64,000 nt of DNA from Acidobacteriota bacterium (GCA_039683095.1 JBDKSB010000012.1:280293-344292), one strand, 5' to 3'; counted from the first letter of the stretch, positions 1 to 64,000 are shown. Program-made: numbers and translations. The notes: generated from the letters alone by a model not told the origin.

Positions 1-528
1 CGAGACGCCGAAGCCGCAGCCCGAGAACCTGTAGCCCTTGAGGAGCCCGTTAGAGTTGGCGATGGCCACCTCGCCCTCCGACTCGCGGTAGCCGGCGCCG
101 TCGCTCTTGGTGACCCGGGGGTCCTTCATGGCCAGCTTCTCCAGGCGCTTGGCCAGCTCGATCTTCTCCTCCATCGGCGCCTGGGCGATGCGCGGGTCGT
201 AGAGCCCGGCCACCGCCGTCTCGCCTTTGTCGTCGGGCAGGACGTTGTTCGGGTCCGCCGTCGTGATCCGGGCGAACTCGACGGCCCGGCCGGCGGCGTC
301 CTCGAGCGCTTTCTCCCCGAGGTCGTTGGAGCAGGCGAAGGCCATCCGGCCCTTGACGAAGACCCGGATGCCGGCCCCGGCGGCAACCGCCTCCTGGACG
401 GTCTCGATGTCGCCCTTGCGCACGTCGAGGCTCAGGTTCCGGCCCGTTTCGATATAGACCTCGGCCGCGTCGGCGCCTTTCTTCAGGCACCGCTTGACCA
501 GCTGTTCGGCTGTTCCCTTGATGTCCAT
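1..528 (-). CDS. pmbA: PmbA/TldE-family protein, 5' part (runs off the window)
   Basis: The first 176 codons of a TldE/PmbA-type subunit are visible; the 3' part lies outside the window. TldE pairs with TldD to form a metallopeptidase that trims unfolded or microcin-like peptides. The N-terminus (MDIKGTAEQLVKRC...) has the family's surface-exposed alpha/beta start, followed by the ENRV-like strand equivalent (YIETGRNLSLDVRKGDIETV) and the AGAGIRVFVKGRMAFA segment. The ATG is preceded by an AAGGACAAGGA stretch and lies 27 nt after the tldD stop codon, so the two genes are probably co-transcribed. No signal peptide is seen, in contrast to the upstream tldD product. Family assignment rests on sequence pattern and on adjacency to tldD. 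Confidence 0.85.
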   Translation of the reverse strand, partial: MDIKGTAEQLVKRCLKKGADAAEVYIETGRNLSLDVRKGDIETVQEAVAAGAGIRVFVKGRMAFACSNDLGEKALEDAAGRAVEFARITTADPNNVLPDDKGETAVAGLYDPRIAQAPMEEKIELAKRLEKLAMKDPRVTKSDGAGYRESEGEVAIANSNGLLKGYRFSGCGFGVS

Positions 529-555
529 CGTCCTTGTCCTTTCTTCGTCCCGCGC

Positions 556-2079
556 TTATCTGGCCCGCGAGCCGCCGACGTTGATGCCCCGGATCCTGAC
601 CGTGGGCTGCCCGGCCGTGACCTCGGCCGCCTGTCCCTTGCCGCAGATGCCCGGCCCGAAGTCCAGGTCGTCACCGACCGCGTCCACGCCCCGGATGACG
701 TCGAGGCAGCTGCCGATGAGCGTCGCCCCCTTGACCGGGGTCGTCTTCTTCCCGTTCTCGATCAGGTAGGCCTCGCGGCAGGTGAAGTTGAAGACGCCGT
801 CCGTGGGGTTGACGCTGCCGCCGCTCAGGCTCTGGACGTAGATGCCGCTCTTCGTCGAGGCCAGGATGTCGGCCGGCTTGTCCGTCCCCTTCTCGATGAA
901 GGTGTTGGTCATGCGGACGATCGGCATGTAGCGGAACGACTCGCGCCGGCCGTTGCCGGTGCGCTCCGCCCTGATCTGCTTGGCCGAGAGGATGTCGGTC
1001 ATGTACTTGACCAGCTTGCCGTCCTGGATGAGGACATTGCGCTTCATGGGCGTGCCCTCGTCGTCCCAGTTGGTCGTGCCGCGGAAGCAGGGCAGGGTGC
1101 CGTCGTCCACCATCGTGAATTTCGGGCCGGCCACCTGCTGTCCGAGCTTGCCGACGAAGACGCCGGTCTCGCGGGCGATGTTGTCGCCCTCGAGCGGGTG
1201 CCCGACGGCCTCGTGGGCAAGGACCCCGCCCCAGCCGTTCTGCATGACGACGTCCATCTTGCCCGCCGGCGCGTCCTTGGCCCCGAGCATGACGATGGAC
1301 TCGCGGGCGCAGTTCCGGGCCGCGTCCTCGGGCCGGAGCTCGTCGAACATCTCGATCCCGGCGTGCCGGCTCAGGCGCTCGCGCCCCATGTGGGACGTGC
1401 CGTCGCCCGCGGCCAGGGCCTGGACGATGAAGAACAGGAGCGGCAGCTCGTCCCTCAAGTAGAGGCCTTCGCTGTTGGCGATCGTCCGGCCGCGGACCTC
1501 GTCGTAGTAGTCGATCGAGGCCATCTTGATCCGGGGGTCGTAGGCCAGGGCCGCGTCGTGGGCCCGCTTCATGATCTCGAGGCGCTTCTCGTCGGCCACC
1601 GCCTGGAGCGGGACCTTGACCGTGATGTACGACGGCCGCTTGCCTTCCCTGACGTCGACCGGCTTGACGGCCTTGGCCCCGCGGGCGACGTACGAGGCGA
1701 CGTCGGCCGCGCGCAGGAAGGCGTCCAGGGTCAGGTCGTCGGTGTAGGCGTAGCCCGTCTTGTCCCCGGATATGACCCGGACGCCCGCGCCCTGGCTGAT
1801 GCCGAAGACGGCGCTCTTGAACTTGCCCTCCTCGAGGAGGATCGAGCGCGAGACGCGGTTCTCGATGTAGATCTCGCCGAACTCGCCGCCCTTGGCCAGG
1901 GCGCGCCGGATGACCCGGTTCAGGTCCTCGAACGCGAACTGCGGGCGCGACGGCGCCTGCCCGGCCAGGGCGCCGCGCAGCAGCGACGGCGCCGCGGCCA
2001 GGGCGATGCCGCCCTTCAGGCCGAGCTCCAGGAACCTGCGCCGGGGGATGTCTTCGACGGAAAAGAGCTTGTCGGTCAT
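556..2079 (-). CDS. tldD: TldD-family metallopeptidase with Tat-type signal
   Basis: This 507-residue protein is the catalytic partner of TldE/PmbA. The zinc-site motif HEAVGHPLEGD begins near residue 289, as in TldD, and the C-terminal half carries the usual GGSVNPTDGVFNF and PVKGATLIG blocks. The N-terminus holds a twin-arginine motif, PRRRFLELG, followed by a hydrophobic stretch and an AxA-like site, so export through the Tat system is predicted. The ATG at 2079 follows GAGGTGAGG; a GTG three codons upstream lies inside that ribosome-binding site and was rejected. Known TldD/TldE pairs act in the cytoplasm, so the leader is unusual, although the hydrophobic patch could also be a membrane anchor. 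Confidence 0.93.
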   Translation of the reverse strand: MTDKLFSVEDIPRRRFLELGLKGGIALAAAPSLLRGALAGQAPSRPQFAFEDLNRVIRRALAKGGEFGEIYIENRVSRSILLEEGKFKSAVFGISQGAGVRVISGDKTGYAYTDDLTLDAFLRAADVASYVARGAKAVKPVDVREGKRPSYITVKVPLQAVADEKRLEIMKRAHDAALAYDPRIKMASIDYYDEVRGRTIANSEGLYLRDELPLLFFIVQALAAGDGTSHMGRERLSRHAGIEMFDELRPEDAARNCARESIVMLGAKDAPAGKMDVVMQNGWGGVLAHEAVGHPLEGDNIARETGVFVGKLGQQVAGPKFTMVDDGTLPCFRGTTNWDDEGTPMKRNVLIQDGKLVKYMTDILSAKQIRAERTGNGRRESFRYMPIVRMTNTFIEKGTDKPADILASTKSGIYVQSLSGGSVNPTDGVFNFTCREAYLIENGKKTTPVKGATLIGSCLDVIRGVDAVGDDLDFGPGICGKGQAAEVTAGQPTVRIRGINVGGSRAR

Positions 2080-2269
2080 GGGCCTCACCTCGGGAGGGAA
2101 TTTTCGGTCAGACTCAGCATGAGTTTCGGATTATAACCCGGCAGAAGCGGGATTGCCACAGCCATTCCCATCGAAGACCTTCGGCTCGGCGCGGGACAAG
2201 CACCGCAGGACCGTGAAGCTCCCCTGGCTCTGAAGCGCGCGGGGGTGGGCCGCGGCCGGAGCGGATCCG

Positions 2270-2836
2270 TCAGAAGCGGATCCGGAAGCTGCAGCGGGAC
2301 CCTCCGCCGAGGACCGTCTCCTCGATCTCCGCCGTGACGGGCTTGCCCATAAGGGTCGCAAAAACGGCCTCCTGCCAGCCGAGCGTACAGCGGCAGAACG
2401 AGGCCGGGGTCCGGCCCGGCTTGACCAAAGGGCAGGCGCAGGGGGCGGGTTTGCCGATGACGCGCAGGGTCCCCGCCTTCTCGTCGAGCTCCGCCTTCTC
2501 CAGCCAGGTGGTCTGGGCCAGGGCCAGGAATCCCTTGAGATCGCCCTTGTGCTTGTCGAGGAGCGGGGCTAGCTTATGGGAGCAGGCCGCGCCCAGCTTC
2601 CGCAAGATCCGGTCGCGGGCGGCTTCGTCGAGCTCCTCCCCCAAGACTCCGCACAGCAGGGCGAAGCGTTCTCGGGCGCCGCTCAGCTGGAATCTCAGTT
2701 GGGCCGTTTCGTCCGCGTCGGCCGGCGTTTGGCCGGCCGGGAGTTCGGTCCGGGCTTCGGCTCGGGACAGGAGTCCCAGGATGCCGCACCCGCAGGCGCC
2801 GACGGCGCAGGTCTTGAGAAAGTCCTTCCGCTTCAT
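2270..2836 (-). CDS. Small exported cysteine-rich protein, possibly ATC-hydrolase-like
   Basis: A 188-residue protein with a short basic start (MKRKDFLKTC) and a hydrophobic Cys-containing segment (AVGACGCGILGLL), suggesting a signal or lipoprotein-like leader. The C-terminal half has clustered cysteines (PCACPLV, SFCRCTLGW) and ends GGSRCSFRIRF, the type of ending found in L-2-amino-thiazoline-4-carboxylate hydrolase-like and related small sensor domains. The start is supported by TAGGAG nine bases upstream. It stands alone on the minus strand, about 190 bp from tldD. A second small protein with a twin-arginine leader and ATC-hydrolase-like ending lies near 5.3 kb. Family membership is tentative and no reaction can be assigned. 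Confidence 0.7.
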   Translation of the reverse strand: MKRKDFLKTCAVGACGCGILGLLSRAEARTELPAGQTPADADETAQLRFQLSGARERFALLCGVLGEELDEAARDRILRKLGAACSHKLAPLLDKHKGDLKGFLALAQTTWLEKAELDEKAGTLRVIGKPAPCACPLVKPGRTPASFCRCTLGWQEAVFATLMGKPVTAEIEETVLGGGSRCSFRIRF

Positions 2837-2979
2837 GTCTATCTCCTATCGTCTTTCTGGAGGACGGGGCTTAGGGCAAGTCTATACCCGCTTCAGGCCC
2901 AAGGGCAATTTTTCAATGACCCCGGGGGGCCAATATTGCACGACCGCTGACGCCGAGGCGCGGAGGCGAGCCCCGGCCG

Positions 2980-3894
2980 TCAATAGAACGGGAAGAGCCG
3001 CATGATCTCGGCCTTGTCGGGCGTGCGGCCGTACTCGGAGATCTCGAAGGCCTCCGCGCAGCGGATCTTGGCCGCCTGTTCGCGGCCGTACCAGGCCTCG
3101 AGGCTGCGCCGGAACCTGTCAGCGACCTCCATGTCCCCGTCGATGAAGTGCTTGCGGAGGGCCTGCCAGCGCTCCTTCTGCTTCGCGGGATCGTTCGTCA
3201 GGAGCTCGGGCGAGCCGCTGACGCCCCCCTCGTAGAACTGCGAGACCATGCCGAGCATGACCTCCAGCTTCTTGTCCATGACCGCGTCGATGCCGACCGC
3301 GATGTCGGCCTGGAACGAGTAGGGCTTCCGGAAGTCGTCCGAGAAATAGAGAAAGACGGGGTTGGTCTTCAGGGCCGGGACCTCGGGGCAGAACTTGGGC
3401 ACGGTCACCATGTAGGCCGAGTCCTGGACGAGGACGCTGGTGTAGCGGTGGTCGGGGTGATAGTCGTTCGGCCGGTGGGTGATGACGACGTCGGCCCTCC
3501 ACTCCCGGATCAGCCGGGTGATCGCCCTGCGGTTCTCGAGCGTCGGCTGCAGCTCGCCGTCGTGGTTGTCGAGGACCTCGAACTCGTAGCCGACGATCTT
3601 GGCGCCGTGCTCGACCTCGGCTTTGCGGCGCCGGGCCAGCTCCGGGCCCGAGTCCCGCCAGTGGCCGATGTCGCCGTTGGTCACGGACACGAACTTGACG
3701 TGACAGCCCCTGGCGATCCAGAGGGCCGCGGTCCCGGCCGCCCCGGATTCGGCGTCGTCGGGGTGGGCGCCGATGCAGATGATCCGCGGCTTGCCGTCGT
3801 CGGCCGGGGACGCGCCCGGCCAGGCCGGCCGAAAGAGGAAGAGGACGGACACCGTGGCCAGAGCCGTCAGCGCCGGCCATGCTCGTTTCATCAT
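2980..3894 (-). CDS. Secreted PIG-L/LmbE-family N-acetylglucosamine deacetylase-like hydrolase
   Basis: A 304-residue zinc hydrolase of the PIG-L family, which removes N-acetyl groups from GlcNAc-containing or similar amino sugars. The metal motif AHPDDAE lies at residues 43-49 and the second metal-binding histidine is in NDYHPDHR near residue 146. The N-terminus (MMKRAWPALTALATVSVLFLFRPAWPG) is a Sec signal peptide, so it acts outside the cytoplasm. Two in-frame ATGs follow AGAGGTCAC; the first was chosen. The gene has its own flanking gaps and is not clearly part of an operon. The substrate cannot be read from the sequence; similar secreted proteins in this kind of genome act on surface glycans or remain uncharacterised. 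Confidence 0.88.
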   Translation of the reverse strand: MMKRAWPALTALATVSVLFLFRPAWPGASPADDGKPRIICIGAHPDDAESGAAGTAALWIARGCHVKFVSVTNGDIGHWRDSGPELARRRKAEVEHGAKIVGYEFEVLDNHDGELQPTLENRRAITRLIREWRADVVITHRPNDYHPDHRYTSVLVQDSAYMVTVPKFCPEVPALKTNPVFLYFSDDFRKPYSFQADIAVGIDAVMDKKLEVMLGMVSQFYEGGVSGSPELLTNDPAKQKERWQALRKHFIDGDMEVADRFRRSLEAWYGREQAAKIRCAEAFEISEYGRTPDKAEIMRLFPFY

Positions 3895-3995
3895 GTGACC
3901 TCTTTTCGCTGCCCTTCCATTAACCCGGCATCACCCTCACACGGCACCCTCATGTTATTGCCGCCGGCGGCCCAAGTCAACGATCGCGGCGGCGC

Positions 3996-5054
3996 TCAGC
4001 GCTTCTGCGTTTCGCAGGGGAAGCCTTCGAAGAGGGCCAGGACCTGACGGACCCTGTCCGCCGACATCCCGGGCCGGAAGTAGGCCAGGCTTTTGACGAC
4101 CTGCTCCAAGGCCTCGTCATGGGAGTAAGGGTGAAAGGCCGAGGCGATATCGCCCGCCAAAGGCGCGTGAGCGTCCATCATGAGGGCCGGCCGGCCGCAG
4201 TCGAAATCGATCTTCTTCAGGTCGATGAACCTGAGCCTGGGATTCAAATAGGACTTGAGATAGAAGATCCCGTTGCCCGTGTCGCAGACGAGGCTCCAGC
4301 GGGTGTTCGAAGAAGCGACGCCGGCCAGAAGCCCGAAGGCGTGATCGACGGCTTGCGTCGCGCTCCCCTCCCTGAACCGGGCCAGGCCCGCGGCCAGCCG
4401 GGCGAACCTGTTGAGGGAATCGTAGGGATCGGCCGGTCCGGGCGTCTTTTTGGTCCAGTGGTCGAGGCATTCCCGGTACGGGGCGTTGGCCAGCGCATGG
4501 ACGGGCAGCGCGCTTCCGCTCCGGATGGTCAGCCGGCCGCCCAGGCATTCGACAACGGCCACGGCGCCGGTCCGGTCGCAGGCCAGATAGTGGTCCCCGG
4601 TGTCGCTGATGCGGAGGCCTTTCGCCGCTTCGCGGACCTCGTCGATCGTGGCGCAAGTGTCGAGCATGTACTGCCACCAGAGGGCGCCGGCCAGGGCCGG
4701 CCGTTCGTCCGGGACCGGCGGCCTGGTCCCGTCCAGCTGCATCATGCTGAAAACGAGCCCGGCCTCGTTCATCCCACCCCAGGCGAGCTGGTAGCCGACG
4801 CAGGTGATGGTCACGCTGCCGTAGCGGGAGACCCATTGAGCCGTCCGGCCCGTCGTCCCCGCCTCCCAGCCGGATTTGCGGACGCCCCGCTTGTTGACGA
4901 ACAGCTGGCCCGGCGCGAACCGGTTGTCGTAATTCGTGCCGAAAAAGACCGACCCCCTGTTGGGAAAGGCAATGGAGGAGAAGGGTAGAACCGCGGCCGG
5001 GGCCGCCAGCCCCAGGAACAAGAGAAGAACCGGTCCGTATCGACGCATGTTCAT
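3996..5054 (-). CDS. Ntn-hydrolase (choloylglycine hydrolase/penicillin acylase-like) lacking the usual cysteine
   Basis: A 352-residue secreted protein that resembles linear-amide C-N hydrolases of the choloylglycine/penicillin V acylase type. The N-terminal leader is MNMRRYGPVLLLFLGLAAPA. The following segment, LPFSSIAFPNRGSVFFGTNYDN, matches the family start (Cys-Thr-Thr ... GxNYD), and GGMNEAGLVFSMM matches the conserved NE-x-GL block. The position normally held by the nucleophilic cysteine is Phe25 or Ser26. Ser26 could serve if processing exposed it, or the protein may be inactive. The ATG at 5054 has GGGGGAG seven bases upstream; an ATG 13 codons earlier would put charged residues before the leader and has no such site. 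Confidence 0.8.
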   Translation of the reverse strand: MNMRRYGPVLLLFLGLAAPAAVLPFSSIAFPNRGSVFFGTNYDNRFAPGQLFVNKRGVRKSGWEAGTTGRTAQWVSRYGSVTITCVGYQLAWGGMNEAGLVFSMMQLDGTRPPVPDERPALAGALWWQYMLDTCATIDEVREAAKGLRISDTGDHYLACDRTGAVAVVECLGGRLTIRSGSALPVHALANAPYRECLDHWTKKTPGPADPYDSLNRFARLAAGLARFREGSATQAVDHAFGLLAGVASSNTRWSLVCDTGNGIFYLKSYLNPRLRFIDLKKIDFDCGRPALMMDAHAPLAGDIASAFHPYSHDEALEQVVKSLAYFRPGMSADRVRQVLALFEGFPCETQKR

Positions 5055-5192
5055 CGCACTCCCCCTTTGCCGTGTTCGGTCATCCGGCCACAATTATACG
5101 CCGCCCGGGTGCCCAGGCAATCCTCGGCGCTATGCCCCCCAGTTTGGCCAATAAGCTTGGACCTGGAGGCTCATCAAGCCCTCCCCTATGAC

Positions 5193-5222
5193 TTGACATT
5201 CGGCCCTCTCGACCGATATTGA
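5193..5222 (+). promoter_or_regulatory. Possible sigma-70-type promoter for the 5,289 gene
   Basis: An exact TTGACA is followed 18 bases later by TATTGA, about 65 bp before the start codon. The -10 match is poor, so this is a weak call. A short inverted pair (CCTCTC ... GAGAGAG) overlaps the -10 region. Confidence 0.3.
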
Positions 5223-5288
5223 GAGAGAGGGGTTTCCGGGTCGGCAAGCATTCGCGCTTCGAAGATAAGATCGAGAAAGGGGGGTCGC

Positions 5289-5891
5289 ATGTCGCATGCC
5301 AATCCCGGTGACGGCCGGCGGCGTTTTCTGACCGAGGCGCTGCCGGCGGGGGCGTTGTTCTGCCTGGGCTGCAGGGGCCTCACGGCGGCTGTCCAGAAGC
5401 CCGGGTACTTGGAGGACTCCGGCATGACCGCGGAGGCCGTATTCAGGTTCTCTTACGAGTACCTCGTGCCCGTCCTGGAGTCCATGGGGAAAGACGTCGG
5501 GAGGGAAAAACTCCTGGAGCTCCTGAAAAAGGGGGCGGCCGAGCGCTATTCTCGGATGGTCACCGCCATGGCCAAGGGCTACCCGAGCCGCGACCTGAAG
5601 TCGTTCGTGAAGATGATGGACGCGATGATGGCCGCCGTGCCCATCTATCGGAAGGCCTTTGCCTACGAGGTCACCGAGCTCACGGACACGGTGTGCGAGA
5701 CGAAGTATACGGTCTGCCTGCCGGCCAAGCTCCTTCGGGAAATGAGCGAGGCGGATATCGGCTATGCCCTCGAATGCTCTTCCTCCGACCCCATGGTCAA
5801 AGCCTTCGATCCCAGGATGTCCTCGTCCTTCCTGAAGAACATGATGAAGGGCGACAGCGTCTGCATCGAACGCATCGTCCTGGCAGCCTGA
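5289..5891 (+). CDS. ATC-hydrolase-like protein with Tat-type leader
   Basis: A 200-residue protein resembling the L-2-amino-thiazoline-4-carboxylic acid hydrolase-like family. The pattern is a helical N-terminal half, a central VTELTDTVCETKYTVCL segment, then IGYALECSSSDPMVKAF and a terminal KGDSVCIERIVL. The N-terminus has GRRRFLTEALPAGALFCLGC, a twin-arginine-like leader with a cysteine. The start is supported by AAAGGGGGG about five bases upstream. True ATC hydrolases take part in L-cysteine formation from thiazolines, but most members of the wider family have no known substrate, so only the fold is suggested. The next gene on this strand begins 112 bp downstream. Confidence 0.72.
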   Translation: MSHANPGDGRRRFLTEALPAGALFCLGCRGLTAAVQKPGYLEDSGMTAEAVFRFSYEYLVPVLESMGKDVGREKLLELLKKGAAERYSRMVTAMAKGYPSRDLKSFVKMMDAMMAAVPIYRKAFAYEVTELTDTVCETKYTVCLPAKLLREMSEADIGYALECSSSDPMVKAFDPRMSSSFLKNMMKGDSVCIERIVLAA

Positions 5892-6003
5892 CCGGCCGGA
5901 TGATCTGCTTCAGGGTCCGGGCCGGAGGGGAGAGATCTGGGCCGGAGGACTTCCTGATAATGCCCAAGATCTTGCCCATGATGGTTTGAGGGGGAGAAAA
6001 TCC

Positions 6004-7128
6004 ATGAAATATCCGCTGATCTGCGCTCTTGGCCTGGGATTGCTGGCGTGCTCCTTCGCGGCCTGCGGATCGGCAGGGAACGACGAGGAACCCCCTCCGG
6101 CAACGGTCTACAAGTATTACGCCTATGTGTCGAATAGTTGGTCGAACAATGTCACCGCCTTTGCGGTCAACACGGGCACGGGCGCGTTGACGGAGGTGGC
6201 CGGTTCTCCGTTTGCCGTGGGGCCCGTGCCGCGTTCGATCGGGATCGACCCCGCCGGCAAGTTCGCTTTTGTCGCGAATGATTATCCCAACAACGTCTCG
6301 GCCTTCGCCATCGATGCCGCCACGGGCGGCCTGACCGCTGTGGCCGGCTCGCCTTTTGCCGCAGGCACCAGCCCTCGCTCCGTGGCGGTCGCTCCCTCCG
6401 GCAAGTTCGTCTATGTGGGCAATGTCTATTCCAACAACGTTACCGCCTTCGCGATCCAGGCGGGTACCGGCGCATTGACGGAAATCAGCGGCTCGCCCTT
6501 TGGCGTCGGAGGGGGCTCTATCGCTATCCTCCCCTCCGGAACGTTCGCTTACGTACTCAGCGGGGGGAATATCTCGGCTTCAGCCGTCGATACGAATACC
6601 GGCGCGCTGACGGAGATCAGCGGCTCGCCCTTTGCCGCGGGAAATGTGCCTATCTCCATCGCGGTCGACCCCTCCGGCAAGTTCCTCTACATCGCGGATA
6701 ATGGATTGTCGGGGAGCATATCCGCCTTTTCGATCGACACGGGCACGGGCGGACTGACCGCTGTGCCCGGCTCGCCCTTTGCCGTGGGCGGGCCGCCGAG
6801 CTCTATCACGGTCGATCCTTCCGGGAAATTCGCCTACGTGACGGAATCGATCTTGCCCGTCAGCTCAGGCGTCGCCGCTTTCAGCATCAATGCTACCTCG
6901 GGAGCGCTGACCGAAGTGGCCGGCTCGCCGTTCAACGCCGGGAGCGGGTCCATAGCCGTCGCCTGCGACCCTTCGGGCAAGTTCATTTACGTGGCGAATT
7001 ACGGTTCGGACGATGTTTCGGTCTTTGCCGTCAATGCCGCGACGGGCGCGTTGACGGCGGCAACGGGCTCGCCTTTCGCGGCGGGCGATGCCCCGTGGTC
7101 AGTAGTCGTTATCCGGATTGCCCAGTAG
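6004..7128 (+). CDS. Lactonase-type seven-bladed beta-propeller lipoprotein
   Basis: A 374-residue lipoprotein. The leader MKYPLICALGLGLLACSFAAC offers two candidate lipobox cysteines. The rest is a chain of about seven repeats of roughly 45 residues, each with a version of NNVTAFAVNTGTGALTEVAG, SPFAVG and a SIAVDPSGKFxYV strand, typical of YVTN/lactonase (6-phosphogluconolactonase-like) propellers. The ATG at 6004 has GGGGGAG eight bases upstream; the ATG 18 nt earlier overlaps that site. The repeat units are nearly the same in DNA, which suggests recent internal duplication. It could bind a ligand or partner on the cell surface; enzymatic activity is not shown by the sequence. Confidence 0.85.
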   Translation: MKYPLICALGLGLLACSFAACGSAGNDEEPPPATVYKYYAYVSNSWSNNVTAFAVNTGTGALTEVAGSPFAVGPVPRSIGIDPAGKFAFVANDYPNNVSAFAIDAATGGLTAVAGSPFAAGTSPRSVAVAPSGKFVYVGNVYSNNVTAFAIQAGTGALTEISGSPFGVGGGSIAILPSGTFAYVLSGGNISASAVDTNTGALTEISGSPFAAGNVPISIAVDPSGKFLYIADNGLSGSISAFSIDTGTGGLTAVPGSPFAVGGPPSSITVDPSGKFAYVTESILPVSSGVAAFSINATSGALTEVAGSPFNAGSGSIAVACDPSGKFIYVANYGSDDVSVFAVNAATGALTAATGSPFAAGDAPWSVVVIRIAQ

Positions 7129-7226
7129 GCCCCTGACGGCGGAAGATATCTCGCATTGGCTCGCCGCTTCCGGGCAATATCAGGCGCCCCTTGTAGGCAT
7201 AATCGGATCTTCCGATGACCAGGTCG

Positions 7227-9548
7227 CTAAAGCGGCCGCCCTAAACCCAGCTTGGCCCCGACGCGCCAGAGGAGCGGCGGGCCCAGAACACGAAAGGGGG
7301 TCAGGGCTACCTCATACCTCCGGTTGAACAGGTTCTCGGCCGAAGCGAAGAACTCCAGCCCGGCCTGGACCCTTCTCGCAAAATAAAGGTCCAGGGTCAA
7401 GAATCCGGCCAGAGGAAGCAGGTTTCGATCGTCTTCAAACTGAGCGCCGATCGCGCGTCCCTGCGCACTGACGATCCATCCTCCCTGAGTCGTATAGCGA
7501 GCCTGAAAGGTGAGCTGTCGCCGGGGGACCTGCGGGACGCGCAAGCCTTCCAGGAGCGGGTTGGCGGAAAAGCTGACAACCCGGGCGTCGACCAGCTGCA
7601 AGCCAACGGAAAGATCGAGGGTTCTTGACAGCCGCGCCTCTCCTTCCAGTTCCACCCCCCGGGAGCGCGTCATCCCCAAGTTCATCCGCTTTCGGGTGAT
7701 CAGATCGGGTGCGACGGTCAGGGTGATATTGGCGATCGGGCGCGAGATCTCGCTCCAGAAAAGGGTTGCCCGCAACGCGGCCCGGCCCCGAAACCCGGTC
7801 AGGTTCGTCCCGAGCTCGCCTCCCGCCAGCCGCTCCGCCCTCAACTCGCTGTTGGGAAGGGTGACGATATTCCCGACCCGGAACGAGCGGTACAGTTCGT
7901 AGAGCGTCGGGGCCCGGAACGCGGCGTAAGCGGAGGCGTTGATCCTCAGGTTTTCCCCCGCCTTGAACTGCAGGGCCACACGGGGACTCAGAGCCTTCTC
8001 CGATCGGCTGCCGAAAAGCGTGAGGGTAGACTCCTCGATGAGGGCCAGGGAGCGCTCTGTCGAAGATCCCCGGTAGTTCCTCCACTCGTCCGCGCGCAAC
8101 CCTGTCGTAAGGATCCATCGGGAGCCGAGGAGAAGGAGATGTTCCGCGTAAAGACCGACCGTCCACTGGCTTCCTCCTACGTCGACGACATCGACGGGAG
8201 AACCCGCGGAGAACCCGGTTTGATCGCTGCGGCCATTGATCAGCCGGGTTTCGATGCCAAGCACGAGGGTCTGTGTGGTTCCTACAGGACGCGTCCATTG
8301 TCCGCTGGCGCCGGCCTGCCGGGAGGGGATACGATCACGGCGCGTCAATTCCTCGCTATTCCGATCCGCCGCTACCGCCGAAAACGTCTGGTTGAAGACC
8401 TGCCGGCCCCCGAAGAGCCGCCAGGACATCTTTCCTCCGCCAGGTGTCGGCCAATCTCCGCCCAGGGCGAGCTCTCCGATCCCGGTATCATTGTTCTGCT
8501 GCGGAGTGCCGTTCTTCCGCGATTCGCCAAAGAGCGAGACCCGGGCGAAGAGGCCCGCCTCCGGCGAAAACGATCTTCGAACGGTGAGATCCAGGGCCTG
8601 GTGCCGGGAGGACGCCCTCGTGTCCACAGAACCTCGGTCTTCAGGGGCAGTGAGGACATATCCGGCCGTACCGAAAGCTTCCCCGGAGGCGGTCACGGCC
8701 CATTTCCCCGAGATCAGGCCCGACGTCAGGGAAACGCTGGGCGTTAGTTCGTTCCCGAAGGCCGGCTCGATCCAAGCTCCCGAATAGGCCGTGGGGCGGG
8801 TGAGGATGTTGATCACGCCGCTGAGAGCCCCCGTTCCGTACAGGTGGGATGAGCCGCCGCGCAACACCTCGATGGAGTTGATGGAGGCGCGCGGGACACG
8901 GTCCCAGTAGACCCAGCCGCCGAATGGATCGTTCAGCGGGATCCCGTCCCTCAGAACGACGGCCCGACTCGGCCCGCTGGCCCCGATGCCTCGCAAGGAT
9001 GCTCCCTGGGAGCTCGGGTTCGCGGTGCGGCTTCCCGAACGGCGGAATAAGCTGAACCCGGGGACCTGGCGGAGGACGTCATCGATGCCGAACGCCGCCG
9101 TCGTGGACAATTCCTCCGTCGTCAACACCACGACGCTCGCCGGCGTGTCGCCCACTCGGACCTCGGTCCGGGTGGCCGTCACCGTGACCTCACGCCTGAC
9201 GGCCTTGACGGTCAGGACGACCTCGATGTGCGCCCGGCCGTTCCGACCGGCGATCCAGCTTTGCCCAAAATCGTCGAATCCGGCCGCCCGGACCGAAACT
9301 GTCCCCTTATTCCGCGGGACTCCCTCGAAGCGGAACTTCCCCTTGAGATCGCTCACGCTCTCGGCAGACCAGTCTTCGGTCCGCACCGTGATCTCAGCGC
9401 CGGGAATCGCCGCGCCGTCGGCGTCGAGGACGATCCCCTCTACGCGCCATCCCTGATCTTGAGCGGCCGGACCGGCGAACCCCAAGGATACGCAGACAAG
9501 CTCAGCCAGAAGACAAACGACGGCCTGGGCATTGGGCGTCACGGTCAA
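7227..9548 (-). CDS. TonB-dependent outer-membrane receptor with carboxypeptidase-regulatory-like N-domain
   Basis: A 773-residue TonB-dependent receptor. After a signal peptide there is a CarboxypepD_reg-like beta-sandwich (residues about 30-110, with GVVLDADGAAIPGAEITV), then a plug domain (EVTVTATRTEV, DVLRQVPGFS, SLRGIGASGPSRAVVLRDGIPLNDP, IEVLRGGSSHLYGTGALSGVINI), then a 22-strand-type barrel to the end. The start is TTG and overlaps the TGA of the upstream quinoprotein gene, so translation is coupled. It should bring a scarce ligand across the outer membrane with TonB-ExbB-ExbD energy. Coupling to a PQQ-type enzyme suggests PQQ, a metal, or an enzyme product as the ligand, which is inference. 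Confidence 0.93.
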   Translation of the reverse strand: MTVTPNAQAVVCLLAELVCVSLGFAGPAAQDQGWRVEGIVLDADGAAIPGAEITVRTEDWSAESVSDLKGKFRFEGVPRNKGTVSVRAAGFDDFGQSWIAGRNGRAHIEVVLTVKAVRREVTVTATRTEVRVGDTPASVVVLTTEELSTTAAFGIDDVLRQVPGFSLFRRSGSRTANPSSQGASLRGIGASGPSRAVVLRDGIPLNDPFGGWVYWDRVPRASINSIEVLRGGSSHLYGTGALSGVINILTRPTAYSGAWIEPAFGNELTPSVSLTSGLISGKWAVTASGEAFGTAGYVLTAPEDRGSVDTRASSRHQALDLTVRRSFSPEAGLFARVSLFGESRKNGTPQQNNDTGIGELALGGDWPTPGGGKMSWRLFGGRQVFNQTFSAVAADRNSEELTRRDRIPSRQAGASGQWTRPVGTTQTLVLGIETRLINGRSDQTGFSAGSPVDVVDVGGSQWTVGLYAEHLLLLGSRWILTTGLRADEWRNYRGSSTERSLALIEESTLTLFGSRSEKALSPRVALQFKAGENLRINASAYAAFRAPTLYELYRSFRVGNIVTLPNSELRAERLAGGELGTNLTGFRGRAALRATLFWSEISRPIANITLTVAPDLITRKRMNLGMTRSRGVELEGEARLSRTLDLSVGLQLVDARVVSFSANPLLEGLRVPQVPRRQLTFQARYTTQGGWIVSAQGRAIGAQFEDDRNLLPLAGFLTLDLYFARRVQAGLEFFASAENLFNRRYEVALTPFRVLGPPLLWRVGAKLGLGRPL

Positions 9549-11155
9549 AGGGTGAAGATGATCACCGTCGTCGTGCCGCCCCCAAGGTTCCCGAAATTCC
9601 CCGAGACAAAACCGGAGATCGCGGCCACATACTGTTTGCCCTTGACCGAATAGCTGACGACGCCGCCGCCGACCGGGCCGCCCGTGTTGAACCGGAAAAG
9701 GACTTCGCCCGTGCGCGCGTCGAGTGCCATGAAATCCTGCCCGTGCTCGCCCGTGAAGACCAGCCCGCCCGAGGTCGTGCAGACCCCGGCCAGCATGGGC
9801 GCGCCGGAATGATAGGTCCAGCGCTCCTTTCCGGTTGCGGCGTCAAAGGCCGTGAGTGAGCCGCGGGATTGTTCCCAAGGGTCAAGGGTGAACGTCCCCC
9901 CTAGATAGAAGGGATTCTGGCCTCCAAGAACGGGGGCGTCCTGGGCCTTTACGTAAGTACAACCGTACTCCACCGAGGGGACGTAGAGCATGTCCGTGAT
10001 ATGGTTATACGCGGGGCCGCTCCATTCCTCGCCGCCCACCGCGCCGGGAAAGACATGCACGGGATTGGCGGTGACGGGGACGTCGACGTTCTCGCGCCGG
10101 GTAAACGGGACCGAATAGAGCAGGGCGTGGCTGACGCGGTCGATGACGCGAAGCAGTCCGTCCTTGCCGGCGACCGCGACGAGCTCCCGCTGGACGCCCC
10201 GGACCTTGGTCGTAAAGAGAGGGCTCACCTGGGTGAGGTCCCAATCGTGGGTATCGTGCGGGACGGCCTGGTAGTACCAGCTCAGCTTGCCGGTGTTCAC
10301 GTCCAGGGCGACCATGGAACATGTGTAAAGGTTGTCCCCCGGGCGCAAGTTGTCATAGAGGTCCGGCGCCGGATTGCCGATCGGCACGTAAACCAATCCC
10401 CTGGCGCTGTCAAGGGAGAGAGGGGTCCAGACGTTACCGCCGCCGTGGGCCAGAACGTCCGGGTCCTTGCCCCATGTCTCCGCGCCGGGTTCGCCGGGAT
10501 CGGGAACGGTGTTGAACTTCCAAAGCGGCGTTCCGTCGGAGAGGCTAAAAGCTCCGACCCAGCCCTTGGCCCCCCAATCCGATCCGGCCGGCCCCATGAT
10601 GATACGGTTTCCGGCGATGAGAGGGGGAGCGCTGAGGAATTCGCCGTCCTTCGGGGAAGCGATCGGACGTTCCCATCGCAGCGCCCCCGTCGCCGCGTCC
10701 AGGGCGACCAGGTAGCCGTCGGGCATGCCGCGGACGACCAAGCCATCCTTGATCGCCGCCCCGCGGCTGGTGAAGTAATTCTCCTTGTCTTTGGGCTTCC
10801 AAACGTATTCCCAGAGCCTCCGGCCCGTCGCGGCATCCAGGGCCACGGTCGTGTGCGTCGTCGTGATGTACATGACGCCGTTGTAGACAAGCGGATTGGT
10901 CTGTGACGGGCCGCATTCCCTTGTCTGGAAGATGGCCACGGCACGAAGTCCGCGAACATTTTTCGTGGTGATCTGATCTAGGTTGACGAATCGCTGGCCG
11001 GTATAATCGTGTGTGGCGTGGAGCCAGTTCGCCCCCTGCCCTGCAGCGGCGTCAAGCTCGGCCTGTGTCGGGCCTTGCTGCGCCGCGGTCGGCAGCGCCA
11101 AGAACACAACGAATCCACATAATAGAAACGCGCCCAGAGTCCTATAACGGTTCAT
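9545..11155 (-). CDS. PQQ-dependent dehydrogenase-like quinoprotein
   Basis: A 536-residue secreted eight-bladed quinoprotein. The leader is MNRYRTLGAFLLCGFVVFLALPTAAQ. Repeated W-motif blades such as TTVALDAATGRRLWEY and YLVALDAATGALRWER mark the PQQ propeller, and the active-site region GNPAPDLYDNLRPGDNLYT and VPHDTHDWDLTQVSP corresponds to the catalytic Asp region of alcohol and glucose dehydrogenases. An Asp lies two residues after the catalytic Asp (DWD), a feature of lanthanide-dependent alcohol dehydrogenases but also of membrane glucose dehydrogenase, so the metal is open. The adjacent-cysteine pair of methanol dehydrogenases is absent. No cytochrome domain follows. It is the first gene of a two-gene operon with the TonB receptor. 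Confidence 0.87.
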   Translation of the reverse strand: MNRYRTLGAFLLCGFVVFLALPTAAQQGPTQAELDAAAGQGANWLHATHDYTGQRFVNLDQITTKNVRGLRAVAIFQTRECGPSQTNPLVYNGVMYITTTHTTVALDAATGRRLWEYVWKPKDKENYFTSRGAAIKDGLVVRGMPDGYLVALDAATGALRWERPIASPKDGEFLSAPPLIAGNRIIMGPAGSDWGAKGWVGAFSLSDGTPLWKFNTVPDPGEPGAETWGKDPDVLAHGGGNVWTPLSLDSARGLVYVPIGNPAPDLYDNLRPGDNLYTCSMVALDVNTGKLSWYYQAVPHDTHDWDLTQVSPLFTTKVRGVQRELVAVAGKDGLLRVIDRVSHALLYSVPFTRRENVDVPVTANPVHVFPGAVGGEEWSGPAYNHITDMLYVPSVEYGCTYVKAQDAPVLGGQNPFYLGGTFTLDPWEQSRGSLTAFDAATGKERWTYHSGAPMLAGVCTTSGGLVFTGEHGQDFMALDARTGEVLFRFNTGGPVGGGVVSYSVKGKQYVAAISGFVSGNFGNLGGGTTTVIIFTL

Positions 11156-11197
11156 TTTCTACCCCCCCTAATCAGGCCAAACTCAGATCTATTTTCC

Positions 11198-11226
11198 ATA
11201 TTAGTCGCCGGTGCCGACCGAGTCAA
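11198..11226 (-). promoter_or_regulatory. Promoter of the quinoprotein/TonB-receptor operon
   Basis: On the minus strand TTGACT (11,221-11,226) is followed by a 17-bp spacer and TAATAT (11,198-11,203). The predicted transcript starts about 35 nt before the quinoprotein ATG. Confidence 0.6.
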
Positions 11227-11345
11227 GGGAATCTAGTGAAGTGCCCCCTGGCCGACTCGAACAGGCGAAGAGCGGATGACCTGCCCCTTGATAATCTATC
11301 CGGGTATAATGAGGAAAGATCTGGTGGCGAGCCCATCCCCTAGCG

Positions 11346-11390
11346 TGGCGTGCCCGAGAGGATCCGGCCCTCCGACCGTTGGATCCGGAT
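11346..11390. repeat. Decayed copy of the tRNA-Arg 3' end (old attachment-site remnant)
   Basis: These 45 bases align without gaps to the element's attR at 36,021-36,065 with about 39 matches. Blocks TGGCGTGCC, GAGAGGAT, CCTCCGACC and TTGGATCCGGA are kept. The differences fall in the T-loop and so destroy a tRNA fold. The rest of the gap 11,227-11,419 holds no gene; a stretch near 11,235-11,275 looks faintly like a tRNA T-arm but cannot be folded. The repeat is best read as the scar of an older integration at the same tRNA. Confidence 0.6.
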
Positions 11391-11419
11391 TCAAATCCCC
11401 TGTTCCTGGCCGGCAGCGT

Positions 11420-12766
11420 TCATGAGGAATGAGAAAAGTTGCCCCGGCGAAAGGCCGAACGGGCTTGGGACCGCCGCGCCTTTCCTCCTCCGGCCGTTCG
11501 CCTGTCCTCTCTTCCGCCTCGGTAATTATTCTGCGGGGCGGCTGTCGCGCGCTGGTTCCCGGACGGTTTCGCGGTCTTCTGTTCCCTTCGTTCCTGAGGT
11601 TTGCGCGGAAGACGGGCGAATTCGAGATCGCGGCCCGGCATGGGCTTCGTATAATCAAAACCGTCCAGCGTGCGGCGCTCCACCCGATTGCCGAGGACGC
11701 GCTCGATATTGCGGACCATCTCCCCGTCTTCTCGAGTCGTGAAGGTGAAGGCGTCGCCGGTCTTGGCGGCACGTCCGGTGCGCCCTATCCGGTGCGTGTA
11801 CGCATCGGCGGTGTCAGGCATGTCGTAGTTGATGACGTGGGATATGCTCGAGACATCGATGCCGCGGGCGGCGATGTCTGTGGCGACGAGTATCTGATAA
11901 GAGCCGGCACGGAAGCCGTCCAGCGCCGATTGCCGTCTTTTCTGCGAGAGGTTGCCCTGCAGGGATGCGGCCCGGTAGCCGGCTTTTTCCAATTGTTCTC
12001 CCAAGCGCTTGGCGCGGTGCTTCGTGCGCGTGAATATCAGGACCGATTCCGTATCGGTATGACGCAGCAGCTCCAGGAGGAGCGCGGTTTTCAGATGCTG
12101 TTCGATAGGATAGAGCGCGTGCGCGACCGTGCTGACGGGCGCCGCGTAATTGACCTGAACCGTCACCGGGGCGCGGAGGATCTCCTGCGCCAGCTTGCGG
12201 ACGTCCCCGGGCATGGTCGCCGCGAACAGGAGCGTCTGACGTTGCGCGGGCAGGTGTTTGATGATCCTCCTGACATCGGGCAGGAAGCCCATGTCGAACA
12301 TCCGGTCCGCCTCGTCGAGGACGAGCACTTCCACGTGCGACAGGTCGATCGTACGCTGCTTGATATGGTCGAGCAAACGCCCCGGACACGCGACCACGAT
12401 CTCGACGCCGTTGCGAAGGCTCCGGACCTGCGGGCTTGCGCCCACTCCGCCGTAGATCGCCACGCTCCGAAGGCGCGTCAGCTTGCCCAAGCTGACGATC
12501 ACCTCGTGGATCTGCTCCGCCAGCTCCCGCGTGGGCGCGACGATGAGGGCGCGGACATGACCGCGAGGTCCCCGCATCAGACGGTCGAGGATCGGCAGGG
12601 CAAAGGCCGCCGTCTTCCCGGTTCCCGTCTGGGCCAGCCCCATGACGTCGTGTCCCTCGAGGACCGGCGGGATCGCCCGCTCTTGGATGGGCGTCGGCTC
12701 GAGATAACCGACGGCCTTGACCCCGGCCGCGACATTGGCGTGAAGACCAAAATTACTGAATTCCAT
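11420..12766 (-). CDS. DEAD-box ATP-dependent RNA helicase, RhlE-like
   Basis: A 448-residue DEAD-box helicase that unwinds short RNA duplexes, in ribosome assembly or RNA decay. All core motifs are visible: Q motif (FGLHANVAAGVKAVGYLEPTPIQ), motif I AQTGTGKT, Ia PTRELAEQ, GG, II DEAD, III (AAT in place of SAT), IV LIFTRTKHRAK, V ATDIAARGID and VI HRIGRTGR. The C-terminal tail after residue about 375 is basic and low complexity, a usual RNA-binding extension of RhlE-type proteins. AGGAG lies about eight bases before the ATG. The gene has its own promoter, just beside the insertion sequence. Its 3' end is 30 bp from the decayed tRNA-Arg repeat. Confidence 0.93.
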   Translation of the reverse strand: MEFSNFGLHANVAAGVKAVGYLEPTPIQERAIPPVLEGHDVMGLAQTGTGKTAAFALPILDRLMRGPRGHVRALIVAPTRELAEQIHEVIVSLGKLTRLRSVAIYGGVGASPQVRSLRNGVEIVVACPGRLLDHIKQRTIDLSHVEVLVLDEADRMFDMGFLPDVRRIIKHLPAQRQTLLFAATMPGDVRKLAQEILRAPVTVQVNYAAPVSTVAHALYPIEQHLKTALLLELLRHTDTESVLIFTRTKHRAKRLGEQLEKAGYRAASLQGNLSQKRRQSALDGFRAGSYQILVATDIAARGIDVSSISHVINYDMPDTADAYTHRIGRTGRAAKTGDAFTFTTREDGEMVRNIERVLGNRVERRTLDGFDYTKPMPGRDLEFARLPRKPQERREQKTAKPSGNQRATAAPQNNYRGGREDRRTAGGGKARRSQARSAFRRGNFSHSS

Positions 12767-12873
12767 AAAGTCTCCTAATTTTTCTTATTCTGCGATCGGG
12801 GGGAAGAAACCAAGTGTATTCGAGGATTACAGTGACGGGGTTCTTATCCGCGCAAGGCAGTTATTTGTCGCTT

Positions 12874-12903
12874 AGTCTACCAGTTATGGGGCCACGCTGT
12901 CAA
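12874..12903 (-). promoter_or_regulatory. Promoter of the DEAD-box helicase gene
   Basis: On the minus strand TTGACA (12,898-12,903) is followed by an 18-bp spacer and TAGACT (12,874-12,879). The target-site duplication of the insertion sequence begins at the next base, so the element landed directly upstream of the -35 box without breaking it. Confidence 0.5.
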
Positions 12904-12918
12904 GTCGAAGGCGACGGC
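12904..12918. repeat. Target-site duplication, left copy (15 bp)
   Basis: GTCGAAGGCGACGGC is present here and again at 14,341-14,355, immediately outside both ends of the insertion sequence. An exact 15-bp direct repeat at both ends shows that the element transposed here and has not been rearranged since. Confidence 0.85.
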
Positions 12919-12969
12919 TGTAAAGGCAAAGTAAAAACTTCCGGTTCTTAGCAAAGTGAAAACTTCCGG
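12919..12969. repeat. Left terminal inverted repeat of the insertion sequence
   Basis: Starts TGTAAAGGCAAAGT and ends AACTTCCGG. It matches the reverse complement of the right end at most positions and contains the motif AACTTCCGG twice. Confidence 0.8.
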
Positions 12970-12971
12970 TC

Positions 12972-14243
12972 TCATAGGGGCTGTCCGTTCCCGAAGAGCT
13001 GATGCCGCCACGGATGAGCTGCCGGGGGGTTGTACTTGGGCGGCTTGGGTCTGATCTTCACCACGACCGGCTTCGGAGCCGGCCGTTTGGGCTCCCAGAC
13101 CTCTCGGTAAGCCAGATCCCGGCCCTTGTGCCGCAGCGCGAGCCTGCCATCGAACCGCTCGAGGACCACGAGCTTCTGCTGCCGCAGGGTCAACGAGGGC
13201 TTGTCCAGGACGAACGTTCGGCCTCGCCACTTCACCAAATACCCCTCGTTGACCGTCCGGAAGCCCTTGATACAGAGAACGTCGTTCAAAACGACCGACT
13301 TCGGCAAGGGGCGATGGAGATCTCCCGGCTCCCGGGCCTCCGTCGTGCGGCGCCGGTTGTGGACGTCACAGTATCGCTGGAGGAATCGGTTGGCCCCATC
13401 CAGGGTCTTGATGCCCGCTAGCCTCATCTCCTTGACCAGCCGGTCCTGGAGCGTGCGGAAGACCCGTTCGACCCGGCCCTTGGCCTGGGGCGAGTGGGCG
13501 TGGATCGTCTGGATCCCCAACTCCCCCAGGGCTCGCTCGAACTGCGTCTCGGCCTGCTGCTTGTCCTTCAGCAGCTCGTCCATGTCGGCCTGGCGCGTCG
13601 TCTTATAGGTGCTGTGCTTGTCTAGATATATGGCCAGGGGAAGCCCGTAGAGCTCGATATAGCACCTCAGGCTGTCCATGGCCGGATAGACGCCCTCGTG
13701 GTCATAAAAACGCCCGTAGAAGCGCCCTGTCGCATCGTCCACATAACCCATCAGCACCAGCCGCGGGCCCCGGCCCTCCAGCCAGTCGTGATGGGACCCA
13801 TCCATCTGGACCATCTCGCCCAACCGGTGCCGCCGCTCCCGCCAGAAGTGGGCCGCCTTACGGAACCGGCGGCGCTTCCACAGCCCCTTGGCCATCATCA
13901 CCTGCCGGAGCTTCTCCCGGCTGACCTCGATCCGATGACGTTCCCGTAGCTTCTCCGAGGCCAGCAGCGGACTGAAGTCCGGATACCTCGTCCGGATGAT
14001 CGCGGCGATCCGGTCCGCCATCGCCTCCGACATCTTCCGCGGCGACGGGCGGCCGCGACCCCGATGGATCAAGCCCTTGACCCCTTCCTCCCTGACCCGA
14101 CCCAGCAAGGTCCGGACCTGGCGGTCCGATATGCTCAGAAGCTGGCTAGCGTACACCTGGGTGATCAGTCCGTCCATGACCTGGTGAAGAACCCTCAGCC
14201 GTTCCGCGTTCCGCTTCGTCAACGTGACCGTCTCCTCTGCCAT
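12972..14243 (-). CDS. DDE transposase of the insertion sequence (ISNCY-type)
   Basis: A 423-residue transposase. The N-terminal part is a helix-turn-helix (SDRQVRTLLGRVREEG) followed by a second helical DNA-binding domain. An rve-type catalytic core follows, with the triad Asp148 (QMDGSHHDW), Asp208 (YLDKHSTY) and Glu259 (KGRVERVF). A C-terminal beta-rich region (YLVKWRGRTFVLD...LTLRQQKLVVLERFDG) completes the ISNCY-like pattern. No stop or frameshift is seen. It fills the element, leaving about 97 bp before the ATG and 50 bp after the stop for the inverted repeats. GGAGGACC lies about nine bases before the ATG. Confidence 0.92.
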   Translation of the reverse strand: MAEETVTLTKRNAERLRVLHQVMDGLITQVYASQLLSISDRQVRTLLGRVREEGVKGLIHRGRGRPSPRKMSEAMADRIAAIIRTRYPDFSPLLASEKLRERHRIEVSREKLRQVMMAKGLWKRRRFRKAAHFWRERRHRLGEMVQMDGSHHDWLEGRGPRLVLMGYVDDATGRFYGRFYDHEGVYPAMDSLRCYIELYGLPLAIYLDKHSTYKTTRQADMDELLKDKQQAETQFERALGELGIQTIHAHSPQAKGRVERVFRTLQDRLVKEMRLAGIKTLDGANRFLQRYCDVHNRRRTTEAREPGDLHRPLPKSVVLNDVLCIKGFRTVNEGYLVKWRGRTFVLDKPSLTLRQQKLVVLERFDGRLALRHKGRDLAYREVWEPKRPAPKPVVVKIRPKPPKYNPPAAHPWRHQLFGNGQPL

Positions 14244-14290
14244 CCGGTCCTCCTTAACAACAGGAGAACCTTACCTCCGGCCCTCAAGAA

Positions 14291-14340
14291 CCGGAAGTTT
14301 TCACGTTGCTAAAAGCGGAAGTTATCACGTTGCCGCTACA
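14291..14340. repeat. Right terminal inverted repeat of the insertion sequence
   Basis: Reverse complement starts TGTAGCGGCAACGTGA and ends GAAAACTTCCGG, the partner of the left repeat. The exact outer boundary is set by the 15-bp duplication that begins at 14,341. Confidence 0.8.
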
Positions 14341-14355
14341 GTCGAAGGCGACGGC
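14341..14355. repeat. Target-site duplication, right copy (15 bp)
   Basis: Identical to 12,904-12,918; see the left copy. Confidence 0.85.
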
Positions 14356-14370
14356 CCGAGAGGATTCGAA
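14354..14370. repeat. Short tRNA-Arg T-arm fragment
   Basis: GCCCGAGAGGATTCGAA matches the T-arm side of the tRNA-Arg(CCG) gene at 16 of 17 positions. It may be the remains of another copy of the attachment repeat. It is too short to be certain. Confidence 0.35.
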
Positions 14371-14383
14371 ATAACAAATGAAA

Positions 14384-15550
14384 TCAGGCAAATTGGCCGG
14401 CGGCCCAGCCCGAAGACCACGCCCACTGCAAATTGTATCCTCCCAGCTCGCCCGTCACGTCCAACACTTCCCCGGCGACAAACAAGCCGGGTATCTTTTT
14501 GGATTCCATTGTTTTGGAAGAGATCTCGGCCGTATCCACGCCTCCGCCCGTCACTTCGGCGGCGTCGTAACCGTCTCTTTTTTGGGGCGTCACTTGCCAA
14601 TCGTGCAATCGTTCCGCGACCGATCTGAATTCTTTTTCAGAGGTCCGGTTCAAGGGTTTGGAAGGGGAATAGAGCCCGCACCATCTTTTAGCGAACCGTT
14701 TCGGCATAAACGAGGAGAGAAAAGTACTCATCTCCGTTTTGTCTTTCCGATGAATCATCATTTCCTGAAAAATATCTTTTTCGGGAAACAGGTCGATCGA
14801 GATCGCCTGGCCGTCTTTCCAATGCGAAGAAATCTGCAGAACGGCAGGTCCGCTCAAGCCTCGGTGCGTGAAAAGGATATTTTCCCGGAAACGATGGCTT
14901 CCGCATTTCACGACCGTATCGAGGGCCAGTCCCGACAAGTCCTTGAAATTCTTGAGATCGTTTTTGTTCCACAAAAGCGGGACCAGAGCGGGGACAGGTT
15001 CGATCACATTAATCCCGAATTGCCGAACGATCTGGTAACCCAAGGGGGTGGCCCCGATCTTCGGCATCGCGAGGCCTCCGGTCGCGATCACGAGCGATTC
15101 GGACTCAAAATGGCCCCGGCTGGTAACAACTTCAAACAACTCTCTTTTTGACGCCGCCACGATCCGGCAATGGAGCTCGATCGCGACGTTCGCCCGGACG
15201 CATTCGTCCTGAAACATCTTCACGATCCAGGCTGCCCCATCACGGGTGAAGAGCTGGCCCCATTTCCTTTCAACGGTCCGGATCTTGTGGCGCTCGAGGA
15301 GCGCCATCATGTCCTGCGGTGTAAAACGGGAAAGAGCGGATCTCGCGAAGTGCGGGTTTGACGAGAGAAAATGAGTCTCGTCCAAAAAACGGTTCGTAAA
15401 ATTGCAGGCGCCGCCCCCAGAGATCCGGATCTTGTTCCCGATGGCCCCGGTGTGTTCGAGGAGGACGACCGACCGACCCCGCTTTCCGCACTCGACGGCG
15501 CAAAAAAGGCCCGCCGCGCCCGCACCGATGATAACCACATCCTTCTTCAT
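14384..15550 (-). CDS. BaiN/HI0933-family FAD-dependent oxidoreductase
   Basis: A 388-residue flavoprotein of the HI0933/BaiN group. The FAD-binding Rossmann motif VIIGAGAAGLFCAVECGKRG is at the N-terminus, followed by the family signature KIRISGGGACNFTN. The C-terminus has the second FAD contact (GLFVAGEVLDVTGELGGYNLQWAWSSG). Members reduce C=C bonds of bile-acid intermediates or have unknown hydride-transfer roles. The ATG at 15,550 was chosen because TATAAT ends exactly eight bases before it and no Shine-Dalgarno is present, giving a leaderless mRNA; upstream in-frame starts would fall before the transcription start. The DNA is clearly less GC-rich than the host genes at either end of the window. 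Confidence 0.9.
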   Translation of the reverse strand: MKKDVVIIGAGAAGLFCAVECGKRGRSVVLLEHTGAIGNKIRISGGGACNFTNRFLDETHFLSSNPHFARSALSRFTPQDMMALLERHKIRTVERKWGQLFTRDGAAWIVKMFQDECVRANVAIELHCRIVAASKRELFEVVTSRGHFESESLVIATGGLAMPKIGATPLGYQIVRQFGINVIEPVPALVPLLWNKNDLKNFKDLSGLALDTVVKCGSHRFRENILFTHRGLSGPAVLQISSHWKDGQAISIDLFPEKDIFQEMMIHRKDKTEMSTFLSSFMPKRFAKRWCGLYSPSKPLNRTSEKEFRSVAERLHDWQVTPQKRDGYDAAEVTGGGVDTAEISSKTMESKKIPGLFVAGEVLDVTGELGGYNLQWAWSSGWAAGQFA

Positions 15551-15557
15551 GCCGGCC

Positions 15558-15563
15558 ATTATA
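15558..15563 (-). promoter_or_regulatory. -10 box for leaderless flavoprotein mRNA
   Basis: A consensus TATAAT on the minus strand with seven bases to the ATG. No clear -35 box was found at 16-18 bp. Confidence 0.45.
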
Positions 15564-15717
15564 CCAATCTTGCCTTGGGAATAGGGGTCGAGGCTTGACC
15601 AACCTCTCAGTTCCCGGATGAAGTTCGTTGTCACCTCCCTCCCAGCCGGAGCAGAGAAAGGGATTGAAACAAAGGCGGCAAGGGCATTATGATCTCCAGG
15701 AAGGAGATATCCGAATC

Positions 15718-15945
15718 ATGGCGAAGATAAGCTTAAAGGCCTCAGTATACAGGGTGGCGAAGGGGAGGGCGGAGATCGCGAGAGAGGAAAAATGGCAGAA
15801 GACGGCGAAATTAGCGACGAAGAGACGCCTGGAATCGAAAAAGCGCAATAAAGTAACCCCAGGGGCGAAGGACCCCGAGAGTCTAAGCCAGGGCAAAGCC
15901 ACGGAGCTTATTGGGCCCGAGGCCCCGGATAAAGATGATAGATGA
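15718..15945 (+). CDS. Small lysine/arginine-rich protein of unknown function
   Basis: A 75-residue basic protein (MAKISLKASVYRVAKGRAEIAREEKWQKTAK...). It is rich in Lys, Arg, Glu and Ala and probably mostly helical, with no cysteine and no signal peptide. The start is backed by a strong AAGGAGATAT about ten bases upstream. No homologue is recognised; its charge suggests nucleic-acid binding. It is divergent from the flavoprotein gene and its codon use is less GC-biased than in flanking host genes, like the rest of this mixed zone. A chance open frame behind a good ribosome-binding site cannot be excluded. Confidence 0.45.
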   Translation: MAKISLKASVYRVAKGRAEIAREEKWQKTAKLATKRRLESKKRNKVTPGAKDPESLSQGKATELIGPEAPDKDDR

Positions 15946-16106
15946 GTTCTTAGAAAGCCTTAGAAAAAAGGTTTTCGTTCGATTAAGCGCTTAGTTCGCC
16001 GCCGTAGTGATTGAGGCGTGGGGGCGGCCACATGCCCAAAGACAAAGATATACCCATATCCCCGAACAAGTACTTATTGGAGATATGACCCGCCCCCGCC
16101 CTCAAC

Positions 16107-16151
16107 TCATCCGTCGGTCACCAGGAAATGCAGGTGGGGGTGAAGACTGTC
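16107..16151 (-). pseudogene. Fragment of an IS91/IS801-type Y2 transposase
   Basis: On the minus strand this segment encodes DSLHPHLHFLVTDG and then a stop. That matches the HxH-containing motif (GDSL-HPHLHALV-DG) of IS91/IS801-type transposases. Only about 15 codons are recognisable. The rest of 15,946-16,164 holds no gene; a short minus-strand frame ending GMWPPPRLNHYGGELSA could be the transposase's far end, but I cannot confirm it. Confidence 0.45.
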
Positions 16152-16164
16152 GTTATCCTCGATG

Positions 16165-16926
16165 CTATCTTTTCTCCTGCGGTTTTTCGTAAGAGAAGGC
16201 CTTGAGGAGCTCGATGGGCAGCGGGAAGACGATCGTGGAGTTCTTCTCTGTGGCGATTTCGGCCAGGGTACTGAGGAAGCGGAGCTGGAGGGCCTGGGGG
16301 TTTCGGGAAATGATGTCGGCGGCCTGGGTGAGCTTGTCGGCGGCCTGGAATTCGCCTTCGGCGTGGATGACCTTGGCCCGCCGTTCCCGTTCGGCCTCGG
16401 CCTGCCTGGCGATGGCCCGGATCATGTTCTCCGGCAGGTCGACCTGTTTCATCTCGACGAGCTGAACCTTGATGCCCCAGGGATTGGTGTGCTGTTCGAT
16501 GATCTCCTGGAGGCGCGCGTTGAGCTTGTCCCGCTCAGAAAGAAGGTCGTCGAGCGGCACTTGGCCGAGAAGACTTCGCAGGGTCGTCTGGGCCAGCTGG
16601 GAGGTAGCGTTGACATAATCCTGGACTTCGATCACGCACTTGAGCGGGTCGATGACCCTGAAGTACAGGACGGCGTTGACCTTGACCGTGACGTTGTCCT
16701 TGGTGATGACGTCCTGCGGCGGGATGTTCATCGTGATGAGCCGCAGGCTGATCCTCACGATCCTGTCGATAGGCGAAAAGACCAGGATGATGCCAGGCCC
16801 CTTGGGCTTGGCGAGAACGCGGCCGAGCCGGAAAATGACCCCCCGCTCATATTCCCTGAGGATCTTGATCGAACTCAGGATATAAAGGACGATTAGCCCG
16901 ACGACGATGATTGGATAAGTGACCAT
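16165..16926 (-). CDS. SPFH/Band 7 slipin (stomatin-like) protein
   Basis: A 253-residue slipin. An N-terminal hydrophobic hairpin ([16 protein letters not shown]) is followed by the Band 7 domain ([14 protein letters not shown]...[20 protein letters not shown]) and a helical assembly region with [22 protein letters not shown]. Such proteins form membrane-attached oligomers that organise lipid domains or control proteases. The usual partner, a NfeD-type membrane protease, is not adjacent. AAGGAG is seven bases before the ATG. Length is normal for the family. The minus-strand gene reads toward the IS91 fragment. Confidence 0.93.
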
Positions 16927-17078
16927 TATTTCTCCTTGCAGAAACTGCAGGGCCTCCCTGTATAATATTACGGGTTAAGTTTTCCTGATGCTGATTCTCA
17001 GGGATGAGCTCCTGCCAATCTAACCCTTCACCCCCATAGCGAGAACCCAGCGTCTATCTCTATGCGGCGCCATCATCC

Positions 17079-17447
17079 TCAAACCTCATCCCACTCCTCG
17101 GTCTTCCAGTTCCAAACCTTTTGGTTCCACCACCTCGCATAGTAGAAAAGGTCCCTCACTTGTTCCCTCTCATCTTGAGGGAAATACATGTTGATCCCTT
17201 TCCTGTTGGCAAGCTCAAGTTCGTGGGGAGAGGCAGTTTTCATGAACCTCTCCTTCATGAACTCAGCGCTTGGAAACATCACGAGATCGGGGTTTTCGAG
17301 GCTCGCTAGCGTGAGGGAAGAAGCCGGTCCGTCGGTGTAATCCCCCTTCTTGCCGCAGGCCATACCCTCCGCGCGAAGCGCATGGCTGCGCATTTTGTTT
17401 TGGAAATCTTCTTGAGATCCAAACATCTTTTTGAATAGCGCTGTCAT
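17079..17447 (-). CDS. Hypothetical protein, 122 residues
   Basis: No family is recognised. The protein has a short basic N-terminus, a central LENPDLVMFPSAEFMKERFM segment and a Trp/Tyr-rich acidic C-terminus (LFYYARWWNQKVWNWKTEEWDEV). There is no signal peptide or membrane segment. AAAGGGGAAAG precedes the ATG. The coding density and amino-acid balance make it a believable gene. It is the last gene before the left attachment repeat of the integrated element, so it belongs to the chromosome side or to an older insertion in the mixed zone. Confidence 0.6.
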   Translation of the reverse strand: MTALFKKMFGSQEDFQNKMRSHALRAEGMACGKKGDYTDGPASSLTLASLENPDLVMFPSAEFMKERFMKTASPHELELANRKGINMYFPQDEREQVRDLFYYARWWNQKVWNWKTEEWDEV

Positions 17448-17652
17448 GGCTTTCCCCTTTCTACCTCCACTATCGACCCGAAACCCGCTGATGTCAAGCC
17501 GAACACCCCAGCGCGCTTAGCCGTGCTGGAGGTTTCTCGATCCGGTTCATACCATCTACTGGGACCGGCTTCCCCCATGGCCTGCGCGGCCGTCGAGCCC
17601 GGCAAGGGACCGGGGAGAGTCCGCAACTTCATAGTTATCAGTGAATTAGATA
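17448..17652. other. Gene-free gap left of attL
   Basis: About 200 bp between the 17,447 gene and the attachment repeat. Open frames here are GC-type shadows without ribosome-binding sites. I see no RNA gene or clear promoter. Confidence 0.5.
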
Positions 17653-17697
17653 TGGCGTGCCTGAGAGGATTCGAACCTCCGGCCTTTGGATCCGGAG
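17653..17697. repeat. attL: duplicated 3' part of tRNA-Arg(CCG)
   Basis: A 45-bp direct repeat of 36,021-36,065 with one mismatch (G at 17,682, A at 36,050). It contains the anticodon loop, variable and T arms, acceptor 3' strand and CCA end of the tRNA, but the 5' half of the tRNA is missing. It marks the left edge of the integrated element. The 105 bp to the first gene hold no feature. Confidence 0.9.
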
Positions 17698-17802
17698 AAC
17701 GAGCGAGTCCCGATTTATGTAGTTGGTATAAAGGCTAATACGGCCCCAAAATAGTGGGCCTGTGCCACATTTGAGCCATCGGTTTCCCGACCTTTGGGCT
17801 TT

Positions 17803-18669
17803 TTAGACGATCTTGATCCGGGAGGCGACGTCCAGGAAGAACTCCTTCGACCAGATCGCCAAAGCGGTCGCGTCCCTCACGAAAGGCTCGACCTCGCGAC
17901 GGATCTGGTCGATGTCGACCTTGTCGATCCTCTTCGCTAATAAGTCGCGCAGGTCCCCTGCCGTCAACGGCGCCACGCCCTGCCAATGCCCGGTCTGCCG
18001 CATCCTCTGCTCGAGGTGGGCAAGATGCAGCTCGGGATGATAGGCCGTGAACCAAACAAGATCGTACCAGTCACGACCCTTGACCCGGCTCTTCCACTCA
18101 CGGCAGAGAACGGCGTGCATCTTGCCGGCGAAGAGATCGGGCAGGCTGAACGTCCTGACCGCGAACGGGACTGGCCGCAGGAGATAGCGGACTTCGGTCG
18201 AGAAGCCCGGGGGCGGGTCGGTGTCGACCTCGAGCTTGATCTTCAGCACCTGGTTCCGGGGGACCTGCTGGACGAGACCCTTGTCAAACTCAACCGTGAT
18301 CATCTGGGTCCGAGTGTCGGCCTTGAGGAAAGCGGACTGGATGGCCGCAGAGGCCGGCTTGGCCCGGCTCTCGATCTCGACAACGAACCCGAAGGACGCA
18401 AGCTCTCTCTTCAGGGCTTCGCTGTAGTCGCCCAGGTCGAAGTTCTTGCGCTTCTCGAGGAGTGAAAAGTCCAAATCCTCAGAGAAACGGTCGAGCCCGT
18501 AAAGCACCCGGAGCGCTGTGCCGCCATAGAAGGCGGCATTTTCGAAGAACTTGCTTCTCCAGAGGCCGAGAAGCGCGATCTCCTGCATGACCTCCCTCAA
18601 GGCCCACAGCGAGTCCCGCACCGAGCGGATCTCGTAAGTCGCCAGTATCTGACGGACGGCCTCGTTCAT
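17803..18669 (-). CDS. abiEii: AbiEii-family nucleotidyltransferase toxin
   Basis: A 288-residue toxin of the AbiE (type IV-like) toxin-antitoxin family. The DNA polymerase beta-like nucleotidyltransferase signature is complete: FYGGTALRVLYGLDRFSEDLDFSL, with GG-TAL at 49-53 and SEDLD at 63-67. Later conserved blocks (LPDLFAGKMHAVL, KGRDWYDLVWF) are also present. Relatives transfer nucleotides to tRNA and so stop phage or cell growth. The ATG overlaps the TGA of the antitoxin gene by four bases, the normal arrangement. It is the first gene inside attL. Length is normal. Confidence 0.93.
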   Translation of the reverse strand: MNEAVRQILATYEIRSVRDSLWALREVMQEIALLGLWRSKFFENAAFYGGTALRVLYGLDRFSEDLDFSLLEKRKNFDLGDYSEALKRELASFGFVVEIESRAKPASAAIQSAFLKADTRTQMITVEFDKGLVQQVPRNQVLKIKLEVDTDPPPGFSTEVRYLLRPVPFAVRTFSLPDLFAGKMHAVLCREWKSRVKGRDWYDLVWFTAYHPELHLAHLEQRMRQTGHWQGVAPLTAGDLRDLLAKRIDKVDIDQIRREVEPFVRDATALAIWSKEFFLDVASRIKIV

Positions 18670-19325
18670 TGGCTCTCCCCCTTTTCAGATCTCTGGATTC
18701 GCCTCACGAGCCCGCTGAGGTGCCTTAGCTTCAACGAACGGTAGCGTGTGGCGAAATCGTCGATCCTCTCGGCGGACAACGACCGGAGGGCGCCGGCGTC
18801 GACCCTCAGGTCTGCCTCGAGGAACCGGCCCATCTCCGCGATCGACGCGATGCGTCCGCCCCGCACCGAGACGACCTTGTCGGCTAACGCCTTCTCGGGC
18901 GAGGCGATCAGGAACGCCTGTCGGTTCTCCGCCTCCACCCGGACCACGCCCACCTCGTAGGCGCGCGCCGGGACCTGCCGGTAAACGAAAAGGCCCACGG
19001 GGGTGGCGAACCGGCGCGAGCGGTTCGGCGTGACCGACGTCAGGGCTTCGGCCCTTTCGGGGATCAGCCCGTGATAGGCGAGCGCGTAATCCAGCGAGAC
19101 ATAGGAAGGGCCGTAGATGAGATTGGCCAAGAGCTCCTTCGAGAAGGGACGCCTGCGATAACGATTGCCGAAAACGTAAAGCCCCTTCTTCACCCTCACG
19201 ATGACGCCCTGGCGCAGCAGGTCGTTGATCCTGTTCCTGGGGTAGGCCAACCCCTTCAAAGCGTCGATCAGGGTCTGATAGTCGAAGACCTCAACCTGAA
19301 TTTGATCGCGGACATCGACGGGCAT
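18666..19325 (-). CDS. abiEi: AbiEi-family antitoxin and autorepressor
   Basis: A 219-residue AbiEi protein. Residues about 13-53 form the winged-helix DNA-binding part (VFDYQTLIDALKGLAYPRNRINDLLRQGVIVRVKKGLYVFG), followed by the C-terminal antitoxin domain with YVSLDYALAYHGLIPERAEALTSVT and SPEKALADKVVSV. It neutralises AbiEii and represses its own promoter by binding inverted repeats. Exactly such a repeat overlaps the promoter just upstream. AGGAAAA lies about six bases before the ATG. Overlap with abiEii couples their translation. Confidence 0.93.
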   Translation of the reverse strand: MPVDVRDQIQVEVFDYQTLIDALKGLAYPRNRINDLLRQGVIVRVKKGLYVFGNRYRRRPFSKELLANLIYGPSYVSLDYALAYHGLIPERAEALTSVTPNRSRRFATPVGLFVYRQVPARAYEVGVVRVEAENRQAFLIASPEKALADKVVSVRGGRIASIAEMGRFLEADLRVDAGALRSLSAERIDDFATRYRSLKLRHLSGLVRRIQRSEKGESQ

Positions 19326-19345
19326 GGAGTTTTCCTGTCATTCCT

Positions 19346-19400
19346 GCATAGTAAGTTGACTATTTGTCAACATACTATGCTTATTCAGCAGGGTTGTCAA
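19346..19400 (-). promoter_or_regulatory. abiE promoter with overlapping operator
   Basis: Minus strand: TTGACA (19,395-19,400), 17-bp spacer, TAGTAT (19,372-19,377). An inverted repeat with 15-bp arms (19,346-19,360 and 19,366-19,380, one mismatch, 5-bp loop) covers the -10 box and the transcription start. That is the expected place for AbiEi autorepression. Confidence 0.8.
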
Positions 19401-19618
19401 GCCCCTTTTAGAACTCCGGACCGGGGCGCAGTTCTAGATCTTTGGATACCCCGGCCGAAGGAGCGGGTTTCCATACTGCTGACCGAGTTGCGAATGCTAG
19501 CAGACAATCATTAAAGCGGGTCGCGTTTATGCCTATCTTGACCCTTTCCAGCGCCAAGGACTGGGTGGCCGGAATCGTCGGAATACGCATTCGAAGAGAG
19601 TTTACGATGGCCTACCTC

Positions 19619-19729
19619 CTATGCCAGGTTGCGAACATCACCATACATCAGCCCCGTCATAACCCCGGTCAGGGTTTGATAATCAAAGATCTCCCCTCGA
19701 ATACGGCCGCGGATAGCTACGACATTCAC
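19619..19729 (-). pseudogene. Decayed second abiEi copy, 5' fragment
   Basis: A 36-codon minus-strand frame beginning GTG reads ...GEIFDYQTLTGVMTGLMYGDVRNL and then stops. It aligns with residues 1-36 of the intact AbiEi nearby (VEVFDYQTLIDALKGLAYPRNRINDL). Its own promoter and operator are kept just upstream. The rest of the gene is gone; 19,401-19,618 holds no other recognisable feature. Confidence 0.65.
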
Positions 19730-19739
19730 TTTTCACCCC

Positions 19740-19790
19740 GGTATGTCGTCTATTTATCGACATACCAGGCTAATTTAACAAGCTTGTCAA
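19740..19790 (-). promoter_or_regulatory. Promoter and operator of the decayed abiEi copy
   Basis: Minus strand: TTGACA (19,785-19,790), 17-bp spacer, TGGTAT (19,762-19,767). A perfect inverted repeat GGTATGTCG/CGACATACC (19,740-19,748 and 19,758-19,766) covers the -10 box. The layout equals that of the live abiE promoter although the repeat sequence differs. Confidence 0.6.
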
Positions 19791-19886
19791 GCCCCTCCCC
19801 ACCCGAATGCCGGTCGCCTCAGGGAGAAGGTCAAGGCCGGGCTCATCCGAGAGCCCGAGGTCGAGGATAATCCATGAGCAGGGGGG

Positions 19887-20744
19887 TCATTTTTTCGAGT
19901 CCCCCTTTAATCCCAGCCCGGATGCGTCCATCCAATAAAGCCCGACGGTGTCCCTTTCGAGCTTCAGGAAGAAGAAGAATCTTTCGTCCGGGGAAACGTA
20001 AGGGCAAACCGCGCTGGCCGGAGTCTCCAAGCGCCTAGCAGACTCCCAGCGGCCGTCCTTACCCCGGAAACTAACCCACAAGTCGGAATCGCGCAGGAAG
20101 ATCAGGTATCGGCCGTCCGGAGCGACGAAGGGGCTGCCCTCATGGGCCTCGGAGTTGACCGCCGCATCGATACTCAACGGCTTCGCGAACCCCCCTCCGT
20201 CCCGGGGTTCGGCCGCAAACACATCGTCCCGGCCCTTTGAGCCGCGCCGCTCGGAGCCGAAATACAGGATCCCCTCGGCGTCGACAGACACCTGCCAGTG
20301 GAGGTGCTCGTCATTGATCTCGGAGCCGAGCGGGACGGGTTCTCCCCACCCGACAGCCGTCCGCTCGGCGCACCAGACCCGTTCTCGTCTCGGGTCGCCG
20401 GGCCAACGCGGACGATCAGAGTTGAAGTAGAGCTTCCGGTCATCGGGAGACAGTTTCGGACCATCCCCGCCCTCCTCCCGAGTAAAGGGCAGCGCATCGG
20501 GCTTCGTCCAGACGCCGTTCTTACAGATCGTCACGTAGATGTGATCGTCGGACCAGTAGATCTCATCGCCGGCCCGGGAGATCGTCACCGATGCATGCTT
20601 GGATGCGACGATCCCCGGCGCGAAAAGCTCAGGGGTCGTTCCCGGAAGCTTCTGGCCAAGATAGGGACCTGTAAGCTTTTCCGGCGACTGGGCCCAGGCT
20701 GACAGAATGAGGAACGAACAGAATACCAAGCATGATCTCTTCAT
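19887..20744 (-). CDS. Secreted TolB-like PD40 beta-propeller protein
   Basis: A 285-residue secreted protein with leader MKRSCLVFCSFLILSAWA. It has several WD40-like PD40 units: DGPKLSPDDRKLYFNSDRP, QVSVDAEGILYFGSERRG, GSPFVAPDGRYLIFLRDSDLWVSF and VCPYVSPDERFFFFLKLE. These form a TolB-type propeller, usually a protein- or ligand-binding surface in the periplasm. GGGGAGG lies six bases before the ATG. It is an unexpected cargo in a mobile element because it looks like host secretome genes of this kind of genome. It may have been picked up from a chromosome. No enzyme role can be given. Confidence 0.8.
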   Translation of the reverse strand: MKRSCLVFCSFLILSAWAQSPEKLTGPYLGQKLPGTTPELFAPGIVASKHASVTISRAGDEIYWSDDHIYVTICKNGVWTKPDALPFTREEGGDGPKLSPDDRKLYFNSDRPRWPGDPRRERVWCAERTAVGWGEPVPLGSEINDEHLHWQVSVDAEGILYFGSERRGSKGRDDVFAAEPRDGGGFAKPLSIDAAVNSEAHEGSPFVAPDGRYLIFLRDSDLWVSFRGKDGRWESARRLETPASAVCPYVSPDERFFFFLKLERDTVGLYWMDASGLGLKGDSKK

Positions 20745-21130
20745 GGGAAGCCTCCCCTTCTAATAGAATGGATATGCGCCGTCTCATCCTTTATAGTTAG
20801 TTTGCAGCAACTTTCAGGCCATGTTCGCCCCAGGTCGGACAGGCTAACCTGCAAGATATCTTTACATATCGTGTTAAAAACAATGGCTTGTCAAGAATTT
20901 TCTGGGGGGATATCCACGCCGTCCCGGACAAGCGCAGGCAATTTCGGCTCCGGCCCGAATCGGACATTAACCGATGATTTCGCTGGCCATATGGGGGGAA
21001 AACGTGGCGTGCTTGGTTAGTCGATATTAGGAATTTCTGCTCCCGCCCAGAGGCCCGAACCTTCATTGACCGGTATCGGGGAGAAGTCTGTCTACAGGCG
21101 GGGGCCTGCTAATCATATAAGGAGAAAGAC
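20745..21130. other. Gap between cargo and replication region
   Basis: About 390 bp without a convincing gene. A minus-strand TTGACA at 20,889-20,894 resembles the abiE promoters but lacks a good -10 box. The sequence ATAAGGAG just before 21,131 is the ribosome-binding site of the next gene. Confidence 0.4.
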
Positions 21131-21319
21131 ATGAAACCCCTGAAACTCAAGTGCGTCCTTTACACGGACGACGGTGAGACGTTCCTCTGCATCAGGCAGT
21201 TCTACGTCACCGATGTTGCCACGCAGGTTTTTCGAGAAGAGAACTTTGCGGGCATGAAGCTGAAACGTGTCGACAAAATGGAGGAATATCATGGAAGCGA
21301 CAACCGAGACAAAATCTAA
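21131..21319 (+). CDS. Small protein before the helicase gene
   Basis: A 62-residue protein of unknown family (MKPLKLKCVLYTDDGETFLCIRQFYV...). It is probably an alpha/beta fold with no leader. AAGGAGAAAG gives a strong start. Its 3' end overlaps the helicase gene by 29 bases, and the helicase ribosome-binding site lies inside it, so translation is probably coupled. A regulator or replication accessory role is possible but not shown. Confidence 0.65.
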   Translation: MKPLKLKCVLYTDDGETFLCIRQFYVTDVATQVFREENFAGMKLKRVDKMEEYHGSDNRDKI

Positions 21320-22832
21320 GAAAGCAACCTATGGTTTGCCCGAGAATATGGAGCGACAGGTAATCGCTTGGATGATCTTCTTTCCGGAAGCTTGGCCCGA
21401 AATTGTGAGCATCGTCAAACCTGAATACTTTGATCTCAAGGCCTACCAGGACCTGGTTCAAATCCTACTAGAGTTCTACGAAAGGTATAAAAAGCCCCCA
21501 GAGATTGAGACGCTGTTTCAGGAGTTGGATACATTTCTTGATTATGCACTGACCAATATCCGGAGACCGCCAGACCATCCGGACGCGAATTTAGAGGGTG
21601 ATATTCGCAAGATCATTAAGGATCACCTGTGGGCGATCATTGACGAGGGATTGTCGCCCGACTTCGAATATGTGCGTGACCGGGCAATCGAATTCGCCCG
21701 GCAAAGAGGGATGAGAGAGGCCATCATCAAGTCGGTCGATCTTCTGAAGAAAGAGGATTACGACGGCATCTTGAAAGAATGGAAGGAGGCGGCTTCCTTT
21801 AGTCCACAAGAAGGCGGGTTGGATATCGTCGACCTGGCCGATGTCGAGCGCAAAGAGATCGAATGGTTCTGGCACCATAAGATCCCTAGGGCCAAGCTCT
21901 CGTTGATCGTCGGCGATCCGGCGACGGGCAAGTCCTGGTTCACGATGTTCCTGGCCGCGTGCGTTACGACAGGGGCATCCCTCCCCCATTCGGCCCATCA
22001 AACGGAAAAGGGCCGGGTGGTAATCCTATCGGCTGAGGATGACCCCGAGGATACCATCGTGCCCCGGTTGGAGGACTGCGGCGGCGACAAGTCCATGGCC
22101 CACCTTATCCAAGGCACGAAGCAGGGCAAGATGTTTAACTTGGCCGAGGACCTGGACCGGTTGCGTTCCTACCTCCAAGCCAAAGGCGGCGTTCGGCTGA
22201 TCATAATTGACCCGATCTCGGCCTATATAGGGACCGGCAACAAGGTCAACTCGCACAAGGACACGGACGTAAGGGGCATCCTTTCGCCGGTCGTCAAGCT
22301 GGCAAAGGATTTCGACGTGACGATCATCGGGGTCATGCATCTGAATAAGAGCCAAGACCTCGGCGCTATCTATCGGGTCTCCGGTTCGATGGCCTTTGTT
22401 GCTCAGGCGCGTTCGGTCTGGCTAATGACACAAGAGGACCGCGAGGGCGAAGACAGGACGCTCCGGTATTTCTCGCCGGTCAAGGCAAACCTTTCCCCCG
22501 TTAAGGAAGGCCTCGTATGGCGGGTCCAGGACGGAGGAGGCCTCGAATTCTTTGACCCCGGCATCCAGCCGCCCCCTGTCCAAGAACAGTTGGGGCCGCG
22601 TCAGCCGGAGCGGGCCTCGAAGCTGGACGAAGCCATGCGCTGGCTCCATGACCTCCTTGAGGACGGTCAGCCCAAGGCCCAGGCAGAGATCATCGACTTG
22701 GCTTCTGCCGAAGGCATTTCCAGGTCCACCATCGACAGGGCCAAGAAGAAACTCGGGGTTAAGTCTGAAAAGATGCCCGGCGGATCGTCGCCCTGGGCCT
22801 GGGTCCTGCCGAGGCCGGCGCTCGAGAATTAG
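21291..22832 (+). CDS. RepA/DnaB-like replicative helicase (AAA_25 type)
   Basis: A 513-residue hexameric-helicase-like protein. Residues about 15-90 resemble the DnaB N-terminal domain (ENMERQVIAWMIFFPEAWPEIVSIVKPEYFD). The RecA-type core has Walker A GDPATGKS (208-215), ILSAEDDPED (245-254), Walker B RLIIIDPIS (302-310) and the sensor GVMHLNKS. A winged-helix-like tail (ISRSTIDRAKKKLGVKSEKM) ends the protein, as in plasmid and phage RepA helicases. The ATG at 21,291 has GGAGG six bases upstream; an ATG 24 nt earlier has none. It supports autonomous replication of the element, probably with the iteron region at 27.1 kb. Confidence 0.88.
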   Translation: MEATTETKSKKATYGLPENMERQVIAWMIFFPEAWPEIVSIVKPEYFDLKAYQDLVQILLEFYERYKKPPEIETLFQELDTFLDYALTNIRRPPDHPDANLEGDIRKIIKDHLWAIIDEGLSPDFEYVRDRAIEFARQRGMREAIIKSVDLLKKEDYDGILKEWKEAASFSPQEGGLDIVDLADVERKEIEWFWHHKIPRAKLSLIVGDPATGKSWFTMFLAACVTTGASLPHSAHQTEKGRVVILSAEDDPEDTIVPRLEDCGGDKSMAHLIQGTKQGKMFNLAEDLDRLRSYLQAKGGVRLIIIDPISAYIGTGNKVNSHKDTDVRGILSPVVKLAKDFDVTIIGVMHLNKSQDLGAIYRVSGSMAFVAQARSVWLMTQEDREGEDRTLRYFSPVKANLSPVKEGLVWRVQDGGGLEFFDPGIQPPPVQEQLGPRQPERASKLDEAMRWLHDLLEDGQPKAQAEIIDLASAEGISRSTIDRAKKKLGVKSEKMPGGSSPWAWVLPRPALEN

Positions 22833-22884
22833 GCCGACAGAGGCCCCAAAATGAACCCGAAAAAAGTCCCTAGAAACGCGTATA

Positions 22885-22900
22885 AGGGCCGATCGGCCCT
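22885..22900. repeat. 16-bp perfect palindrome
   Basis: AGGGCCGATCGGCCCT, in the gap after the helicase gene. It could be a weak transcription terminator stem or a protein site. No T-run follows. Confidence 0.5.
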
Positions 22901-22950
22901 CGGGGCTGATCAAAGATAGGTTTTCCGCCCTGGTGGGCGGGGAAAGGAGC

Positions 22951-23166
22951 ATGGACATGAGATTTGAGAATAATATGATCGACGAGACTTCAGATTCCGA
23001 AATGCTGGAATTCTTCAACGTCGCCACGGTCGACGAGCTTCATCGTCTCCTTGATCATCTGCAGAAGAGCCATGTCGTTTATAGCTGGCGCAGATGGACG
23101 GATGGCGATTACCTCATCATCTTCGAGCCGTTTAATCCCAGGCTGGAACCGGGCTGGCAGGGCTAG
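22951..23166 (+). CDS. Small acidic protein, 71 residues
   Basis: A 71-residue protein (MDMRFENNMIDETSDSEMLEFFNVATVDELHRLLDHLQKSHVVYSW...) with an acidic helical N-half and an aromatic C-half. No family is recognised. AAAGGAG is three bases before the first ATG; the ATG two codons later is also possible. It lies between the helicase and the methyltransferase, where phages often encode small control proteins. Confidence 0.6.
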   Translation: MDMRFENNMIDETSDSEMLEFFNVATVDELHRLLDHLQKSHVVYSWRRWTDGDYLIIFEPFNPRLEPGWQG

Positions 23167-23187
23167 GCTCCATAAGCAAAGCAAGGT

Positions 23188-23216
23188 TTGTCTCTTAGTG
23201 GTCATTACTATATAAT
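23188..23216 (+). promoter_or_regulatory. Methyltransferase promoter
   Basis: TTGTCT (23,188-23,193), 17-bp spacer, TATAAT (23,211-23,216). The start codon is 11 nt after the -10 box, so the mRNA leader is only about five bases. Confidence 0.65.
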
Positions 23217-23227
23217 TTTGCCCGATC

Positions 23228-24106
23228 ATGATTCAAAAACGGATGCCACTCGAAAAGTCCTGGAACCCGAACCGGCTCTTCTCCCGCGTTCCTAAAAGCG
23301 CCCTCAAGACGCCTCTCGGGATTCTGTTCGAGGGCGACTGCCTAGACATCTTCCCGAAGATAAAGGACCAATCGGTGGACATGATCTTCGCCGACCCGCC
23401 GTTCAATCTGGGCAAGGTCTATGGCAAGAAGGTCAACGACAATCTGCCTGATCAAGAATACATCGAGTTCACTAAGAAATGGCTCAAGGAGTCGGTCAGA
23501 GTCCTTAAAGACGGCGGGGCGATTTTCGTCTACAACCTGCCCCGGTGGAATATCGTCGTCGGGGCCTATCTACTCGAACTGGGATTGACGTTCAGGCATT
23601 GGATAGCCATCAACATCAAGGCGGGCCTTCCGATTCCGGGGCGGCTCTATCCGTCCCACTATGGGCTCCTCTATTTCACGAAGGGCAAGGCCAACGTCTT
23701 CCGCAGAATCCGAACTCCTATCGAGCTGTGCCGACACTGTGGGGAAGAGATCAAGGACTACGGCGGGCACAGGGACGCCATGAATCCGCTCGGGGTCAAT
23801 CTGACAGATGTCTGGAATGACATTCCTCCGGTCAGGCATTGGAAATTTAAGAGCAAGCGCCGCAAGGCCAACCAGCTTTCGACGAAGCTCCTGTCCCGAG
23901 TTGTTAATATGTCGACGAATAGGGGGGACGTAGTGCTTGACCCCTTCGGCGGGAGTGGCACGACCTATGACGTATGCGAACATGAAGGTCGGCATTGGAT
24001 AGGTATCGAATTGGAGAACTGTGACGTGATCGTCGAGCGGTTAGAGAATAAGGACCTTTACCACCATCCGAATCACGACTACGTGGAGCCTGACCCCTTA
24101 GCCTAG
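23228..24106 (+). CDS. Site-specific DNA methyltransferase (beta-class, N6-A or N4-C)
   Basis: A 292-residue DNA methyltransferase. Catalytic motif IV ADPPFNLGK comes first (residues about 57-65) and the AdoMet-binding motif I DPFGGSGTT is near the C-terminus, which is the beta-class order. Between them lies a target-recognition region with a CRHCGEE zinc-like knuckle. DPPF fits exocyclic amino methylation of adenine or cytosine; the target site is not readable. It faces the putative restriction gene tail to tail with a nine-base overlap. Expression from a near-leaderless promoter would allow methylation early after entry. It could also act as a solitary protective enzyme. Confidence 0.93.
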   Translation: MIQKRMPLEKSWNPNRLFSRVPKSALKTPLGILFEGDCLDIFPKIKDQSVDMIFADPPFNLGKVYGKKVNDNLPDQEYIEFTKKWLKESVRVLKDGGAIFVYNLPRWNIVVGAYLLELGLTFRHWIAINIKAGLPIPGRLYPSHYGLLYFTKGKANVFRRIRTPIELCRHCGEEIKDYGGHRDAMNPLGVNLTDVWNDIPPVRHWKFKSKRRKANQLSTKLLSRVVNMSTNRGDVVLDPFGGSGTTYDVCEHEGRHWIGIELENCDVIVERLENKDLYHHPNHDYVEPDPLA

Positions 24107-24709
24107 CGCCCGTCCGTCCTTCCCTTTCGGAATCTTGGGCACGTCGAAGCTGGTAGCATCGTACTCGACTTCATAGATCCTTAGAACTCCATCCTTGACG
24201 TGTGTGGTGCCCCAGAGAGGGAAATAGGGCTGAAGCTCGCTAACATTCCCAATCCGATCAGTCAAGAACTCTCCAAGCTTGTCACTAGGAACGACGAGGA
24301 TGCCGCCTTTGATGCCGCCCAACTGCAGGGTGAGGAGGAGCTTGTTGATGGCGCGGTGACTCGAGGAGATGTTCCCTGTCTCCCACTCGAAGCCAATATA
24401 GCACCGATCAAACTGATACAGGGCGTCTAGATCACCGGTTCTCAGGACACCACCCTCGATCTTTGGCAGTTTCTCCGTCTTCCAGCCAAGCTCTCTTAAC
24501 TTGCCCAGGCAGGGCTTTTTGATCGGGCAGACGCCGTTACCCTGATTCCTCTTCTTCCCGCTTTCGGGATAGATGGTGAACTTGCCGGAGCCGTGGGGCC
24601 AATCGGTCTTGCGGATGGCCTTTTCGACGTCGGCGCAGGCCCGTCGCCATTCCGCTGATCGGGGGAATGGACCCTTAGCAAGAATGTCGTAGCGCCCGGT
24701 AATCTTCAT
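24098..24709 (-). CDS. Putative type II restriction endonuclease (BamHI/BglII-like fold)
   Basis: A 203-residue protein next to the methyltransferase. DLDALYQFDRCYIGFEWETGN followed by SSHRAINKLLLTLQLGGIKGGILVVPS fits a PD-(D/E)xK core of the BamHI/BglII/BstYI sort, with Asp and the E-x-E pair (EWE) as metal ligands and the region after GGIKGGILVVP as the core strand. Length is right for an orthodox type II enzyme. The start has no Shine-Dalgarno, but CATAAT lies seven bases before it, so a leaderless mRNA is predicted. The function is inferred from the motif and the gene pairing; sequence identity to a known enzyme was not tested. Confidence 0.7.
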   Translation of the reverse strand: MKITGRYDILAKGPFPRSAEWRRACADVEKAIRKTDWPHGSGKFTIYPESGKKRNQGNGVCPIKKPCLGKLRELGWKTEKLPKIEGGVLRTGDLDALYQFDRCYIGFEWETGNISSSHRAINKLLLTLQLGGIKGGILVVPSDKLGEFLTDRIGNVSELQPYFPLWGTTHVKDGVLRIYEVEYDATSFDVPKIPKGKDGRALG

Positions 24710-24716
24710 TACTCAG

Positions 24717-24745
24717 ATTATGTAACAAGTGGGCCAAACAAGCAA
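24717..24745 (-). promoter_or_regulatory. Leaderless promoter of the putative nuclease
   Basis: Minus strand: TTGCTT (24,740-24,745), 17-bp spacer, CATAAT (24,717-24,722), then seven bases to the ATG. Confidence 0.5.
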
Positions 24746-24818
24746 CGTCGAAGGTCAGACTTGACAAGCTGGCGGGCGATGCTGGCATACTAATGAATAA
24801 AAGGGTGAAAGAAAGAAC

Positions 24819-25178
24819 ATGATGAGAGAGATTGACAAGGGCCTCAATGCTAAGACCATGACCGACCTGATCATCCCGTCCTTCGAACTTATCAACGAAT
24901 ACCTCCTTGACAAGAACCTGAAACCTGAGTGGGTCAAGGAGCCCGAGAGGCATAAGATTAGGTTTACCGCGCCAAACGGAGATGGTTGCGTATTCAGCGT
25001 AGGTGCCGAAAACCGATGGAAGACGGCGGAGGACACAATGCCATTTCCGGTTGTGGTCTTCAACTTCCACATGGGGAACCTCAATGTGATCGATACCGGC
25101 TCCACTCCGCTTGAGGGACTTACACCCCGCCGGATACTGACGTGGTTCAAGGGCGTATTCTGGCTCTGGCTCGAATGA
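24819..25178 (+). CDS. Hypothetical cytosolic protein, 119 residues
   Basis: A 119-residue protein with no recognised family. The N-half is helical (TDLIIPSFELINEYLLDKNL) and the C-half is beta-rich and aromatic, ending LTWFKGVFWLWLE. It lacks a leader. The upstream sequence has AAAGAAAGAA but no strong ribosome-binding site; two in-frame ATGs are adjacent. Low GC and position between the nuclease and the membrane protein mark it as element cargo. Confidence 0.6.
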   Translation: MMREIDKGLNAKTMTDLIIPSFELINEYLLDKNLKPEWVKEPERHKIRFTAPNGDGCVFSVGAENRWKTAEDTMPFPVVVFNFHMGNLNVIDTGSTPLEGLTPRRILTWFKGVFWLWLE

Positions 25179-25202
25179 GATGCTGGTAGGAGGATAAGCT
25201 CC

Positions 25203-25694
25203 GTGAATTATTGGAAGTCGCTAGGAAAATTCTTATGGAAAACGCTTGCTGGAATGCTGGTTATCCTTGGCGTATTTCAATGGGGAGTAAAACTTAAAGT
25301 AGCAACGTGGGTGATTCCTGATTGGATAATCCTTGTAATCCTTGCCTTTACTTTGGCAGTGGTGGGTTTCACCGCGTACTTCGTTGCTCATAGTCCCAAA
25401 GTCGGAACTGTCAAGAAACCTAAGGAACCCGAGATAAGCCTCAACGAAGATGAATGTTTTGTAATCGTTGCATTATCACTTAATAAGGATCGGAATATTA
25501 TGAGGGATAGTCTGCGGAAACTATTTATGGAAAAACTTAAGGGAAAGAATGATCTTGACTTTAATATAGTACTGAACAAATTACATCAACTTAAATTTGT
25601 GGACTTCACTAAGACCTACATGGGTGAGTATGTTTCCATCCTGCCACGGGGCCTTGAGCACTGCGAGAAGATCCGAGACGCGTCAAAGAAATGA
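25203..25694 (+). CDS. Membrane protein with two TM helices and a cytosolic winged-helix-like domain
   Basis: A 163-residue protein. Two transmembrane helices (about 15-30 and 38-62: TLAGMLVILGVFQWGV and WIILVILAFTLAVVGFTAYFV) are followed by a soluble part of about 95 residues that resembles a winged helix (EDECFVIVALSLNKDRNIMRDSLRKLFMEK...). The start is GTG with AGGAGG about nine bases upstream. This is the most AT-rich gene of the element. A membrane anchor joined to a sensor or adaptor domain is a common form of phage-defence effector, but no family is recognised and the role is inference. Confidence 0.65.
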   Translation: MNYWKSLGKFLWKTLAGMLVILGVFQWGVKLKVATWVIPDWIILVILAFTLAVVGFTAYFVAHSPKVGTVKKPKEPEISLNEDECFVIVALSLNKDRNIMRDSLRKLFMEKLKGKNDLDFNIVLNKLHQLKFVDFTKTYMGEYVSILPRGLEHCEKIRDASKK

Positions 25695-25816
25695 GGCGCC
25701 GAGGGGCCAGAGGCCAAGTGATCGGCATAGCCCCAATGATCAAAGAGGACGCCGGTTAGGGCGAATATCGCGCCTCGTTATATAAAGACGCTCGGAAGCG
25801 GGGAGGATTCTCACAA

Positions 25817-25845
25817 TTGAATGCTTGCCTCGGCCGTGCTATTCT
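25817..25845 (+). promoter_or_regulatory. DUF4238 gene promoter
   Basis: TTGAAT (25,817-25,822), 17-bp spacer, TATTCT (25,840-25,845), 11 nt before the ATG. No Shine-Dalgarno is seen, so the mRNA is nearly leaderless. Confidence 0.5.
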
Positions 25846-25856
25846 TTCTCTAAAGA

Positions 25857-26717
25857 ATGGGGCAACATAGTCTGCCACAGTACTATCTGCGTGGCTTTGC
25901 GCCGACGGGGACGAAAGCAATCTGGAGGTATGAGAAGGGGAAGCCCAATCCCCTCTCCCTCCAAATCAAAAGCGCCGCCCAACGGAAGCAACTCTATGGC
26001 AAGGTCGAAGCCTACCTCGCTCAGGAAATCGAGGGACCTGCGAACGCCATATTAAAGAAGATCGAGAATCGCGAAGCGATCTCAGACTCCGAGAAACTGG
26101 CCTTCAGCAGGTACGTATTCGTATTTTGGAAACGCGTTGAGGCCGCATTCGAGAGATTCAAAGAAAAGAGCCCGAAGGTCGCCCATGACGAGATGCAGAA
26201 GCTAGAAGCCTGCCTTCGTGAGCTTGAGAAACAAAATCCCGACAAAGCCGAGCGTTGTGAGGAGATCAGAAAGGACGGGCAGAGGATATATAACGATCTA
26301 GCGCAGAACCCAACGAAGCAGATTTGGGGCAAGTCCATCCAATATAGTAATGAGCAGATGCCGGAAGTGATGAGCAAGATGACGTGGGTTTTCTACACTT
26401 GCACGTACCCGGACATCTTTATAACCAGTGACAATCCAGTTTTCATTCACGCGATCGGCATAGGCAAGCCACACTCGGACATGTCATTCCCGGTAACGAA
26501 AGAGGTAGCCCTTCTGGCTACCTGGAGGAAGGGGAGCAACCTCCGGTATCGTGAAGCGTGTCCCCAGCAGATAAGGGAGTTGAACAGGAGGACGGCGTTC
26601 AACGCGTTACGCTTCGCCTTTGCCTCTGGAAATAAGGCATGGATCACTGACTTGCTGAACAAGCCGGAGCACCAAGTCCATTTGTGGGTTCAGCAATTTC
26701 CTGACAAAGCACGGTGA
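25857..26717 (+). CDS. DUF4238-family protein
   Basis: A 286-residue DUF4238 protein. The family start QHSLPQYYLRGFAPTGTKAIWRYEKGK is followed by YGKVEAYLAQEIEGPANAILKKI, and the later block FYTCTYPDIFITSDNPVFIH is the conserved ITSDNPV motif. The fold and biochemistry are unknown; members often lie in mobile elements and defence islands. It has its own promoter and no ribosome-binding site. It reads alone, followed by about 165 bp before the next small gene. Family placement is firm on the motif pattern, function is not assigned. Confidence 0.82.
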   Translation: MGQHSLPQYYLRGFAPTGTKAIWRYEKGKPNPLSLQIKSAAQRKQLYGKVEAYLAQEIEGPANAILKKIENREAISDSEKLAFSRYVFVFWKRVEAAFERFKEKSPKVAHDEMQKLEACLRELEKQNPDKAERCEEIRKDGQRIYNDLAQNPTKQIWGKSIQYSNEQMPEVMSKMTWVFYTCTYPDIFITSDNPVFIHAIGIGKPHSDMSFPVTKEVALLATWRKGSNLRYREACPQQIRELNRRTAFNALRFAFASGNKAWITDLLNKPEHQVHLWVQQFPDKAR

Positions 26718-26881
26718 CCCAATCTCTCGCTGGTGCTCCGAGTCCCCTAATCCTCTTTCAAACGACTTAGGTCTTTCACCCCCCCCCGTAAAATCAGCTA
26801 GCCTAAAAACGCGAGAATTGGCCGTCGGTATCACCTCTAGGGGTGATTCGTTGTCCCCCAAAAGGAGTTACCCTCTGAGCC

Positions 26882-27055
26882 GTGAAAAAGAGATACCAGC
26901 GACAGCGGACGCGGGCAGAGCGGTATGCGTTCTGGACGCTGTTCATTTCTATCTTGGCGCTGCTCGTGACATTGATCGGACTTCTGCGTCAGGAGCGCCC
27001 CCTGCCGAGCCAGCCGGTGACAGTCATTATCCAACTTCCTCATGATGGGATCTAG
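26882..27055 (+). CDS. Small single-span membrane protein
   Basis: A 57-residue protein with a GTG start. It has a basic N-terminus (KKRYQRQRTRAERYA), one transmembrane helix (FWTLFISILALLVTLIGLL) and a short tail (RQERPLPSQPVTVIIQLPHDGI). AAAGGAG lies upstream with a longish spacing of about 14 bases. The basic-then-hydrophobic layout fits a real membrane protein, of holin or toxin type in size. It sits just before the iteron array. No homologue is recognised. Confidence 0.5.
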   Translation: MKKRYQRQRTRAERYAFWTLFISILALLVTLIGLLRQERPLPSQPVTVIIQLPHDGI

Positions 27056-27060
27056 CAGAC

Positions 27061-27286
27061 CAAGAGCATCAACTCCCTACCATGACTTTCTTGATGCTCT
27101 TGACCTTCTTGATGCTCTTGACCATCTTGAAGGCCTTGCAGGCCTTATAAGAACGTCAAATATAAATTATTGATTAATATATATGATAATCATTTAGGGG
27201 TAATGGTGGGCCTGTCTAAATAGTTGATTTATATAGAACATCTTCAAGAGCATCAAGAGCATCAATGAATTATGTTGATGCTCTTG
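27061..27286. repeat. Iteron array around an AT-rich core, candidate replication origin
   Basis: The 12-bp unit CAAGAGCATCAA or its complement TTGATGCTCTTG occurs six times without mismatch: 27,061, 27,091, 27,109, 27,245, 27,254 and 27,275 (start positions). Two copies are in 18-bp tandem, two overlap by three bases, and they flank a core (27,140-27,240) of about 100 bp that is very AT-rich. A short hairpin AAGGCC/GGCCTT lies at the left edge of the core. This is the textbook layout of a Rep-binding iteron origin, though a partition site would look similar. Confidence 0.7.
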
Positions 27287-27590
27287 CGGCCTGTCGTGGG
27301 AATCCTGGGCCAGCAAGTTTATAACACCTGGGATGTGTGGGCTATAGCAAGAATCGTAGGCCGAGTGGGCCGGTTGCCCAGCGGGCAGGGCTACAAACTC
27401 CTGCCCCCCACCACGACAAGCGCACCAGCGCGGGGTCTAAGCTCAAAATGGCCCCTTAGTGATCTATCGGGTGCCCGGTCGGGGGCCTGATCAAGCCCTG
27501 AATCCAGGCAATAACTATTGAGCGCCTGTCTCGGAATCTTGCTGAGCGGGGCCTGCTTCTCCTGATGCGATTTAAGGTCTAGTTAAGACA
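27287..27590. other. Gap after the iteron array
   Basis: About 300 bp. A 72-codon frame starts inside the last iteron but has no ribosome-binding site and ends in low-complexity sequence, so it was not called. I see no RNA gene. Confidence 0.4.
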
Positions 27591-27640
27591 GTCAATAGTC
27601 TTTATAGAGTATTGACACTGAGATTTTTGGATTTTATAAT
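27591..27640 (+). promoter_or_regulatory. Full-consensus promoter of the right-hand module, with operator-like repeat
   Basis: TTGACA (27,612-27,617), exact 17-bp spacer, TATAAT (27,635-27,640). An inverted repeat GTCAATA/TATTGAC (27,591-27,597 and 27,610-27,616) overlaps the -35 box and could bind a repressor. Such a strong promoter in an integrated element would normally be held off by a regulator. Confidence 0.8.
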
Positions 27641-27660
27641 TGATGGTGAAGGTGAACAGA

Positions 27661-28032
27661 ATGGATAACACGAGAAGGAAGAATCTGAGGGGCCTCCCCC
27701 AGCGCCTTAAGGCGATAGTTGACCGAATCGCCAAAGCCGAGTTCGAGGAAATGGGGCCAACTCCGATCATCACCGGTGCACCGCCCGGCATCACAACCCC
27801 TGACTCCGACTATCTTGCGTTCTGGCGCATCGAAGGAGCGATTGAGTTCAACACATTAGGTGGGCGGGAGTGGTTCCTTCAGGCGTCGGATGAGCAATTG
27901 GAGCAGATCGTCCGACATGAGCTTCTTCATGGACTCCTCTGGCAACGGGGCGAACCGAACGGGGACACGGATCTCCCGTTCATTATCGAGTGTGCGAAGC
28001 GCAACATTCTAGTGAACGAGTCCAGCATATAA
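27661..28032 (+). CDS. HELLH-motif zinc metallopeptidase-like protein
   Basis: A 123-residue protein with a gluzincin-type motif HELLHGLL (HExxH at 86-90). The N-half is basic and helical, followed by a beta-rich region. It is short for a peptidase and resembles small phage metallopeptidase-like proteins. The ATG at 27,661 has GAAGGTGA at a good distance; an ATG 18 nt earlier overlaps the -10 box region of the mRNA start. It is the first gene behind the strong promoter. The target is unknown; anti-host or regulator cleavage is possible. Confidence 0.7.
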   Translation: MDNTRRKNLRGLPQRLKAIVDRIAKAEFEEMGPTPIITGAPPGITTPDSDYLAFWRIEGAIEFNTLGGREWFLQASDEQLEQIVRHELLHGLLWQRGEPNGDTDLPFIIECAKRNILVNESSI

Positions 28033-28057
28033 GTGCTAAAGCGTAAAGGAATCGAAC

Positions 28058-28744
28058 ATGACTAATCCCGAAGGCTGGCAAGGTGATACCGGCCAGCATG
28101 TCCGCTACCTGATCGATGATCAAGTCGACGCTTTCTTTAAGGCGGTAGAGGCCAACACGGACCCTGCCCTGCGGGTCCGGGACACGGCCCTTTTCCGCTT
28201 GATGTTGTCGTATGGCTTGCGCTGTAAAGAAGCGGAGATCCTCACCATCCCGCACGACGTTGACCTTGCCTCCGATCCGCCGCGACTCTGGGTCACGCGA
28301 GTGAAGGAGAAGCACTGGCGCACCGATCCCAAGACCGGCGAGAAGCGCTACATAAAGAAAGACCGTCGAGGGCACTGGTATCCCCTCACCCGCCGAAACG
28401 TCGAGCGCCTGAAGGCATGGCTCTCGGTCCGACGCAAGTTCACAAAGGCCAAGGACGGGCCTCTCTTCATAACCATCCACGGCGAGCCGATCACCGCGAA
28501 TTACATCTATCACATCACGGCCCGCTATGGCGCGAAGGCCGGGATTGAAGGGCTCTACCCGCACCAGTTCAGGCACACGGCGGCAATCAGGCTTGCCCGC
28601 GAAGGCGCGTCAGCCTTCGCAATAAAAGAGGCCTTGGGTCATGTTAGCGTATTGTCCAGTGAACATTACGTGACCATGGCTGGCCCTGCCCGATTGAAGA
28701 TGGACCTGGCCTCACTGGAACGGATCGAAGGAGCCGACGAATGA
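28058..28744 (+). CDS. Tyrosine recombinase, catalytic domain only
   Basis: A 228-residue tyrosine recombinase. The catalytic set is visible: Arg55 (SYGLRCKEAEIL), His169 and Arg172 (HQFRHTAAIRL), His195 (LGHVSVLSS) and the nucleophile Tyr204 (EHYVTM). The N-terminal SAM-like core-binding domain seems missing, as the arginine box starts at about residue 50. AAAGGAAT precedes the ATG. It overlaps the next gene by four bases. It may resolve multimers or help excision rather than act as the main integrase, because the serine recombinase is the gene at the att site. Confidence 0.9.
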   Translation: MTNPEGWQGDTGQHVRYLIDDQVDAFFKAVEANTDPALRVRDTALFRLMLSYGLRCKEAEILTIPHDVDLASDPPRLWVTRVKEKHWRTDPKTGEKRYIKKDRRGHWYPLTRRNVERLKAWLSVRRKFTKAKDGPLFITIHGEPITANYIYHITARYGAKAGIEGLYPHQFRHTAAIRLAREGASAFAIKEALGHVSVLSSEHYVTMAGPARLKMDLASLERIEGADE

Positions 28745-29568
28745 CTAACGACGCTGAATGGATAAACACACGCGGACGATTCCTGAAAGGCGAGCTTGAG
28801 GCCTACATCAGGACAGGCACGGACCTGCCCGGCTTGATCAAGGCCGCCGAGACGTTTACCCGGCAATACTGCCATCGGCTCGAACTCAAGCCCCAACGGA
28901 CCGAGGAAAAGGTTAGAGATATGCGCGAGCGCCTGCTCCCGGCCTGGCTGGCCGATCATCCGAAGGATGACTGGTGGGATCATTTCACTCAGTTTGCATT
29001 GTTCTCCATCGAGAACGCGAAGGATGAGCCCCTGGACGCCGTTGGCCTCGACGAGGCCCTGGGCGGTCGCTATGATCAAGCGCCTTACCACGAGCCGGAC
29101 CTTGAGGCCATAGATGAGGAAGTAGCCAAGGCCACGGTGCATGACTTCCTTGAGACCCGCCGTCTGCTCTTCGATAGGGCCGAGAAGTGCTCCTCACCGC
29201 TCTATCAGATGATACTCAGCGACCCCGAGAAGCATCAGGCGTTGCTGGCCTTATTTGTTGTGCTTGACCCTGACACGTTCGAGGCCCTGGTCGCTGAGTT
29301 CGCCGGGGAGACGATCTCGTTCCCGTCCGATAAGGCCCTGGGCGACTTCGCCAGGGACCGAGAGATCGTAGAGTCCCGTAACCGGGGCGCTAAGGTCGAG
29401 GACCTGGCCGCCCAACACGGGCTCAAGTCCCCGGGTAGAGTGTCCCAGATCGTCAGCCGCCAACGGGCGCTCCGTCGAGACGATGAGGCATTGGAACGAG
29501 CCTTAATCGCCTCCCTGAATCGTGCACTCCGGGCCTCGGCCAAGGCCCGACGGCTGGCCCGGTTTTAG
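28741..29568 (+). CDS. Putative HTH protein, 275 residues
   Basis: A 275-residue protein coupled to the recombinase gene by an ATGA overlap. The middle is acidic and helical, and residues about 225-250 look like a helix-turn-helix (AKVEDLAAQHGLKSPGRVSQIVSRQRAL) before an Ala/Arg-rich tail. No leader is present. A DNA-binding role, such as late regulator or packaging partner (small terminase-like), is suggested only by the HTH and the position before the packaging genes. No family is recognised. Confidence 0.6.
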   Translation: MTNDAEWINTRGRFLKGELEAYIRTGTDLPGLIKAAETFTRQYCHRLELKPQRTEEKVRDMRERLLPAWLADHPKDDWWDHFTQFALFSIENAKDEPLDAVGLDEALGGRYDQAPYHEPDLEAIDEEVAKATVHDFLETRRLLFDRAEKCSSPLYQMILSDPEKHQALLALFVVLDPDTFEALVAEFAGETISFPSDKALGDFARDREIVESRNRGAKVEDLAAQHGLKSPGRVSQIVSRQRALRRDDEALERALIASLNRALRASAKARRLARF

Positions 29569-29619
29569 TCCCTCTCCCGATTTTCTAAAACTACACCCAT
29601 TTATTGAAGGAGTTGAACT

Positions 29620-30177
29620 ATGCTCATTACAAAGCTGATCAATGACCGACGGCGAGACGACGTGCTGGTCCGCGAAGCGGACTCCACTCCCATTGTGACC
29701 CTGGGACCGGGCGGGCGTGATGAAGTTGCGACAGAGGACCCGTATGCTGTGCTTGCCCCGTTCTCCGAAGTGAGATTTCTGGATGAAGCGCCTTATGCCA
29801 ACTGCACTCCCCGTCCCGACTTCCAGCCACCGCATCGGAAGAGGCCCTGTCTCTTTCTTCTCACCAAGGGCCGCGGCTGGGTCGAGCGCTTGGGACCCCT
29901 GACTCTCATGCGTGGCGTCCCGGTGACAGTGGACCTGTCTCTGGATGATCAATACATCATGTTCAATCGCGTCGAGCTTGGTGTCCCGGTCATGAAGCGC
30001 TTTGCCTCGGAACAGCATGACGGCCTCGTGATGGTCCGCTGGGACTTTGAGGAACGATGCTCCTCGCGGCCCATTGAGGAACTCGAAGCCATCCAGCGCG
30101 AACTAGAGGCGCTGGAGGCTAAGGCCACGCTCGAACGGGCCGCCGTCAGTGCGCTGAATCGAGCGACCGATGAGTGA
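29620..30177 (+). CDS. Hypothetical protein, 185 residues
   Basis: A 185-residue protein of unknown family. A beta-rich body (DDVLVREADSTPIVTLGPGGRDEVATEDPYAV, DLSLDDQYIMFNRVELGVP) is followed by a charged helical tail (PIEELEAIQRELEALEAKATLERAAVSAL). The layout resembles small virion or decoration proteins, but nothing specific is matched. AAGGAG is five to seven bases before the ATG. It lies 50 bp after the HTH gene. The 235 bp after it hold no gene I can support. Confidence 0.6.
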   Translation: MLITKLINDRRRDDVLVREADSTPIVTLGPGGRDEVATEDPYAVLAPFSEVRFLDEAPYANCTPRPDFQPPHRKRPCLFLLTKGRGWVERLGPLTLMRGVPVTVDLSLDDQYIMFNRVELGVPVMKRFASEQHDGLVMVRWDFEERCSSRPIEELEAIQRELEALEAKATLERAAVSALNRATDE

Positions 30178-30412
30178 GGGGGCCGGGAATCTTGACATGC
30201 TGTCCCGGTGCCAGCATCGGCCGAGGCGGAATCCGGACAAGGCCTCTGGAAGCCGTCTCGCCCCTCCTCTTCCTTTCTGTGGTATCAGGGCGCGTCCTTG
30301 CGTCCTTCGTCCGGGCGGGTGCAGGCCCGCGTCGGTCGGCCCCGCCTGGGCGAGAATCTACTGTCCCACCGATCAAGGCCGGGACGGTTCGCTCTTTAGA
30401 TAGGACAATAAG

Positions 30413-31045
30413 ATGCTCTTAACTGAAAAATCTGAGATCCGTCAGACCTCATTGACTGCTGACGGCGATTCCTTCCGCATGAAGGTGCCTGTCCTTCAGT
30501 CAGACATCTTCAATTCCAACAAGCGCCGATATCCACTCGCCGTCGTTAAGGCCGCCGTCGAAGAACTCCGATCAAAACTCCAGAAGCGGATTGCTTACGG
30601 TTCCACCCGCCATGAGAAGAACCTTGAGATTGATCAGGTCAGTCACATCATCGAAGACGTTGAACTCGATGAGAAAGGCCTGGCCTCGGCGGTCATCAGA
30701 ATCTTCAACACTGCCCGGGGCAAGAACCTGTCGGCGATCATCCGAGGTGGTGGCTCGCTGGGCGTCAGCGCCCGGGGCGCCGGCGATGTGGATGAGTCAG
30801 GCAATGTTAAGCCGGGCTACAAATTGCTCGGCCTCGATTTCGTGACCGACCCCTCGTTCAACTTTCACGTCGGCAAGGAAGCCCTGATGTTCGAGTCCCG
30901 CGAGCTTGAGGAAGACGGCCCCATGCCTGAGGAGCTGATGCTTACTAAGGAACAACTCGCCAACCGTTATTTGGGCGCGTTGGTGGCTGGCTTCCGGGGC
31001 GACTTTGAGTCGTACCGGAAACTCTTTGAGAAGAAAGGAAACTAA
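30413..31045 (+). CDS. Prohead protease, T4 gp21 (peptidase S80) type
   Basis: A 210-residue head-maturation protease. The start has the family strands (KVPVLQSDIFNSNKRRYPLAVV), the likely catalytic His67 lies in STRHEKNLEI, and the nucleophile Ser119 in the hallmark GVSARG. LLGLDFVTDPSFN follows as in gp21-type proteins. Such proteases cut scaffolding and capsid proteins during assembly. No major capsid protein follows. The gene is preceded by a 235-bp gap and followed after one base by the next small gene. The assignment is from motifs and length. Confidence 0.85.
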   Translation: MLLTEKSEIRQTSLTADGDSFRMKVPVLQSDIFNSNKRRYPLAVVKAAVEELRSKLQKRIAYGSTRHEKNLEIDQVSHIIEDVELDEKGLASAVIRIFNTARGKNLSAIIRGGGSLGVSARGAGDVDESGNVKPGYKLLGLDFVTDPSFNFHVGKEALMFESRELEEDGPMPEELMLTKEQLANRYLGALVAGFRGDFESYRKLFEKKGN

Positions 31046-31046
31046 G

Positions 31047-31202
31047 ATGGAACAACATTACGAACTCATTATTAAAGTCAATGGCGAAGGCACTCCCGAG
31101 AAAGCCGCCGAGCTGAGCACCAAGGTGATCGAGCAGATCAAAGCTGCTGGCGAGATGAGCCTGGGCAATTTGCAGGCCAGCACCACCCTCATTAAGAAGT
31201 AA
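31047..31202 (+). CDS. Small protein, 51 residues
   Basis: A 51-residue protein (MEQHYELIIKVNGEGTPEKAAELSTKVIEQIKAAG...) with a beta-strand then helices. GAAAGGAAACTAAG precedes the ATG and the gene starts one base after the protease stop. It resembles small phage assembly or inhibitor proteins in size only. Confidence 0.6.
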   Translation: MEQHYELIIKVNGEGTPEKAAELSTKVIEQIKAAGEMSLGNLQASTTLIKK

Positions 31203-31204
31203 TC

Positions 31205-31453
31205 ATGCTTCAATATGCTTGGAGCGGACCGGAGGACCCCCGCGCCTGCGGTGAGGTTCTGGACGATCTTGAAACGGCTGAGATGCCGATGGGAGAGTGG
31301 CGCTTCTTTATTTGGAACGATGAGAACGGCGACGAGTATGACGTCGTGGGTTGGGTCGGTCCCGGTGAGACGTTCCCGGCCAGCTTTGACGAAGACGCCG
31401 AGAAGAAAGCGTTCTTCAAGCTCCTGAACATGGAACTCAGGATAGGAGTTTGA
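31205..31453 (+). CDS. Small acidic protein, 82 residues
   Basis: An 82-residue acidic protein (MLQYAWSGPEDPRACGEVLDDLETAEMPMGEWRFFIWNDENGDEYDVVGWVG...). No family is recognised. It starts two bases after the preceding stop codon, inside a tight run of overlapping or abutting genes, so it is likely translated by coupling. No ribosome-binding site stands out. Confidence 0.6.
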   Translation: MLQYAWSGPEDPRACGEVLDDLETAEMPMGEWRFFIWNDENGDEYDVVGWVGPGETFPASFDEDAEKKAFFKLLNMELRIGV

Positions 31454-31454
31454 C

Positions 31455-31727
31455 ATGACAAGGACACCGGCGCTTGGAAGGAGAAACAAGGTAAGAAAAC
31501 TATTCATCGGCAATGTGTCTTACGAAGCCAATGAGGACGATCTGCGGAAGCTCTGCCGTGAGATCGGCCCCATCGTCCGGTTCAATCTAGTGCCGACGCG
31601 TGGTATTGCGTTTTGCACCTACGAAGATGAGGTGGACGCCGCCCGCGCCATTGACGACCTGAACAAGCGGCTTTACATGGGCCGAAGGTTAGTCGTAGAG
31701 GAGGCCCGCGATGCGGGTCAAAGGTAA
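31455..31727 (+). CDS. RNA-binding protein with one RRM domain
   Basis: A 90-residue RRM protein. RNP2 is KLFIGNVSY (residues 15-23) and RNP1 is RGIAFCTY (49-56), with the usual beta-alpha-beta spacing and a final strand LYMGRRLVVEEA. RRM proteins bind single-stranded RNA through aromatic residues on these strands. Bacterial RRMs are mostly known from cyanobacteria and some proteobacteria, and it is unusual to find one among packaging genes. It begins two bases after the preceding stop codon and ends just before the next gene. Role in phage RNA control is speculation. Confidence 0.85.
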   Translation: MTRTPALGRRNKVRKLFIGNVSYEANEDDLRKLCREIGPIVRFNLVPTRGIAFCTYEDEVDAARAIDDLNKRLYMGRRLVVEEARDAGQR

Positions 31728-31782
31728 AGTCCGGGCCGCCTTTATACGACGGACAAGGGGCTTGATCAAAGGGAGAAAGAAG

Positions 31783-32430
31783 ATGAATGAACATTTTGAC
31801 GAAAACAGTCCGGTATTGTTCATGACCACGTTTGAGAACAATAGCGAACTGCCATGGCAGATTTGCGAGGACGGCGACGCGTTGTTCCAGGTCCAGCCGG
31901 GCAAGATCGCTCGTTTGGAATCCTGGAAGCCGACGACCAACTGGGCCAGGTGGTCCAAAGTCGTCCGTGGAAAGGACCTGAGGTTGACGTTGACCGAAAA
32001 CCCGGCTTGGACGAATCCTTGGCTGAACCAGCATTACTGCTTGGAACTGGAGAACTGGGCCGGGGCACCTGTGGAATCCATCCGGGTCTATCAGCCAACG
32101 CCCATCCGCACCTCAGCGGCTGACTATGTCGATGTCCTGCTTGATGTGCCCCGCATCATCCCGCTGAACATCTGGGACGAATTGATCCGGTACAAGAAGA
32201 TCATTTGGAAGATAGCTCCTGTCAAAATCCGCATCACGGGCACCAACTACGTCCGAACTGAGGATCGCCCGATCAAAGAATGCGTCCCGAGAGATAAGTC
32301 GGACCTGAAGAACGTCCTGAAAGAGCGCCAGCGACTAGAGGTCGATGCTCTGAAGGAGCGCCAGGAGAAGATGGAAGAGGAGCGTGAGGCCCTGACGAAG
32401 AAGCTCGAACAAGACCTGCTCGGAGCCTAG
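31783..32430 (+). CDS. Hypothetical protein before terminase, 215 residues
   Basis: A 215-residue protein. The first about 165 residues are beta-rich with many tryptophans (SWKPTTNWARWSKVV, NPWLNQHYCLELENWAG), and the last about 50 form a long charged coiled coil (KSDLKNVLKERQRLEVDALKERQEKMEEEREALTKKLEQDL). The ATG at 31,783 follows GGGAGAAAGAAG; an ATG at 31,711 overlaps the RRM gene and has no site. Position directly before terL could suit a small-terminase or adaptor role, but the fold is not the usual one. Confidence 0.65.
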   Translation: MNEHFDENSPVLFMTTFENNSELPWQICEDGDALFQVQPGKIARLESWKPTTNWARWSKVVRGKDLRLTLTENPAWTNPWLNQHYCLELENWAGAPVESIRVYQPTPIRTSAADYVDVLLDVPRIIPLNIWDELIRYKKIIWKIAPVKIRITGTNYVRTEDRPIKECVPRDKSDLKNVLKERQRLEVDALKERQEKMEEEREALTKKLEQDLLGA

Positions 32431-32432
32431 TC

Positions 32433-33980
32433 GTGTCCATCGTTGAGGTGATGCTGGACCAGGACCTGTTCGGCTCTTACTTCCCGGAGCCGGAGACCTG
32501 GGTCAACTGGATGGCCTTTCTCGACGTGTTTGAGGGCCAGGACCTGACCCCTGCCCAGTTGGAGGCCTATCAGAAATTCACCGGGCGGACCAAGTATGAG
32601 CCGGGCTCTCCGTTCGATACCGCCTACGTCATTTCCGGCAGAAGATCAGGGAAGTCGAGGATTGCCAGCGTTGTGGCTGTCTACTTGGCCCTCTTCTCTG
32701 GCCTCCACGAAAAACTGTCACCGGGTGAGACGGGCTGGGTCCTGATCATCGCTGGAAAGAAAGAACAAGCGCAGGCCATCTTCGGCTATGTTAAGGCGCT
32801 CGCGCAGAAGTTCAAGAAGGACATCATAAAAGAGAACGCCGATGAGGTCTGGTTCGCCAACGGGACGGCGATCAAAGTGACCGCTGGCACTTGGCGTGGT
32901 GTCCGTGGCGCGACTGTCCTGGGCTGTCTCGTAGACGAGCTGGCATTCCTCCGCTCAGATGAGGAGCGATGGACCGCGAATCCCGCTGAGGAATTATTGC
33001 GAGCGATTCGCCCGGCGATTGTGAAGCACGGAAAGTTGCTGGCGATCAGCACCGTTTATGCCGCCCGAGGCCCACTTTATGCGGCGTGGAAGAAGAACTG
33101 GGGCCGAGACAGCAAGACGTTGGTCTGGCTGGCCACAACGCCGGACATGAACCCAACCTTTAATCAAGCCAAGATCGACGAGGAGATGGAGGAAGATCGA
33201 GCCAACGCCCTGTCGGAATACTATTCACAATGGCGCGAGGACCTGCAGACGCTCATCGAATCGTCGCTCGTGCGGGCCTGTATGATGAAGGAGGAGATGC
33301 CCCCGGTGCCTGGTTTGCGCTATACCGCGTTCCTGGACCTCAGCGGCAACAAATCGGACAGTCATGCCTTAGCGATTTGCCACAAGGAAAAGGACCTGGT
33401 CGTGTTGGACACGTTCCTAGAGATCGAGCCGGGACGTGGCACTGTGGATGCCGTTGTAACGGAGTTCAGCAAATTGGCAAAGGTTTTCGGTGTCCGAGAG
33501 ATCTCTGCGGATGCGTTCGGCGCGGAATGGGCGAGTGAACCGTTCCGTCGAGCCGGTGTTCCCTTGATCAAGAGCCTGATGCCCGCCTCAAACATCTTCC
33601 TGAACGCGGCCCAGTTGATCAGGAGTGGAAAGGTGGCCCTGGTGTTCTCGGAAAGGGTCTTGTCACAATTCATGTGCTTGGACAGGAGACCTGGACCGGG
33701 CGGTGTTGACGTGGTGCAGAAGGTGCCCGGCAGTCATGTGGACCTCGTGAACGCGATCTGCGGCGCTGTGGTTACGGCGTCATTGGAAGTCGTCCGGGTC
33801 CCGGCTCTGCCCGTCATTGGGCATCATCAGGCCGATCGCTACCTCAGCAAGCCGATCAAAGATGCCCGCAGGCGGGAGGAGGTCCAGAGGAACTGTGAAG
33901 ACGAGATGGACGACTTCATGCACCAGGACGGCCACGCGACCCGAGTCGGCCAGGGCATTCCCAGGAAGTGGTGGCAGTAA
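32433..33980 (+). CDS. terL: Phage terminase large subunit
   Basis: A 515-residue packaging ATPase/nuclease. Walker A SGRRSGKSR is at about 68-76 and Walker B GCLVDELAFL near 164-173. The C-terminal RNase H-like nuclease has Asp302 (FLDLSGNKSDS), Asp360 (ISADAFGAEW) and Asp437 (SHVDLVNA). It pumps DNA into preformed capsids and cuts it at the ends. The start is GTG, two bases after the preceding stop codon, with CGGAG in front. It overlaps the next gene (TAATG). All key residues are intact, so it should be functional. No portal gene follows, which is unusual for terL. Confidence 0.93.
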   Translation: MSIVEVMLDQDLFGSYFPEPETWVNWMAFLDVFEGQDLTPAQLEAYQKFTGRTKYEPGSPFDTAYVISGRRSGKSRIASVVAVYLALFSGLHEKLSPGETGWVLIIAGKKEQAQAIFGYVKALAQKFKKDIIKENADEVWFANGTAIKVTAGTWRGVRGATVLGCLVDELAFLRSDEERWTANPAEELLRAIRPAIVKHGKLLAISTVYAARGPLYAAWKKNWGRDSKTLVWLATTPDMNPTFNQAKIDEEMEEDRANALSEYYSQWREDLQTLIESSLVRACMMKEEMPPVPGLRYTAFLDLSGNKSDSHALAICHKEKDLVVLDTFLEIEPGRGTVDAVVTEFSKLAKVFGVREISADAFGAEWASEPFRRAGVPLIKSLMPASNIFLNAAQLIRSGKVALVFSERVLSQFMCLDRRPGPGGVDVVQKVPGSHVDLVNAICGAVVTASLEVVRVPALPVIGHHQADRYLSKPIKDARRREEVQRNCEDEMDDFMHQDGHATRVGQGIPRKWWQ

Positions 33981-34342
33981 TGAGAAAGCCTCAACCAGGA
34001 CGCCGAGCACATGGGAGGAAAACGCCCAGCAACGGGCGCTCAGGGGGAGAACTCCCTGTCCATGGGCTAGAGGATGGTTTCTCGGCTTCGGAGCTTTTGC
34101 GTGAGCTTGAGAAAGGCCTTGATAACGAGATTTATTCCGAGGTTGAACTACCTCCCGTCACGCCCCACGAGCCGGTTGCGGAGGTCCATAGAAAGGCTCA
34201 GGAGTTCCTGCGCCACAACGCCAGGCTGATCCTGCCGGCCTGCGCCGATTGCCAGCGCGAGTGCAAGCTCATGGCACCTGCGGGAGCGGAAATCACGCTT
34301 ATTTGTAAAGATTGGGTTCCTAATAATACTCTTTGCCTTTAG
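33980..34342 (+). CDS. Hypothetical protein with a zinc-like Cys cluster, 120 residues
   Basis: A 120-residue protein whose ATG overlaps the terL stop codon. The first 40 residues are basic and Gly/Ser-rich; the C-terminal part holds LPACADCQRECKLM and a later cysteine, a possible zinc site. No family is recognised. Coupling to terL suggests a packaging or excision partner, but this is inference. Confidence 0.6.
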   Translation: MRKPQPGRRAHGRKTPSNGRSGGELPVHGLEDGFSASELLRELEKGLDNEIYSEVELPPVTPHEPVAEVHRKAQEFLRHNARLILPACADCQRECKLMAPAGAEITLICKDWVPNNTLCL

Positions 34343-34362
34343 GACTGGTTATGCCTTATAAT
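34333..34362 (+). promoter_or_regulatory. Promoter of the serine recombinase
   Basis: TTGCCT (34,333-34,338), 18-bp spacer, TATAAT (34,357-34,362). It lies partly inside the previous gene. A GAGGAG follows 11 bases before the ATG. Confidence 0.55.
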
Positions 34363-34385
34363 GATCATGAGGAGTACTCAGGCCT

Positions 34386-36032
34386 ATGAACAAGATGGCT
34401 GAGGACAGGCGGGCAGTCGCGTATATCCGCGTTTCGACCAAGCCCCAGGATCAGTATTCCCCTGAGGTCCAAAAGGACAAGTGTCGGGCCTATGCTGATC
34501 GTCTTGAGGTCAATCTCAAGATCGTTAAGCCGTTTGAGGAAGCCCGTTCGGGCTGGAAGGCCAACGCCCGAGTCGAGTTCTACAAGATGTTGGAGTTCAT
34601 AGAGCAGGAGAAGATTCCGAATCTGATCTATGCCTACCCCGACAGGCTCTCGCGCAATACAGAGGATTACGTCAAGCTGAAGGCGACCAACGTCAAGTTA
34701 CATAACGCCAACACAGGCATCTCCTTCTCCCCTAATAACCCTGACGACTTCGAGCAGATTGCCGCCTTCGAGTATGATCAGGTGGATTCCAAGAAACGAT
34801 CTCATCAGATCAGCAAGGGCGTCCGCGACGGCTATGCCAAGATCGTGGAGAAGGGCAAGTTCCCGCATGCCGTCCCTCTTGGCTATGACCCTGACTGGAA
34901 ATACGTCAATGGCAAGCTGGTGAAGCGAATCGTCATTGACCCGGTCCGAGGACCGCTGATTCAGCAGATGTTCCGGCTCTTTGCCACGGGCACCTACACC
35001 AGGAAGACAATCGCGGCGAAGATAAGGGACCTGGGCCTGCGGTCCAGGAAAGGGAACATCATCGCCGTCTCACAGATCGAGAAGTACCTGAAGGACGTAA
35101 AATACACCGGCCAACAGTTCCGGTGGAAGGGCGGTGAGGCTCAGGAGTGGCATGACGACTGCCCGCCCTTGATCAGCACGGCGCTATTCAATGAAGTCCA
35201 GGCCGTCTTTGAAGCCAAGAGCCGCCCGAGATGCCGGGGCGGTCATGACTATCCTCTCAAAGGACTGATAACCTGCGGACTCTGCGGCTCTCCCTACATA
35301 GAGGAGGACCACGAGCGCCACTACTTCCGGTGCACTTACCAGAGGCAGGCGTGTAACAAGCTCGGCTCGCCTCGGCTCAAAGGCTCTGAACTCGATCTGC
35401 TCTTGGAGACGGCCATTGGCATGATCGACTTTGAGCAGAGCGTCTACGAATGGCTCAAGGGCGAGGTCGAGGAGACATACCGGCTGAACCGGGAGACGGA
35501 GGCCGTCGAGAAGAAGCGCCTCACTGCCGAAAAGGATTCCATAGAGGAAGAACGGTCCAGGGCTCTCCAGGCCTTCACGAAGGGCATCACTACCGACGAG
35601 GGCCTTGTCCGGGAGGAGATCAACCGCCTAACCGACAGGAAGGCCAGGATTGAGGCTCGCCTGAAGGAGCTTGACGCCGGCGAGGACATGATCATTCAAA
35701 ACTCGCTGGATACATTAGGAATCCTCAAGGACTTTAAGAATCAATATCTTAGCGCAGACCCTGAAAAAAGGCGGCGAATGCACGTTCTTCTATTTAGGAA
35801 GGTCGCCGTCCACCCGTTGAAGCAGTCAAGGAAGGAGCTTCTGGCCGACCCGAAGCGAGCATTGCTTCTCGGCGAATATCCTCTGGACATCGAGTGGAAT
35901 GAACCGTTTGACTGGCTCTTTGAGGGCAAGTCCATCCGGGAACTTGGCCGGTTGGCAGATGAGGCCGTGACCGAGGACATGATGCTCGGCTGGATGAAGA
36001 AATCCGAGGAAAAAGGAATGTGGCGTGCCTGA
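34386..36032 (+). CDS. Large serine recombinase (integrase)
   Basis: A 548-residue large serine recombinase. The resolvase domain has the nucleophile Ser17 in YIRVSTKPQ and the PDRLSRNTEDY block. The recombinase domain (GVRDGYAKIVEKGKFPHAVPLGY) and a zinc ribbon (CGLCGSPY ... YFRCTYQRQACN) follow, then a long coiled coil typical of these integrases. Its last four codons and stop lie inside the attR repeat and the CCA end of the tRNA, so integration supplies the gene's 3' end. It is the most likely integrase of the element. Confidence 0.95.
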   Translation: MNKMAEDRRAVAYIRVSTKPQDQYSPEVQKDKCRAYADRLEVNLKIVKPFEEARSGWKANARVEFYKMLEFIEQEKIPNLIYAYPDRLSRNTEDYVKLKATNVKLHNANTGISFSPNNPDDFEQIAAFEYDQVDSKKRSHQISKGVRDGYAKIVEKGKFPHAVPLGYDPDWKYVNGKLVKRIVIDPVRGPLIQQMFRLFATGTYTRKTIAAKIRDLGLRSRKGNIIAVSQIEKYLKDVKYTGQQFRWKGGEAQEWHDDCPPLISTALFNEVQAVFEAKSRPRCRGGHDYPLKGLITCGLCGSPYIEEDHERHYFRCTYQRQACNKLGSPRLKGSELDLLLETAIGMIDFEQSVYEWLKGEVEETYRLNRETEAVEKKRLTAEKDSIEEERSRALQAFTKGITTDEGLVREEINRLTDRKARIEARLKELDAGEDMIIQNSLDTLGILKDFKNQYLSADPEKRRRMHVLLFRKVAVHPLKQSRKELLADPKRALLLGEYPLDIEWNEPFDWLFEGKSIRELGRLADEAVTEDMMLGWMKKSEEKGMWRA

Positions 36033-36065
36033 GAGGATTCGAACCTCCGACCTTTGGATCCGGAG
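36021..36065. repeat. attR: 3' part of tRNA-Arg shared with attL
   Basis: 45 bp, one mismatch to attL at 17,653-17,697. It runs from the CCA end to the first base of the anticodon loop. Identity stops exactly there, which is the anticodon-loop type of tRNA attachment site. Confidence 0.9.
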
Positions 36066-36097
36066 TCCAACGCTCTATCCAGCTGAGCTACAGGCAC
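36021..36097 (-). tRNA. tRNA-Arg (anticodon CCG)
   Basis: Minus strand, 77 nt with encoded CCA. The acceptor stem GTGCCTG/CAGGCAC, D-arm GCTC/GAGC, anticodon stem TTGGA/TCCAA with loop CTCCGGA (anticodon CCG, reads CGG), T-arm GGAGG-TTCGAAT-CCTCT and discriminator G all fit. The recombinase stop codon lies on the opposite strand inside the acceptor region. Confidence 0.95.
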
Positions 36098-36257
36098 GCA
36101 GGCCGGAAAAAAGCCTCTCAGTTATAGCCGAAACCGGCCGAAAACGCAAACCGCACGCCGCGCGCAACGGCCCCTCGCCGCGCCGGGTTTACCTTTCCGG
36201 GATGAAATGTGGAATAATGGCCTCCAACGGGAATAGAAGGCAGGGGTGGCGCATCTA

Positions 36258-36911
36258 ATGAGTGTCGGGGCAGGCCGGGGAAAAAGGCCGATCCGACACG
36301 AGGCCGACTCCGAAAGTCGAAGGACAATGGAAATCGCCGTTCCCCGGCCGGCCCTGGCCCAAGACGCCGCGGAAGAAAGCGGCCTGCTCGCCCGCCTCAG
36401 GGACGGGGACGAGGCCGCCTGCCGCGAGCTCATCCGGAGATACGAGGGCCAAGTGGCGGCGACGGTGACGGGCATCCTGGGACGAGGGCCGGACATCGAC
36501 GATATCGGCCAGGAGACCTTCATCCAGTTCTTCAGGTCTCTGCCCCGCTTCCGGGGCGAGTCGACGATCCGGACCTACCTGACCCGCATCGCCATCAACC
36601 TCTCCCTGAACGAGCTCCGGAGGCGGCGGAAATTCGACCGCTTCCAAAGGGTCGAACCGGACCAAGGCGAAGCCGACGTCCTCCCGGCGCCCGACCGGTC
36701 CGGCGCGGAGGAAGCCCGGTTCGACGTCCGGCAGGGATTGGAGAAGCTGGAGCCGAGGTACAGGGCGGTCATCGTCCTGCGGCTCGTCGAAGGCTTCTCG
36801 ACCAGGGAAACGGCCAAGATCCTGGGCCTGCCGCAGGGCACGGTCCTGTCTCGGCTGGCCCGGGGCCAGGGCAGGCTCAAGGCCCTCCTGGAGGGCAAGG
36901 GCCCGGCCTGA
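36258..36911 (+). CDS. ECF-type RNA polymerase sigma factor
   Basis: A sigma-70-family ECF factor. Region 2 (LLARLRDGDEAACRELIRRYEGQVAATVTGILGRGPDIDDIGQETFIQFFRSLPRFRGES) and region 4 (LEKLEPRYRAVIVLRLVEGFSTRETAKILGLPQGTVLSRLARGQGRLK) are complete, so it should bind core polymerase and its own promoters. The ATG at 36,258 gives 217 residues; an ATG at 36,327 (AAGGACA before it) would give 194 and is also plausible. It heads a run of four plus-strand genes whose second member looks like its membrane anti-sigma factor. Confidence 0.9.
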   Translation: MSVGAGRGKRPIRHEADSESRRTMEIAVPRPALAQDAAEESGLLARLRDGDEAACRELIRRYEGQVAATVTGILGRGPDIDDIGQETFIQFFRSLPRFRGESTIRTYLTRIAINLSLNELRRRRKFDRFQRVEPDQGEADVLPAPDRSGAEEARFDVRQGLEKLEPRYRAVIVLRLVEGFSTRETAKILGLPQGTVLSRLARGQGRLKALLEGKGPA

Positions 36912-36938
36912 GCACTTTATGACGTTGGAGCAGGGGTC

Positions 36939-37352
36939 ATGCGCAAGAAGATCTTGAAGCTGTTGTACCGGTCGTTCGACGCGCCGCTAGGGCGGAAGGC
37001 CCGCGAGCGGCTGGAACGGAGCTTGGCCGCCGACCCGGAGCTGCGGCGGACCCGGGAGGAGCTGCTGGCCCTCCGGCGGGACGCCGCCGCCGCCCGGACC
37101 GGCGCGTTCCGGCCCGGGTTCGCGGAGCGGACCCTGGCCCGGGCCCGCTCGGAAGGGCTGATCGGCTGCGCCGAACCTGGCCTGCTTCCGGTGTTCGCCG
37201 GCCTGGCCCGGCGGTTGGCCGTCGTGGGGCTCATCATGGTCATCGCCGCGGCCTCGTATCTCCTGATCAGCGGCGACCTCATCCCCCGGGACTCGGTCTA
37301 TTACGTCTCCAGCCTGTCGCTCGACCGGATCCTCGACCTGACGATCTTCTAG
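36939..37352 (+). CDS. Putative membrane anti-sigma factor
   Basis: A 137-residue protein next to the sigma gene. The N-terminal about 85 residues are charged and helical, followed by one transmembrane span (LAVVGLIMVIAAASYLLIS) and a short outer tail. The zinc-binding HxxxCxxC of ZAS anti-sigma factors is absent, so the role rests on gene order and topology. GGAGCAGGGG precedes the ATG, 27 bp after the sigma stop. Confidence 0.65.
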   Translation: MRKKILKLLYRSFDAPLGRKARERLERSLAADPELRRTREELLALRRDAAAARTGAFRPGFAERTLARARSEGLIGCAEPGLLPVFAGLARRLAVVGLIMVIAAASYLLISGDLIPRDSVYYVSSLSLDRILDLTIF

Positions 37353-37361
37353 GAAGCGCAC

Positions 37362-37976
37362 ATGAACACCAAGACCAAAGCCATTTTCGTTTTCATAGGC
37401 ATCTTCGTCGCCGGCGTGGCCGCCGGCGCCCTCTGCGATCACGCCATCGTCCAGGGGCGCATCCGGCACATCATCAGCCAGAGGGACGAAGGGCTGCTCG
37501 TGCCCTGGCGCCGGCCCGTGCTCGACCAGGTCTCCGGCGAGAAGCGGGCTGAGCTCGAGAAGATCTTCCGGGCCCACGGCAAGAACCTGGCCGCCATCCA
37601 CGACCGCACCCGCCAGGAGATCGACGCCGATTTCGAAGCGCTCTGGAAGGATATCGCCGCGGTCGTGCCGGCCGACGTGCTGGCCAAGCTCAAGGAGGAC
37701 ATGCCCCGGTTCCCGCCCCCGCCGCCCGGCATGGGACCCGGCAGGATCGGGCCCGGCGGGATCGGGCCCGACCGCAGAGGACCGGGCGGACCAGGCGGAC
37801 CCGGCAATCCGGGCGAGATGGGTCCCGGCGGACCCGGAGAACCCGGCCGGATGGGCCCGGACGGGCCCGGCGGACCAGCCGGCGGACCCGGCCAGACGCC
37901 TCCTCCCCCGCCGGCCAAGCCCGACGAGAAAAAACACGGGCCCGGGAATGCCGATCGCTTTCCCGGTGTCTATTGA
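37362..37976 (+). CDS. Periplasmic metal-sensor-like protein with collagen-like Gly/Pro tail
   Basis: A 204-residue protein. The leader or anchor AIFVFIGIFVAGVAAGALC is followed by a four-helix region (VSGEKRAELEKIFRAHGKNLAAIHDRTRQEIDADFEALWKDIAAVV), the pattern of CnrR/ZraP-like stress sensors. From about residue 116 the chain becomes Gly/Pro-rich with GPG-type repeats (RIGPGGIGPD, GGPGGPGNPGEMGPGGPGEPGRMGP). AGGAAG lies before the ATG. The tail is unusual for this family and could be a flexible or polymerising segment. Confidence 0.72.
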   Translation: MNTKTKAIFVFIGIFVAGVAAGALCDHAIVQGRIRHIISQRDEGLLVPWRRPVLDQVSGEKRAELEKIFRAHGKNLAAIHDRTRQEIDADFEALWKDIAAVVPADVLAKLKEDMPRFPPPPPGMGPGRIGPGGIGPDRRGPGGPGGPGNPGEMGPGGPGEPGRMGPDGPGGPAGGPGQTPPPPPAKPDEKKHGPGNADRFPGVY

Positions 37977-37988
37977 GGTGACTTCTAG

Positions 37989-38966
37989 ATGAGGCCCCTT
38001 TCCTTTCTTTCTCCTGTGATCGGGCCGGGGAAACCCGGCCTGATCTTTTTCCCTCTCCTGGCGGTCGTCCTCGCCTCGGCGGCGTGCGGCGGCCGCGTCT
38101 ATGTCGTGTCCAGCCTCGGCCCGCCGCACACGATCACGATCGACGGCGAGACGGGGGACTGGAACGGCGCGCTGTCCTACGTCGAGAAGAGCCATCTCTT
38201 CGTCGGCTTCGTCAACGACCGCGACACCCTCTATATCTGTCTGACCCAGGAGGAGGCCGAGGGACGGGGAGCCGGCGCGCCGATCGGCGGCCTGACCGTC
38301 TGGATCGACCCCAAGGGCGGCGACCAGAAGACCCTCGGCATCCGGCTGGCCCAGGCCGGAGGCCCCCCCGCCGGCGAAGTACCCGAAGGCGGGCCCGGAC
38401 AGGGCGGCCGGAGGCCGGAGGGCCGGCCCGGCCGGAAGACCGGCGACGAGAACGCCGAACAGGGTCCCGGCCAGGACAAGCCGGCGATGCCGCCTGGCGG
38501 CGCGATCGAGATCCTCGGCCCGAACGGCCGGACCCTCCAGAAGCTGTCCGCCGAGGAGGCGGCCGCCGCGGGCCTGGAGGTCAAGACCGGCCTCTCGTCC
38601 GGCTCGTTCGCCGTCGAGATCGGCATCCCCCTGCGGGCCGACGCCGGCCATCCCTACGCGGTCGGAGCGGAGCCGGACGCCGCCGTCGGGATCGGGTTCA
38701 TCTCGACCGGGCCCTCGCGGGGCGAGCGGCGGAACGGGCCGCCTGAAGGCGGGCCCGGCGGAGGCGGGGGGATGCCCGGCGCTGGCGGCGGCATTCCCGG
38801 GGGCATGGGCGGGATGCCGGGCGGCGCCGGCCCCGGCGGGATGGGCGGCATGCGCCCCGACATGAATCCCGACGTCCAGAAGGGCGGCGGCATCAAGGTC
38901 TGGACCCGCGTCAAGCTGGCCGGCTCGTTCCGGCCGCAGGCGTCGGGCGCGCTGGAGATCCTGTAA
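37989..38966 (+). CDS. Gly-rich lipoprotein with CBM9/DOMON-like domain
   Basis: A 325-residue lipoprotein (lipobox region VVLASAACGG). ITIDGETGDWNGALSYVEKSHLFVGFVNDRDTLYICLT is a carbohydrate-binding-type 9/DOMON-like beta sandwich. Two Gly/Pro-rich blocks (residues about 125-165 and 250-300, with GGMPGAGGGIPGGMGG) interrupt and follow the domain. GAGGTGA is seven bases upstream. It is the last gene of the sigma-factor operon and shares the Gly/Pro bias of its neighbour, so they may form one envelope structure. Ligand unknown. Confidence 0.7.
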   Translation: MRPLSFLSPVIGPGKPGLIFFPLLAVVLASAACGGRVYVVSSLGPPHTITIDGETGDWNGALSYVEKSHLFVGFVNDRDTLYICLTQEEAEGRGAGAPIGGLTVWIDPKGGDQKTLGIRLAQAGGPPAGEVPEGGPGQGGRRPEGRPGRKTGDENAEQGPGQDKPAMPPGGAIEILGPNGRTLQKLSAEEAAAAGLEVKTGLSSGSFAVEIGIPLRADAGHPYAVGAEPDAAVGIGFISTGPSRGERRNGPPEGGPGGGGGMPGAGGGIPGGMGGMPGGAGPGGMGGMRPDMNPDVQKGGGIKVWTRVKLAGSFRPQASGALEIL

Positions 38967-39029
38967 TCCGGGCGGCGCGCGACGCGGGCGCGCCCCGCGC
39001 CGCCGCCGGGCCTCAGGCCGTCGGCCAGC

Positions 39030-41504
39030 TCAGGCCATCGGGCAGAACACCGTGGGGTCGACCCGCAGCAGTTCCCCGACCGCGTCGAAGGCCTTGATCC
39101 ACGCTGCCGCGGCCGGGTCGCCCTTGCCCGCCCGCTCTGAGGTCAGGGGGCAGATCAGCCGGCCGGTAGAAAAATAGATGTTCTGGCTTTCCCAGAGGTC
39201 CAGGCCGATGGCCAGCTTCTTCATCAGGACCAGGGCGTCCGCGATCTTCCGGAGGCCCTCGGCGTCGTCCGGCTTCCCGGCCCAGGCCGACATCATCGCC
39301 CGGGCCTTCCGGCTGATGGCATAGCTCAGGGCCTCGCCGTCCGGCTTGAAGTCCCAGGACTCGTATTCCTCCTGCAGCCGCCGCAGCTCGTCGAGGTCGA
39401 GGTCCGGCCCCTCCCCCATCAGGCGGCCGAGGTCGGTGTTGAGAACGAACTCGGCCGGGGTCCGCAGGGCCTCCGGCAGCGGGATCGACATCTCCCGCAT
39501 GGCTTTCATGACCGTGTAGTTGCTCTCGAAGATGTGCCGGAAGTCGGCCTCGAGGTCATGGAGCTTGCCCTGCAGGATGCGGGCCAGGATCTTCCGCTTC
39601 TGCTCCGTGAACAGGTGCCAGAGCGAGTAGATGTTAGGTCCGAAGTCCTGGTCGATCAGGCGGACGACGGCGGCCATGTCGCTCCTGGCGAAGGCCGCCT
39701 CGACCGCCCGGCACATGGTCCGGTAGGCGGCGTCGCCGGCGTGGTCGCGGACGCCGGCCGTGATGTTCTGGTCGCCGAAATGGAAAACGGCGTACTCGAT
39801 GACCCGCTCCTCCCAGGTGACATGGGAGCGCAGCCGGAAGCGGCCGACGGCCAGGGCCTTCTCCCCGGCGTCCTTCCTCTCGTGGTCCTCGGTGACCGCG
39901 GCGTACAGGCCGACGTCGACGCGGCCGGGGTCGGTCTCGAAGACCGCGGACATGGCCAGGTGCGCGGCCAGGCGCAGGAAATCGACGATGGCCGGCCGGA
40001 CGAGCTTCTCGTAAACGGTCGCGCCGTTCCGGAGCCGCGGCACGTTGCTCTTGGCCTCGGTCAGGACGGCCAGGAACTCCGGCTCGACGTCCTCGCCGGT
40101 GACGTCGCGCAGGAGCTGGAGCGTCCGGGCGGCGTACTGGACCACCTGGACGGTCTCGACGTTGGAGATGTCGTCGAAGAACCAGGCGTCGCTGGTGAAG
40201 ATGAGCATGGCCCCCCGTTCCATCTCCAGGAGCTTGAGGACCCGGACCTTGTCCTCGGCGGATAGGGGGCGGGCGATGTGGCGGGCCAGGAAGGATTCGA
40301 CGGACGCGGGCGACCGGTCGAGGACGACTTCGATATAGTCGTCCCGGACGGCCCAGGGGTCCGCGGCGTAGGCGCCCAGGCCGGGGCCGAAGGCCGCCGC
40401 GGCCTTGCCCCCGAGCCAGTCCATGGCCTCGCGGAGCGGCCTCCGCCACTTCTGGTTCCAGGCGGGATGGGCGCCGGTGCTGCAGCCGCAGTCGCTCCGC
40501 CAGCGCTCGACGCCATGGGCGCAGCTCCAGGACGTGTTCTCGGCGATCTTGACCTCGTCGGCCGGCGGGAAGCGCTCCAGGTAGTCCCCGTAAACGGTGA
40601 TCTCGGCCAGCTTGTTCCGCTCGATGGACCTCAGGGCGTAGGCCAGGGCCATGTCGCCGAAGCGGTGGTGGTGGCCGTAGCTCTCGCCGTCGGTGGCGAT
40701 GTGGACGAGCTCGGGGCGCTCGGGGCCGGGGGCCGAGAAGCCGCCGGCCAGGCGCCGGGCGAAGCTCTCGCCGTTGCGGAGCAGGTCGCCGAAGGCCAGG
40801 TCGTGGGAGATCGGCCCGTCGTAGAAGAACAGGGCGATCGTCCGCCCCGAGGGCAGGCGGCAGAGGTAGGGCTTCTTCGTGTCGACGCGGTCGCCCCGGA
40901 CGTCGATCCAGCCGCCGCCGGCCTGGGCCGGCGCCGGCCCGGGCGCGAGGGGCCGGACCGCGGCGGCCTGGCGCGGCGCCAGGATCGTGAACAGGATGCC
41001 CTCCCCGGCCATGATGTCGAGCGACTCGAGGTCCACCGCCGTCTCGGGCAGCCACATCCCCTCGGGCCGGCGGCCGAAGCGGGACTCGAAGTCCCGGATG
41101 CCCCAGAGGACCTGGGTCCGCTTGTCGCGGCTCGAGGCCAGGGGCATGATCAGGTGGTTGTAGGCCTGGGCCAGGGCCGTGCCGTGGCCGCGGAAGCGGG
41201 CCGCGGCCTGCCGGTCGGCCTCGAGGATGGCCCCGTAGACGTCGGGCGCCGAGCGCTCCAGCCAGGCCAGCAGGGTCGGGCCGGCGTCGAAGCTGATCGA
41301 GGCGAAGTTGTTGACGATGTCGACGATGCGGTCCTTGTCGTCGAGGATGCGCGAGGCCGTGTTCGGGGCGTAGCACTCGGCCGCCACCCGCTCGTTCCAA
41401 TCGTGGTAGGGCGCCGCCGAGTCCTGGACCTCGATCTCCTCGAGCCAGGCGTTCTCCCGCGGCGGCTGGTAGAAGTGCCCGTGGATGCAGATGAAGCGGT
41501 TCAT
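39030..41504 (-). CDS. GH57-family glycosidase with DUF3536 (alpha-glucan enzyme)
   Basis: An 824-residue cytosolic enzyme. The GH57 N-terminus [37 protein letters not shown] is the DUF3536-type GH57 start; the following blocks [48 protein letters not shown] and [18 protein letters not shown] fit the barrel, with E of the WLPETA segment as likely nucleophile. The C-terminal half is helical DUF3536. It probably acts on glycogen or maltodextrin. The ATG overlaps the glgB stop codon by four bases, so it is the last gene of the gltX-glnS-glgB operon. Confidence 0.9.
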
Positions 41505-43417
41505 GGCCCGGCCTTCTTGAACAGGATCACGCCGAGCGGCGGCAGGGTCAGGCGCAGGGAATAGGGCCGGCCGTGGGCCGGCTTGGGCTCGGCCTCGACG
41601 GCGCCGAGGTTGCCCAGGCCCGTCCCGCCGTAATCCCTGGCGTCGCTGTTCAGGATCTCCCGCCACGTGCCGCCGGAGGGGACGCCGACGCGGTAGCCGC
41701 CGCGGGCCACGGGCGTGAAGTTGCAGACGACCAGGATGACGTCGGAGGTCGTCCGGCCCTTGCGCAGGTAGCTGACGACGCTGTGGGCGACGTCGTTGAA
41801 ATCGACCCACTCGAACCCGGCCGGATCGACGTCGAGCTCGTGCAGGGCCGGCTCGCGGCGGTAGGCCTCGTTGAGGTCCCTGACCCAGCGCTGGACGTGG
41901 CGGTGCGTCTCGAAGTCGAGGGCGTTCCACTCCAGGCTGCCGTCATGCGTCCATTCCCGCCACTGGGCGAACTCGCCGCCCATGAACAGGAGCTTCTTGC
42001 CGGGGTGGGTGTACATGTAGCCGAAGAGGGCCCGGAGGTTGTCGTACCTCTCCATCTCCAGGCCGGGCATCTTGCCGACGAGCGAGCCCTTGCCGTGGAC
42101 GACCTCGTCGTGCGACAGGGGCAGGACGAAGTTCTCCGTGTAGGCGTACCACATGCTGAAGGTCAGGTCCTTGTGGTTGTACTTGCGGAAGAGCGGGTCC
42201 TGGGAGAAGTAACCAAGCATGTCGTGCATCCAGCCCATCTTCCACTTGAGGCCGAAGCCCAGGCCGCCGAGGCCGACCGGCTTGGTGACCATGGGCCAGG
42301 CCGTCGATTCCTCGGCGGTCGTCTGGATGCCGGGGAAGGCGCCGTAGGCGGCCTCGTTGAGGCGCTTGATGAAGCTCACGGCCTCGAGGTTCTCCCGGCC
42401 GCCGTAGCGGTTGGGGACCCACTCCCCCGGCTTCCGCGAGTAGTCGAGGTAGAGCATCGAAGCCACGGCGTCGATGCGCAGCCCGTCGGCGTGGTAGCGG
42501 TCGAGCCAGAAGAGGGCCGAGCTGATGAGGAAGTCGCGGACCTCGTTGCGGCCGTAGTTGAAGATGGCGCTCTTCCAGTCGGGATGGAAGCCCCGGCGCG
42601 GGTCCTGGTGCTCGTAGAGGCAGGTGCCGTCGAAGCGGGCCAGGCCGTGCCCGTCGATGGCGAAGTGCGAGGGCACCCAGTCGAGGATGACGCCGATGCC
42701 GCGGCCGTGGAGCGTATCGACGAGGAACATGAAGTCCTGCGGCGTGCCGTAGCGGCTGGTCGGCGCGAAGTAGCCGATCGTCTGGTAGCCCCACGAGCCG
42801 TAGAAGGGGTGCTCCATGATCGGCATGATCTCGACGTGGGTGAAGCCCATCTCCCGGACGTAGTCGGCCAGGAGCGGGGCCAGCTCCCGGTAGGTCAGGA
42901 AGCGGTTGCCCTCCTCCGGGACGCGCCGCCACGAGCCGAGATGGACCTCGTAGATCGAGACCGGGGCGTCCAGAGCGTCAGCCTTGGCCCGGCTGGCCAT
43001 CCAGTCCTGGTCGGACCAGAGGTAATCGAGGTCCCAGACGATCGAGGCCGAGCGCGGCGGGGCCTCGGAGAAGAAGCCCAGGGGGTCGGCCTTTTCGGCC
43101 CGGGCGCCGCCGGCCTTGGAGGTGATGGCGTACTTGTAGAGTGAGCCGCGGCCGAGGCCGGGGATGAAGCCCTCCCAGATGCCGGAGCCGTCCCAGCGGC
43201 CGGCGAGCGGGTGGCTGGCCGGGTCCCAGCCGTTGAAGTCGCCGATGACCGAGACGCCGCCGGCGTTGGGGGCCCAGACGGAAAAGAGCGTGCCTTCGCG
43301 GCCGTCGACGACCAGGGTGTGGGCGCCGAGCTTGTCGTAGAGCTTGAAGTGGTTGCCTTCCTTGAAGAGATAGATGTCGGCGTCGGTGAGAAGCGACGGG
43401 CCGTGGACGATGTCCAT
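41501..43417 (-). CDS. glgB: 1,4-alpha-glucan (glycogen) branching enzyme
   Basis: A 638-residue GH13 branching enzyme that makes alpha-1,6 links in glycogen. The CBM48 domain ([36 protein letters not shown]) leads into the barrel with the catalytic Asp in [17 protein letters not shown], the Glu in [10 protein letters not shown] and the third Asp in [13 protein letters not shown]. The C-terminal beta-domain is present. The ATG at 43,417 has GGAGAGG upstream; a GTG 18 nt earlier lies before that site. glgC is 17 kb away. The length fits the common bacterial form without the N1 domain. Confidence 0.95.
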
Positions 43418-43478
43418 GTTCGCCTCTCCGCTCACTCGTTCCTCCGCGGGGCGCTCGCGCTCACGGGACGCCGCGGGC

Positions 43479-45227
43479 TCAGGCGCCTTCCCTGCCCGCC
43501 TTGACGATCTTGGCCCACTCGTCGCGCAGGGTCACCGTCCGGTTGAAGACCGGGGCGCCGGGCCTGGAGTCGCGCCGGTCGGCGCAGAAGTAGCCCAGGC
43601 GCTCGAACTGCCAGCGGCTCTCGGGCCCAGCCGCGGCCAGGCCGGGCTCGAGCTTGGCCTCCTTGAGGACCTCGAGCGACGCGGGGTTGAGCGTGGACTT
43701 CCAGTCGACCCCCTCGGGGACCGAGGCCGGGTCGCGGACCGTGAACAGCGTGTCGTAGAGGCGGACTTCGGCGTCGACGGCGTGGCGGGCCGAGACCCAG
43801 TGGAGCGTGGCCTTGACCTTGCGGCCGTCGGGGGGATTGTCGCCGCCGCGGGTGGCCGGGTCGTAGGTGCAGCGGAGCTCGACCACGTTGCCGGCGGCGT
43901 CCTTGACCGCCTCCTGGCACCTGACGAAGTAGGCGTAGCGGAGGCGGACCTCCTTGCCGGGCGAGAGGCGGAAGAACTTGGAGGGCGGGTTCTCCATGAA
44001 GTCGTCCCGCTCGATCCAGAGCTCCCGGCAGAACGGGACCTGGCGCGCGCCGGCGGCCGGGTCCTCGGGGTTGTTGACGGCCTCGAACTCCTCGACCTGG
44101 TCCTCGGGGTAGTTGGTGATGACGACCTTGAGGGGCCGGAGGACGGCCATGGCCCGGGGGACGGTCTTGTTCAGGTGCTCGCGGACGCACATCTCGAGGA
44201 GAGGCAGGTCGACGATGCTGTTGTCCTTGGCCACGCCGATCGTCTCGCAGAAGGCGGCGATGGCCTCGGGCGAGAAGCCGCGGCGGCGGAAGCCGGAGAT
44301 GGTCGGCATGCGCGGGTCGTCCCAGCCGCTGACGAGGCGCGACTCGACGAGCTCGAGCAGGCGGCGCTTGCTCAGGACGGTGTGGCTGAGGTTCAGCCGG
44401 GCGAACTCGATCTGCTGGGGATGGTGGACGCCGAGCTGGTCGAGGAACCAGTCGTAGAGCGGCCGGTGGACCTCGAATTCGAGGGTGCAGATGGAGTGGG
44501 TGATGCCCTCGATCGAGTCGCTCTGGCCGTGGGCCCAGTCGTAGGTCGGGTAGATGCACCAGTTGTCGCCGGTGCGGTAATGGTGCTCGCGGCGGATGCG
44601 GTACATGAGCGGGTCGCGCAGGAGCATGTTCGGCGAGGCCATGTCGATCTTGGCCCTGAGGGTGCGCGAGCCGTCGGGGAACTCGCCGGCCCGCATCCGG
44701 GCGAAGAGGTCGAGGTTCTCGGCGACGCCGCGGTCGCGGCAGGGCGACGGCCTGCCGGGGCGGTTGACCGTGCCGCGGTACTCGCGGACCTGTTCGACGG
44801 TCAGGTCGCAGACGTAGGCGACGCCCTTCTTTATGAGCTCGACGGCCCACTGGTAGAGCTGCTCATAGTAGCCGGAGGCGTAGTATTCGCGGTCCTGCCA
44901 GTCGAAGCCGAGCCAGCGGACGTCGTCCTTGATGGAGTTGACGTACTCCATGTCCTCGGTCTCGGGGTTGGTGTCGTCCATGCGCAGGTTGCAGAGGCCC
45001 TTGTAGTCGCGGGCCAGGCCGAAGTTCAGGTGGATGGACTTGGCATGGCCGATGTGGAGGTAGCCGTTGGGCTCCGGCGGGAAGCGAGTGTGGACCGTGG
45101 CGAAGCGGCCGGAGCGCAGCTGGCTGTCGATGATGTCCCGGACGAAGTTGGACTTGGGCCTGGGGGCGGGATTCGCGGCCGGGGCCGGTTCCAGCTTCGG
45201 GTTCGGGTTCGGGGTTTCTTCAGGCAT
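43479..45227 (-). CDS. glnS: Glutaminyl-tRNA synthetase
   Basis: A 582-residue class I synthetase that charges tRNA-Gln. HIGHAKS is near residue 58 and the KMSKS-equivalent is VLSKRR. GlnRS-specific beta-barrel anticodon domains follow. The Pro/Asn-rich first 25 residues ([26 protein letters not shown]) are an extra extension. GAGGAG lies nine bases before the ATG, and the gene overlaps gltX by eight bases. Having GlnRS means the organism need not make Gln-tRNA by transamidation alone. Confidence 0.97.
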
Positions 45228-46503
45228 TCGCGGCTCTCCTCATGCGGGCGACGACGCGCTCTCGGCCGAGGACTTCCATCATCTCGAACAGGCCGGCGCC
45301 CTTGGTCTTGCCGCTGACGGCCATGCGGGCCGGGTGGATGACCTGGCCGGCCTTGATGCCGCGCTCCTCGGCGAAGCGGCGGAAGACCTCCTCGATCGCG
45401 GCGTGGGAAAAATCGGTCAGGCCGGCCAGGCGGTCGGCCAGGGTCGTCAGGTACTCGCGGCTCTCGGGCGAGGCCAGGTGCTTGCGGCCCTCCTCGTCGA
45501 CGGCGAAGTCCTCGCGGAAGAAGCAGTCGGTCTGGGCCGGGAACTCGCTCAGGGTCTTCAGGCGGACCTTGTAGAGGCCGAGGACCTTGGCCAGGTAAGC
45601 GTCGGAGACGCCGGCGGACGGGATGCCGGCGGCCTCGAGGCAGGGCTTGACCAGCGGGAGGAGGCGCTCGTCCGGGGACTTCATTATGTACTCGGCGTTG
45701 AGCCAGCGCAGCTTCTGGATGTCGAACTTGGCCTGGACATCGTTCATGGCCGAGATCTCGAAGAGCTTGACGGCCTCGGCCGGGGGCATGATCTCGCGGC
45801 CGTCCGGGGGCGTCCAGCCGAGGAAGATGAGGTAGTTGGCCAGGGCCTCGGGCAGGAAGCCCTCGCGCTTGTACTCCTCGACCGAGACGCCGCCGTGGCG
45901 CTTGGAGAGCTTGGCCCCGTCGGTGCCGAGGATGAGCGGCATGTGGCCGAAGCGGGGCGGGGTCAGGCCGAAGGCCTCGTAGAAGATGATCTGCTTGGGC
46001 GTGTTGCTGATGTGGTCGTCGCCGCGCAGGATGTGGGTGATGCCCAGGTGGGCGTCGTCGATGACGCAGCAGAAGTTGTAGGTCGGCGAGCCGTCGGACT
46101 TGATGATGACCTGGTCCTTGATCGTCTCCGACTCGACGGAGATGCGGCCGTGGATGAGGTCGTCGTAGGCGATGGTCCGGCCGGGGACGACCTTGAAGAG
46201 GACGGCCTCGCCGTCCCGGTAAGCTTTTCCGGCGGCGACGAGCTCCTCGGCCTTGGCCCGGTAGACGTCGAAGCGCTGGCTCTGGAAGAGGGGCTTCTCG
46301 TCCCAGTCGAGGCCGAGCCAGCGCAGGTCCTCGAGGATCTCGTCGAGGAAGCGGGCCTCGGAGCGCTTGAGGTCGGTGTCCTCGATGCGCAGGAGGAACT
46401 GGCCGCCGGTGTGGCGGGCGTAGAGCCAGTTGAAGAGGGCCGTCCGGGCGCTGCCGATGTGGAGGAAGCCCGTCGGGCTGGGGGCAAAGCGTACTCTAAC
46501 CAT
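45220..46503 (-). CDS. gltX: Glutamyl-tRNA synthetase
   Basis: A 427-residue GluRS-type class I synthetase. [26 protein letters not shown] is the N-terminal catalytic motif and KLSKRHGG is the KMSKS loop. It is shorter than the usual about 470 residues, so the anticodon-binding part is compact; the C-terminal region is complete in frame. The ATG at 46,503 was chosen because TATAAA ends seven bases before it with TTGCCG 17 bp further up, giving a leaderless mRNA. It heads the operon gltX-glnS-glgB-GH57. Confidence 0.95.
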
Positions 46504-46509
46504 GCGTAT

Positions 46510-46538
46510 TTTATAGCACATAGGGGGTGGACCGGCAA
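46510..46538 (-). promoter_or_regulatory. Leaderless gltX operon promoter
   Basis: Minus strand: TTGCCG (46,533-46,538), exact 17-bp spacer, TATAAA (46,510-46,515), then six bases to the ATG. The gap also carries the divergent amidohydrolase's ribosome-binding site further right. Confidence 0.6.
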
Positions 46539-46610
46539 GCCGCCCCCGCCCCCGGCTGTTGACCGCCTCGGCGGAATTGATGTATACCCCTTCCTTCGGA
46601 GGTGGCTCCC

Positions 46611-47957
46611 ATGAGGATCAGGATCGTCGCCCGGCCCGTCCCGCGAATGTCCCCCGCCGTCATCGTCGTTCTCGCCGCGCTGGCCCTCACCGCCGCGCCC
46701 GCGCCGGCAGCCGACGTCGGACCGACCTACGCCATCCGCGGCTGCCAGATCGTTCCGGTCGCCGGTCCGACGATCGACAAGGGCGTGATCGTCATCCGCG
46801 ACGGCCTGATCGAATCGCTCGGCCCCGCCGGGAAGGTCCGCATCCCGGATGACGCCGAGATCATCGAGGCCGAAGGGCTCAAGGCCTATCCGGGCCTGAT
46901 CTCGGCCTTCTCGAGCCTGTTCCTGGAGCGCCCGGCCCGGAGCTCAGACCCGGAGATCCCCGTCGAGGGCGCGCCCCCGGCGGGCCCACAGGGGACCCGG
47001 GAGGACGGGTTCCCGCCGGGTCCGGGGCTCTTCGTCCTCGACCAGCTCAAGCCGGCCAGGGCCGCCGTCGAGAGTTTCCACCGGGCCGGCTTCACGACCG
47101 CCCTCGTCGCCCCGGAACGGGGCATCTTCGAGGGCCAGAGCGTCATCCTCGACCTCAACGGCGAGGCGCTCCCGCCGATGGTCATCCGCAACGGGGCGGC
47201 CCTGCACATCAACTTCACGACCGAGCGGGGCGGCTACCCGTCGAGCCTCATGGGCACGATCGCCCACATCCGCCAGAGCTTCATCGACGCCGAGTATTAC
47301 GCCGCCCGGCAGGCCCAGTATGCCAAGGGCGCCGCTGGGCTCAAAAGACCGGCCTACGACCCCAGGCTCGAGGCCCTGGTCCCCTTCGTCCGCGACCGCC
47401 GGCCCGTCGTCTTCCAGTGCAACAACGTCGAGGACATCAAGCGAGCCCTGAAGATCATCGCCGAGTTCAAGCTCAACGCCCTGCTGGCCGGGGCCAACGA
47501 GGCCTGGCGCGCCGCCGACGTCCTTAGGAAGTGTCCCGTTCCGCTCCTCGTCGGGCTCGATTTCCGGCCGCCGGCGACGAGCCGGTACGCGACCCAGGGC
47601 GAGGAGCTGCGGAAAAAAGCCGAGTCCGGGATCTACCCCGCCAACGCCGCCGAGCTGGCCAAGGCCGGCCTCCTCTTCGCCCTCGTCTCTGGCGCGAACC
47701 CCGACGGGGCGGCCGTCCTCAAGGCCGTCCGCGCCGCGATCGGGGCGGGCCTCGCGGAGGACGCCGCCCTGCGGGCTCTGACGGTCCAGCCGGCCCGCTT
47801 CCTCGGCCTCGACCAGGCCCTGGGCACGCTCGAGCCGGGCAAGATCGCCAATGTCGTCCTGGTCCGGGGCGGCCTCTTCGACGAGAAGGCGCGCGTCGTT
47901 CGGGTCTTCGTGGACGGCGTCCGGTTCGAGTACGAAACCGAGGAGGCCTCCAAGTGA
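46611..47957 (+). CDS. Amidohydrolase-like protein 1, metal ligands missing (probable pseudo-enzyme)
   Basis: A 448-residue secreted protein of the amidohydrolase (imidazolonepropionase/prolidase-like) fold with a Sec leader ending APAPAADVG. The beta-sandwich and barrel pattern is kept (IRGCQIVPVAGPTIDKGVIVIRDGLIESLGP, GTLEPGKIANVVLVRGG), but the metal motif HxH after the first barrel strand is replaced by SAFSSLF, and the later HA-type ligand is Gln (FQCNNVE). Catalysis is unlikely. The ATG has GGAGG nine bases upstream. The stop overlaps the next start, so it is made with protein 2, perhaps as a partner subunit. Confidence 0.85.
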   Translation: MRIRIVARPVPRMSPAVIVVLAALALTAAPAPAADVGPTYAIRGCQIVPVAGPTIDKGVIVIRDGLIESLGPAGKVRIPDDAEIIEAEGLKAYPGLISAFSSLFLERPARSSDPEIPVEGAPPAGPQGTREDGFPPGPGLFVLDQLKPARAAVESFHRAGFTTALVAPERGIFEGQSVILDLNGEALPPMVIRNGAALHINFTTERGGYPSSLMGTIAHIRQSFIDAEYYAARQAQYAKGAAGLKRPAYDPRLEALVPFVRDRRPVVFQCNNVEDIKRALKIIAEFKLNALLAGANEAWRAADVLRKCPVPLLVGLDFRPPATSRYATQGEELRKKAESGIYPANAAELAKAGLLFALVSGANPDGAAVLKAVRAAIGAGLAEDAALRALTVQPARFLGLDQALGTLEPGKIANVVLVRGGLFDEKARVVRVFVDGVRFEYETEEASK

Positions 47958-49303
47958 AGAACCTCGCCCTCACCCTCCCCCGCATCGCCGCGCTCCTGTC
48001 CCTGGCCGGGTTCGTCGTCGCCCTCGGGCCCCGTCCGGCCGCGGCCGACGGCGGCGACATTCTGATCAAGAACGGCACCATCCTGACCGTGACCAAGGGC
48101 GCCATCGCCAGGGGCGACATCCTCGTCGTCGGCGGCGTCATCAAGGCGATCGGCGCGGACCTGGCCGCCCCGCCCGGCGTCCGCATCGTCGACGCGGCCG
48201 GACGGTTCGTCGTCCCCGGCCTGATCGACTCGCACACCCACATCGCCGTGGCCGGCACGAACGAAGGGTCCGAGGCCATCACCCCCGAGGCCGACGTCGG
48301 CGCGGTCGTCAACGCCGACGACGCGTCCATCCTGACGGCCCTGAGCGGCGGCGTCACCATGGTCCACACGATGCACGGCAGCGCCAACCCCATCGGCGGG
48401 CCGAACGTCGTCCTAAAGATGAAATGGGGGCGTCCGTCCGAGGAGCTCGTGGTCGCGGAGGCGCTGCCGACGCTCAAATTCGCCCTGGGCGAGAACGTCA
48501 AGCAGGCCAACCGCGCCGTCGCGGCGGGCCAGGAGCGGCGCTATCCGGCCACCCGCATGGGCGCCAACGCCGTCATCCGGCGCGAGCTCGAGAAGGCCCG
48601 GAACTACATGGCCCGGTGGGACCGGTACAAAAAGGCTGCGGCGGCCAAGAACCCGCCGCGGACGCTCGTCCCGCCGAAAAAGGACCTGCGCCTGGAGGTC
48701 CTGGCCGAGCTGCTCCGCGGCGAGCGGGTGGCCCGCTGCCACAGCTACCAGGCCACCGAGACGCTCGAGTTCATGGGGCTGGCCCGGGAATTCGGGTTCA
48801 AGATCCAGTGCTTCGAGCACTGCTGGGAGGGCTACAAGATCGCCGGCGAGATCGCGGCCGCCGGGATCGGCATTTCGGGCTTCGCCGACAGCTGGGCCTA
48901 CAAGATGGAGGCCGCCGAGGGCATCGCCGAGATGGCCGGCTACTGCGCCAAAAAGGGCGTCCTCGTCTCGATCAACTCCGACAGTGGCGAGCGCATCCGC
49001 CGGCTCTTCAACGACGCCGCCAAGACCATGAAGTACGGCGGCCTGTCCGAGGACGAGGCCTTGAAGCTGGTGACCATCAACCCGGCCGTCCAGCTCGGCG
49101 TCGACCGGATCGTCGGCAGCCTCGAGGTCGGCAAGCAGGGCGACGTCGCGGTCTTCTCCGGGCACCCGCTGAGCGCCTACGCCCGCTGCGACATGACCAT
49201 CATCGAGGGCCGGGTCTATTTCGACCGGGAAGCCCTGGTCCGGGAGCGGGAAGCGGCGGCCCCGCCGACCGCGGCGCCCCGTGAAGCGGGAGGCCTCCAA
49301 TGA
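47954..49303 (+). CDS. Amidohydrolase 2, metal site intact
   Basis: A 449-residue secreted amidohydrolase with a GTG start overlapping the previous stop. The leader is VKNLALTLPRIAALLSLAGFVVALGPRPAAA. The metal site is complete: LIDSHTHIA, later His in RCHSYQ and FEHCWEG, and the Asp in INSDSGE. NPAVQLGVDRIVGSLEVGKQGDVAVF closes the fold. It is the catalytic member of the three. Substrates of relatives are dipeptides with Pro or cyclic imides; the exact one is not readable. Next gene overlaps by four bases. Confidence 0.93.
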   Translation: MKNLALTLPRIAALLSLAGFVVALGPRPAAADGGDILIKNGTILTVTKGAIARGDILVVGGVIKAIGADLAAPPGVRIVDAAGRFVVPGLIDSHTHIAVAGTNEGSEAITPEADVGAVVNADDASILTALSGGVTMVHTMHGSANPIGGPNVVLKMKWGRPSEELVVAEALPTLKFALGENVKQANRAVAAGQERRYPATRMGANAVIRRELEKARNYMARWDRYKKAAAAKNPPRTLVPPKKDLRLEVLAELLRGERVARCHSYQATETLEFMGLAREFGFKIQCFEHCWEGYKIAGEIAAAGIGISGFADSWAYKMEAAEGIAEMAGYCAKKGVLVSINSDSGERIRRLFNDAAKTMKYGGLSEDEALKLVTINPAVQLGVDRIVGSLEVGKQGDVAVFSGHPLSAYARCDMTIIEGRVYFDREALVREREAAAPPTAAPREAGGLQ

Positions 49304-50607
49304 CCCGCCGGGCTATCGTCGCCGCCGTCATCGTCGCCATGGCCGGGCCGCTCCTCGCGGCCCGGGAACCGGGGCCGGCCCGGGCGCAGGCCGCGCCCGA
49401 CAAGGTCCTGGCCATCGTCAACGCCCGGATCGTGCCCGTCGTCGGGCCCGAGATCCCGAAAGGCGCGATCGTCGTCCGGAACGGGCGCATCGAGGCGGTC
49501 GGTGCCGAAGCCGCCGTGCCCGCCGGGGCCGAGGTCGTCGACGCGGCGGGCCTGCGGGCCTACCCCGGGATGATCGACGGCTGTTCGTCCCTCGGGCTGG
49601 TCGAGATCAGCGGCGTCGCGGCCACGGTGGACAACCGGGAGACCGGCCGGATCAACCCGCAGGTCCGGGCGCTCGAGGCCGTCCGCTACGACTCGATGCA
49701 CATCCCCATCGCCCGGTCCAACGGCATCACGGCCGCCGTCGTGGCCCCCTCGGGCGGGCTCATCGCCGGCGTGAGCTGCCTGCTGCGGCTGGACGGCTGG
49801 ACCCATCGCCAGATGGCCGTCGAGCCGGCCGCGGCCATGCAGATCGAGCTGCCGGAGCTGCGCGCCGCCCGCGGCGCGTTCGCCGGGCGGCGGGGCGGCC
49901 AGCCTCCGGCCGACGGCCCCGCGCTCCTGAAGGAGCTCCGGCGGCTCTTCGGGGAGGCCCGGGCCTACGAGAAGCGCCGGGACGCGGCGGCCGGAAACGG
50001 GCTGCTGGCCCTGCCCGAGTTCAACGAGACCTGCGAGGCCCTCCTGCCCCTGCTCAAGGGCCGGATGCCGGCCATGATCGCCGTCCACGGCGAGCGGGAC
50101 ATCCGGGCGGCCATCGCCTTCGTCCGCGACGAGAACATCAGGGCCGTCTTCTACGGCGCCGAACAGGGCTTCAAGGTCGCCCGCGAGATCGCCAAGGCCG
50201 GGATCCCGGTCATCCTGGGCTCGCTCTACGACCTGCCGCCCGTCTGGGAGGACGGCTACGACGCCCTGTACCGCAATCCCGGGATCCTGGCCGCGGCCGG
50301 GGTCAAGATCGCCTTTTCGTCGTCGAGCGCCAGCCTGGCCAAGGACCTGCCCTACCACGCCGCCAAGGCGGCCGCCTTCGGCCTGGACCGGGCCGAGGCC
50401 CTGAGGGCCGTGACCATCAACACAGCCGAGATCCTGGGCGTCGCGGACACGATGGGCAGCCTGGAGAAAGGCAAGGCGGCCAACATCGTCCTGGCCGACG
50501 ACGACATCCTGGAGATGCGGACCAACGTCCGAAAGGTCTACATCGACGGCCGGGAGGTCGATCTCTCCAACCGCTACACGGAGCTTCTGGACAAGTTCAG
50601 GAGATAG
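49300..50607 (+). CDS. Amidohydrolase-like protein 3, metal ligands mostly missing
   Basis: A 435-residue secreted homologue. The leader MTRRAIVAAVIVAMAGPLLAAREP is followed by the amidohydrolase pattern, but the HxH position reads MIDGCSSLGLVEI and the metal Asp position is FSSSSAS. One later His (IAVHGERD) remains. It is probably not a metalloenzyme. The ATG overlaps the stop of protein 2. The three form one operon with the AbgB-like peptidase. Confidence 0.85.
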   Translation: MTRRAIVAAVIVAMAGPLLAAREPGPARAQAAPDKVLAIVNARIVPVVGPEIPKGAIVVRNGRIEAVGAEAAVPAGAEVVDAAGLRAYPGMIDGCSSLGLVEISGVAATVDNRETGRINPQVRALEAVRYDSMHIPIARSNGITAAVVAPSGGLIAGVSCLLRLDGWTHRQMAVEPAAAMQIELPELRAARGAFAGRRGGQPPADGPALLKELRRLFGEARAYEKRRDAAAGNGLLALPEFNETCEALLPLLKGRMPAMIAVHGERDIRAAIAFVRDENIRAVFYGAEQGFKVAREIAKAGIPVILGSLYDLPPVWEDGYDALYRNPGILAAAGVKIAFSSSSASLAKDLPYHAAKAAAFGLDRAEALRAVTINTAEILGVADTMGSLEKGKAANIVLADDDILEMRTNVRKVYIDGREVDLSNRYTELLDKFRR

Positions 50608-50616
50608 GGGGCAGCC

Positions 50617-52152
50617 ATGAGAAACCGGCGCACGGCGTCATTCCTGGCGGCGCTCGTCATCCTGGGCCTGGCCGCCGGCCCGGCCCCCGGCGCGCCCGCC
50701 AAACCCAGGATCGCCAGGGAGAAGCAGGCCGTCCTCGACTGGCTGGCCCGGCCCGAGGCGGTCGAGAAGTTCGGCCGCATCTCGGACGCCATCTGGCGGT
50801 ACGCCGAGCTCGGCCTGCAGGAGTTCGACTCGGCCAAGCTCCTGGCCGACACGCTCGAGGCGGCCGGCTTCACGGTCGAGCGCGGCCTGGCCGGGATGCC
50901 GACCTGCTTCGTGGCCACGTACGGCTCGGGCCATCCGGTCATCGGCCTTCTCGGCGAGTTCGACGCCCTGCCGGGGCTCTCGCAGCAGGCCCGCGTCCCG
51001 AACAAGGCCCCGGTCGTCGAGGGCGCGCCCGGCCACGGCTGCGGCCACAACGCCATGGGCACGGCGGCGGCCGCGGCGGCCATCGCCGTCAGGGAGGTCA
51101 TGGCCGCTTACGGGCTCAAGGGCACGATCAAGGTCTTCGGCTCGCCGGCCGAGGAGATCGTAGCCAGCCGGCCGTACATGATCCGGGCCGGGCTGTTCGA
51201 GGGCGTCGACGCCGTCATCGACAACCACAGCTCGAGCGGCTTCGGCACCGGGTACGGCGTCGACGGCAACGCCCTGTTCTCGACCATCTTCAGTTTCAAG
51301 GGCAAGACGGCCCACGCCGCCGGCGCCCCCTGGGTCGGGCGCAGCGCCCTGGACGCCGTCGAGATCATGAACGTCGCCGCGAACTACCTCCGCGAGCACC
51401 TGCCGCTGACCGAGCGCCTGCACTACGTCATCCTGGAGGGCGGCCAGGCGCCGAACGTCGTCCCCGACCGGGCCAGCGTCTGGTACTACGTCCGCAACAC
51501 CGACGAGCGGCTCGAGGACATGTACAAGCGGGTCGTCGACTGCGCCAAGGCCGGGGCCCTGGCCAGCGGCACCGAGATCGACTCGATGCGGGTCGTCAGT
51601 GCCGTCCACCAGCGCCACGCCAACAAGGCCGCGGCCGAGCTCTTCCAGAAGAACATCGAGCTCGTCGGCATGCCGGTCTGGAGCGACGAGGAGCAGGCCT
51701 TCGCCAAGGCCCTGCAGAAGGAGATCGGGGCCAAGCAGGCGGGCCTGCCGGTCAAGGTGGACAAGCTGGAGGCCCCAGTGACAGGCCGCGAGTTCGTCGG
51801 CGGCGGCTCGTCCGACGTCGGCGACGTCACGCTCATCGCGCCAACGGCCACCGTTGCCTTCCCCGGCGGGGTGCCGGGGGCCATCGGCCACCATTGGTCC
51901 AACGTCGCCGGCTGGCACGGCTCGACGGCCTGGAAGGGCCTGAACGCCGGGGCCAAGGCCATCGCCGCCTCGGCCGTCGATCTGTTGACCGAGCCGGACG
52001 AGCTGGCCAAGCTGCGGAAAGAGTTCGAGGACTACGCCAGGACGCATCCCTACAAGCCGTTCCTGCCGGCCGACGCCGTCCCGCCCAACGACCTCAACAA
52101 GGAACTGATGGACCGGTACCGCGTCCTGCTGGAAAAGGCTTTCGCGAAATAG
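50617..52152 (+). CDS. M20-family amidohydrolase/peptidase, AbgB-like, secreted
   Basis: A 511-residue M20 metallopeptidase with a Sec leader. GHGCGHNAMG is the metal motif, and the AbgB-type cap contains HSSSGFGTGYGVDGNALFSTIFSFKGKTAHAAGAPWVGRSALDAVEIMN and GGQAPNVVPDRASVWYYVR. AbgB splits p-aminobenzoyl-glutamate; this relative may act on other N-acyl amino acids. GATAGGGGGCAGCC precedes the ATG, nine bases after the previous stop. It likely uses products of the amidohydrolases upstream. Confidence 0.92.
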   Translation: MRNRRTASFLAALVILGLAAGPAPGAPAKPRIAREKQAVLDWLARPEAVEKFGRISDAIWRYAELGLQEFDSAKLLADTLEAAGFTVERGLAGMPTCFVATYGSGHPVIGLLGEFDALPGLSQQARVPNKAPVVEGAPGHGCGHNAMGTAAAAAAIAVREVMAAYGLKGTIKVFGSPAEEIVASRPYMIRAGLFEGVDAVIDNHSSSGFGTGYGVDGNALFSTIFSFKGKTAHAAGAPWVGRSALDAVEIMNVAANYLREHLPLTERLHYVILEGGQAPNVVPDRASVWYYVRNTDERLEDMYKRVVDCAKAGALASGTEIDSMRVVSAVHQRHANKAAAELFQKNIELVGMPVWSDEEQAFAKALQKEIGAKQAGLPVKVDKLEAPVTGREFVGGGSSDVGDVTLIAPTATVAFPGGVPGAIGHHWSNVAGWHGSTAWKGLNAGAKAIAASAVDLLTEPDELAKLRKEFEDYARTHPYKPFLPADAVPPNDLNKELMDRYRVLLEKAFAK

Positions 52153-52207
52153 GGCCGGACAGGGTCAACCCGCCGGATCGCGGCCGTCCGCTCGAGGCCG
52201 GAAAAAC

Positions 52208-52261
52208 GGGGACGTTTCTATTTTTTAAAAAATGATCATTTAAAAAACCAGAAACGTCCCC
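52208..52261. terminator. Bidirectional hairpin with AT loop after the AbgB-like gene
   Basis: Arms GGGGACGTTTCT (52,208-52,219) and AGAAACGTCCCC (52,250-52,261) are perfect complements around a 30-base loop of A/T runs, with A- and T-rich sequence outside. It lies between two convergent genes, so it may end transcription both ways. The GGGACGTTTCT arm also resembles REP-type repeat ends. Confidence 0.55.
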
Positions 52262-52271
52262 ATTTTATAAA

Positions 52272-54395
52272 TTATTGATAATCCGGTGTGAGGCCCATGT
52301 TGTAGAACATGAAGGACCACTGGTCGGTCAGGTCGTCGATGGCCTTGCTCAGGTTGCTCGAACCGTGGCCGGAGCGCGTCTCGATGCGGATCACCACCGG
52401 CTTGGCGCAGGACTGGTCCGCCTGCAGCGTGGCCGCGAACTTGAACGAGTGCGCCGGCACGACCCGGTCGTCGTGGTCGGCCGTCGTCACCATGGTGGCC
52501 GGGTAGCAGGCGCCGGGCTTGAGGTTGTGGAGCGGCGAGTAGGCGTAGAGATAGGGGAAGTCCCCGGCGTTGTCGCTCGAGCCGTACTCGACGGCCCAGC
52601 CCCAGCCGACCGTGAACTTGTGGTAGCGGAGCATGTCCATGACCCCGACGGCCGGGAAGGCGACCCCGAAGAGATCCGGCCGCTGGGCCATGACGGCCCC
52701 GACGAGCAGCCCGCCGTTCGAGCCGCCGGCGATGGCCAGCCGGTCCCTGCTCGTGTACTTCTCCTTGACCAGGTACTCGGCCGCGGCGATGAAGTCGTCG
52801 AAGACGTTCTGCTTCTTGCCGAACATGCCGGCCTTGTGCCAGGCCTCGCCGTATTCGCCGCCGCCGCGCAGGTTGGCCATGGCGTAGACGCCGCCGTTCT
52901 CGAGCAGGATGATGTTGCCGGCGCTGAAGGTCGGCGTCAGGCTGATGTTGAACCCGCCGTAGGCGTAGAGAAAGGTCGGGTTCCGGCCGTCGAGCTTCAG
53001 GCCCTTCTTGTGGACGATGAACATGGGCACCTTCGTCCCGTCCTTGCTGGGGTAGAAGACCTGCTTGGTCTCGTAGGCCGCCGGGTCGAACTTGACCTCG
53101 CTCGTGCGGAAGACCTCCGAGGCGCCCGTGGCCGGGTCGAACCTGTAGATCGCGGGCGGATAGGTGAACGAGGTGAAGGCGTAGAACAGGACCTTCTCGT
53201 CGCGCTTGCCGCCGAAGCCGCCCGCCGTGCCCAGGGCCGGGAGCGCGATCTCGCGGACGAGCGTCCCGTCGAGCTTGTGCTGGAAGATCCTGGTGTTGGC
53301 GTCCTTGAGGTAGTCGCAGAACATGTAGCCGCCGGCCGTCCCGGCCCCGCTCAGGACCTCGGGCTTCTCGGGGATGACCGTCCGCCAGTCCTCCTTGGCC
53401 GGGCGGGCCGGATCGATGGACACGACGCGGAAGTTCGGCGCGTCCTCGTTGGTGTAGACCAGGATCCGGCCGTCGACGACCTCGATGGGCGCGCTGTCGT
53501 AGGCGAAGCCCTTGACCAGCAGCGTGAACGGCGCGTTCTTCCCGGCCAGGTCGCGGACCCAGATCTCGGAGCCGCTCGTGCCCTCCGAAAGCGACAGGAA
53601 CAGCCACTTCTCGTCCTCGGTCGTCCCGGCGCCGACGTAGCGCAGGGGATGTTCCTTGTCCTCCCAGACGAGGACGTCCTTCTCCTGCGGGTCGCCGAGC
53701 TTGTGGTAGAAGACCTTCTGGAACTCGTTCTTGGCCACCAGCTCCTGGCCCGGGGCGGGCTTGTCGTACCCGCTGTAGTAGAAGCCGTCGCCCTGCCAGG
53801 CGGCGCCCGAGAACTTGTTCCACAGGATCCGGTCGGGCAGCTCCCGCCTGGTGGCGACCTCCATGACCCGGATCTCGGACCAGTCGGAGCCGGCCTCGCC
53901 CCGGCTGATGGCGACGTACTTGTCGTTCATCGAGGGCCCGAGGATGCCGACGCGGACCGTGCCGTCGGGCGAGAGCGCGTTGGGGTCGATGAAGACCTCG
54001 GGCGCGCCGTCCAGGCCCTTCTGGATGTAATAGACCGACTGGTTCTGCAGCCCGTCGTTCTTGGTGTAGAAGTAGTAATCGCCGACCCGGAACGGCGACG
54101 AGTAGCGCGGGTAGTTGAAGATCTCGGTCAGCCTGGCCTTGATCTTGGGCCGGTAGGGGATGCCGTCGAGGTAGCCGAAGGTCACCGCGTTCTGGTCCTG
54201 GACCCAGGCCTTGACCTCCTCGGCGTTGTCATCCTCGAGCCAGCGGTAGGGGTCGGCCACCTTGGTCCCGAAGTAATCGTCGACCTGGTCGACCTTCCTC
54301 GTGGCCGGGTAGGTCAGCCTGGACGCTTCTTTCTGACACGCCGCGAAGGCCAGGATCATGGCGAACATGATTAGCATCAGCATGGCTTTTTTCAT
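52272..54395 (-). CDS. Prolyl oligopeptidase (S9A), lipoprotein
   Basis: A 707-residue serine peptidase that cuts short peptides after proline. The leader MKKAMLMLIMFAMILAFAAC has a lipobox Cys20. The propeller starts at DDYFGTKVADPYRWLEDDN; the catalytic Ser is in GGSNGGLLVG, and the His in RSGHGSSNLSKAIDDL. The ATG at 54,395 follows GGGAGGGAAA; an upstream in-frame Met has no such site and would bury the leader. Full length. It is convergent with the AbgB-like gene and may complete peptide breakdown outside the cell. Confidence 0.95.
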   Translation of the reverse strand: MKKAMLMLIMFAMILAFAACQKEASRLTYPATRKVDQVDDYFGTKVADPYRWLEDDNAEEVKAWVQDQNAVTFGYLDGIPYRPKIKARLTEIFNYPRYSSPFRVGDYYFYTKNDGLQNQSVYYIQKGLDGAPEVFIDPNALSPDGTVRVGILGPSMNDKYVAISRGEAGSDWSEIRVMEVATRRELPDRILWNKFSGAAWQGDGFYYSGYDKPAPGQELVAKNEFQKVFYHKLGDPQEKDVLVWEDKEHPLRYVGAGTTEDEKWLFLSLSEGTSGSEIWVRDLAGKNAPFTLLVKGFAYDSAPIEVVDGRILVYTNEDAPNFRVVSIDPARPAKEDWRTVIPEKPEVLSGAGTAGGYMFCDYLKDANTRIFQHKLDGTLVREIALPALGTAGGFGGKRDEKVLFYAFTSFTYPPAIYRFDPATGASEVFRTSEVKFDPAAYETKQVFYPSKDGTKVPMFIVHKKGLKLDGRNPTFLYAYGGFNISLTPTFSAGNIILLENGGVYAMANLRGGGEYGEAWHKAGMFGKKQNVFDDFIAAAEYLVKEKYTSRDRLAIAGGSNGGLLVGAVMAQRPDLFGVAFPAVGVMDMLRYHKFTVGWGWAVEYGSSDNAGDFPYLYAYSPLHNLKPGACYPATMVTTADHDDRVVPAHSFKFAATLQADQSCAKPVVIRIETRSGHGSSNLSKAIDDLTDQWSFMFYNMGLTPDYQ

Positions 54396-54528
54396 TTTCC
54401 CTCCCCGGAGATTACACGTCCGCTTATACCATATCGGGGCCGGGAATATAAAGGGTTTCCGGGAGGCCCCGTGCTTCGGCTGAGCCCGGGCTATCGCCTC
54501 CGGCACGGGGAAAAAGCGCTCGGGAATT

Positions 54529-54640
54529 CCGGGACATGACCCTTTTCTCTTGAAAAGGGATCGTGTCCCGCGAATTCCTCATGTCCCGCTTTTTCTACAG
54601 GCGGGAAAATAGGAAATAGGTATCGTGTCCCCCATTTTAT
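54529..54640. repeat. Dispersed GGGACATGAC-type intergenic repeat, copy A
   Basis: A nested hairpin: GGGACA ... TGTCCC outside and CCCTTTTC ... GAAAAGGG inside, followed by CGCGAATTCC and, after about 60 bases, TATCGTGTCCCCCATTTT. Copy B at 57,664 shares the same order of blocks. The rest of 54,396-54,528 holds no gene. Confidence 0.6.
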
Positions 54641-54645
54641 GGACG

Positions 54646-55098
54646 TCAGCTCTTGCCGAAATCGACGTCGTCGGGGAGCTCGTTGACGTCAGCGGCGCCT
54701 TCGTAGGGAAAATGCGAGGCCAACAGCCGGCCCGCCTCGCCGATGGCCTCGACCAGGCCCTCGGTGAACTCGCCCTTGCGGAAGCGGGCCGACATCACCC
54801 CGGCCAGGCTGTCCCAGAAGTCCTGGCCGGCCTTGGCGTGGATGCCCTCGTCGCCGAGGACGACGAACTTCTTCCGGGCCGGGACGATGAAGAACATGAC
54901 GCCGTTGCGGTCCTTGGTGGCGGTCATGCCCAGGCGGGCGAAGGCCTGCTCGGCCGCGTGCCGGACGGAGCCCCAGAAGAACCAGGCCACGGAGACCCGG
55001 ATCTCGCCAGAGGTCTGGCGCTCGGCCGCGGCGATGGCCGCCTTGATCCGTTCGGCATCGATCGTTTTCATGAGCTTGCGCCGGCTGTTCACGGTCAT
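54646..55098 (-). CDS. TPM-domain protein (TLP18.3/YgcG-like), cytosolic
   Basis: A 150-residue TPM-domain protein. IKAAIAAAERQTSGEIRVSVAWFFWGS, NGVMFFIVPARKKFVVLGDEGI and FRKGEFTEGLVEAIGEAGRLL match the TPM fold. No leader is seen. GGAGGAG lies eight bases before the ATG. It follows a second TPM gene and lemA, a common bacterial set whose role (phosphatase-like or scaffold at the membrane) is not settled. Confidence 0.88.
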   Translation of the reverse strand: MTVNSRRKLMKTIDAERIKAAIAAAERQTSGEIRVSVAWFFWGSVRHAAEQAFARLGMTATKDRNGVMFFIVPARKKFVVLGDEGIHAKAGQDFWDSLAGVMSARFRKGEFTEGLVEAIGEAGRLLASHFPYEGAADVNELPDDVDFGKS

Positions 55099-55123
55099 CG
55101 CGAGTTCTCCTCCCGCTTTCCGG

Positions 55124-55912
55124 CTACCAGCCGCCCGAGGCGCCGCCGCCGCCCGACCGTCCGCCGCCGCCGCCGAAGCCGCCTCCCCCGCCTCCGCCCC
55201 AGCCCCCGCCGCCGCGGCCGCCCCGGCCTCCCCCGCCCAAGAAGCTGAGGAGCAGCCAGAACGCGAGCGACGGGTTGGTGATGAATATGATGGCGACGAT
55301 GATGAAGATGATGAGGCCGAAGACGGTCTTGGCCTTCGATTCTATGCGGCTGCGCGGCTCCCCGCCCGCGGCGTTCTCGTCGCCGCCGATGTAGCCGATC
55401 AGCGCGGTGACGGCCGCGTCCACGGCCTCGTCGGGCCGGCCGGCCCGGATGCCCGGCGCGAGGATGTTGTTGATGACCCGGTAGGCGTAGACGTCGGGGA
55501 CCTTGTCCTCGAGGCCGTAGCCGACCTCGATGCGGATCTTGCGGTCGCCGGCCAGGATGAACAGGACGAGCCCGTCATCGAGGCCCTTGCGGCCGACCTT
55601 CCAGGCAGCGAACGTCCGGACCGCCCAGTCCTCGAGGACCTCGTTTGGCCCGATGGTCCGGCCGATCCAGACGAGCAGCTGATGGCCGGTCTGGCGCTCG
55701 TAATTTTCCAGGCGCGCGTCCAGGGCCTCGACGGCCTGCGGCGACAGGAACGCGGCCTCGTCGGTGGCCCAACGGCCGGGGGCCGGCGGGATGCCGCCCC
55801 GGTTCTGGCCGGCCACCGCCGCGGCGCGCGCCGGCCCAAGCGTCCCGGCCAGGGCGAAGGCCAGCGCCAGGGCCAGGATGACGAGCGGGAGCCGAAGCCG
55901 TCGGGTTCTCAC
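55124..55912 (-). CDS. TPM-domain membrane protein (YgcG type) with Gly-rich tail
   Basis: A 262-residue protein. Leader LPLVILALALAFALAGTLGPARA, TPM domain (LSPQAVEALDARLENYERQTGHQLLVWIG to ILAPGIRAGRPDEAVDAAVTALIGYI), a transmembrane helix (VFGLIIFIIVAIIFITNPSLAFWLLLSFL) and a Gly/Trp-rich tail (GGGRGGRGGGGWGGGG). This is the usual YgcG layout. The start is GTG. It lies between lemA and the soluble TPM gene, all on one strand. Confidence 0.9.
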   Translation of the reverse strand: MRTRRLRLPLVILALALAFALAGTLGPARAAAVAGQNRGGIPPAPGRWATDEAAFLSPQAVEALDARLENYERQTGHQLLVWIGRTIGPNEVLEDWAVRTFAAWKVGRKGLDDGLVLFILAGDRKIRIEVGYGLEDKVPDVYAYRVINNILAPGIRAGRPDEAVDAAVTALIGYIGGDENAAGGEPRSRIESKAKTVFGLIIFIIVAIIFITNPSLAFWLLLSFLGGGGRGGRGGGGWGGGGGGGFGGGGGRSGGGGASGGW

Positions 55913-55942
55913 GATCGGATCGTTTGGGTCGGGCCGGGTCGC

Positions 55943-56551
55943 CTAGAACTTGACCTGGGGGGCCTTCTCGGCGCCCGCCTGGGCCTTGAAGTAGGGCTTC
56001 TCGGCGAACTTGGCGCCGAAGAGGCTGGCCACCAGCACCGCGGGGAAGCGGTTGCGCCGGGTGTTGAAGGCCTGGGCCGCCTCGTTGAAGCGCTGGCGCT
56101 CGACGGTGATCCGGTTCTCGGTGCCCTCGAGCTGGGCCTGGAGCTCCCGGAAGTTCTCGGTGGCCTTGAGGTCGGGGTACTTCTCGACGACGACGAGGAG
56201 CCGCGACAGGGCCGACGAGAGGCCGTCCTGGGCCGCCTGGAACTTGGCGAACGCGTCGGGGGTCAGCTGGCCGGGGTTGACCTGGACCTGGCCGACCTTG
56301 GCCCTGGCCTCGGTCACGGCCGTGTAGGTGTCCTTCTCGAAGGCGGCCGCGCCCTTGACGGTTTCGACCAGGTTGGGGATGAGGTCGGACCGGCGCTGGT
56401 AGGTGTTCTCGACCTGGGCCCACTGCGACTGGACTTTCTGGTCGAGGCCGACGAGCGCGTTGTACACGCCGGTGACGTAGAAGACGCCCACCAGGACGAC
56501 CAGGAGGACGATGACGAGACAACCGAAGGCGATAGGTTTTTTGATGCCCAT
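55943..56551 (-). CDS. lemA: LemA-family protein
   Basis: A 202-residue LemA protein. An N-terminal membrane anchor (FGCLVIVLLVVLVGVFYVTGVYN) precedes the helical LemA domain with ALVGLDQKVQSQWAQVENTYQRRSDLIPNLVETVKG and the FNTRRNRFPAVLVA end. AAGGAGAG is eight bases before the ATG at 56,551; a GTG nine nt earlier overlaps that site. First gene of the lemA-TPM-TPM set. Confidence 0.95.
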   Translation of the reverse strand: MGIKKPIAFGCLVIVLLVVLVGVFYVTGVYNALVGLDQKVQSQWAQVENTYQRRSDLIPNLVETVKGAAAFEKDTYTAVTEARAKVGQVQVNPGQLTPDAFAKFQAAQDGLSSALSRLLVVVEKYPDLKATENFRELQAQLEGTENRITVERQRFNEAAQAFNTRRNRFPAVLVASLFGAKFAEKPYFKAQAGAEKAPQVKF

Positions 56552-56618
56552 TGCGGTCACTCTCCTTGTGTCAGCGATATTCTATCATACGAAGCGGCGG
56601 GAGGGCCGGTTTTTCTGA

Positions 56619-56624
56619 TATAAT
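56619..56624 (+). promoter_or_regulatory. -10 box for leaderless phosphofructokinase mRNA
   Basis: TATAAT with six bases to the ATG and no Shine-Dalgarno. No good -35 box was seen at 16-18 bp. Confidence 0.45.
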
Positions 56625-56630
56625 CGGCCC

Positions 56631-57584
56631 ATGAAAAAGATCGCCCTTCTGACCAGGGACTGCGGCGGCGTCAACGCCGCGATCAGGGCCGTTGTGCGCA
56701 CGGCCGTGGCCGCCGGCCTGGAGGTCGAGGGCGTCGTGCGCGGCTACGACGGCCTCATGAACGGCGATTTCGTCCCGCTCGACCGCCGCTCGGTCTCCAA
56801 TATCATCGGCCTGGGCGGGACCATCCTCAAGACGGCCCGGGCCGAGGGCTTCTGCGGGGAGGAGGGGCAGAGGGCGGGCCTGGCCCATCTCCGCGAGCGC
56901 CGCATCGACGGGCTCATCGTCATCGGCGGGAACGGCTCGCTCACGGGCGCCCGGGTCCTGGCCGAGCGCCACGGCTTCCCGGTCGTCGGCATCCCGGCCA
57001 CGATCGACAACGACGTGCCGGGGGTCCGCTACGCCATCGGCACGGATACCGCCCTCAACGTCGCCCTCGACGCCCTGGACAAGATCCGGGACACGGCCAC
57101 GTCGCTCGAGCGCATCTTCGTCGTCGAGGTCATGGGCCGCAAATGCGGCTGGCTGGCCATGCAGGTCGCCCTGTCGGGCGGCTGCGAGGAAGTGCTGCTC
57201 CCCGAGAAGGACGTGTCCGTCGACGCCCTCTGCGACGAGATCATGGTCGGCCGCGCCCTGGGCAAGGCCAGCTGGATCATCGTCGTCGCCGAGGGACGCT
57301 CCACGGCCGCGGCCGTGGCCGAAGCCGTGACGGCGGGAACGGGACTCGAAACGCGCATCGCCGTCCTCGGCCACGTCCAGAGGGGCGGGCGTCCCACGGC
57401 CACCGACCGTATCATGGCCGCCAGGCTCGGGCACGCCGCCGTCGAGGCCCTGGCCGGTGGCCGCACGGGAGGTCTCGTCCACCTGGTCGACGAAACGGTC
57501 GAATTCCTGCCGTTCGGCGCGGCCGGCGAGGTCAAGGTCACCGATATCGAACACGACTATCACCTCCTCAAGGTCCTCTCGTAG
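56631..57584 (+). CDS. pfkA: 6-phosphofructokinase with atypical nucleotide loops
   Basis: A 317-residue PfkA-family enzyme for fructose-6-phosphate phosphorylation in glycolysis. The catalytic PATIDNDVPG (Asp126, 128) and MGRKCGWLA, and the substrate motif GHVQRGGRPTATDR, are intact. Two loops differ: the first glycine loop is LLTRDCGGVNAAIR, two residues shorter than TSGGDxPGMNAAIR, and the GGDGS loop is GGNGS (Asn101 for Asp). These touch the phosphate donor and magnesium, so donor use (ATP or PPi) may be altered. No ribosome-binding site; TATAAT lies six bases before the ATG. Confidence 0.9.
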   Translation: MKKIALLTRDCGGVNAAIRAVVRTAVAAGLEVEGVVRGYDGLMNGDFVPLDRRSVSNIIGLGGTILKTARAEGFCGEEGQRAGLAHLRERRIDGLIVIGGNGSLTGARVLAERHGFPVVGIPATIDNDVPGVRYAIGTDTALNVALDALDKIRDTATSLERIFVVEVMGRKCGWLAMQVALSGGCEEVLLPEKDVSVDALCDEIMVGRALGKASWIIVVAEGRSTAAAVAEAVTAGTGLETRIAVLGHVQRGGRPTATDRIMAARLGHAAVEALAGGRTGGLVHLVDETVEFLPFGAAGEVKVTDIEHDYHLLKVLS

Positions 57585-57663
57585 AGCGGGGACGCGACAC
57601 CCGTTTCCGATCTTGCCCTTGCCCCGTTTGGGGAATCCCGGGACCTGACCATCTTCGGGAGCG

Positions 57664-57786
57664 CCGGGACATGACTCTATTCTCCGGAAAAGGGATCGTG
57701 TCCCGCGAATTCCCGACAAGGGCATCATGGCACAACTTTTTTCCAGGTAGAAAAATGGGAAACGGGTATCATGTCCCCCATTTTTT
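57664..57786. repeat. Dispersed GGGACATGAC-type intergenic repeat, copy B
   Basis: Same block order as copy A at 54,529: GGGACATGAC, GAAAAGGGATCGTGTCCCGC, GAATTCC and, about 70 bases on, TATCATGTCCCCCATTTT. It fills the gap after the phosphofructokinase gene; 57,585-57,663 contains a partial GGGACCTGACC start that may be the edge of a third copy. Confidence 0.6.
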
Positions 57787-57805
57787 GTCGTATACTGCTC
57801 ACGGC

Positions 57806-60208
57806 ATGATCACGATCGGGAGGTGCCCGTTGCGTCATCTGTCCCACTCCTTCCTCGGTCTCGTCCTGGTTATCCTCGTCGCCGGCGCGCTGGCCGCCCT
57901 TCCGCAGGGCAAGCCGGCCGCCAAGGGGCTTAACAAGAAAGTCGAGAACACGGACCCGGCCCTGAGGGTCAAGGCCTTCGAGCAGCACCTGGCGATGAAG
58001 CAGGCCTCGCCCTTCAAGGACGTCCGCTGGCGCTTCATCGGCCCCTTCGATCTCGGCGGGCGGTGCACCGACGTCGCCGTTCCGTCCGGCAGCCGGACGG
58101 TCTTCTACGCCGCCGCCGCCAGCGGAGGCGTTTTCAAGACGGTGAACGCCGGCACGACCTGGGAGCCCATCTTCGACGACCAGCCGACGATGTCCATCGG
58201 CGACCTGGCCGTGGCCGAGTCCAACCCGGACATCGTCTGGGCCGGCACGGGCGAAGCCAACATCTTCCGCGCCTCCGAAGCCGGGCTCGGCGTCTTCAAG
58301 TCGGCGGACGCCGGCAAGACCTGGAGGCGCATGGGCCTCGAGGGGACCTACACCATCGCCCGCGTCGTCATCCATCCGGCCAACCCCGACATCGTCTACG
58401 TCGCGGCCACCGGCCACGAGTGGACGGCCAATCCCGACCGGGGCGTTTTCAAGACGAGCGACGGCGGGGCCACCTGGACGAAGGTCCTTTTCGTCAGCGA
58501 CGAGATCGGGGCCAACGACCTGGTCATGGACCCCCAGGCGCCCGATACGCTCTACGCCGCGACCTGGAACCGCGTCCGCCGGCGCTGGAGCGACCCCGTG
58601 CCCGGCGGCGGGGACGGCCTGTTCAAGACGACCGACGGCGGCCGGACCTGGAAGCCGATCAACAACGGCCTGCCCGACACGGCCTTCACCGGGCGCATCG
58701 GCATCGACCTCTGCCGGACCAGGCCCTCGACGCTCTACGCCTACGTCGACAACCACACCCCCGGGACCGAGCCGCCGGCCGGCGCCCGCGACGCCTACGG
58801 CCGGCCGCTCGGGCGGGGCATCGTCGGGGCCGAGGTCTACCGCTCGGACGACGCCGGCGCGAGCTGGCGCAAGGTCAGCCCGCCGGGCATGGACCGCTTC
58901 GGCGGCACCTACGGCTGGGTCTTCGGCCAGATCCGGGTCGACCCCAACTCGCCGGAGACCGTTTACATCATGGGCCTGGGCCTGTCGAAATCGACCGACG
59001 GCGGCAAGACCTACAGGAACCTCGGCTATGCCGGGCTTCACGGCGACCACCACGGCCTCTGGATCGATCCCCATGACAGCGACCACCTGATCAACAACAA
59101 CGACGGCGGCGTCAACATCTCCTATGACGGCGGCAAGACCTGGCGGGATTTCCACGACGGCATCCCCTCCGTCCAGTTCTACAATGTCACCCTCGACGCC
59201 TCGACGCCGTTCTGGGCCTATGGCTCGGTCCAGGACCAGGGCACCTACCGCGGCCTGATCCCGGTGCGCCGGCCCGGGGCCGGCGGCGCGCCCGGCCGGC
59301 CGAGGTTCTTCCGGGCCGAGCCCAGGTGGGAAACCGCCCCGGGCGGCGAGGGCACGCTCATCGCCGTCGATCCGGAGGACCCGGCCACGGTCTATTCCTC
59401 GCCCTTCTACGGCCGCCTCGAGCGCTCCGTCCTCAAGGACGGCGAATGGACGAGCCGGGAGATCTTCCCCAAGCCGGCCGAGGGCGAGCCCGCCTACCGC
59501 GGCCAGTGGCTGGCGGCGACCATGCTCTCGCCCCACAACCCGCTGGTCGTCTACCACGGCTTCCAGTACCTCTTCCGGTCCATGAACAGGGGCGAGACCT
59601 GGGAACGGATCAGCCCCGACCTGACCTACAACAACCCGGACCAGCAGGGCCGCTGGCCCTTCGCCGTCCCCTTCGCCACGATCACGGCGGTCGACGAGTC
59701 GCCGTTCAAGTTCGGCCTCATCTACGCCGGCACGGACGACGGCCGGGTCTGGGTGACCAGGACGAGCGGCGACAGCTGGACCGAGATCACGGCCGGCCTG
59801 CCCTTCAACAAGCACGTCTGGAAGATCGTCGCTTCGAGGCACGACCCGGCCGCGGTCTACGTCACCCTGGTCGGCCGGCACGACGACGACTTCAATCCCT
59901 ATATCTACAAGTCGGCCGACTACGGCAAGACCTGGGCCTCGATCGCGGCCGACATCCCCGGCGGCCCGGTCAACGTCGTCCGCGAGGACCCCAAGGTCCG
60001 GGGCATCCTCTACGCGGGCACGGACACCGGCGTTTACGTCAGCCGGAACGGCGGCCAGTCCTGGGACGTGCTCGGCTCGGGCCTGCCGACATCCTACGTC
60101 TGGGACATGGCCATCCAGCCGCGCGACAACGCCCTGGTCATCGCCACCAACGGCCGCGGCATGTGGCTCATCGACGATCTGGCGCCGGTGCAGAACGCCG
60201 CCAAATAG
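57806..60208 (+). CDS. Secreted VPS10/sortilin-like beta-propeller protein (BNR-repeat)
   Basis: An 800-residue secreted protein with leader LSHSFLGLVLVILVAGALAALPQG. It consists of many BNR/VPS10-type blades (GVFKTVNAGTTWEPIF, GVFKSADAGKTWRRMG, GLFKTTDGGRTWKPIN, VYVSRNGGQSWDVLG), forming one or two large propellers like sortilin or xyloglucanase-type proteins. Catalytic residues are not evident. The ATG at 57,806 is nine bases after TATACT; a TTG at 57,830 with GGGAGG in front is an alternative start. It lies just after repeat copy B. Confidence 0.88.
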   Translation: MITIGRCPLRHLSHSFLGLVLVILVAGALAALPQGKPAAKGLNKKVENTDPALRVKAFEQHLAMKQASPFKDVRWRFIGPFDLGGRCTDVAVPSGSRTVFYAAAASGGVFKTVNAGTTWEPIFDDQPTMSIGDLAVAESNPDIVWAGTGEANIFRASEAGLGVFKSADAGKTWRRMGLEGTYTIARVVIHPANPDIVYVAATGHEWTANPDRGVFKTSDGGATWTKVLFVSDEIGANDLVMDPQAPDTLYAATWNRVRRRWSDPVPGGGDGLFKTTDGGRTWKPINNGLPDTAFTGRIGIDLCRTRPSTLYAYVDNHTPGTEPPAGARDAYGRPLGRGIVGAEVYRSDDAGASWRKVSPPGMDRFGGTYGWVFGQIRVDPNSPETVYIMGLGLSKSTDGGKTYRNLGYAGLHGDHHGLWIDPHDSDHLINNNDGGVNISYDGGKTWRDFHDGIPSVQFYNVTLDASTPFWAYGSVQDQGTYRGLIPVRRPGAGGAPGRPRFFRAEPRWETAPGGEGTLIAVDPEDPATVYSSPFYGRLERSVLKDGEWTSREIFPKPAEGEPAYRGQWLAATMLSPHNPLVVYHGFQYLFRSMNRGETWERISPDLTYNNPDQQGRWPFAVPFATITAVDESPFKFGLIYAGTDDGRVWVTRTSGDSWTEITAGLPFNKHVWKIVASRHDPAAVYVTLVGRHDDDFNPYIYKSADYGKTWASIAADIPGGPVNVVREDPKVRGILYAGTDTGVYVSRNGGQSWDVLGSGLPTSYVWDMAIQPRDNALVIATNGRGMWLIDDLAPVQNAAK

Positions 60209-60215
60209 GGCCAGC

Positions 60216-61490
60216 ATGGACATGGTCGGCATCATCATGGCCGGGGGCCAGGGCAGCCGGCTCTACCCTTTGACCAAGGTCCGGAGCAAGCCGGCCGTGC
60301 CGCTGGCCGGGCGCTTCCGCCTGATCGACGTCTCCATCTCCAACTGCATACACTCGAACGTCAGCAGCATCTTCGTCCTGACCCAGTTCGCCACGGAGTC
60401 CCTGCACCGCCATATCTTCACGACCTACCGCTTCGACGGCTTCCACCGCGACTTCATCACCCTGCTCTCGGCCCAGCAGACTTTCGAGAACCGGAACTGG
60501 TACCAGGGCACGGCCGACGCCGTCCGCCAGAACCTCGATTACATCAAGGACCTCGGGGCTCTTGTCCTCGTCCTCTCCGGCGACCACCTCTACCGGATGG
60601 ATTACCGGAAGTTCGCCGAGTTCCACGCGGCCTCGGGCGCCGAGATCAGCATCGGCGTGACGCCCATCGGGGCCGGCCAGGCCGGCGACTTCGGGATCAT
60701 GAAGGTCGACGGCCGCGGCCGCATCACCGAGTTCCGGGAGAAGCCCCGGGACCCGGCCGAGGTCGAGCGCCTGCGGGTCGACGAGTCGGTCTTCGAGCGC
60801 TTCGGCACGCCGGCCCGGGGCCGGACCCACCTCGCCTCCATGGGCGTCTACCTCTTCAGCCAGGACGTCCTGCGCGACATCCTGGCCCGCACCGGCGCCA
60901 AGGACTTCGGCAGGGAGGTCATCCCACAGGCCATCGGCGCGCGCCGGGTCTTCGGCCACTTCTTCGACGGCTACCGGGAGGACATCGGGACCATCCGCAG
61001 CTTCTTCGAGGCCCACATGGACCTGACCCGGCCGCTCCCCCGCTTCGATTTCTACGACGAGGAGCGGCCCGTCTTCACCCAGCCGCGGTTCCTGCCCGGC
61101 TCCAAGATCGTCGCCTCCGACGTCCGGGACGCCGTCCTCTGCGAGGGCAGCATCGTCAACCGCTCGTACATCCGCAACGCGATCATCGGCATCCGCTCGC
61201 GCATCGGCGAGAACGCCAGGCTGGAGCGGACCGTCGTCATGGGGGCGGACTATTACGAGTCCCGCGAGGACATGGCCCGGAACCGCGGCCGGAACGTGCC
61301 CGACATCGGCATCGGCAGCGGCTGCGAGATCCGCGACGCCATCATCGACAAGAACGCCCGCATCGGCCGCGGCGTCCGGCTGGTCAACGCCGCCGGCGCC
61401 GCCGCCGCGTCGGCCGAGAGCTGCTCCATCGTCGACGGCATCATCGTCGTCCCCAAGGACGCGGTCATCCCCGACGGCACGGTCATCTGA
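60216..61490 (+). CDS. glgC: Glucose-1-phosphate adenylyltransferase
   Basis: A 424-residue enzyme that makes ADP-glucose for glycogen synthesis. The nucleotidyltransferase start IIMAGGQGSRLYPLTKVRSKPAVPLAGRFRLID is complete, LVLSGDHLYRMDY and EFREKP follow, and the C-terminal left-handed beta-helix has IVNRSYIRNAIIGIRSRIGENARLERTVVMG and GCEIRDAIIDKNARIGRGVRLVN. It starts seven bases after the previous stop. With glgB it indicates classical glycogen storage; glgA is not in the window. Confidence 0.95.
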   Translation: MDMVGIIMAGGQGSRLYPLTKVRSKPAVPLAGRFRLIDVSISNCIHSNVSSIFVLTQFATESLHRHIFTTYRFDGFHRDFITLLSAQQTFENRNWYQGTADAVRQNLDYIKDLGALVLVLSGDHLYRMDYRKFAEFHAASGAEISIGVTPIGAGQAGDFGIMKVDGRGRITEFREKPRDPAEVERLRVDESVFERFGTPARGRTHLASMGVYLFSQDVLRDILARTGAKDFGREVIPQAIGARRVFGHFFDGYREDIGTIRSFFEAHMDLTRPLPRFDFYDEERPVFTQPRFLPGSKIVASDVRDAVLCEGSIVNRSYIRNAIIGIRSRIGENARLERTVVMGADYYESREDMARNRGRNVPDIGIGSGCEIRDAIIDKNARIGRGVRLVNAAGAAAASAESCSIVDGIIVVPKDAVIPDGTVI

Positions 61491-61503
61491 GCGGCCCGGT
61501 CCG

Positions 61504-61529
61504 CCGGGACGGCCCCCGGGCTGTCCCGG
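61504..61529. terminator. GC-rich hairpin between convergent genes
   Basis: Arms CCGGGACGGCCC and GGGCTGTCCCGG (one G-T pair, two-base loop). It lies between convergent glgC and the ABC gene. No T-run follows, so termination is likely but not sure. Confidence 0.35.
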
Positions 61530-61550
61530 GATCGCGCCAGGGACCATGCT

Positions 61551-62255
61551 TCACGGGCCGGCCAGGCGGAGGAACACGGATTCGAGGTCCGGCCCGCTTC
61601 TGGCCGCGCGCAGCAGCCGCCATTCCCGGAGCCCGGCATGGGCGATGGTCTCGCCGCGGCGGAGGACGACGAAGCCGTCGGCGATCCTCTCCATCTCGGC
61701 CAGCATGTGGGAGCTGAGGAGGATGGTCTTCCCGGCGTCACGAAGGCCGCAGAAGATGTCGCGGACGCATTTGACCGACGGCGGGTCGAGGGCCGAATAG
61801 GGCTCGTCGGCGACGAGGAGGTCCGGCCCGAGGACAAGGCTCTGGAGGTAGGCGAACTTCTTGGCGTTGCCCGCCGAGTAGGAGCCGGGCTTGCGCCGCA
61901 GGAGCGCCGGATCGAAGAGCAGGCTCCGGGACGCCGCCAGGACGGAGGCGCCGAAATCCCGGCCGTTGCCCCCGCCGCGGTCATGGCGTTCCCGGGACAG
62001 CCCGAGGAGAGCCCAGCCGTCGAGACCGGCCAGGAAGGCCGGCCGGTCGGGAACGTAGCCGACCCGGCCCGGGCCGACGGCCACGGTGCCAGAATCGGCC
62101 CGAAGGAAGCCCAGCACGATCTTCAGGGTGGTCGTCTTGCCGGCCCCGTTCTCGCCGAGCATGGCCGTGATCGTGCCCCTCCGGGTCTTGAAGCTGACGT
62201 CCCGCAGGGCCTCGACCCGGCCGTACTTCTTGACCAGCTTGTGCGCTTCGATCAT
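61551..62255 (-). CDS. ABC transporter ATP-binding protein
   Basis: A 234-residue ABC ATPase. Walker A GENGAGKT and Walker B LLVADEPYSALD are normal, and the H-loop SSHM is present. The signature reads YSAGNAKKF in place of LSGGQ, a weak C-loop, so activity could be reduced or depend on this variant. The gene starts nine bases after the permease stop. Together they form an exporter or envelope ABC system with the thioredoxin-like and propeller genes upstream. Confidence 0.9.
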   Translation of the reverse strand: MIEAHKLVKKYGRVEALRDVSFKTRRGTITAMLGENGAGKTTTLKIVLGFLRADSGTVAVGPGRVGYVPDRPAFLAGLDGWALLGLSRERHDRGGGNGRDFGASVLAASRSLLFDPALLRRKPGSYSAGNAKKFAYLQSLVLGPDLLVADEPYSALDPPSVKCVRDIFCGLRDAGKTILLSSHMLAEMERIADGFVVLRRGETIAHAGLREWRLLRAARSGPDLESVFLRLAGP

Positions 62256-62264
62256 GAACCAGTC

Positions 62265-62999
62265 CTATTTCCGGAGCTCGAGGGCCGCGACGAGCCTGTA
62301 TCGGGCAAAAGCGGCCAGGCCGAGACCGGCCAGGATGCCGGCGGCGAAGACGGGAAGCCGCCCCGACACGACGATGTTCGGCAGGACGGCGACGAGCGCG
62401 CCGAACCGGAGCGCGGCGCCAGGTCCGGGGAAGCGGCCCGCGGCCGCGTAGTCGACCAGCCCCGTCCGCGCCGTCGTCGACAGGATGAGCGCGATCACGG
62501 CCGCGGCCTGGGCCAGCAGCAGGACCAGCACGCTCGCCCCGCCCCTGAGGAAATGGCTCAGCACGCCGGCGGCCGCGACGTAATAAAGCCCGGCTAGGAG
62601 GGCCAGGCCGAAGCGGAGGACGAAGGCCGCGTCGAAGCCGCCGGCCGCCGCGCCCCAGCCCGCCAGCAGGCCGAAGAGCAGGCCGGCGTAAGCCGCGATG
62701 ACGGCGGCGACGACGAGGCTCTTGAGGCCGAGGTAGCCGCGGAACCGGCCGCCGAGGAAGAGGACGCTCTCCATGGCCCCGCTCTCGACCTCGGTGCGCA
62801 CGGCGTCCTGGCAGCCGACGAGAAAGAGATGGGGCAGGAGGAAGAAAAAGAGCCTGGCCGCGGTCCCGTAGGATTCGTGGAGGCCCGTCCAGACGATGAG
62901 GGCCGGGAAGGCCAGCCCGGCCGCGACGACTGGCGGCGAGGCCAGAAGGCCGCGGCGGGCGGCCCGCCAGGTCAGCGCGAGAAGCGCCGGGTCAGGCAT
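62265..62999 (-). CDS. ABC-type membrane permease
   Basis: A 244-residue integral membrane protein with about six helices (for example LFFFLLPHLFLVG, SLVVAAVIAAYAGLLFGLLAG, GVLSHFLRGGASVLVLLLAQAAAVIALIL). The start at 62,999 lies inside the end of the thioredoxin-like gene (28-base overlap). It fits an ABC-2-type partner of the ATPase that follows. Substrate unknown. Confidence 0.8.
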   Translation of the reverse strand: MPDPALLALTWRAARRGLLASPPVVAAGLAFPALIVWTGLHESYGTAARLFFFLLPHLFLVGCQDAVRTEVESGAMESVLFLGGRFRGYLGLKSLVVAAVIAAYAGLLFGLLAGWGAAAGGFDAAFVLRFGLALLAGLYYVAAAGVLSHFLRGGASVLVLLLAQAAAVIALILSTTARTGLVDYAAAGRFPGPGAALRFGALVAVLPNIVVSGRLPVFAAGILAGLGLAAFARYRLVAALELRK

Positions 63000-63442
63000 C
63001 GGACGAGCTCCTTCCGGCGGGCGTCCGGTCCGAGGTAGGGATCGTCCCGGTAGACCGCCTCCGTTCCCAGGAGCAGCGCCCTGTAGGGAACGGCATCCAC
63101 CTTGTATTTCCGGAAGAGGGTCTTGCGCCGGTCGAGGACCACCGGCGCGGTCCAGGCGTGCTTGTCGAGGAAAACCTGGAGGTCGTCGCGGAGAGCCAGG
63201 GCGACGCCGACGACGGCGACGGGCCAGCCCCCCCGGTCGACGAGATAGCGAGTCTCGAAGAGCTCCTCGTAGCAGACCGGGCACTCGATCGAGAAGAAGA
63301 CCAGGAGAACAGCGCCCGTCCCGGGCGGAGCCGCCTCGTCGAGGCTGGAGCAGATGCGGGCCGTGGACGGCCCCGCGGCCGGGGCCTGGAGCCCGGCCGC
63401 GACGAGCGCGGCCGCCGCGACGAAAGGCAGGACCGGGCTCAT
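62972..63442 (-). CDS. Thioredoxin-like protein (TlpA/AhpC-type), secreted
   Basis: A 156-residue protein. Leader MSPVLPFVAAAALVAAGLQAPAAG, then the thioredoxin fold with the redox pair CPVC in VLLVFFSIECPVCYEELFETR, and a late cis-Pro-like VDAVPYRALLLG. It should act on periplasmic disulfides or peroxide. It overlaps the permease start. The upstream partner is the propeller gene, whose stop overlaps this start codon. Confidence 0.88.
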   Translation of the reverse strand: MSPVLPFVAAAALVAAGLQAPAAGPSTARICSSLDEAAPPGTGAVLLVFFSIECPVCYEELFETRYLVDRGGWPVAVVGVALALRDDLQVFLDKHAWTAPVVLDRRKTLFRKYKVDAVPYRALLLGTEAVYRDDPYLGPDARRKELVRCLTRRFSR

Positions 63443-64000
63443 CGCCCGACCTCGAAGATGCGCAGCTCGCCCTCGTCGTCGACGGCGAACATGCGGCCCC
63501 CGACGACAAGGAAGCGATGAACGGGGCAGGCCAGCTCGACCACGGCCAGGAGACCGCCCTGCCCGTCGACGACCGAGACCGTCCGGCCCGGTCCGAGGTC
63601 CCGGCCGTCCAGGGGATCGGGGGCCGAGAGATAGAAGCGCCCGCCGTCATAGGCCGCGGCCCAGCAGAAGCCCTCGAGCCTGATCGCGCCCCGGAGGGAA
63701 GGGATGTCCAGGGATCTGAAGGCATGCCGTTCGTCGACCGGGATCTCCCCGAGCGTAGCCCCCGACGCCGAGAAGCGGCGGATGGTCCGCTCCGCGATCC
63801 GGCGGACGACATAAAAGTCGTCTTCGGCGCCCGGACAGATGAGGATCATGTTCCGGAAGGCGTCGAGGGCCGGATCGGACGACCTCGAGGCGTCGAGCGC
63901 CGTCCAGACCTCGCGGCCGGTCGCGTCGAAAGCGTGCAGGAGCCGCTCGTCCGGCCGCTTGCCGGCGGGGTTGGCGGTGACGAGGAGCCGTCCTTTCCCC
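63439..64000 (-). CDS. Beta-propeller protein, 3' part (runs off the window)
   Basis: The last about 187 codons of a propeller protein; the start lies beyond the window. Blades such as LLHAFDATGREVWTALDAS, TIRRFSASGATLGEIPVDE, TVSVVDGQGGLLAVVELACPVHRFLVVGGRMFAVDDEGELRIFEVGR fit a six-bladed or similar NHL-like protein. It overlaps the thioredoxin-like gene by four bases, so the cluster propeller-thioredoxin-permease-ATPase is one operon. No function beyond binding can be said. Confidence 0.8.
   Translation of the reverse strand, partial: GKGRLLVTANPAGKRPDERLLHAFDATGREVWTALDASRSSDPALDAFRNMILICPGAEDDFYVVRRIAERTIRRFSASGATLGEIPVDERHAFRSLDIPSLRGAIRLEGFCWAAAYDGGRFYLSAPDPLDGRDLGPGRTVSVVDGQGGLLAVVELACPVHRFLVVGGRMFAVDDEGELRIFEVGR

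Follow-up and report, generated by a model that had tools for sequence, protein, structure and literature searches.

Among the described phage satellites, the cf-PICIs carry the complete set of head genes (for capsid, protease, portal, connectors, both terminase subunits and HNH; PMC10690885), the PICIs and SaPIs either rely on the terminase of the helper or supply a small terminase subunit (TerS) or a protein that binds TerS (PMC10690885), and MulchRoom and MiniFlayer have genes for both terminases as well as for portal, capsid and scaffold (PMC10690885). The PLE of ICP1 remodels stolen capsids by a protein of its own (PMC10945586), and the VEIMEs and tycheposons are integrative elements of marine bacteria, many of which are thought to be satellites (PMC10803314, PMC11389934).

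Here we describe, within a stretch of 64,000 nucleotides (the window), an 18.4-kb element (17650-36065) integrated in a tRNA-Arg(CCG) gene of an uncultured Aminicenantes bacterium. With the cf-PICIs it has in common that a small integrated element carries its own large terminase subunit (TerL) and head maturation protease; unlike in them, neither portal nor connectors were detected among the members examined here, most of which also lack the capsid protein. With the PICIs and SaPIs it shares integrase, replication genes, defence cargo and (as its genes suggest) redirected packaging, but it brings a complete TerL, while the likeness to MulchRoom and MiniFlayer (satellites of virulent phages) lies in the possession of own packaging genes. 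To our knowledge, neither a prohead protease nor a TerL has been described for the PLE, which is of similar size (~18 kb) and has the virulent ICP1 as helper, just as the helper here could plausibly be a virulent T4-like phage. Some VEIMEs and tycheposons carry capsid or terminase genes; they were set beside the window element by description and not by sequence, and overlap is possible. Satellites as such are already known, and a kit of TerL and protease that lacks a portal, and in most cases a capsid too, fits none of the described families that were tested (cf-PICI, PICI and PLE).

The element and its integration site

Both ends of the element are formed by a 48-bp repeat of the 3' end of tRNA-Arg(CCG), reaching from the anticodon loop to the CCA, and the 3' end of the serine integrase gene runs into the tRNA (Table 1). 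The G+C content is ~48-63% between the two good repeats and ~65-74% downstream of the tRNA, and falls more gradually left of 17650. As in the PICIs, integrase genes accompany a specific attachment site (tyrosine and serine recombinases, tRNA repeat), and as in satellites generally, a small integrated element combines packaging genes (TerL and protease in 18.4 kb) with the lack of a full virion set.

Degraded older copies of this tRNA 3' part also lie in the window, at 14354-14370 and 11343-11390 (79%), and the tRNA-Arg(CCG) locus is an integration site that has been used repeatedly. From 17650-17697 through these two copies the decay of the 3' ends grows leftward, away from the intact tRNA; a like stacking of repeats was seen at the same locus of another genome (G009; C4:486251, 491797 and 497887). 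The BamHI site GGATCC sits in the tRNA sequence at both element ends (17688 and 36056), and the element encodes a BamHI-family nuclease; avoidance of the site within the element was not seen (3 GGATCC observed, ~2 expected under a Markov model). Outside the element, a diverged 120-nt direct repeat occurs six times at 6154-7137, with a spacing of ~150 nt; the array is probably a beta-propeller gene.

Table 1. Features of the integrated element (window coordinates)
Feature	Position	Strand	Evidence or remark
attL	17650..17697		tRNA-Arg(CCG) 3' end copy, 96% to 36018-36065
AbiEii toxin (cargo)	17803..18669	-	PF08843 2.8e-35; PADLOC 1.6e-110
AbiEi antitoxin (cargo)	18666..19325	-	PADLOC 1.4e-63
PD40 beta-propeller protein (cargo)	19887..20744	-	PF07676 8.8e-12
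DnaB/RepA-like replicative helicase	21267..22832	+	AAA_25 4.6e-31; phrog_19 4.6e-23
DNA methyltransferase, BamHI-type R-M pair	23228..24106	+	PF01555 4.3e-42
BamHI-family restriction endonuclease	24098..24709	-	PF02923 3.1e-42
DUF4238 protein (cargo)	25857..26717	+	PF14022 1.9e-26
Short tyrosine recombinase	28058..28744	+	PF00589 1.2e-24; homologues in L013, L017, L026
275-aa protein, C-terminal helix-turn-helix, candidate regulator	28741..29568	+	Mor PF08765 5e-6
o185, paralogue of o215	29620..30177	+	Sequence comparison; homologues in relatives
S77-type (T4 gp21-like) prohead protease, 210 aa	30413..31045	+	Pfam, PHROGs
51-aa core protein	31047..31202	+	Homologues in L013, L017, L156
82-aa protein	31205..31453	+	No Pfam/PHROGs match
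RRM RNA-binding protein, 90 aa	31455..31727	+	PF00076 8.7e-19; homologues in L013, L017, L026
o215, two beta-sandwiches and C-terminal helix	31783..32430	+	AlphaFold2 model
Terminase large subunit, 515 aa	32433..33980	+	phrog_2, TerL_ATPase
124-aa protein	33968..34342	+	No match
Large serine integrase	34386..36032	+	PF00239 3e-19; phrog_95 3.9e-68
attR	36018..36065		3' part of intact tRNA-Arg(CCG), 36021-36097 minus

Packaging genes and their neighbours

The initial annotation had noted a protease (His67, Ser119) and a complete TerL, separated by small reading frames of 51, 82, 90 and 215 residues, and all of these were recovered as described. The protease is indeed a head protease (PHROG head maturation protease, 1.4e-27), but the Pfam match is to the S77 family (Peptidase_S77, 1.5e-10), where S80 had been proposed. 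TerL (GTG start; phrog_2 4e-20, TerL_ATPase 2e-5) carries a Walker A motif (GRRSGKS), a Walker B motif (LVDELAF) and the nuclease aspartates D302, D360 and D437; both Walker motifs and the three aspartates are invariant in 10 of 10 aligned sequences. The claim that these genes occur without portal, capsid or tail agrees with our searches, since no such family was matched among the element's reading frames of useful length in Pfam and PHROGs (highly divergent ones would escape); likewise, no small terminase, TerS family match or pac/cos site was identified in the element.

Whether an HK97 or portal fold hides among the unassigned proteins could be answered in part. The AlphaFold2 model of o215 (pLDDT 88.7) places beta strands in two sandwiches, followed by a 43-residue helix, and in our reading this predicted topology is unlike both HK97 and portal. 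A Foldseek search yielded nothing below E 0.001, VIA-align ranked an AlgF domain first (Z 6.8 over 68 residues), and HK97 capsid and portal were absent from the fold-search listings, which in itself is no proof. By homology, the same holds for o185 (paralogous to o215 by sequence comparison), and the model of the 275-aa protein was too poor to judge except for a helix-turn-helix (residues ~201-240).

The nearest kin of the protease, and of the capsid protein found in some relatives, are in T4-like and very large phages, and those of TerL in other phages; considering that they stem from different phage lineages, the gene set looks assembled.

Relatives and a second protease type

Relatives (those named here are MAGs) were recovered by TerL-alignment scans; none came from a single-TerL scan of genome contigs, nor from single-protein or MCP/protease-alignment scans of IMG/VR. 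TerL was present in 14 of 99 genomes and the protease in 5 of 94, with five TerL-family genes in the host genome (that of the window included). At least ten Aminicenantes elements with a TerL of the window's family have repeat-defined ends (8.8-18.4 kb), and in eight of ten such elements the repeat overlaps a called tRNA gene. Related TerLs span many phyla, and of 48 genome contigs 32 have a recombinase no more than 9 kb from the gene. Of 30 viral contigs with a related TerL, 5 carry the PF04860 portal (the sole portal family searched); it lies tens of kb away from the closer TerLs, and near the gene only where TerL was most distant.

Three elements (window, L013 and L017) share, in nearly the same order, a core of tyrosine recombinase, o185, S77 protease, a protein of ~55 aa, o215 and TerL, with 19-40% identity across members (L013 and L017 to the window: TerL 36-38%, protease 32-39%, o185/o215 19-26%). 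L013 (same genome, contig C1) spans 17.3 kb, flanked by 18-bp repeats derived from the end of a tRNA-Arg(TCT), and encodes a tyrosine recombinase, a Mor-like protein, o185, the ~55-aa protein, protease, o215, TerL, RRM and a serine integrase; L017 (G041, a second Aminicenantes MAG, at tRNA-Asp) has the same set minus the Mor-like protein. The RRM gene precedes TerL in the window and follows it in both others. A shorter version, of protease, TerL, o54, one o185 and a tyrosine recombinase, was also found on a 9.3-kb contig (L156) of a bin labelled, putatively, Woesearchaeota; contig edges cut both of its ends and the left end of L017. Short Cys/His proteins or domains precede TerL or are fused to it in L013, L017, L026 and L156, and none was found in the window. 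Cys-rich proteins of CETCxxCE-like repeats were observed near TerL in two distant elements (L156, 4337-5493; L026, 11284-11523).

A conserved non-coding sequence of ~120-130 nt (25694-25815; also in L239, L234, L236, L235, L238 and L240) had no Rfam match. Present in two copies in the genome, one per S77 element, it was considered as a shared packaging site and dropped, because it also occurs in Aminicenantes genomes without a TerL element and shows little covariation.

Some relatives bear a capsid gene. In a genome of the same genus (G009), the same tRNA-Arg(CCG) site is occupied by an element of 16.4 kb that encodes an S77 protease, TerL, RRM and a major capsid protein of the Gp23 type (6.9e-31) and in which no portal was found, and a locus at a contig end in G048 combines protease, Gp23 (2.4e-35) and TerL. 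Among the relatives, Gp23 occurs only in L024 and L026. In the TerL tree L013, L017, L026 and L029 form one group (support 98), and the grouping of the first three indicates that close relatives differ by gain or loss of a capsid gene; the window's TerL sits on a long branch of unreliable placement. PF04860 was found in none of nine other element-bearing genomes tested (G009, G041, G048 and six more) and once in the host genome, within a prophage. In a 13.7-kb tRNA-Arg element (L023, G013:C1:495000-514900), TerL is accompanied by two tail genes, a tape measure (PF10145) and an HK97 gp10-like one (PF04883), and among the genes scanned there neither capsid nor portal was seen.

In two further elements, L014 (same genome, contig C5; 14.7 kb between 53-bp repeats, which read like a tRNA 3' end although no intact tRNA was called there) and L022 (G053; 13.1 kb between 26-bp repeats without an assigned tRNA), an S78 HK97-type protease directly follows TerL (PF04586, 5e-30 and 6e-30, respectively) and has no detectable relation to that of the window. 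With the protease of the resident HK97-type prophage (~C12:215-254 kb), that of L014 shares 58% identity; the prophage has portal, capsid and its own, unrelated TerL, and was the sole one found in this genome by the portal and capsid search. Furthermore, a 670-aa protein of L014 matches a 647-aa protein of this prophage (by its position, probably the tape measure) at 34-47%. L014 thus looks as a satellite matched to the prophage would, and recombination between neighbours could give the same picture.

Proposed lifestyle, alternatives and meaning

We consider it probable that the element is an integrative phage satellite, which brings its own terminase and prohead protease and takes the rest from a helper. 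Having a packaging motor and a maturation enzyme, and neither shell nor tail, it most likely spreads in the particles of a full virus; the S77 elements are probably parasites of a T4-like or very large phage, as it is to these phages that the protease and the capsid protein of the relatives come closest. We infer helper dependence solely from the missing genes. The searches revealed no helper for the window element, nor a T4-like one in 93 Aminicenantes genomes searched for Portal_T4 (a search that had no positive control) and for Gp23 outside the elements. The suggestion of the initial annotation, a helper-dependent element with its own terminase, is well supported by the precise tRNA boundaries, the satellite-like size, and the recurrence of the capsid-less set of TerL and protease in several elements, in one case with a protease of an unrelated family.

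Upon helper infection or induction the element would excise and replicate, and its own TerL would fill with satellite DNA the proheads made from helper capsid, portal and tail. The S77 protease would cleave the T4-type scaffold and capsid of the helper, during or instead of the helper's own maturation, and may in this way affect maturation, size or interference, as the initial annotation partly proposed. The paralogues o185 and o215 are possible core or shell-binding proteins, and the AbiE and BamHI-type restriction-modification cargo may guard the host and the element's niche.

Prophages often shrink, and the degraded tRNA repeats at 11343 and 14354 show older elements decaying at this very site. 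It is unlikely, though, that the elements are decayed prophages, in which integrase, terminase and protease merely happened to survive the loss of portal, capsid and tail genes: the same small set is intact in members of 19-40% identity with invariant catalytic residues, the ends are intact, the sizes stay within 8.8-18.4 kb, and the pair L014 and L022 arrived at the same combination using a protease of unrelated family. We regard as quite unlikely that the element is an anti-phage interference island, itself not packaged, in which protease, o185/o215 and terminase spoil the head maturation of invading T4-like phages. The neighbouring AbiE and BamHI-type systems would suit it, as would a protease-bearing element without detectable TerL (L181, G076), but a complete TerL (ATPase and nuclease motifs) would be needless, and the helicase, the two recombinases and the capsid-bearing relatives point to transmission; moreover, interference is compatible with a satellite, as satellites also interfere. 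A GTA-like or otherwise domesticated module packaging host DNA is very improbable, for although TerL and protease are kept without a lytic set, GTAs keep capsid, portal and tail, and these elements are mobile, sporadic (as the 14 of 99 and 5 of 94 genomes indicate) and tRNA-integrated with intact attachment sites.

Returning to the satellite reading, we put forward tentatively, as possible but short of probable, that these elements form an undescribed, widespread class, in which an own TerL is joined to a prohead protease matched to the helper type (S77 to T4-like, S78 to HK97-like), that was assembled at least twice, and of which L014 and the C12 prophage would represent a satellite-helper pair.

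Known satellites bend the terminase of the helper, remodel the helper's capsid, or come with an entire head. If our reading is true, a satellite that supplies no more than the motor and the maturation protease would follow a fourth strategy, and phage satellites would be extended to the Aminicenantes (no earlier report was found in the literature searched). It would also mean that a TerL of foreign origin is able to dock on the portal of a helper, and that the supply of protease is a control point in head assembly.
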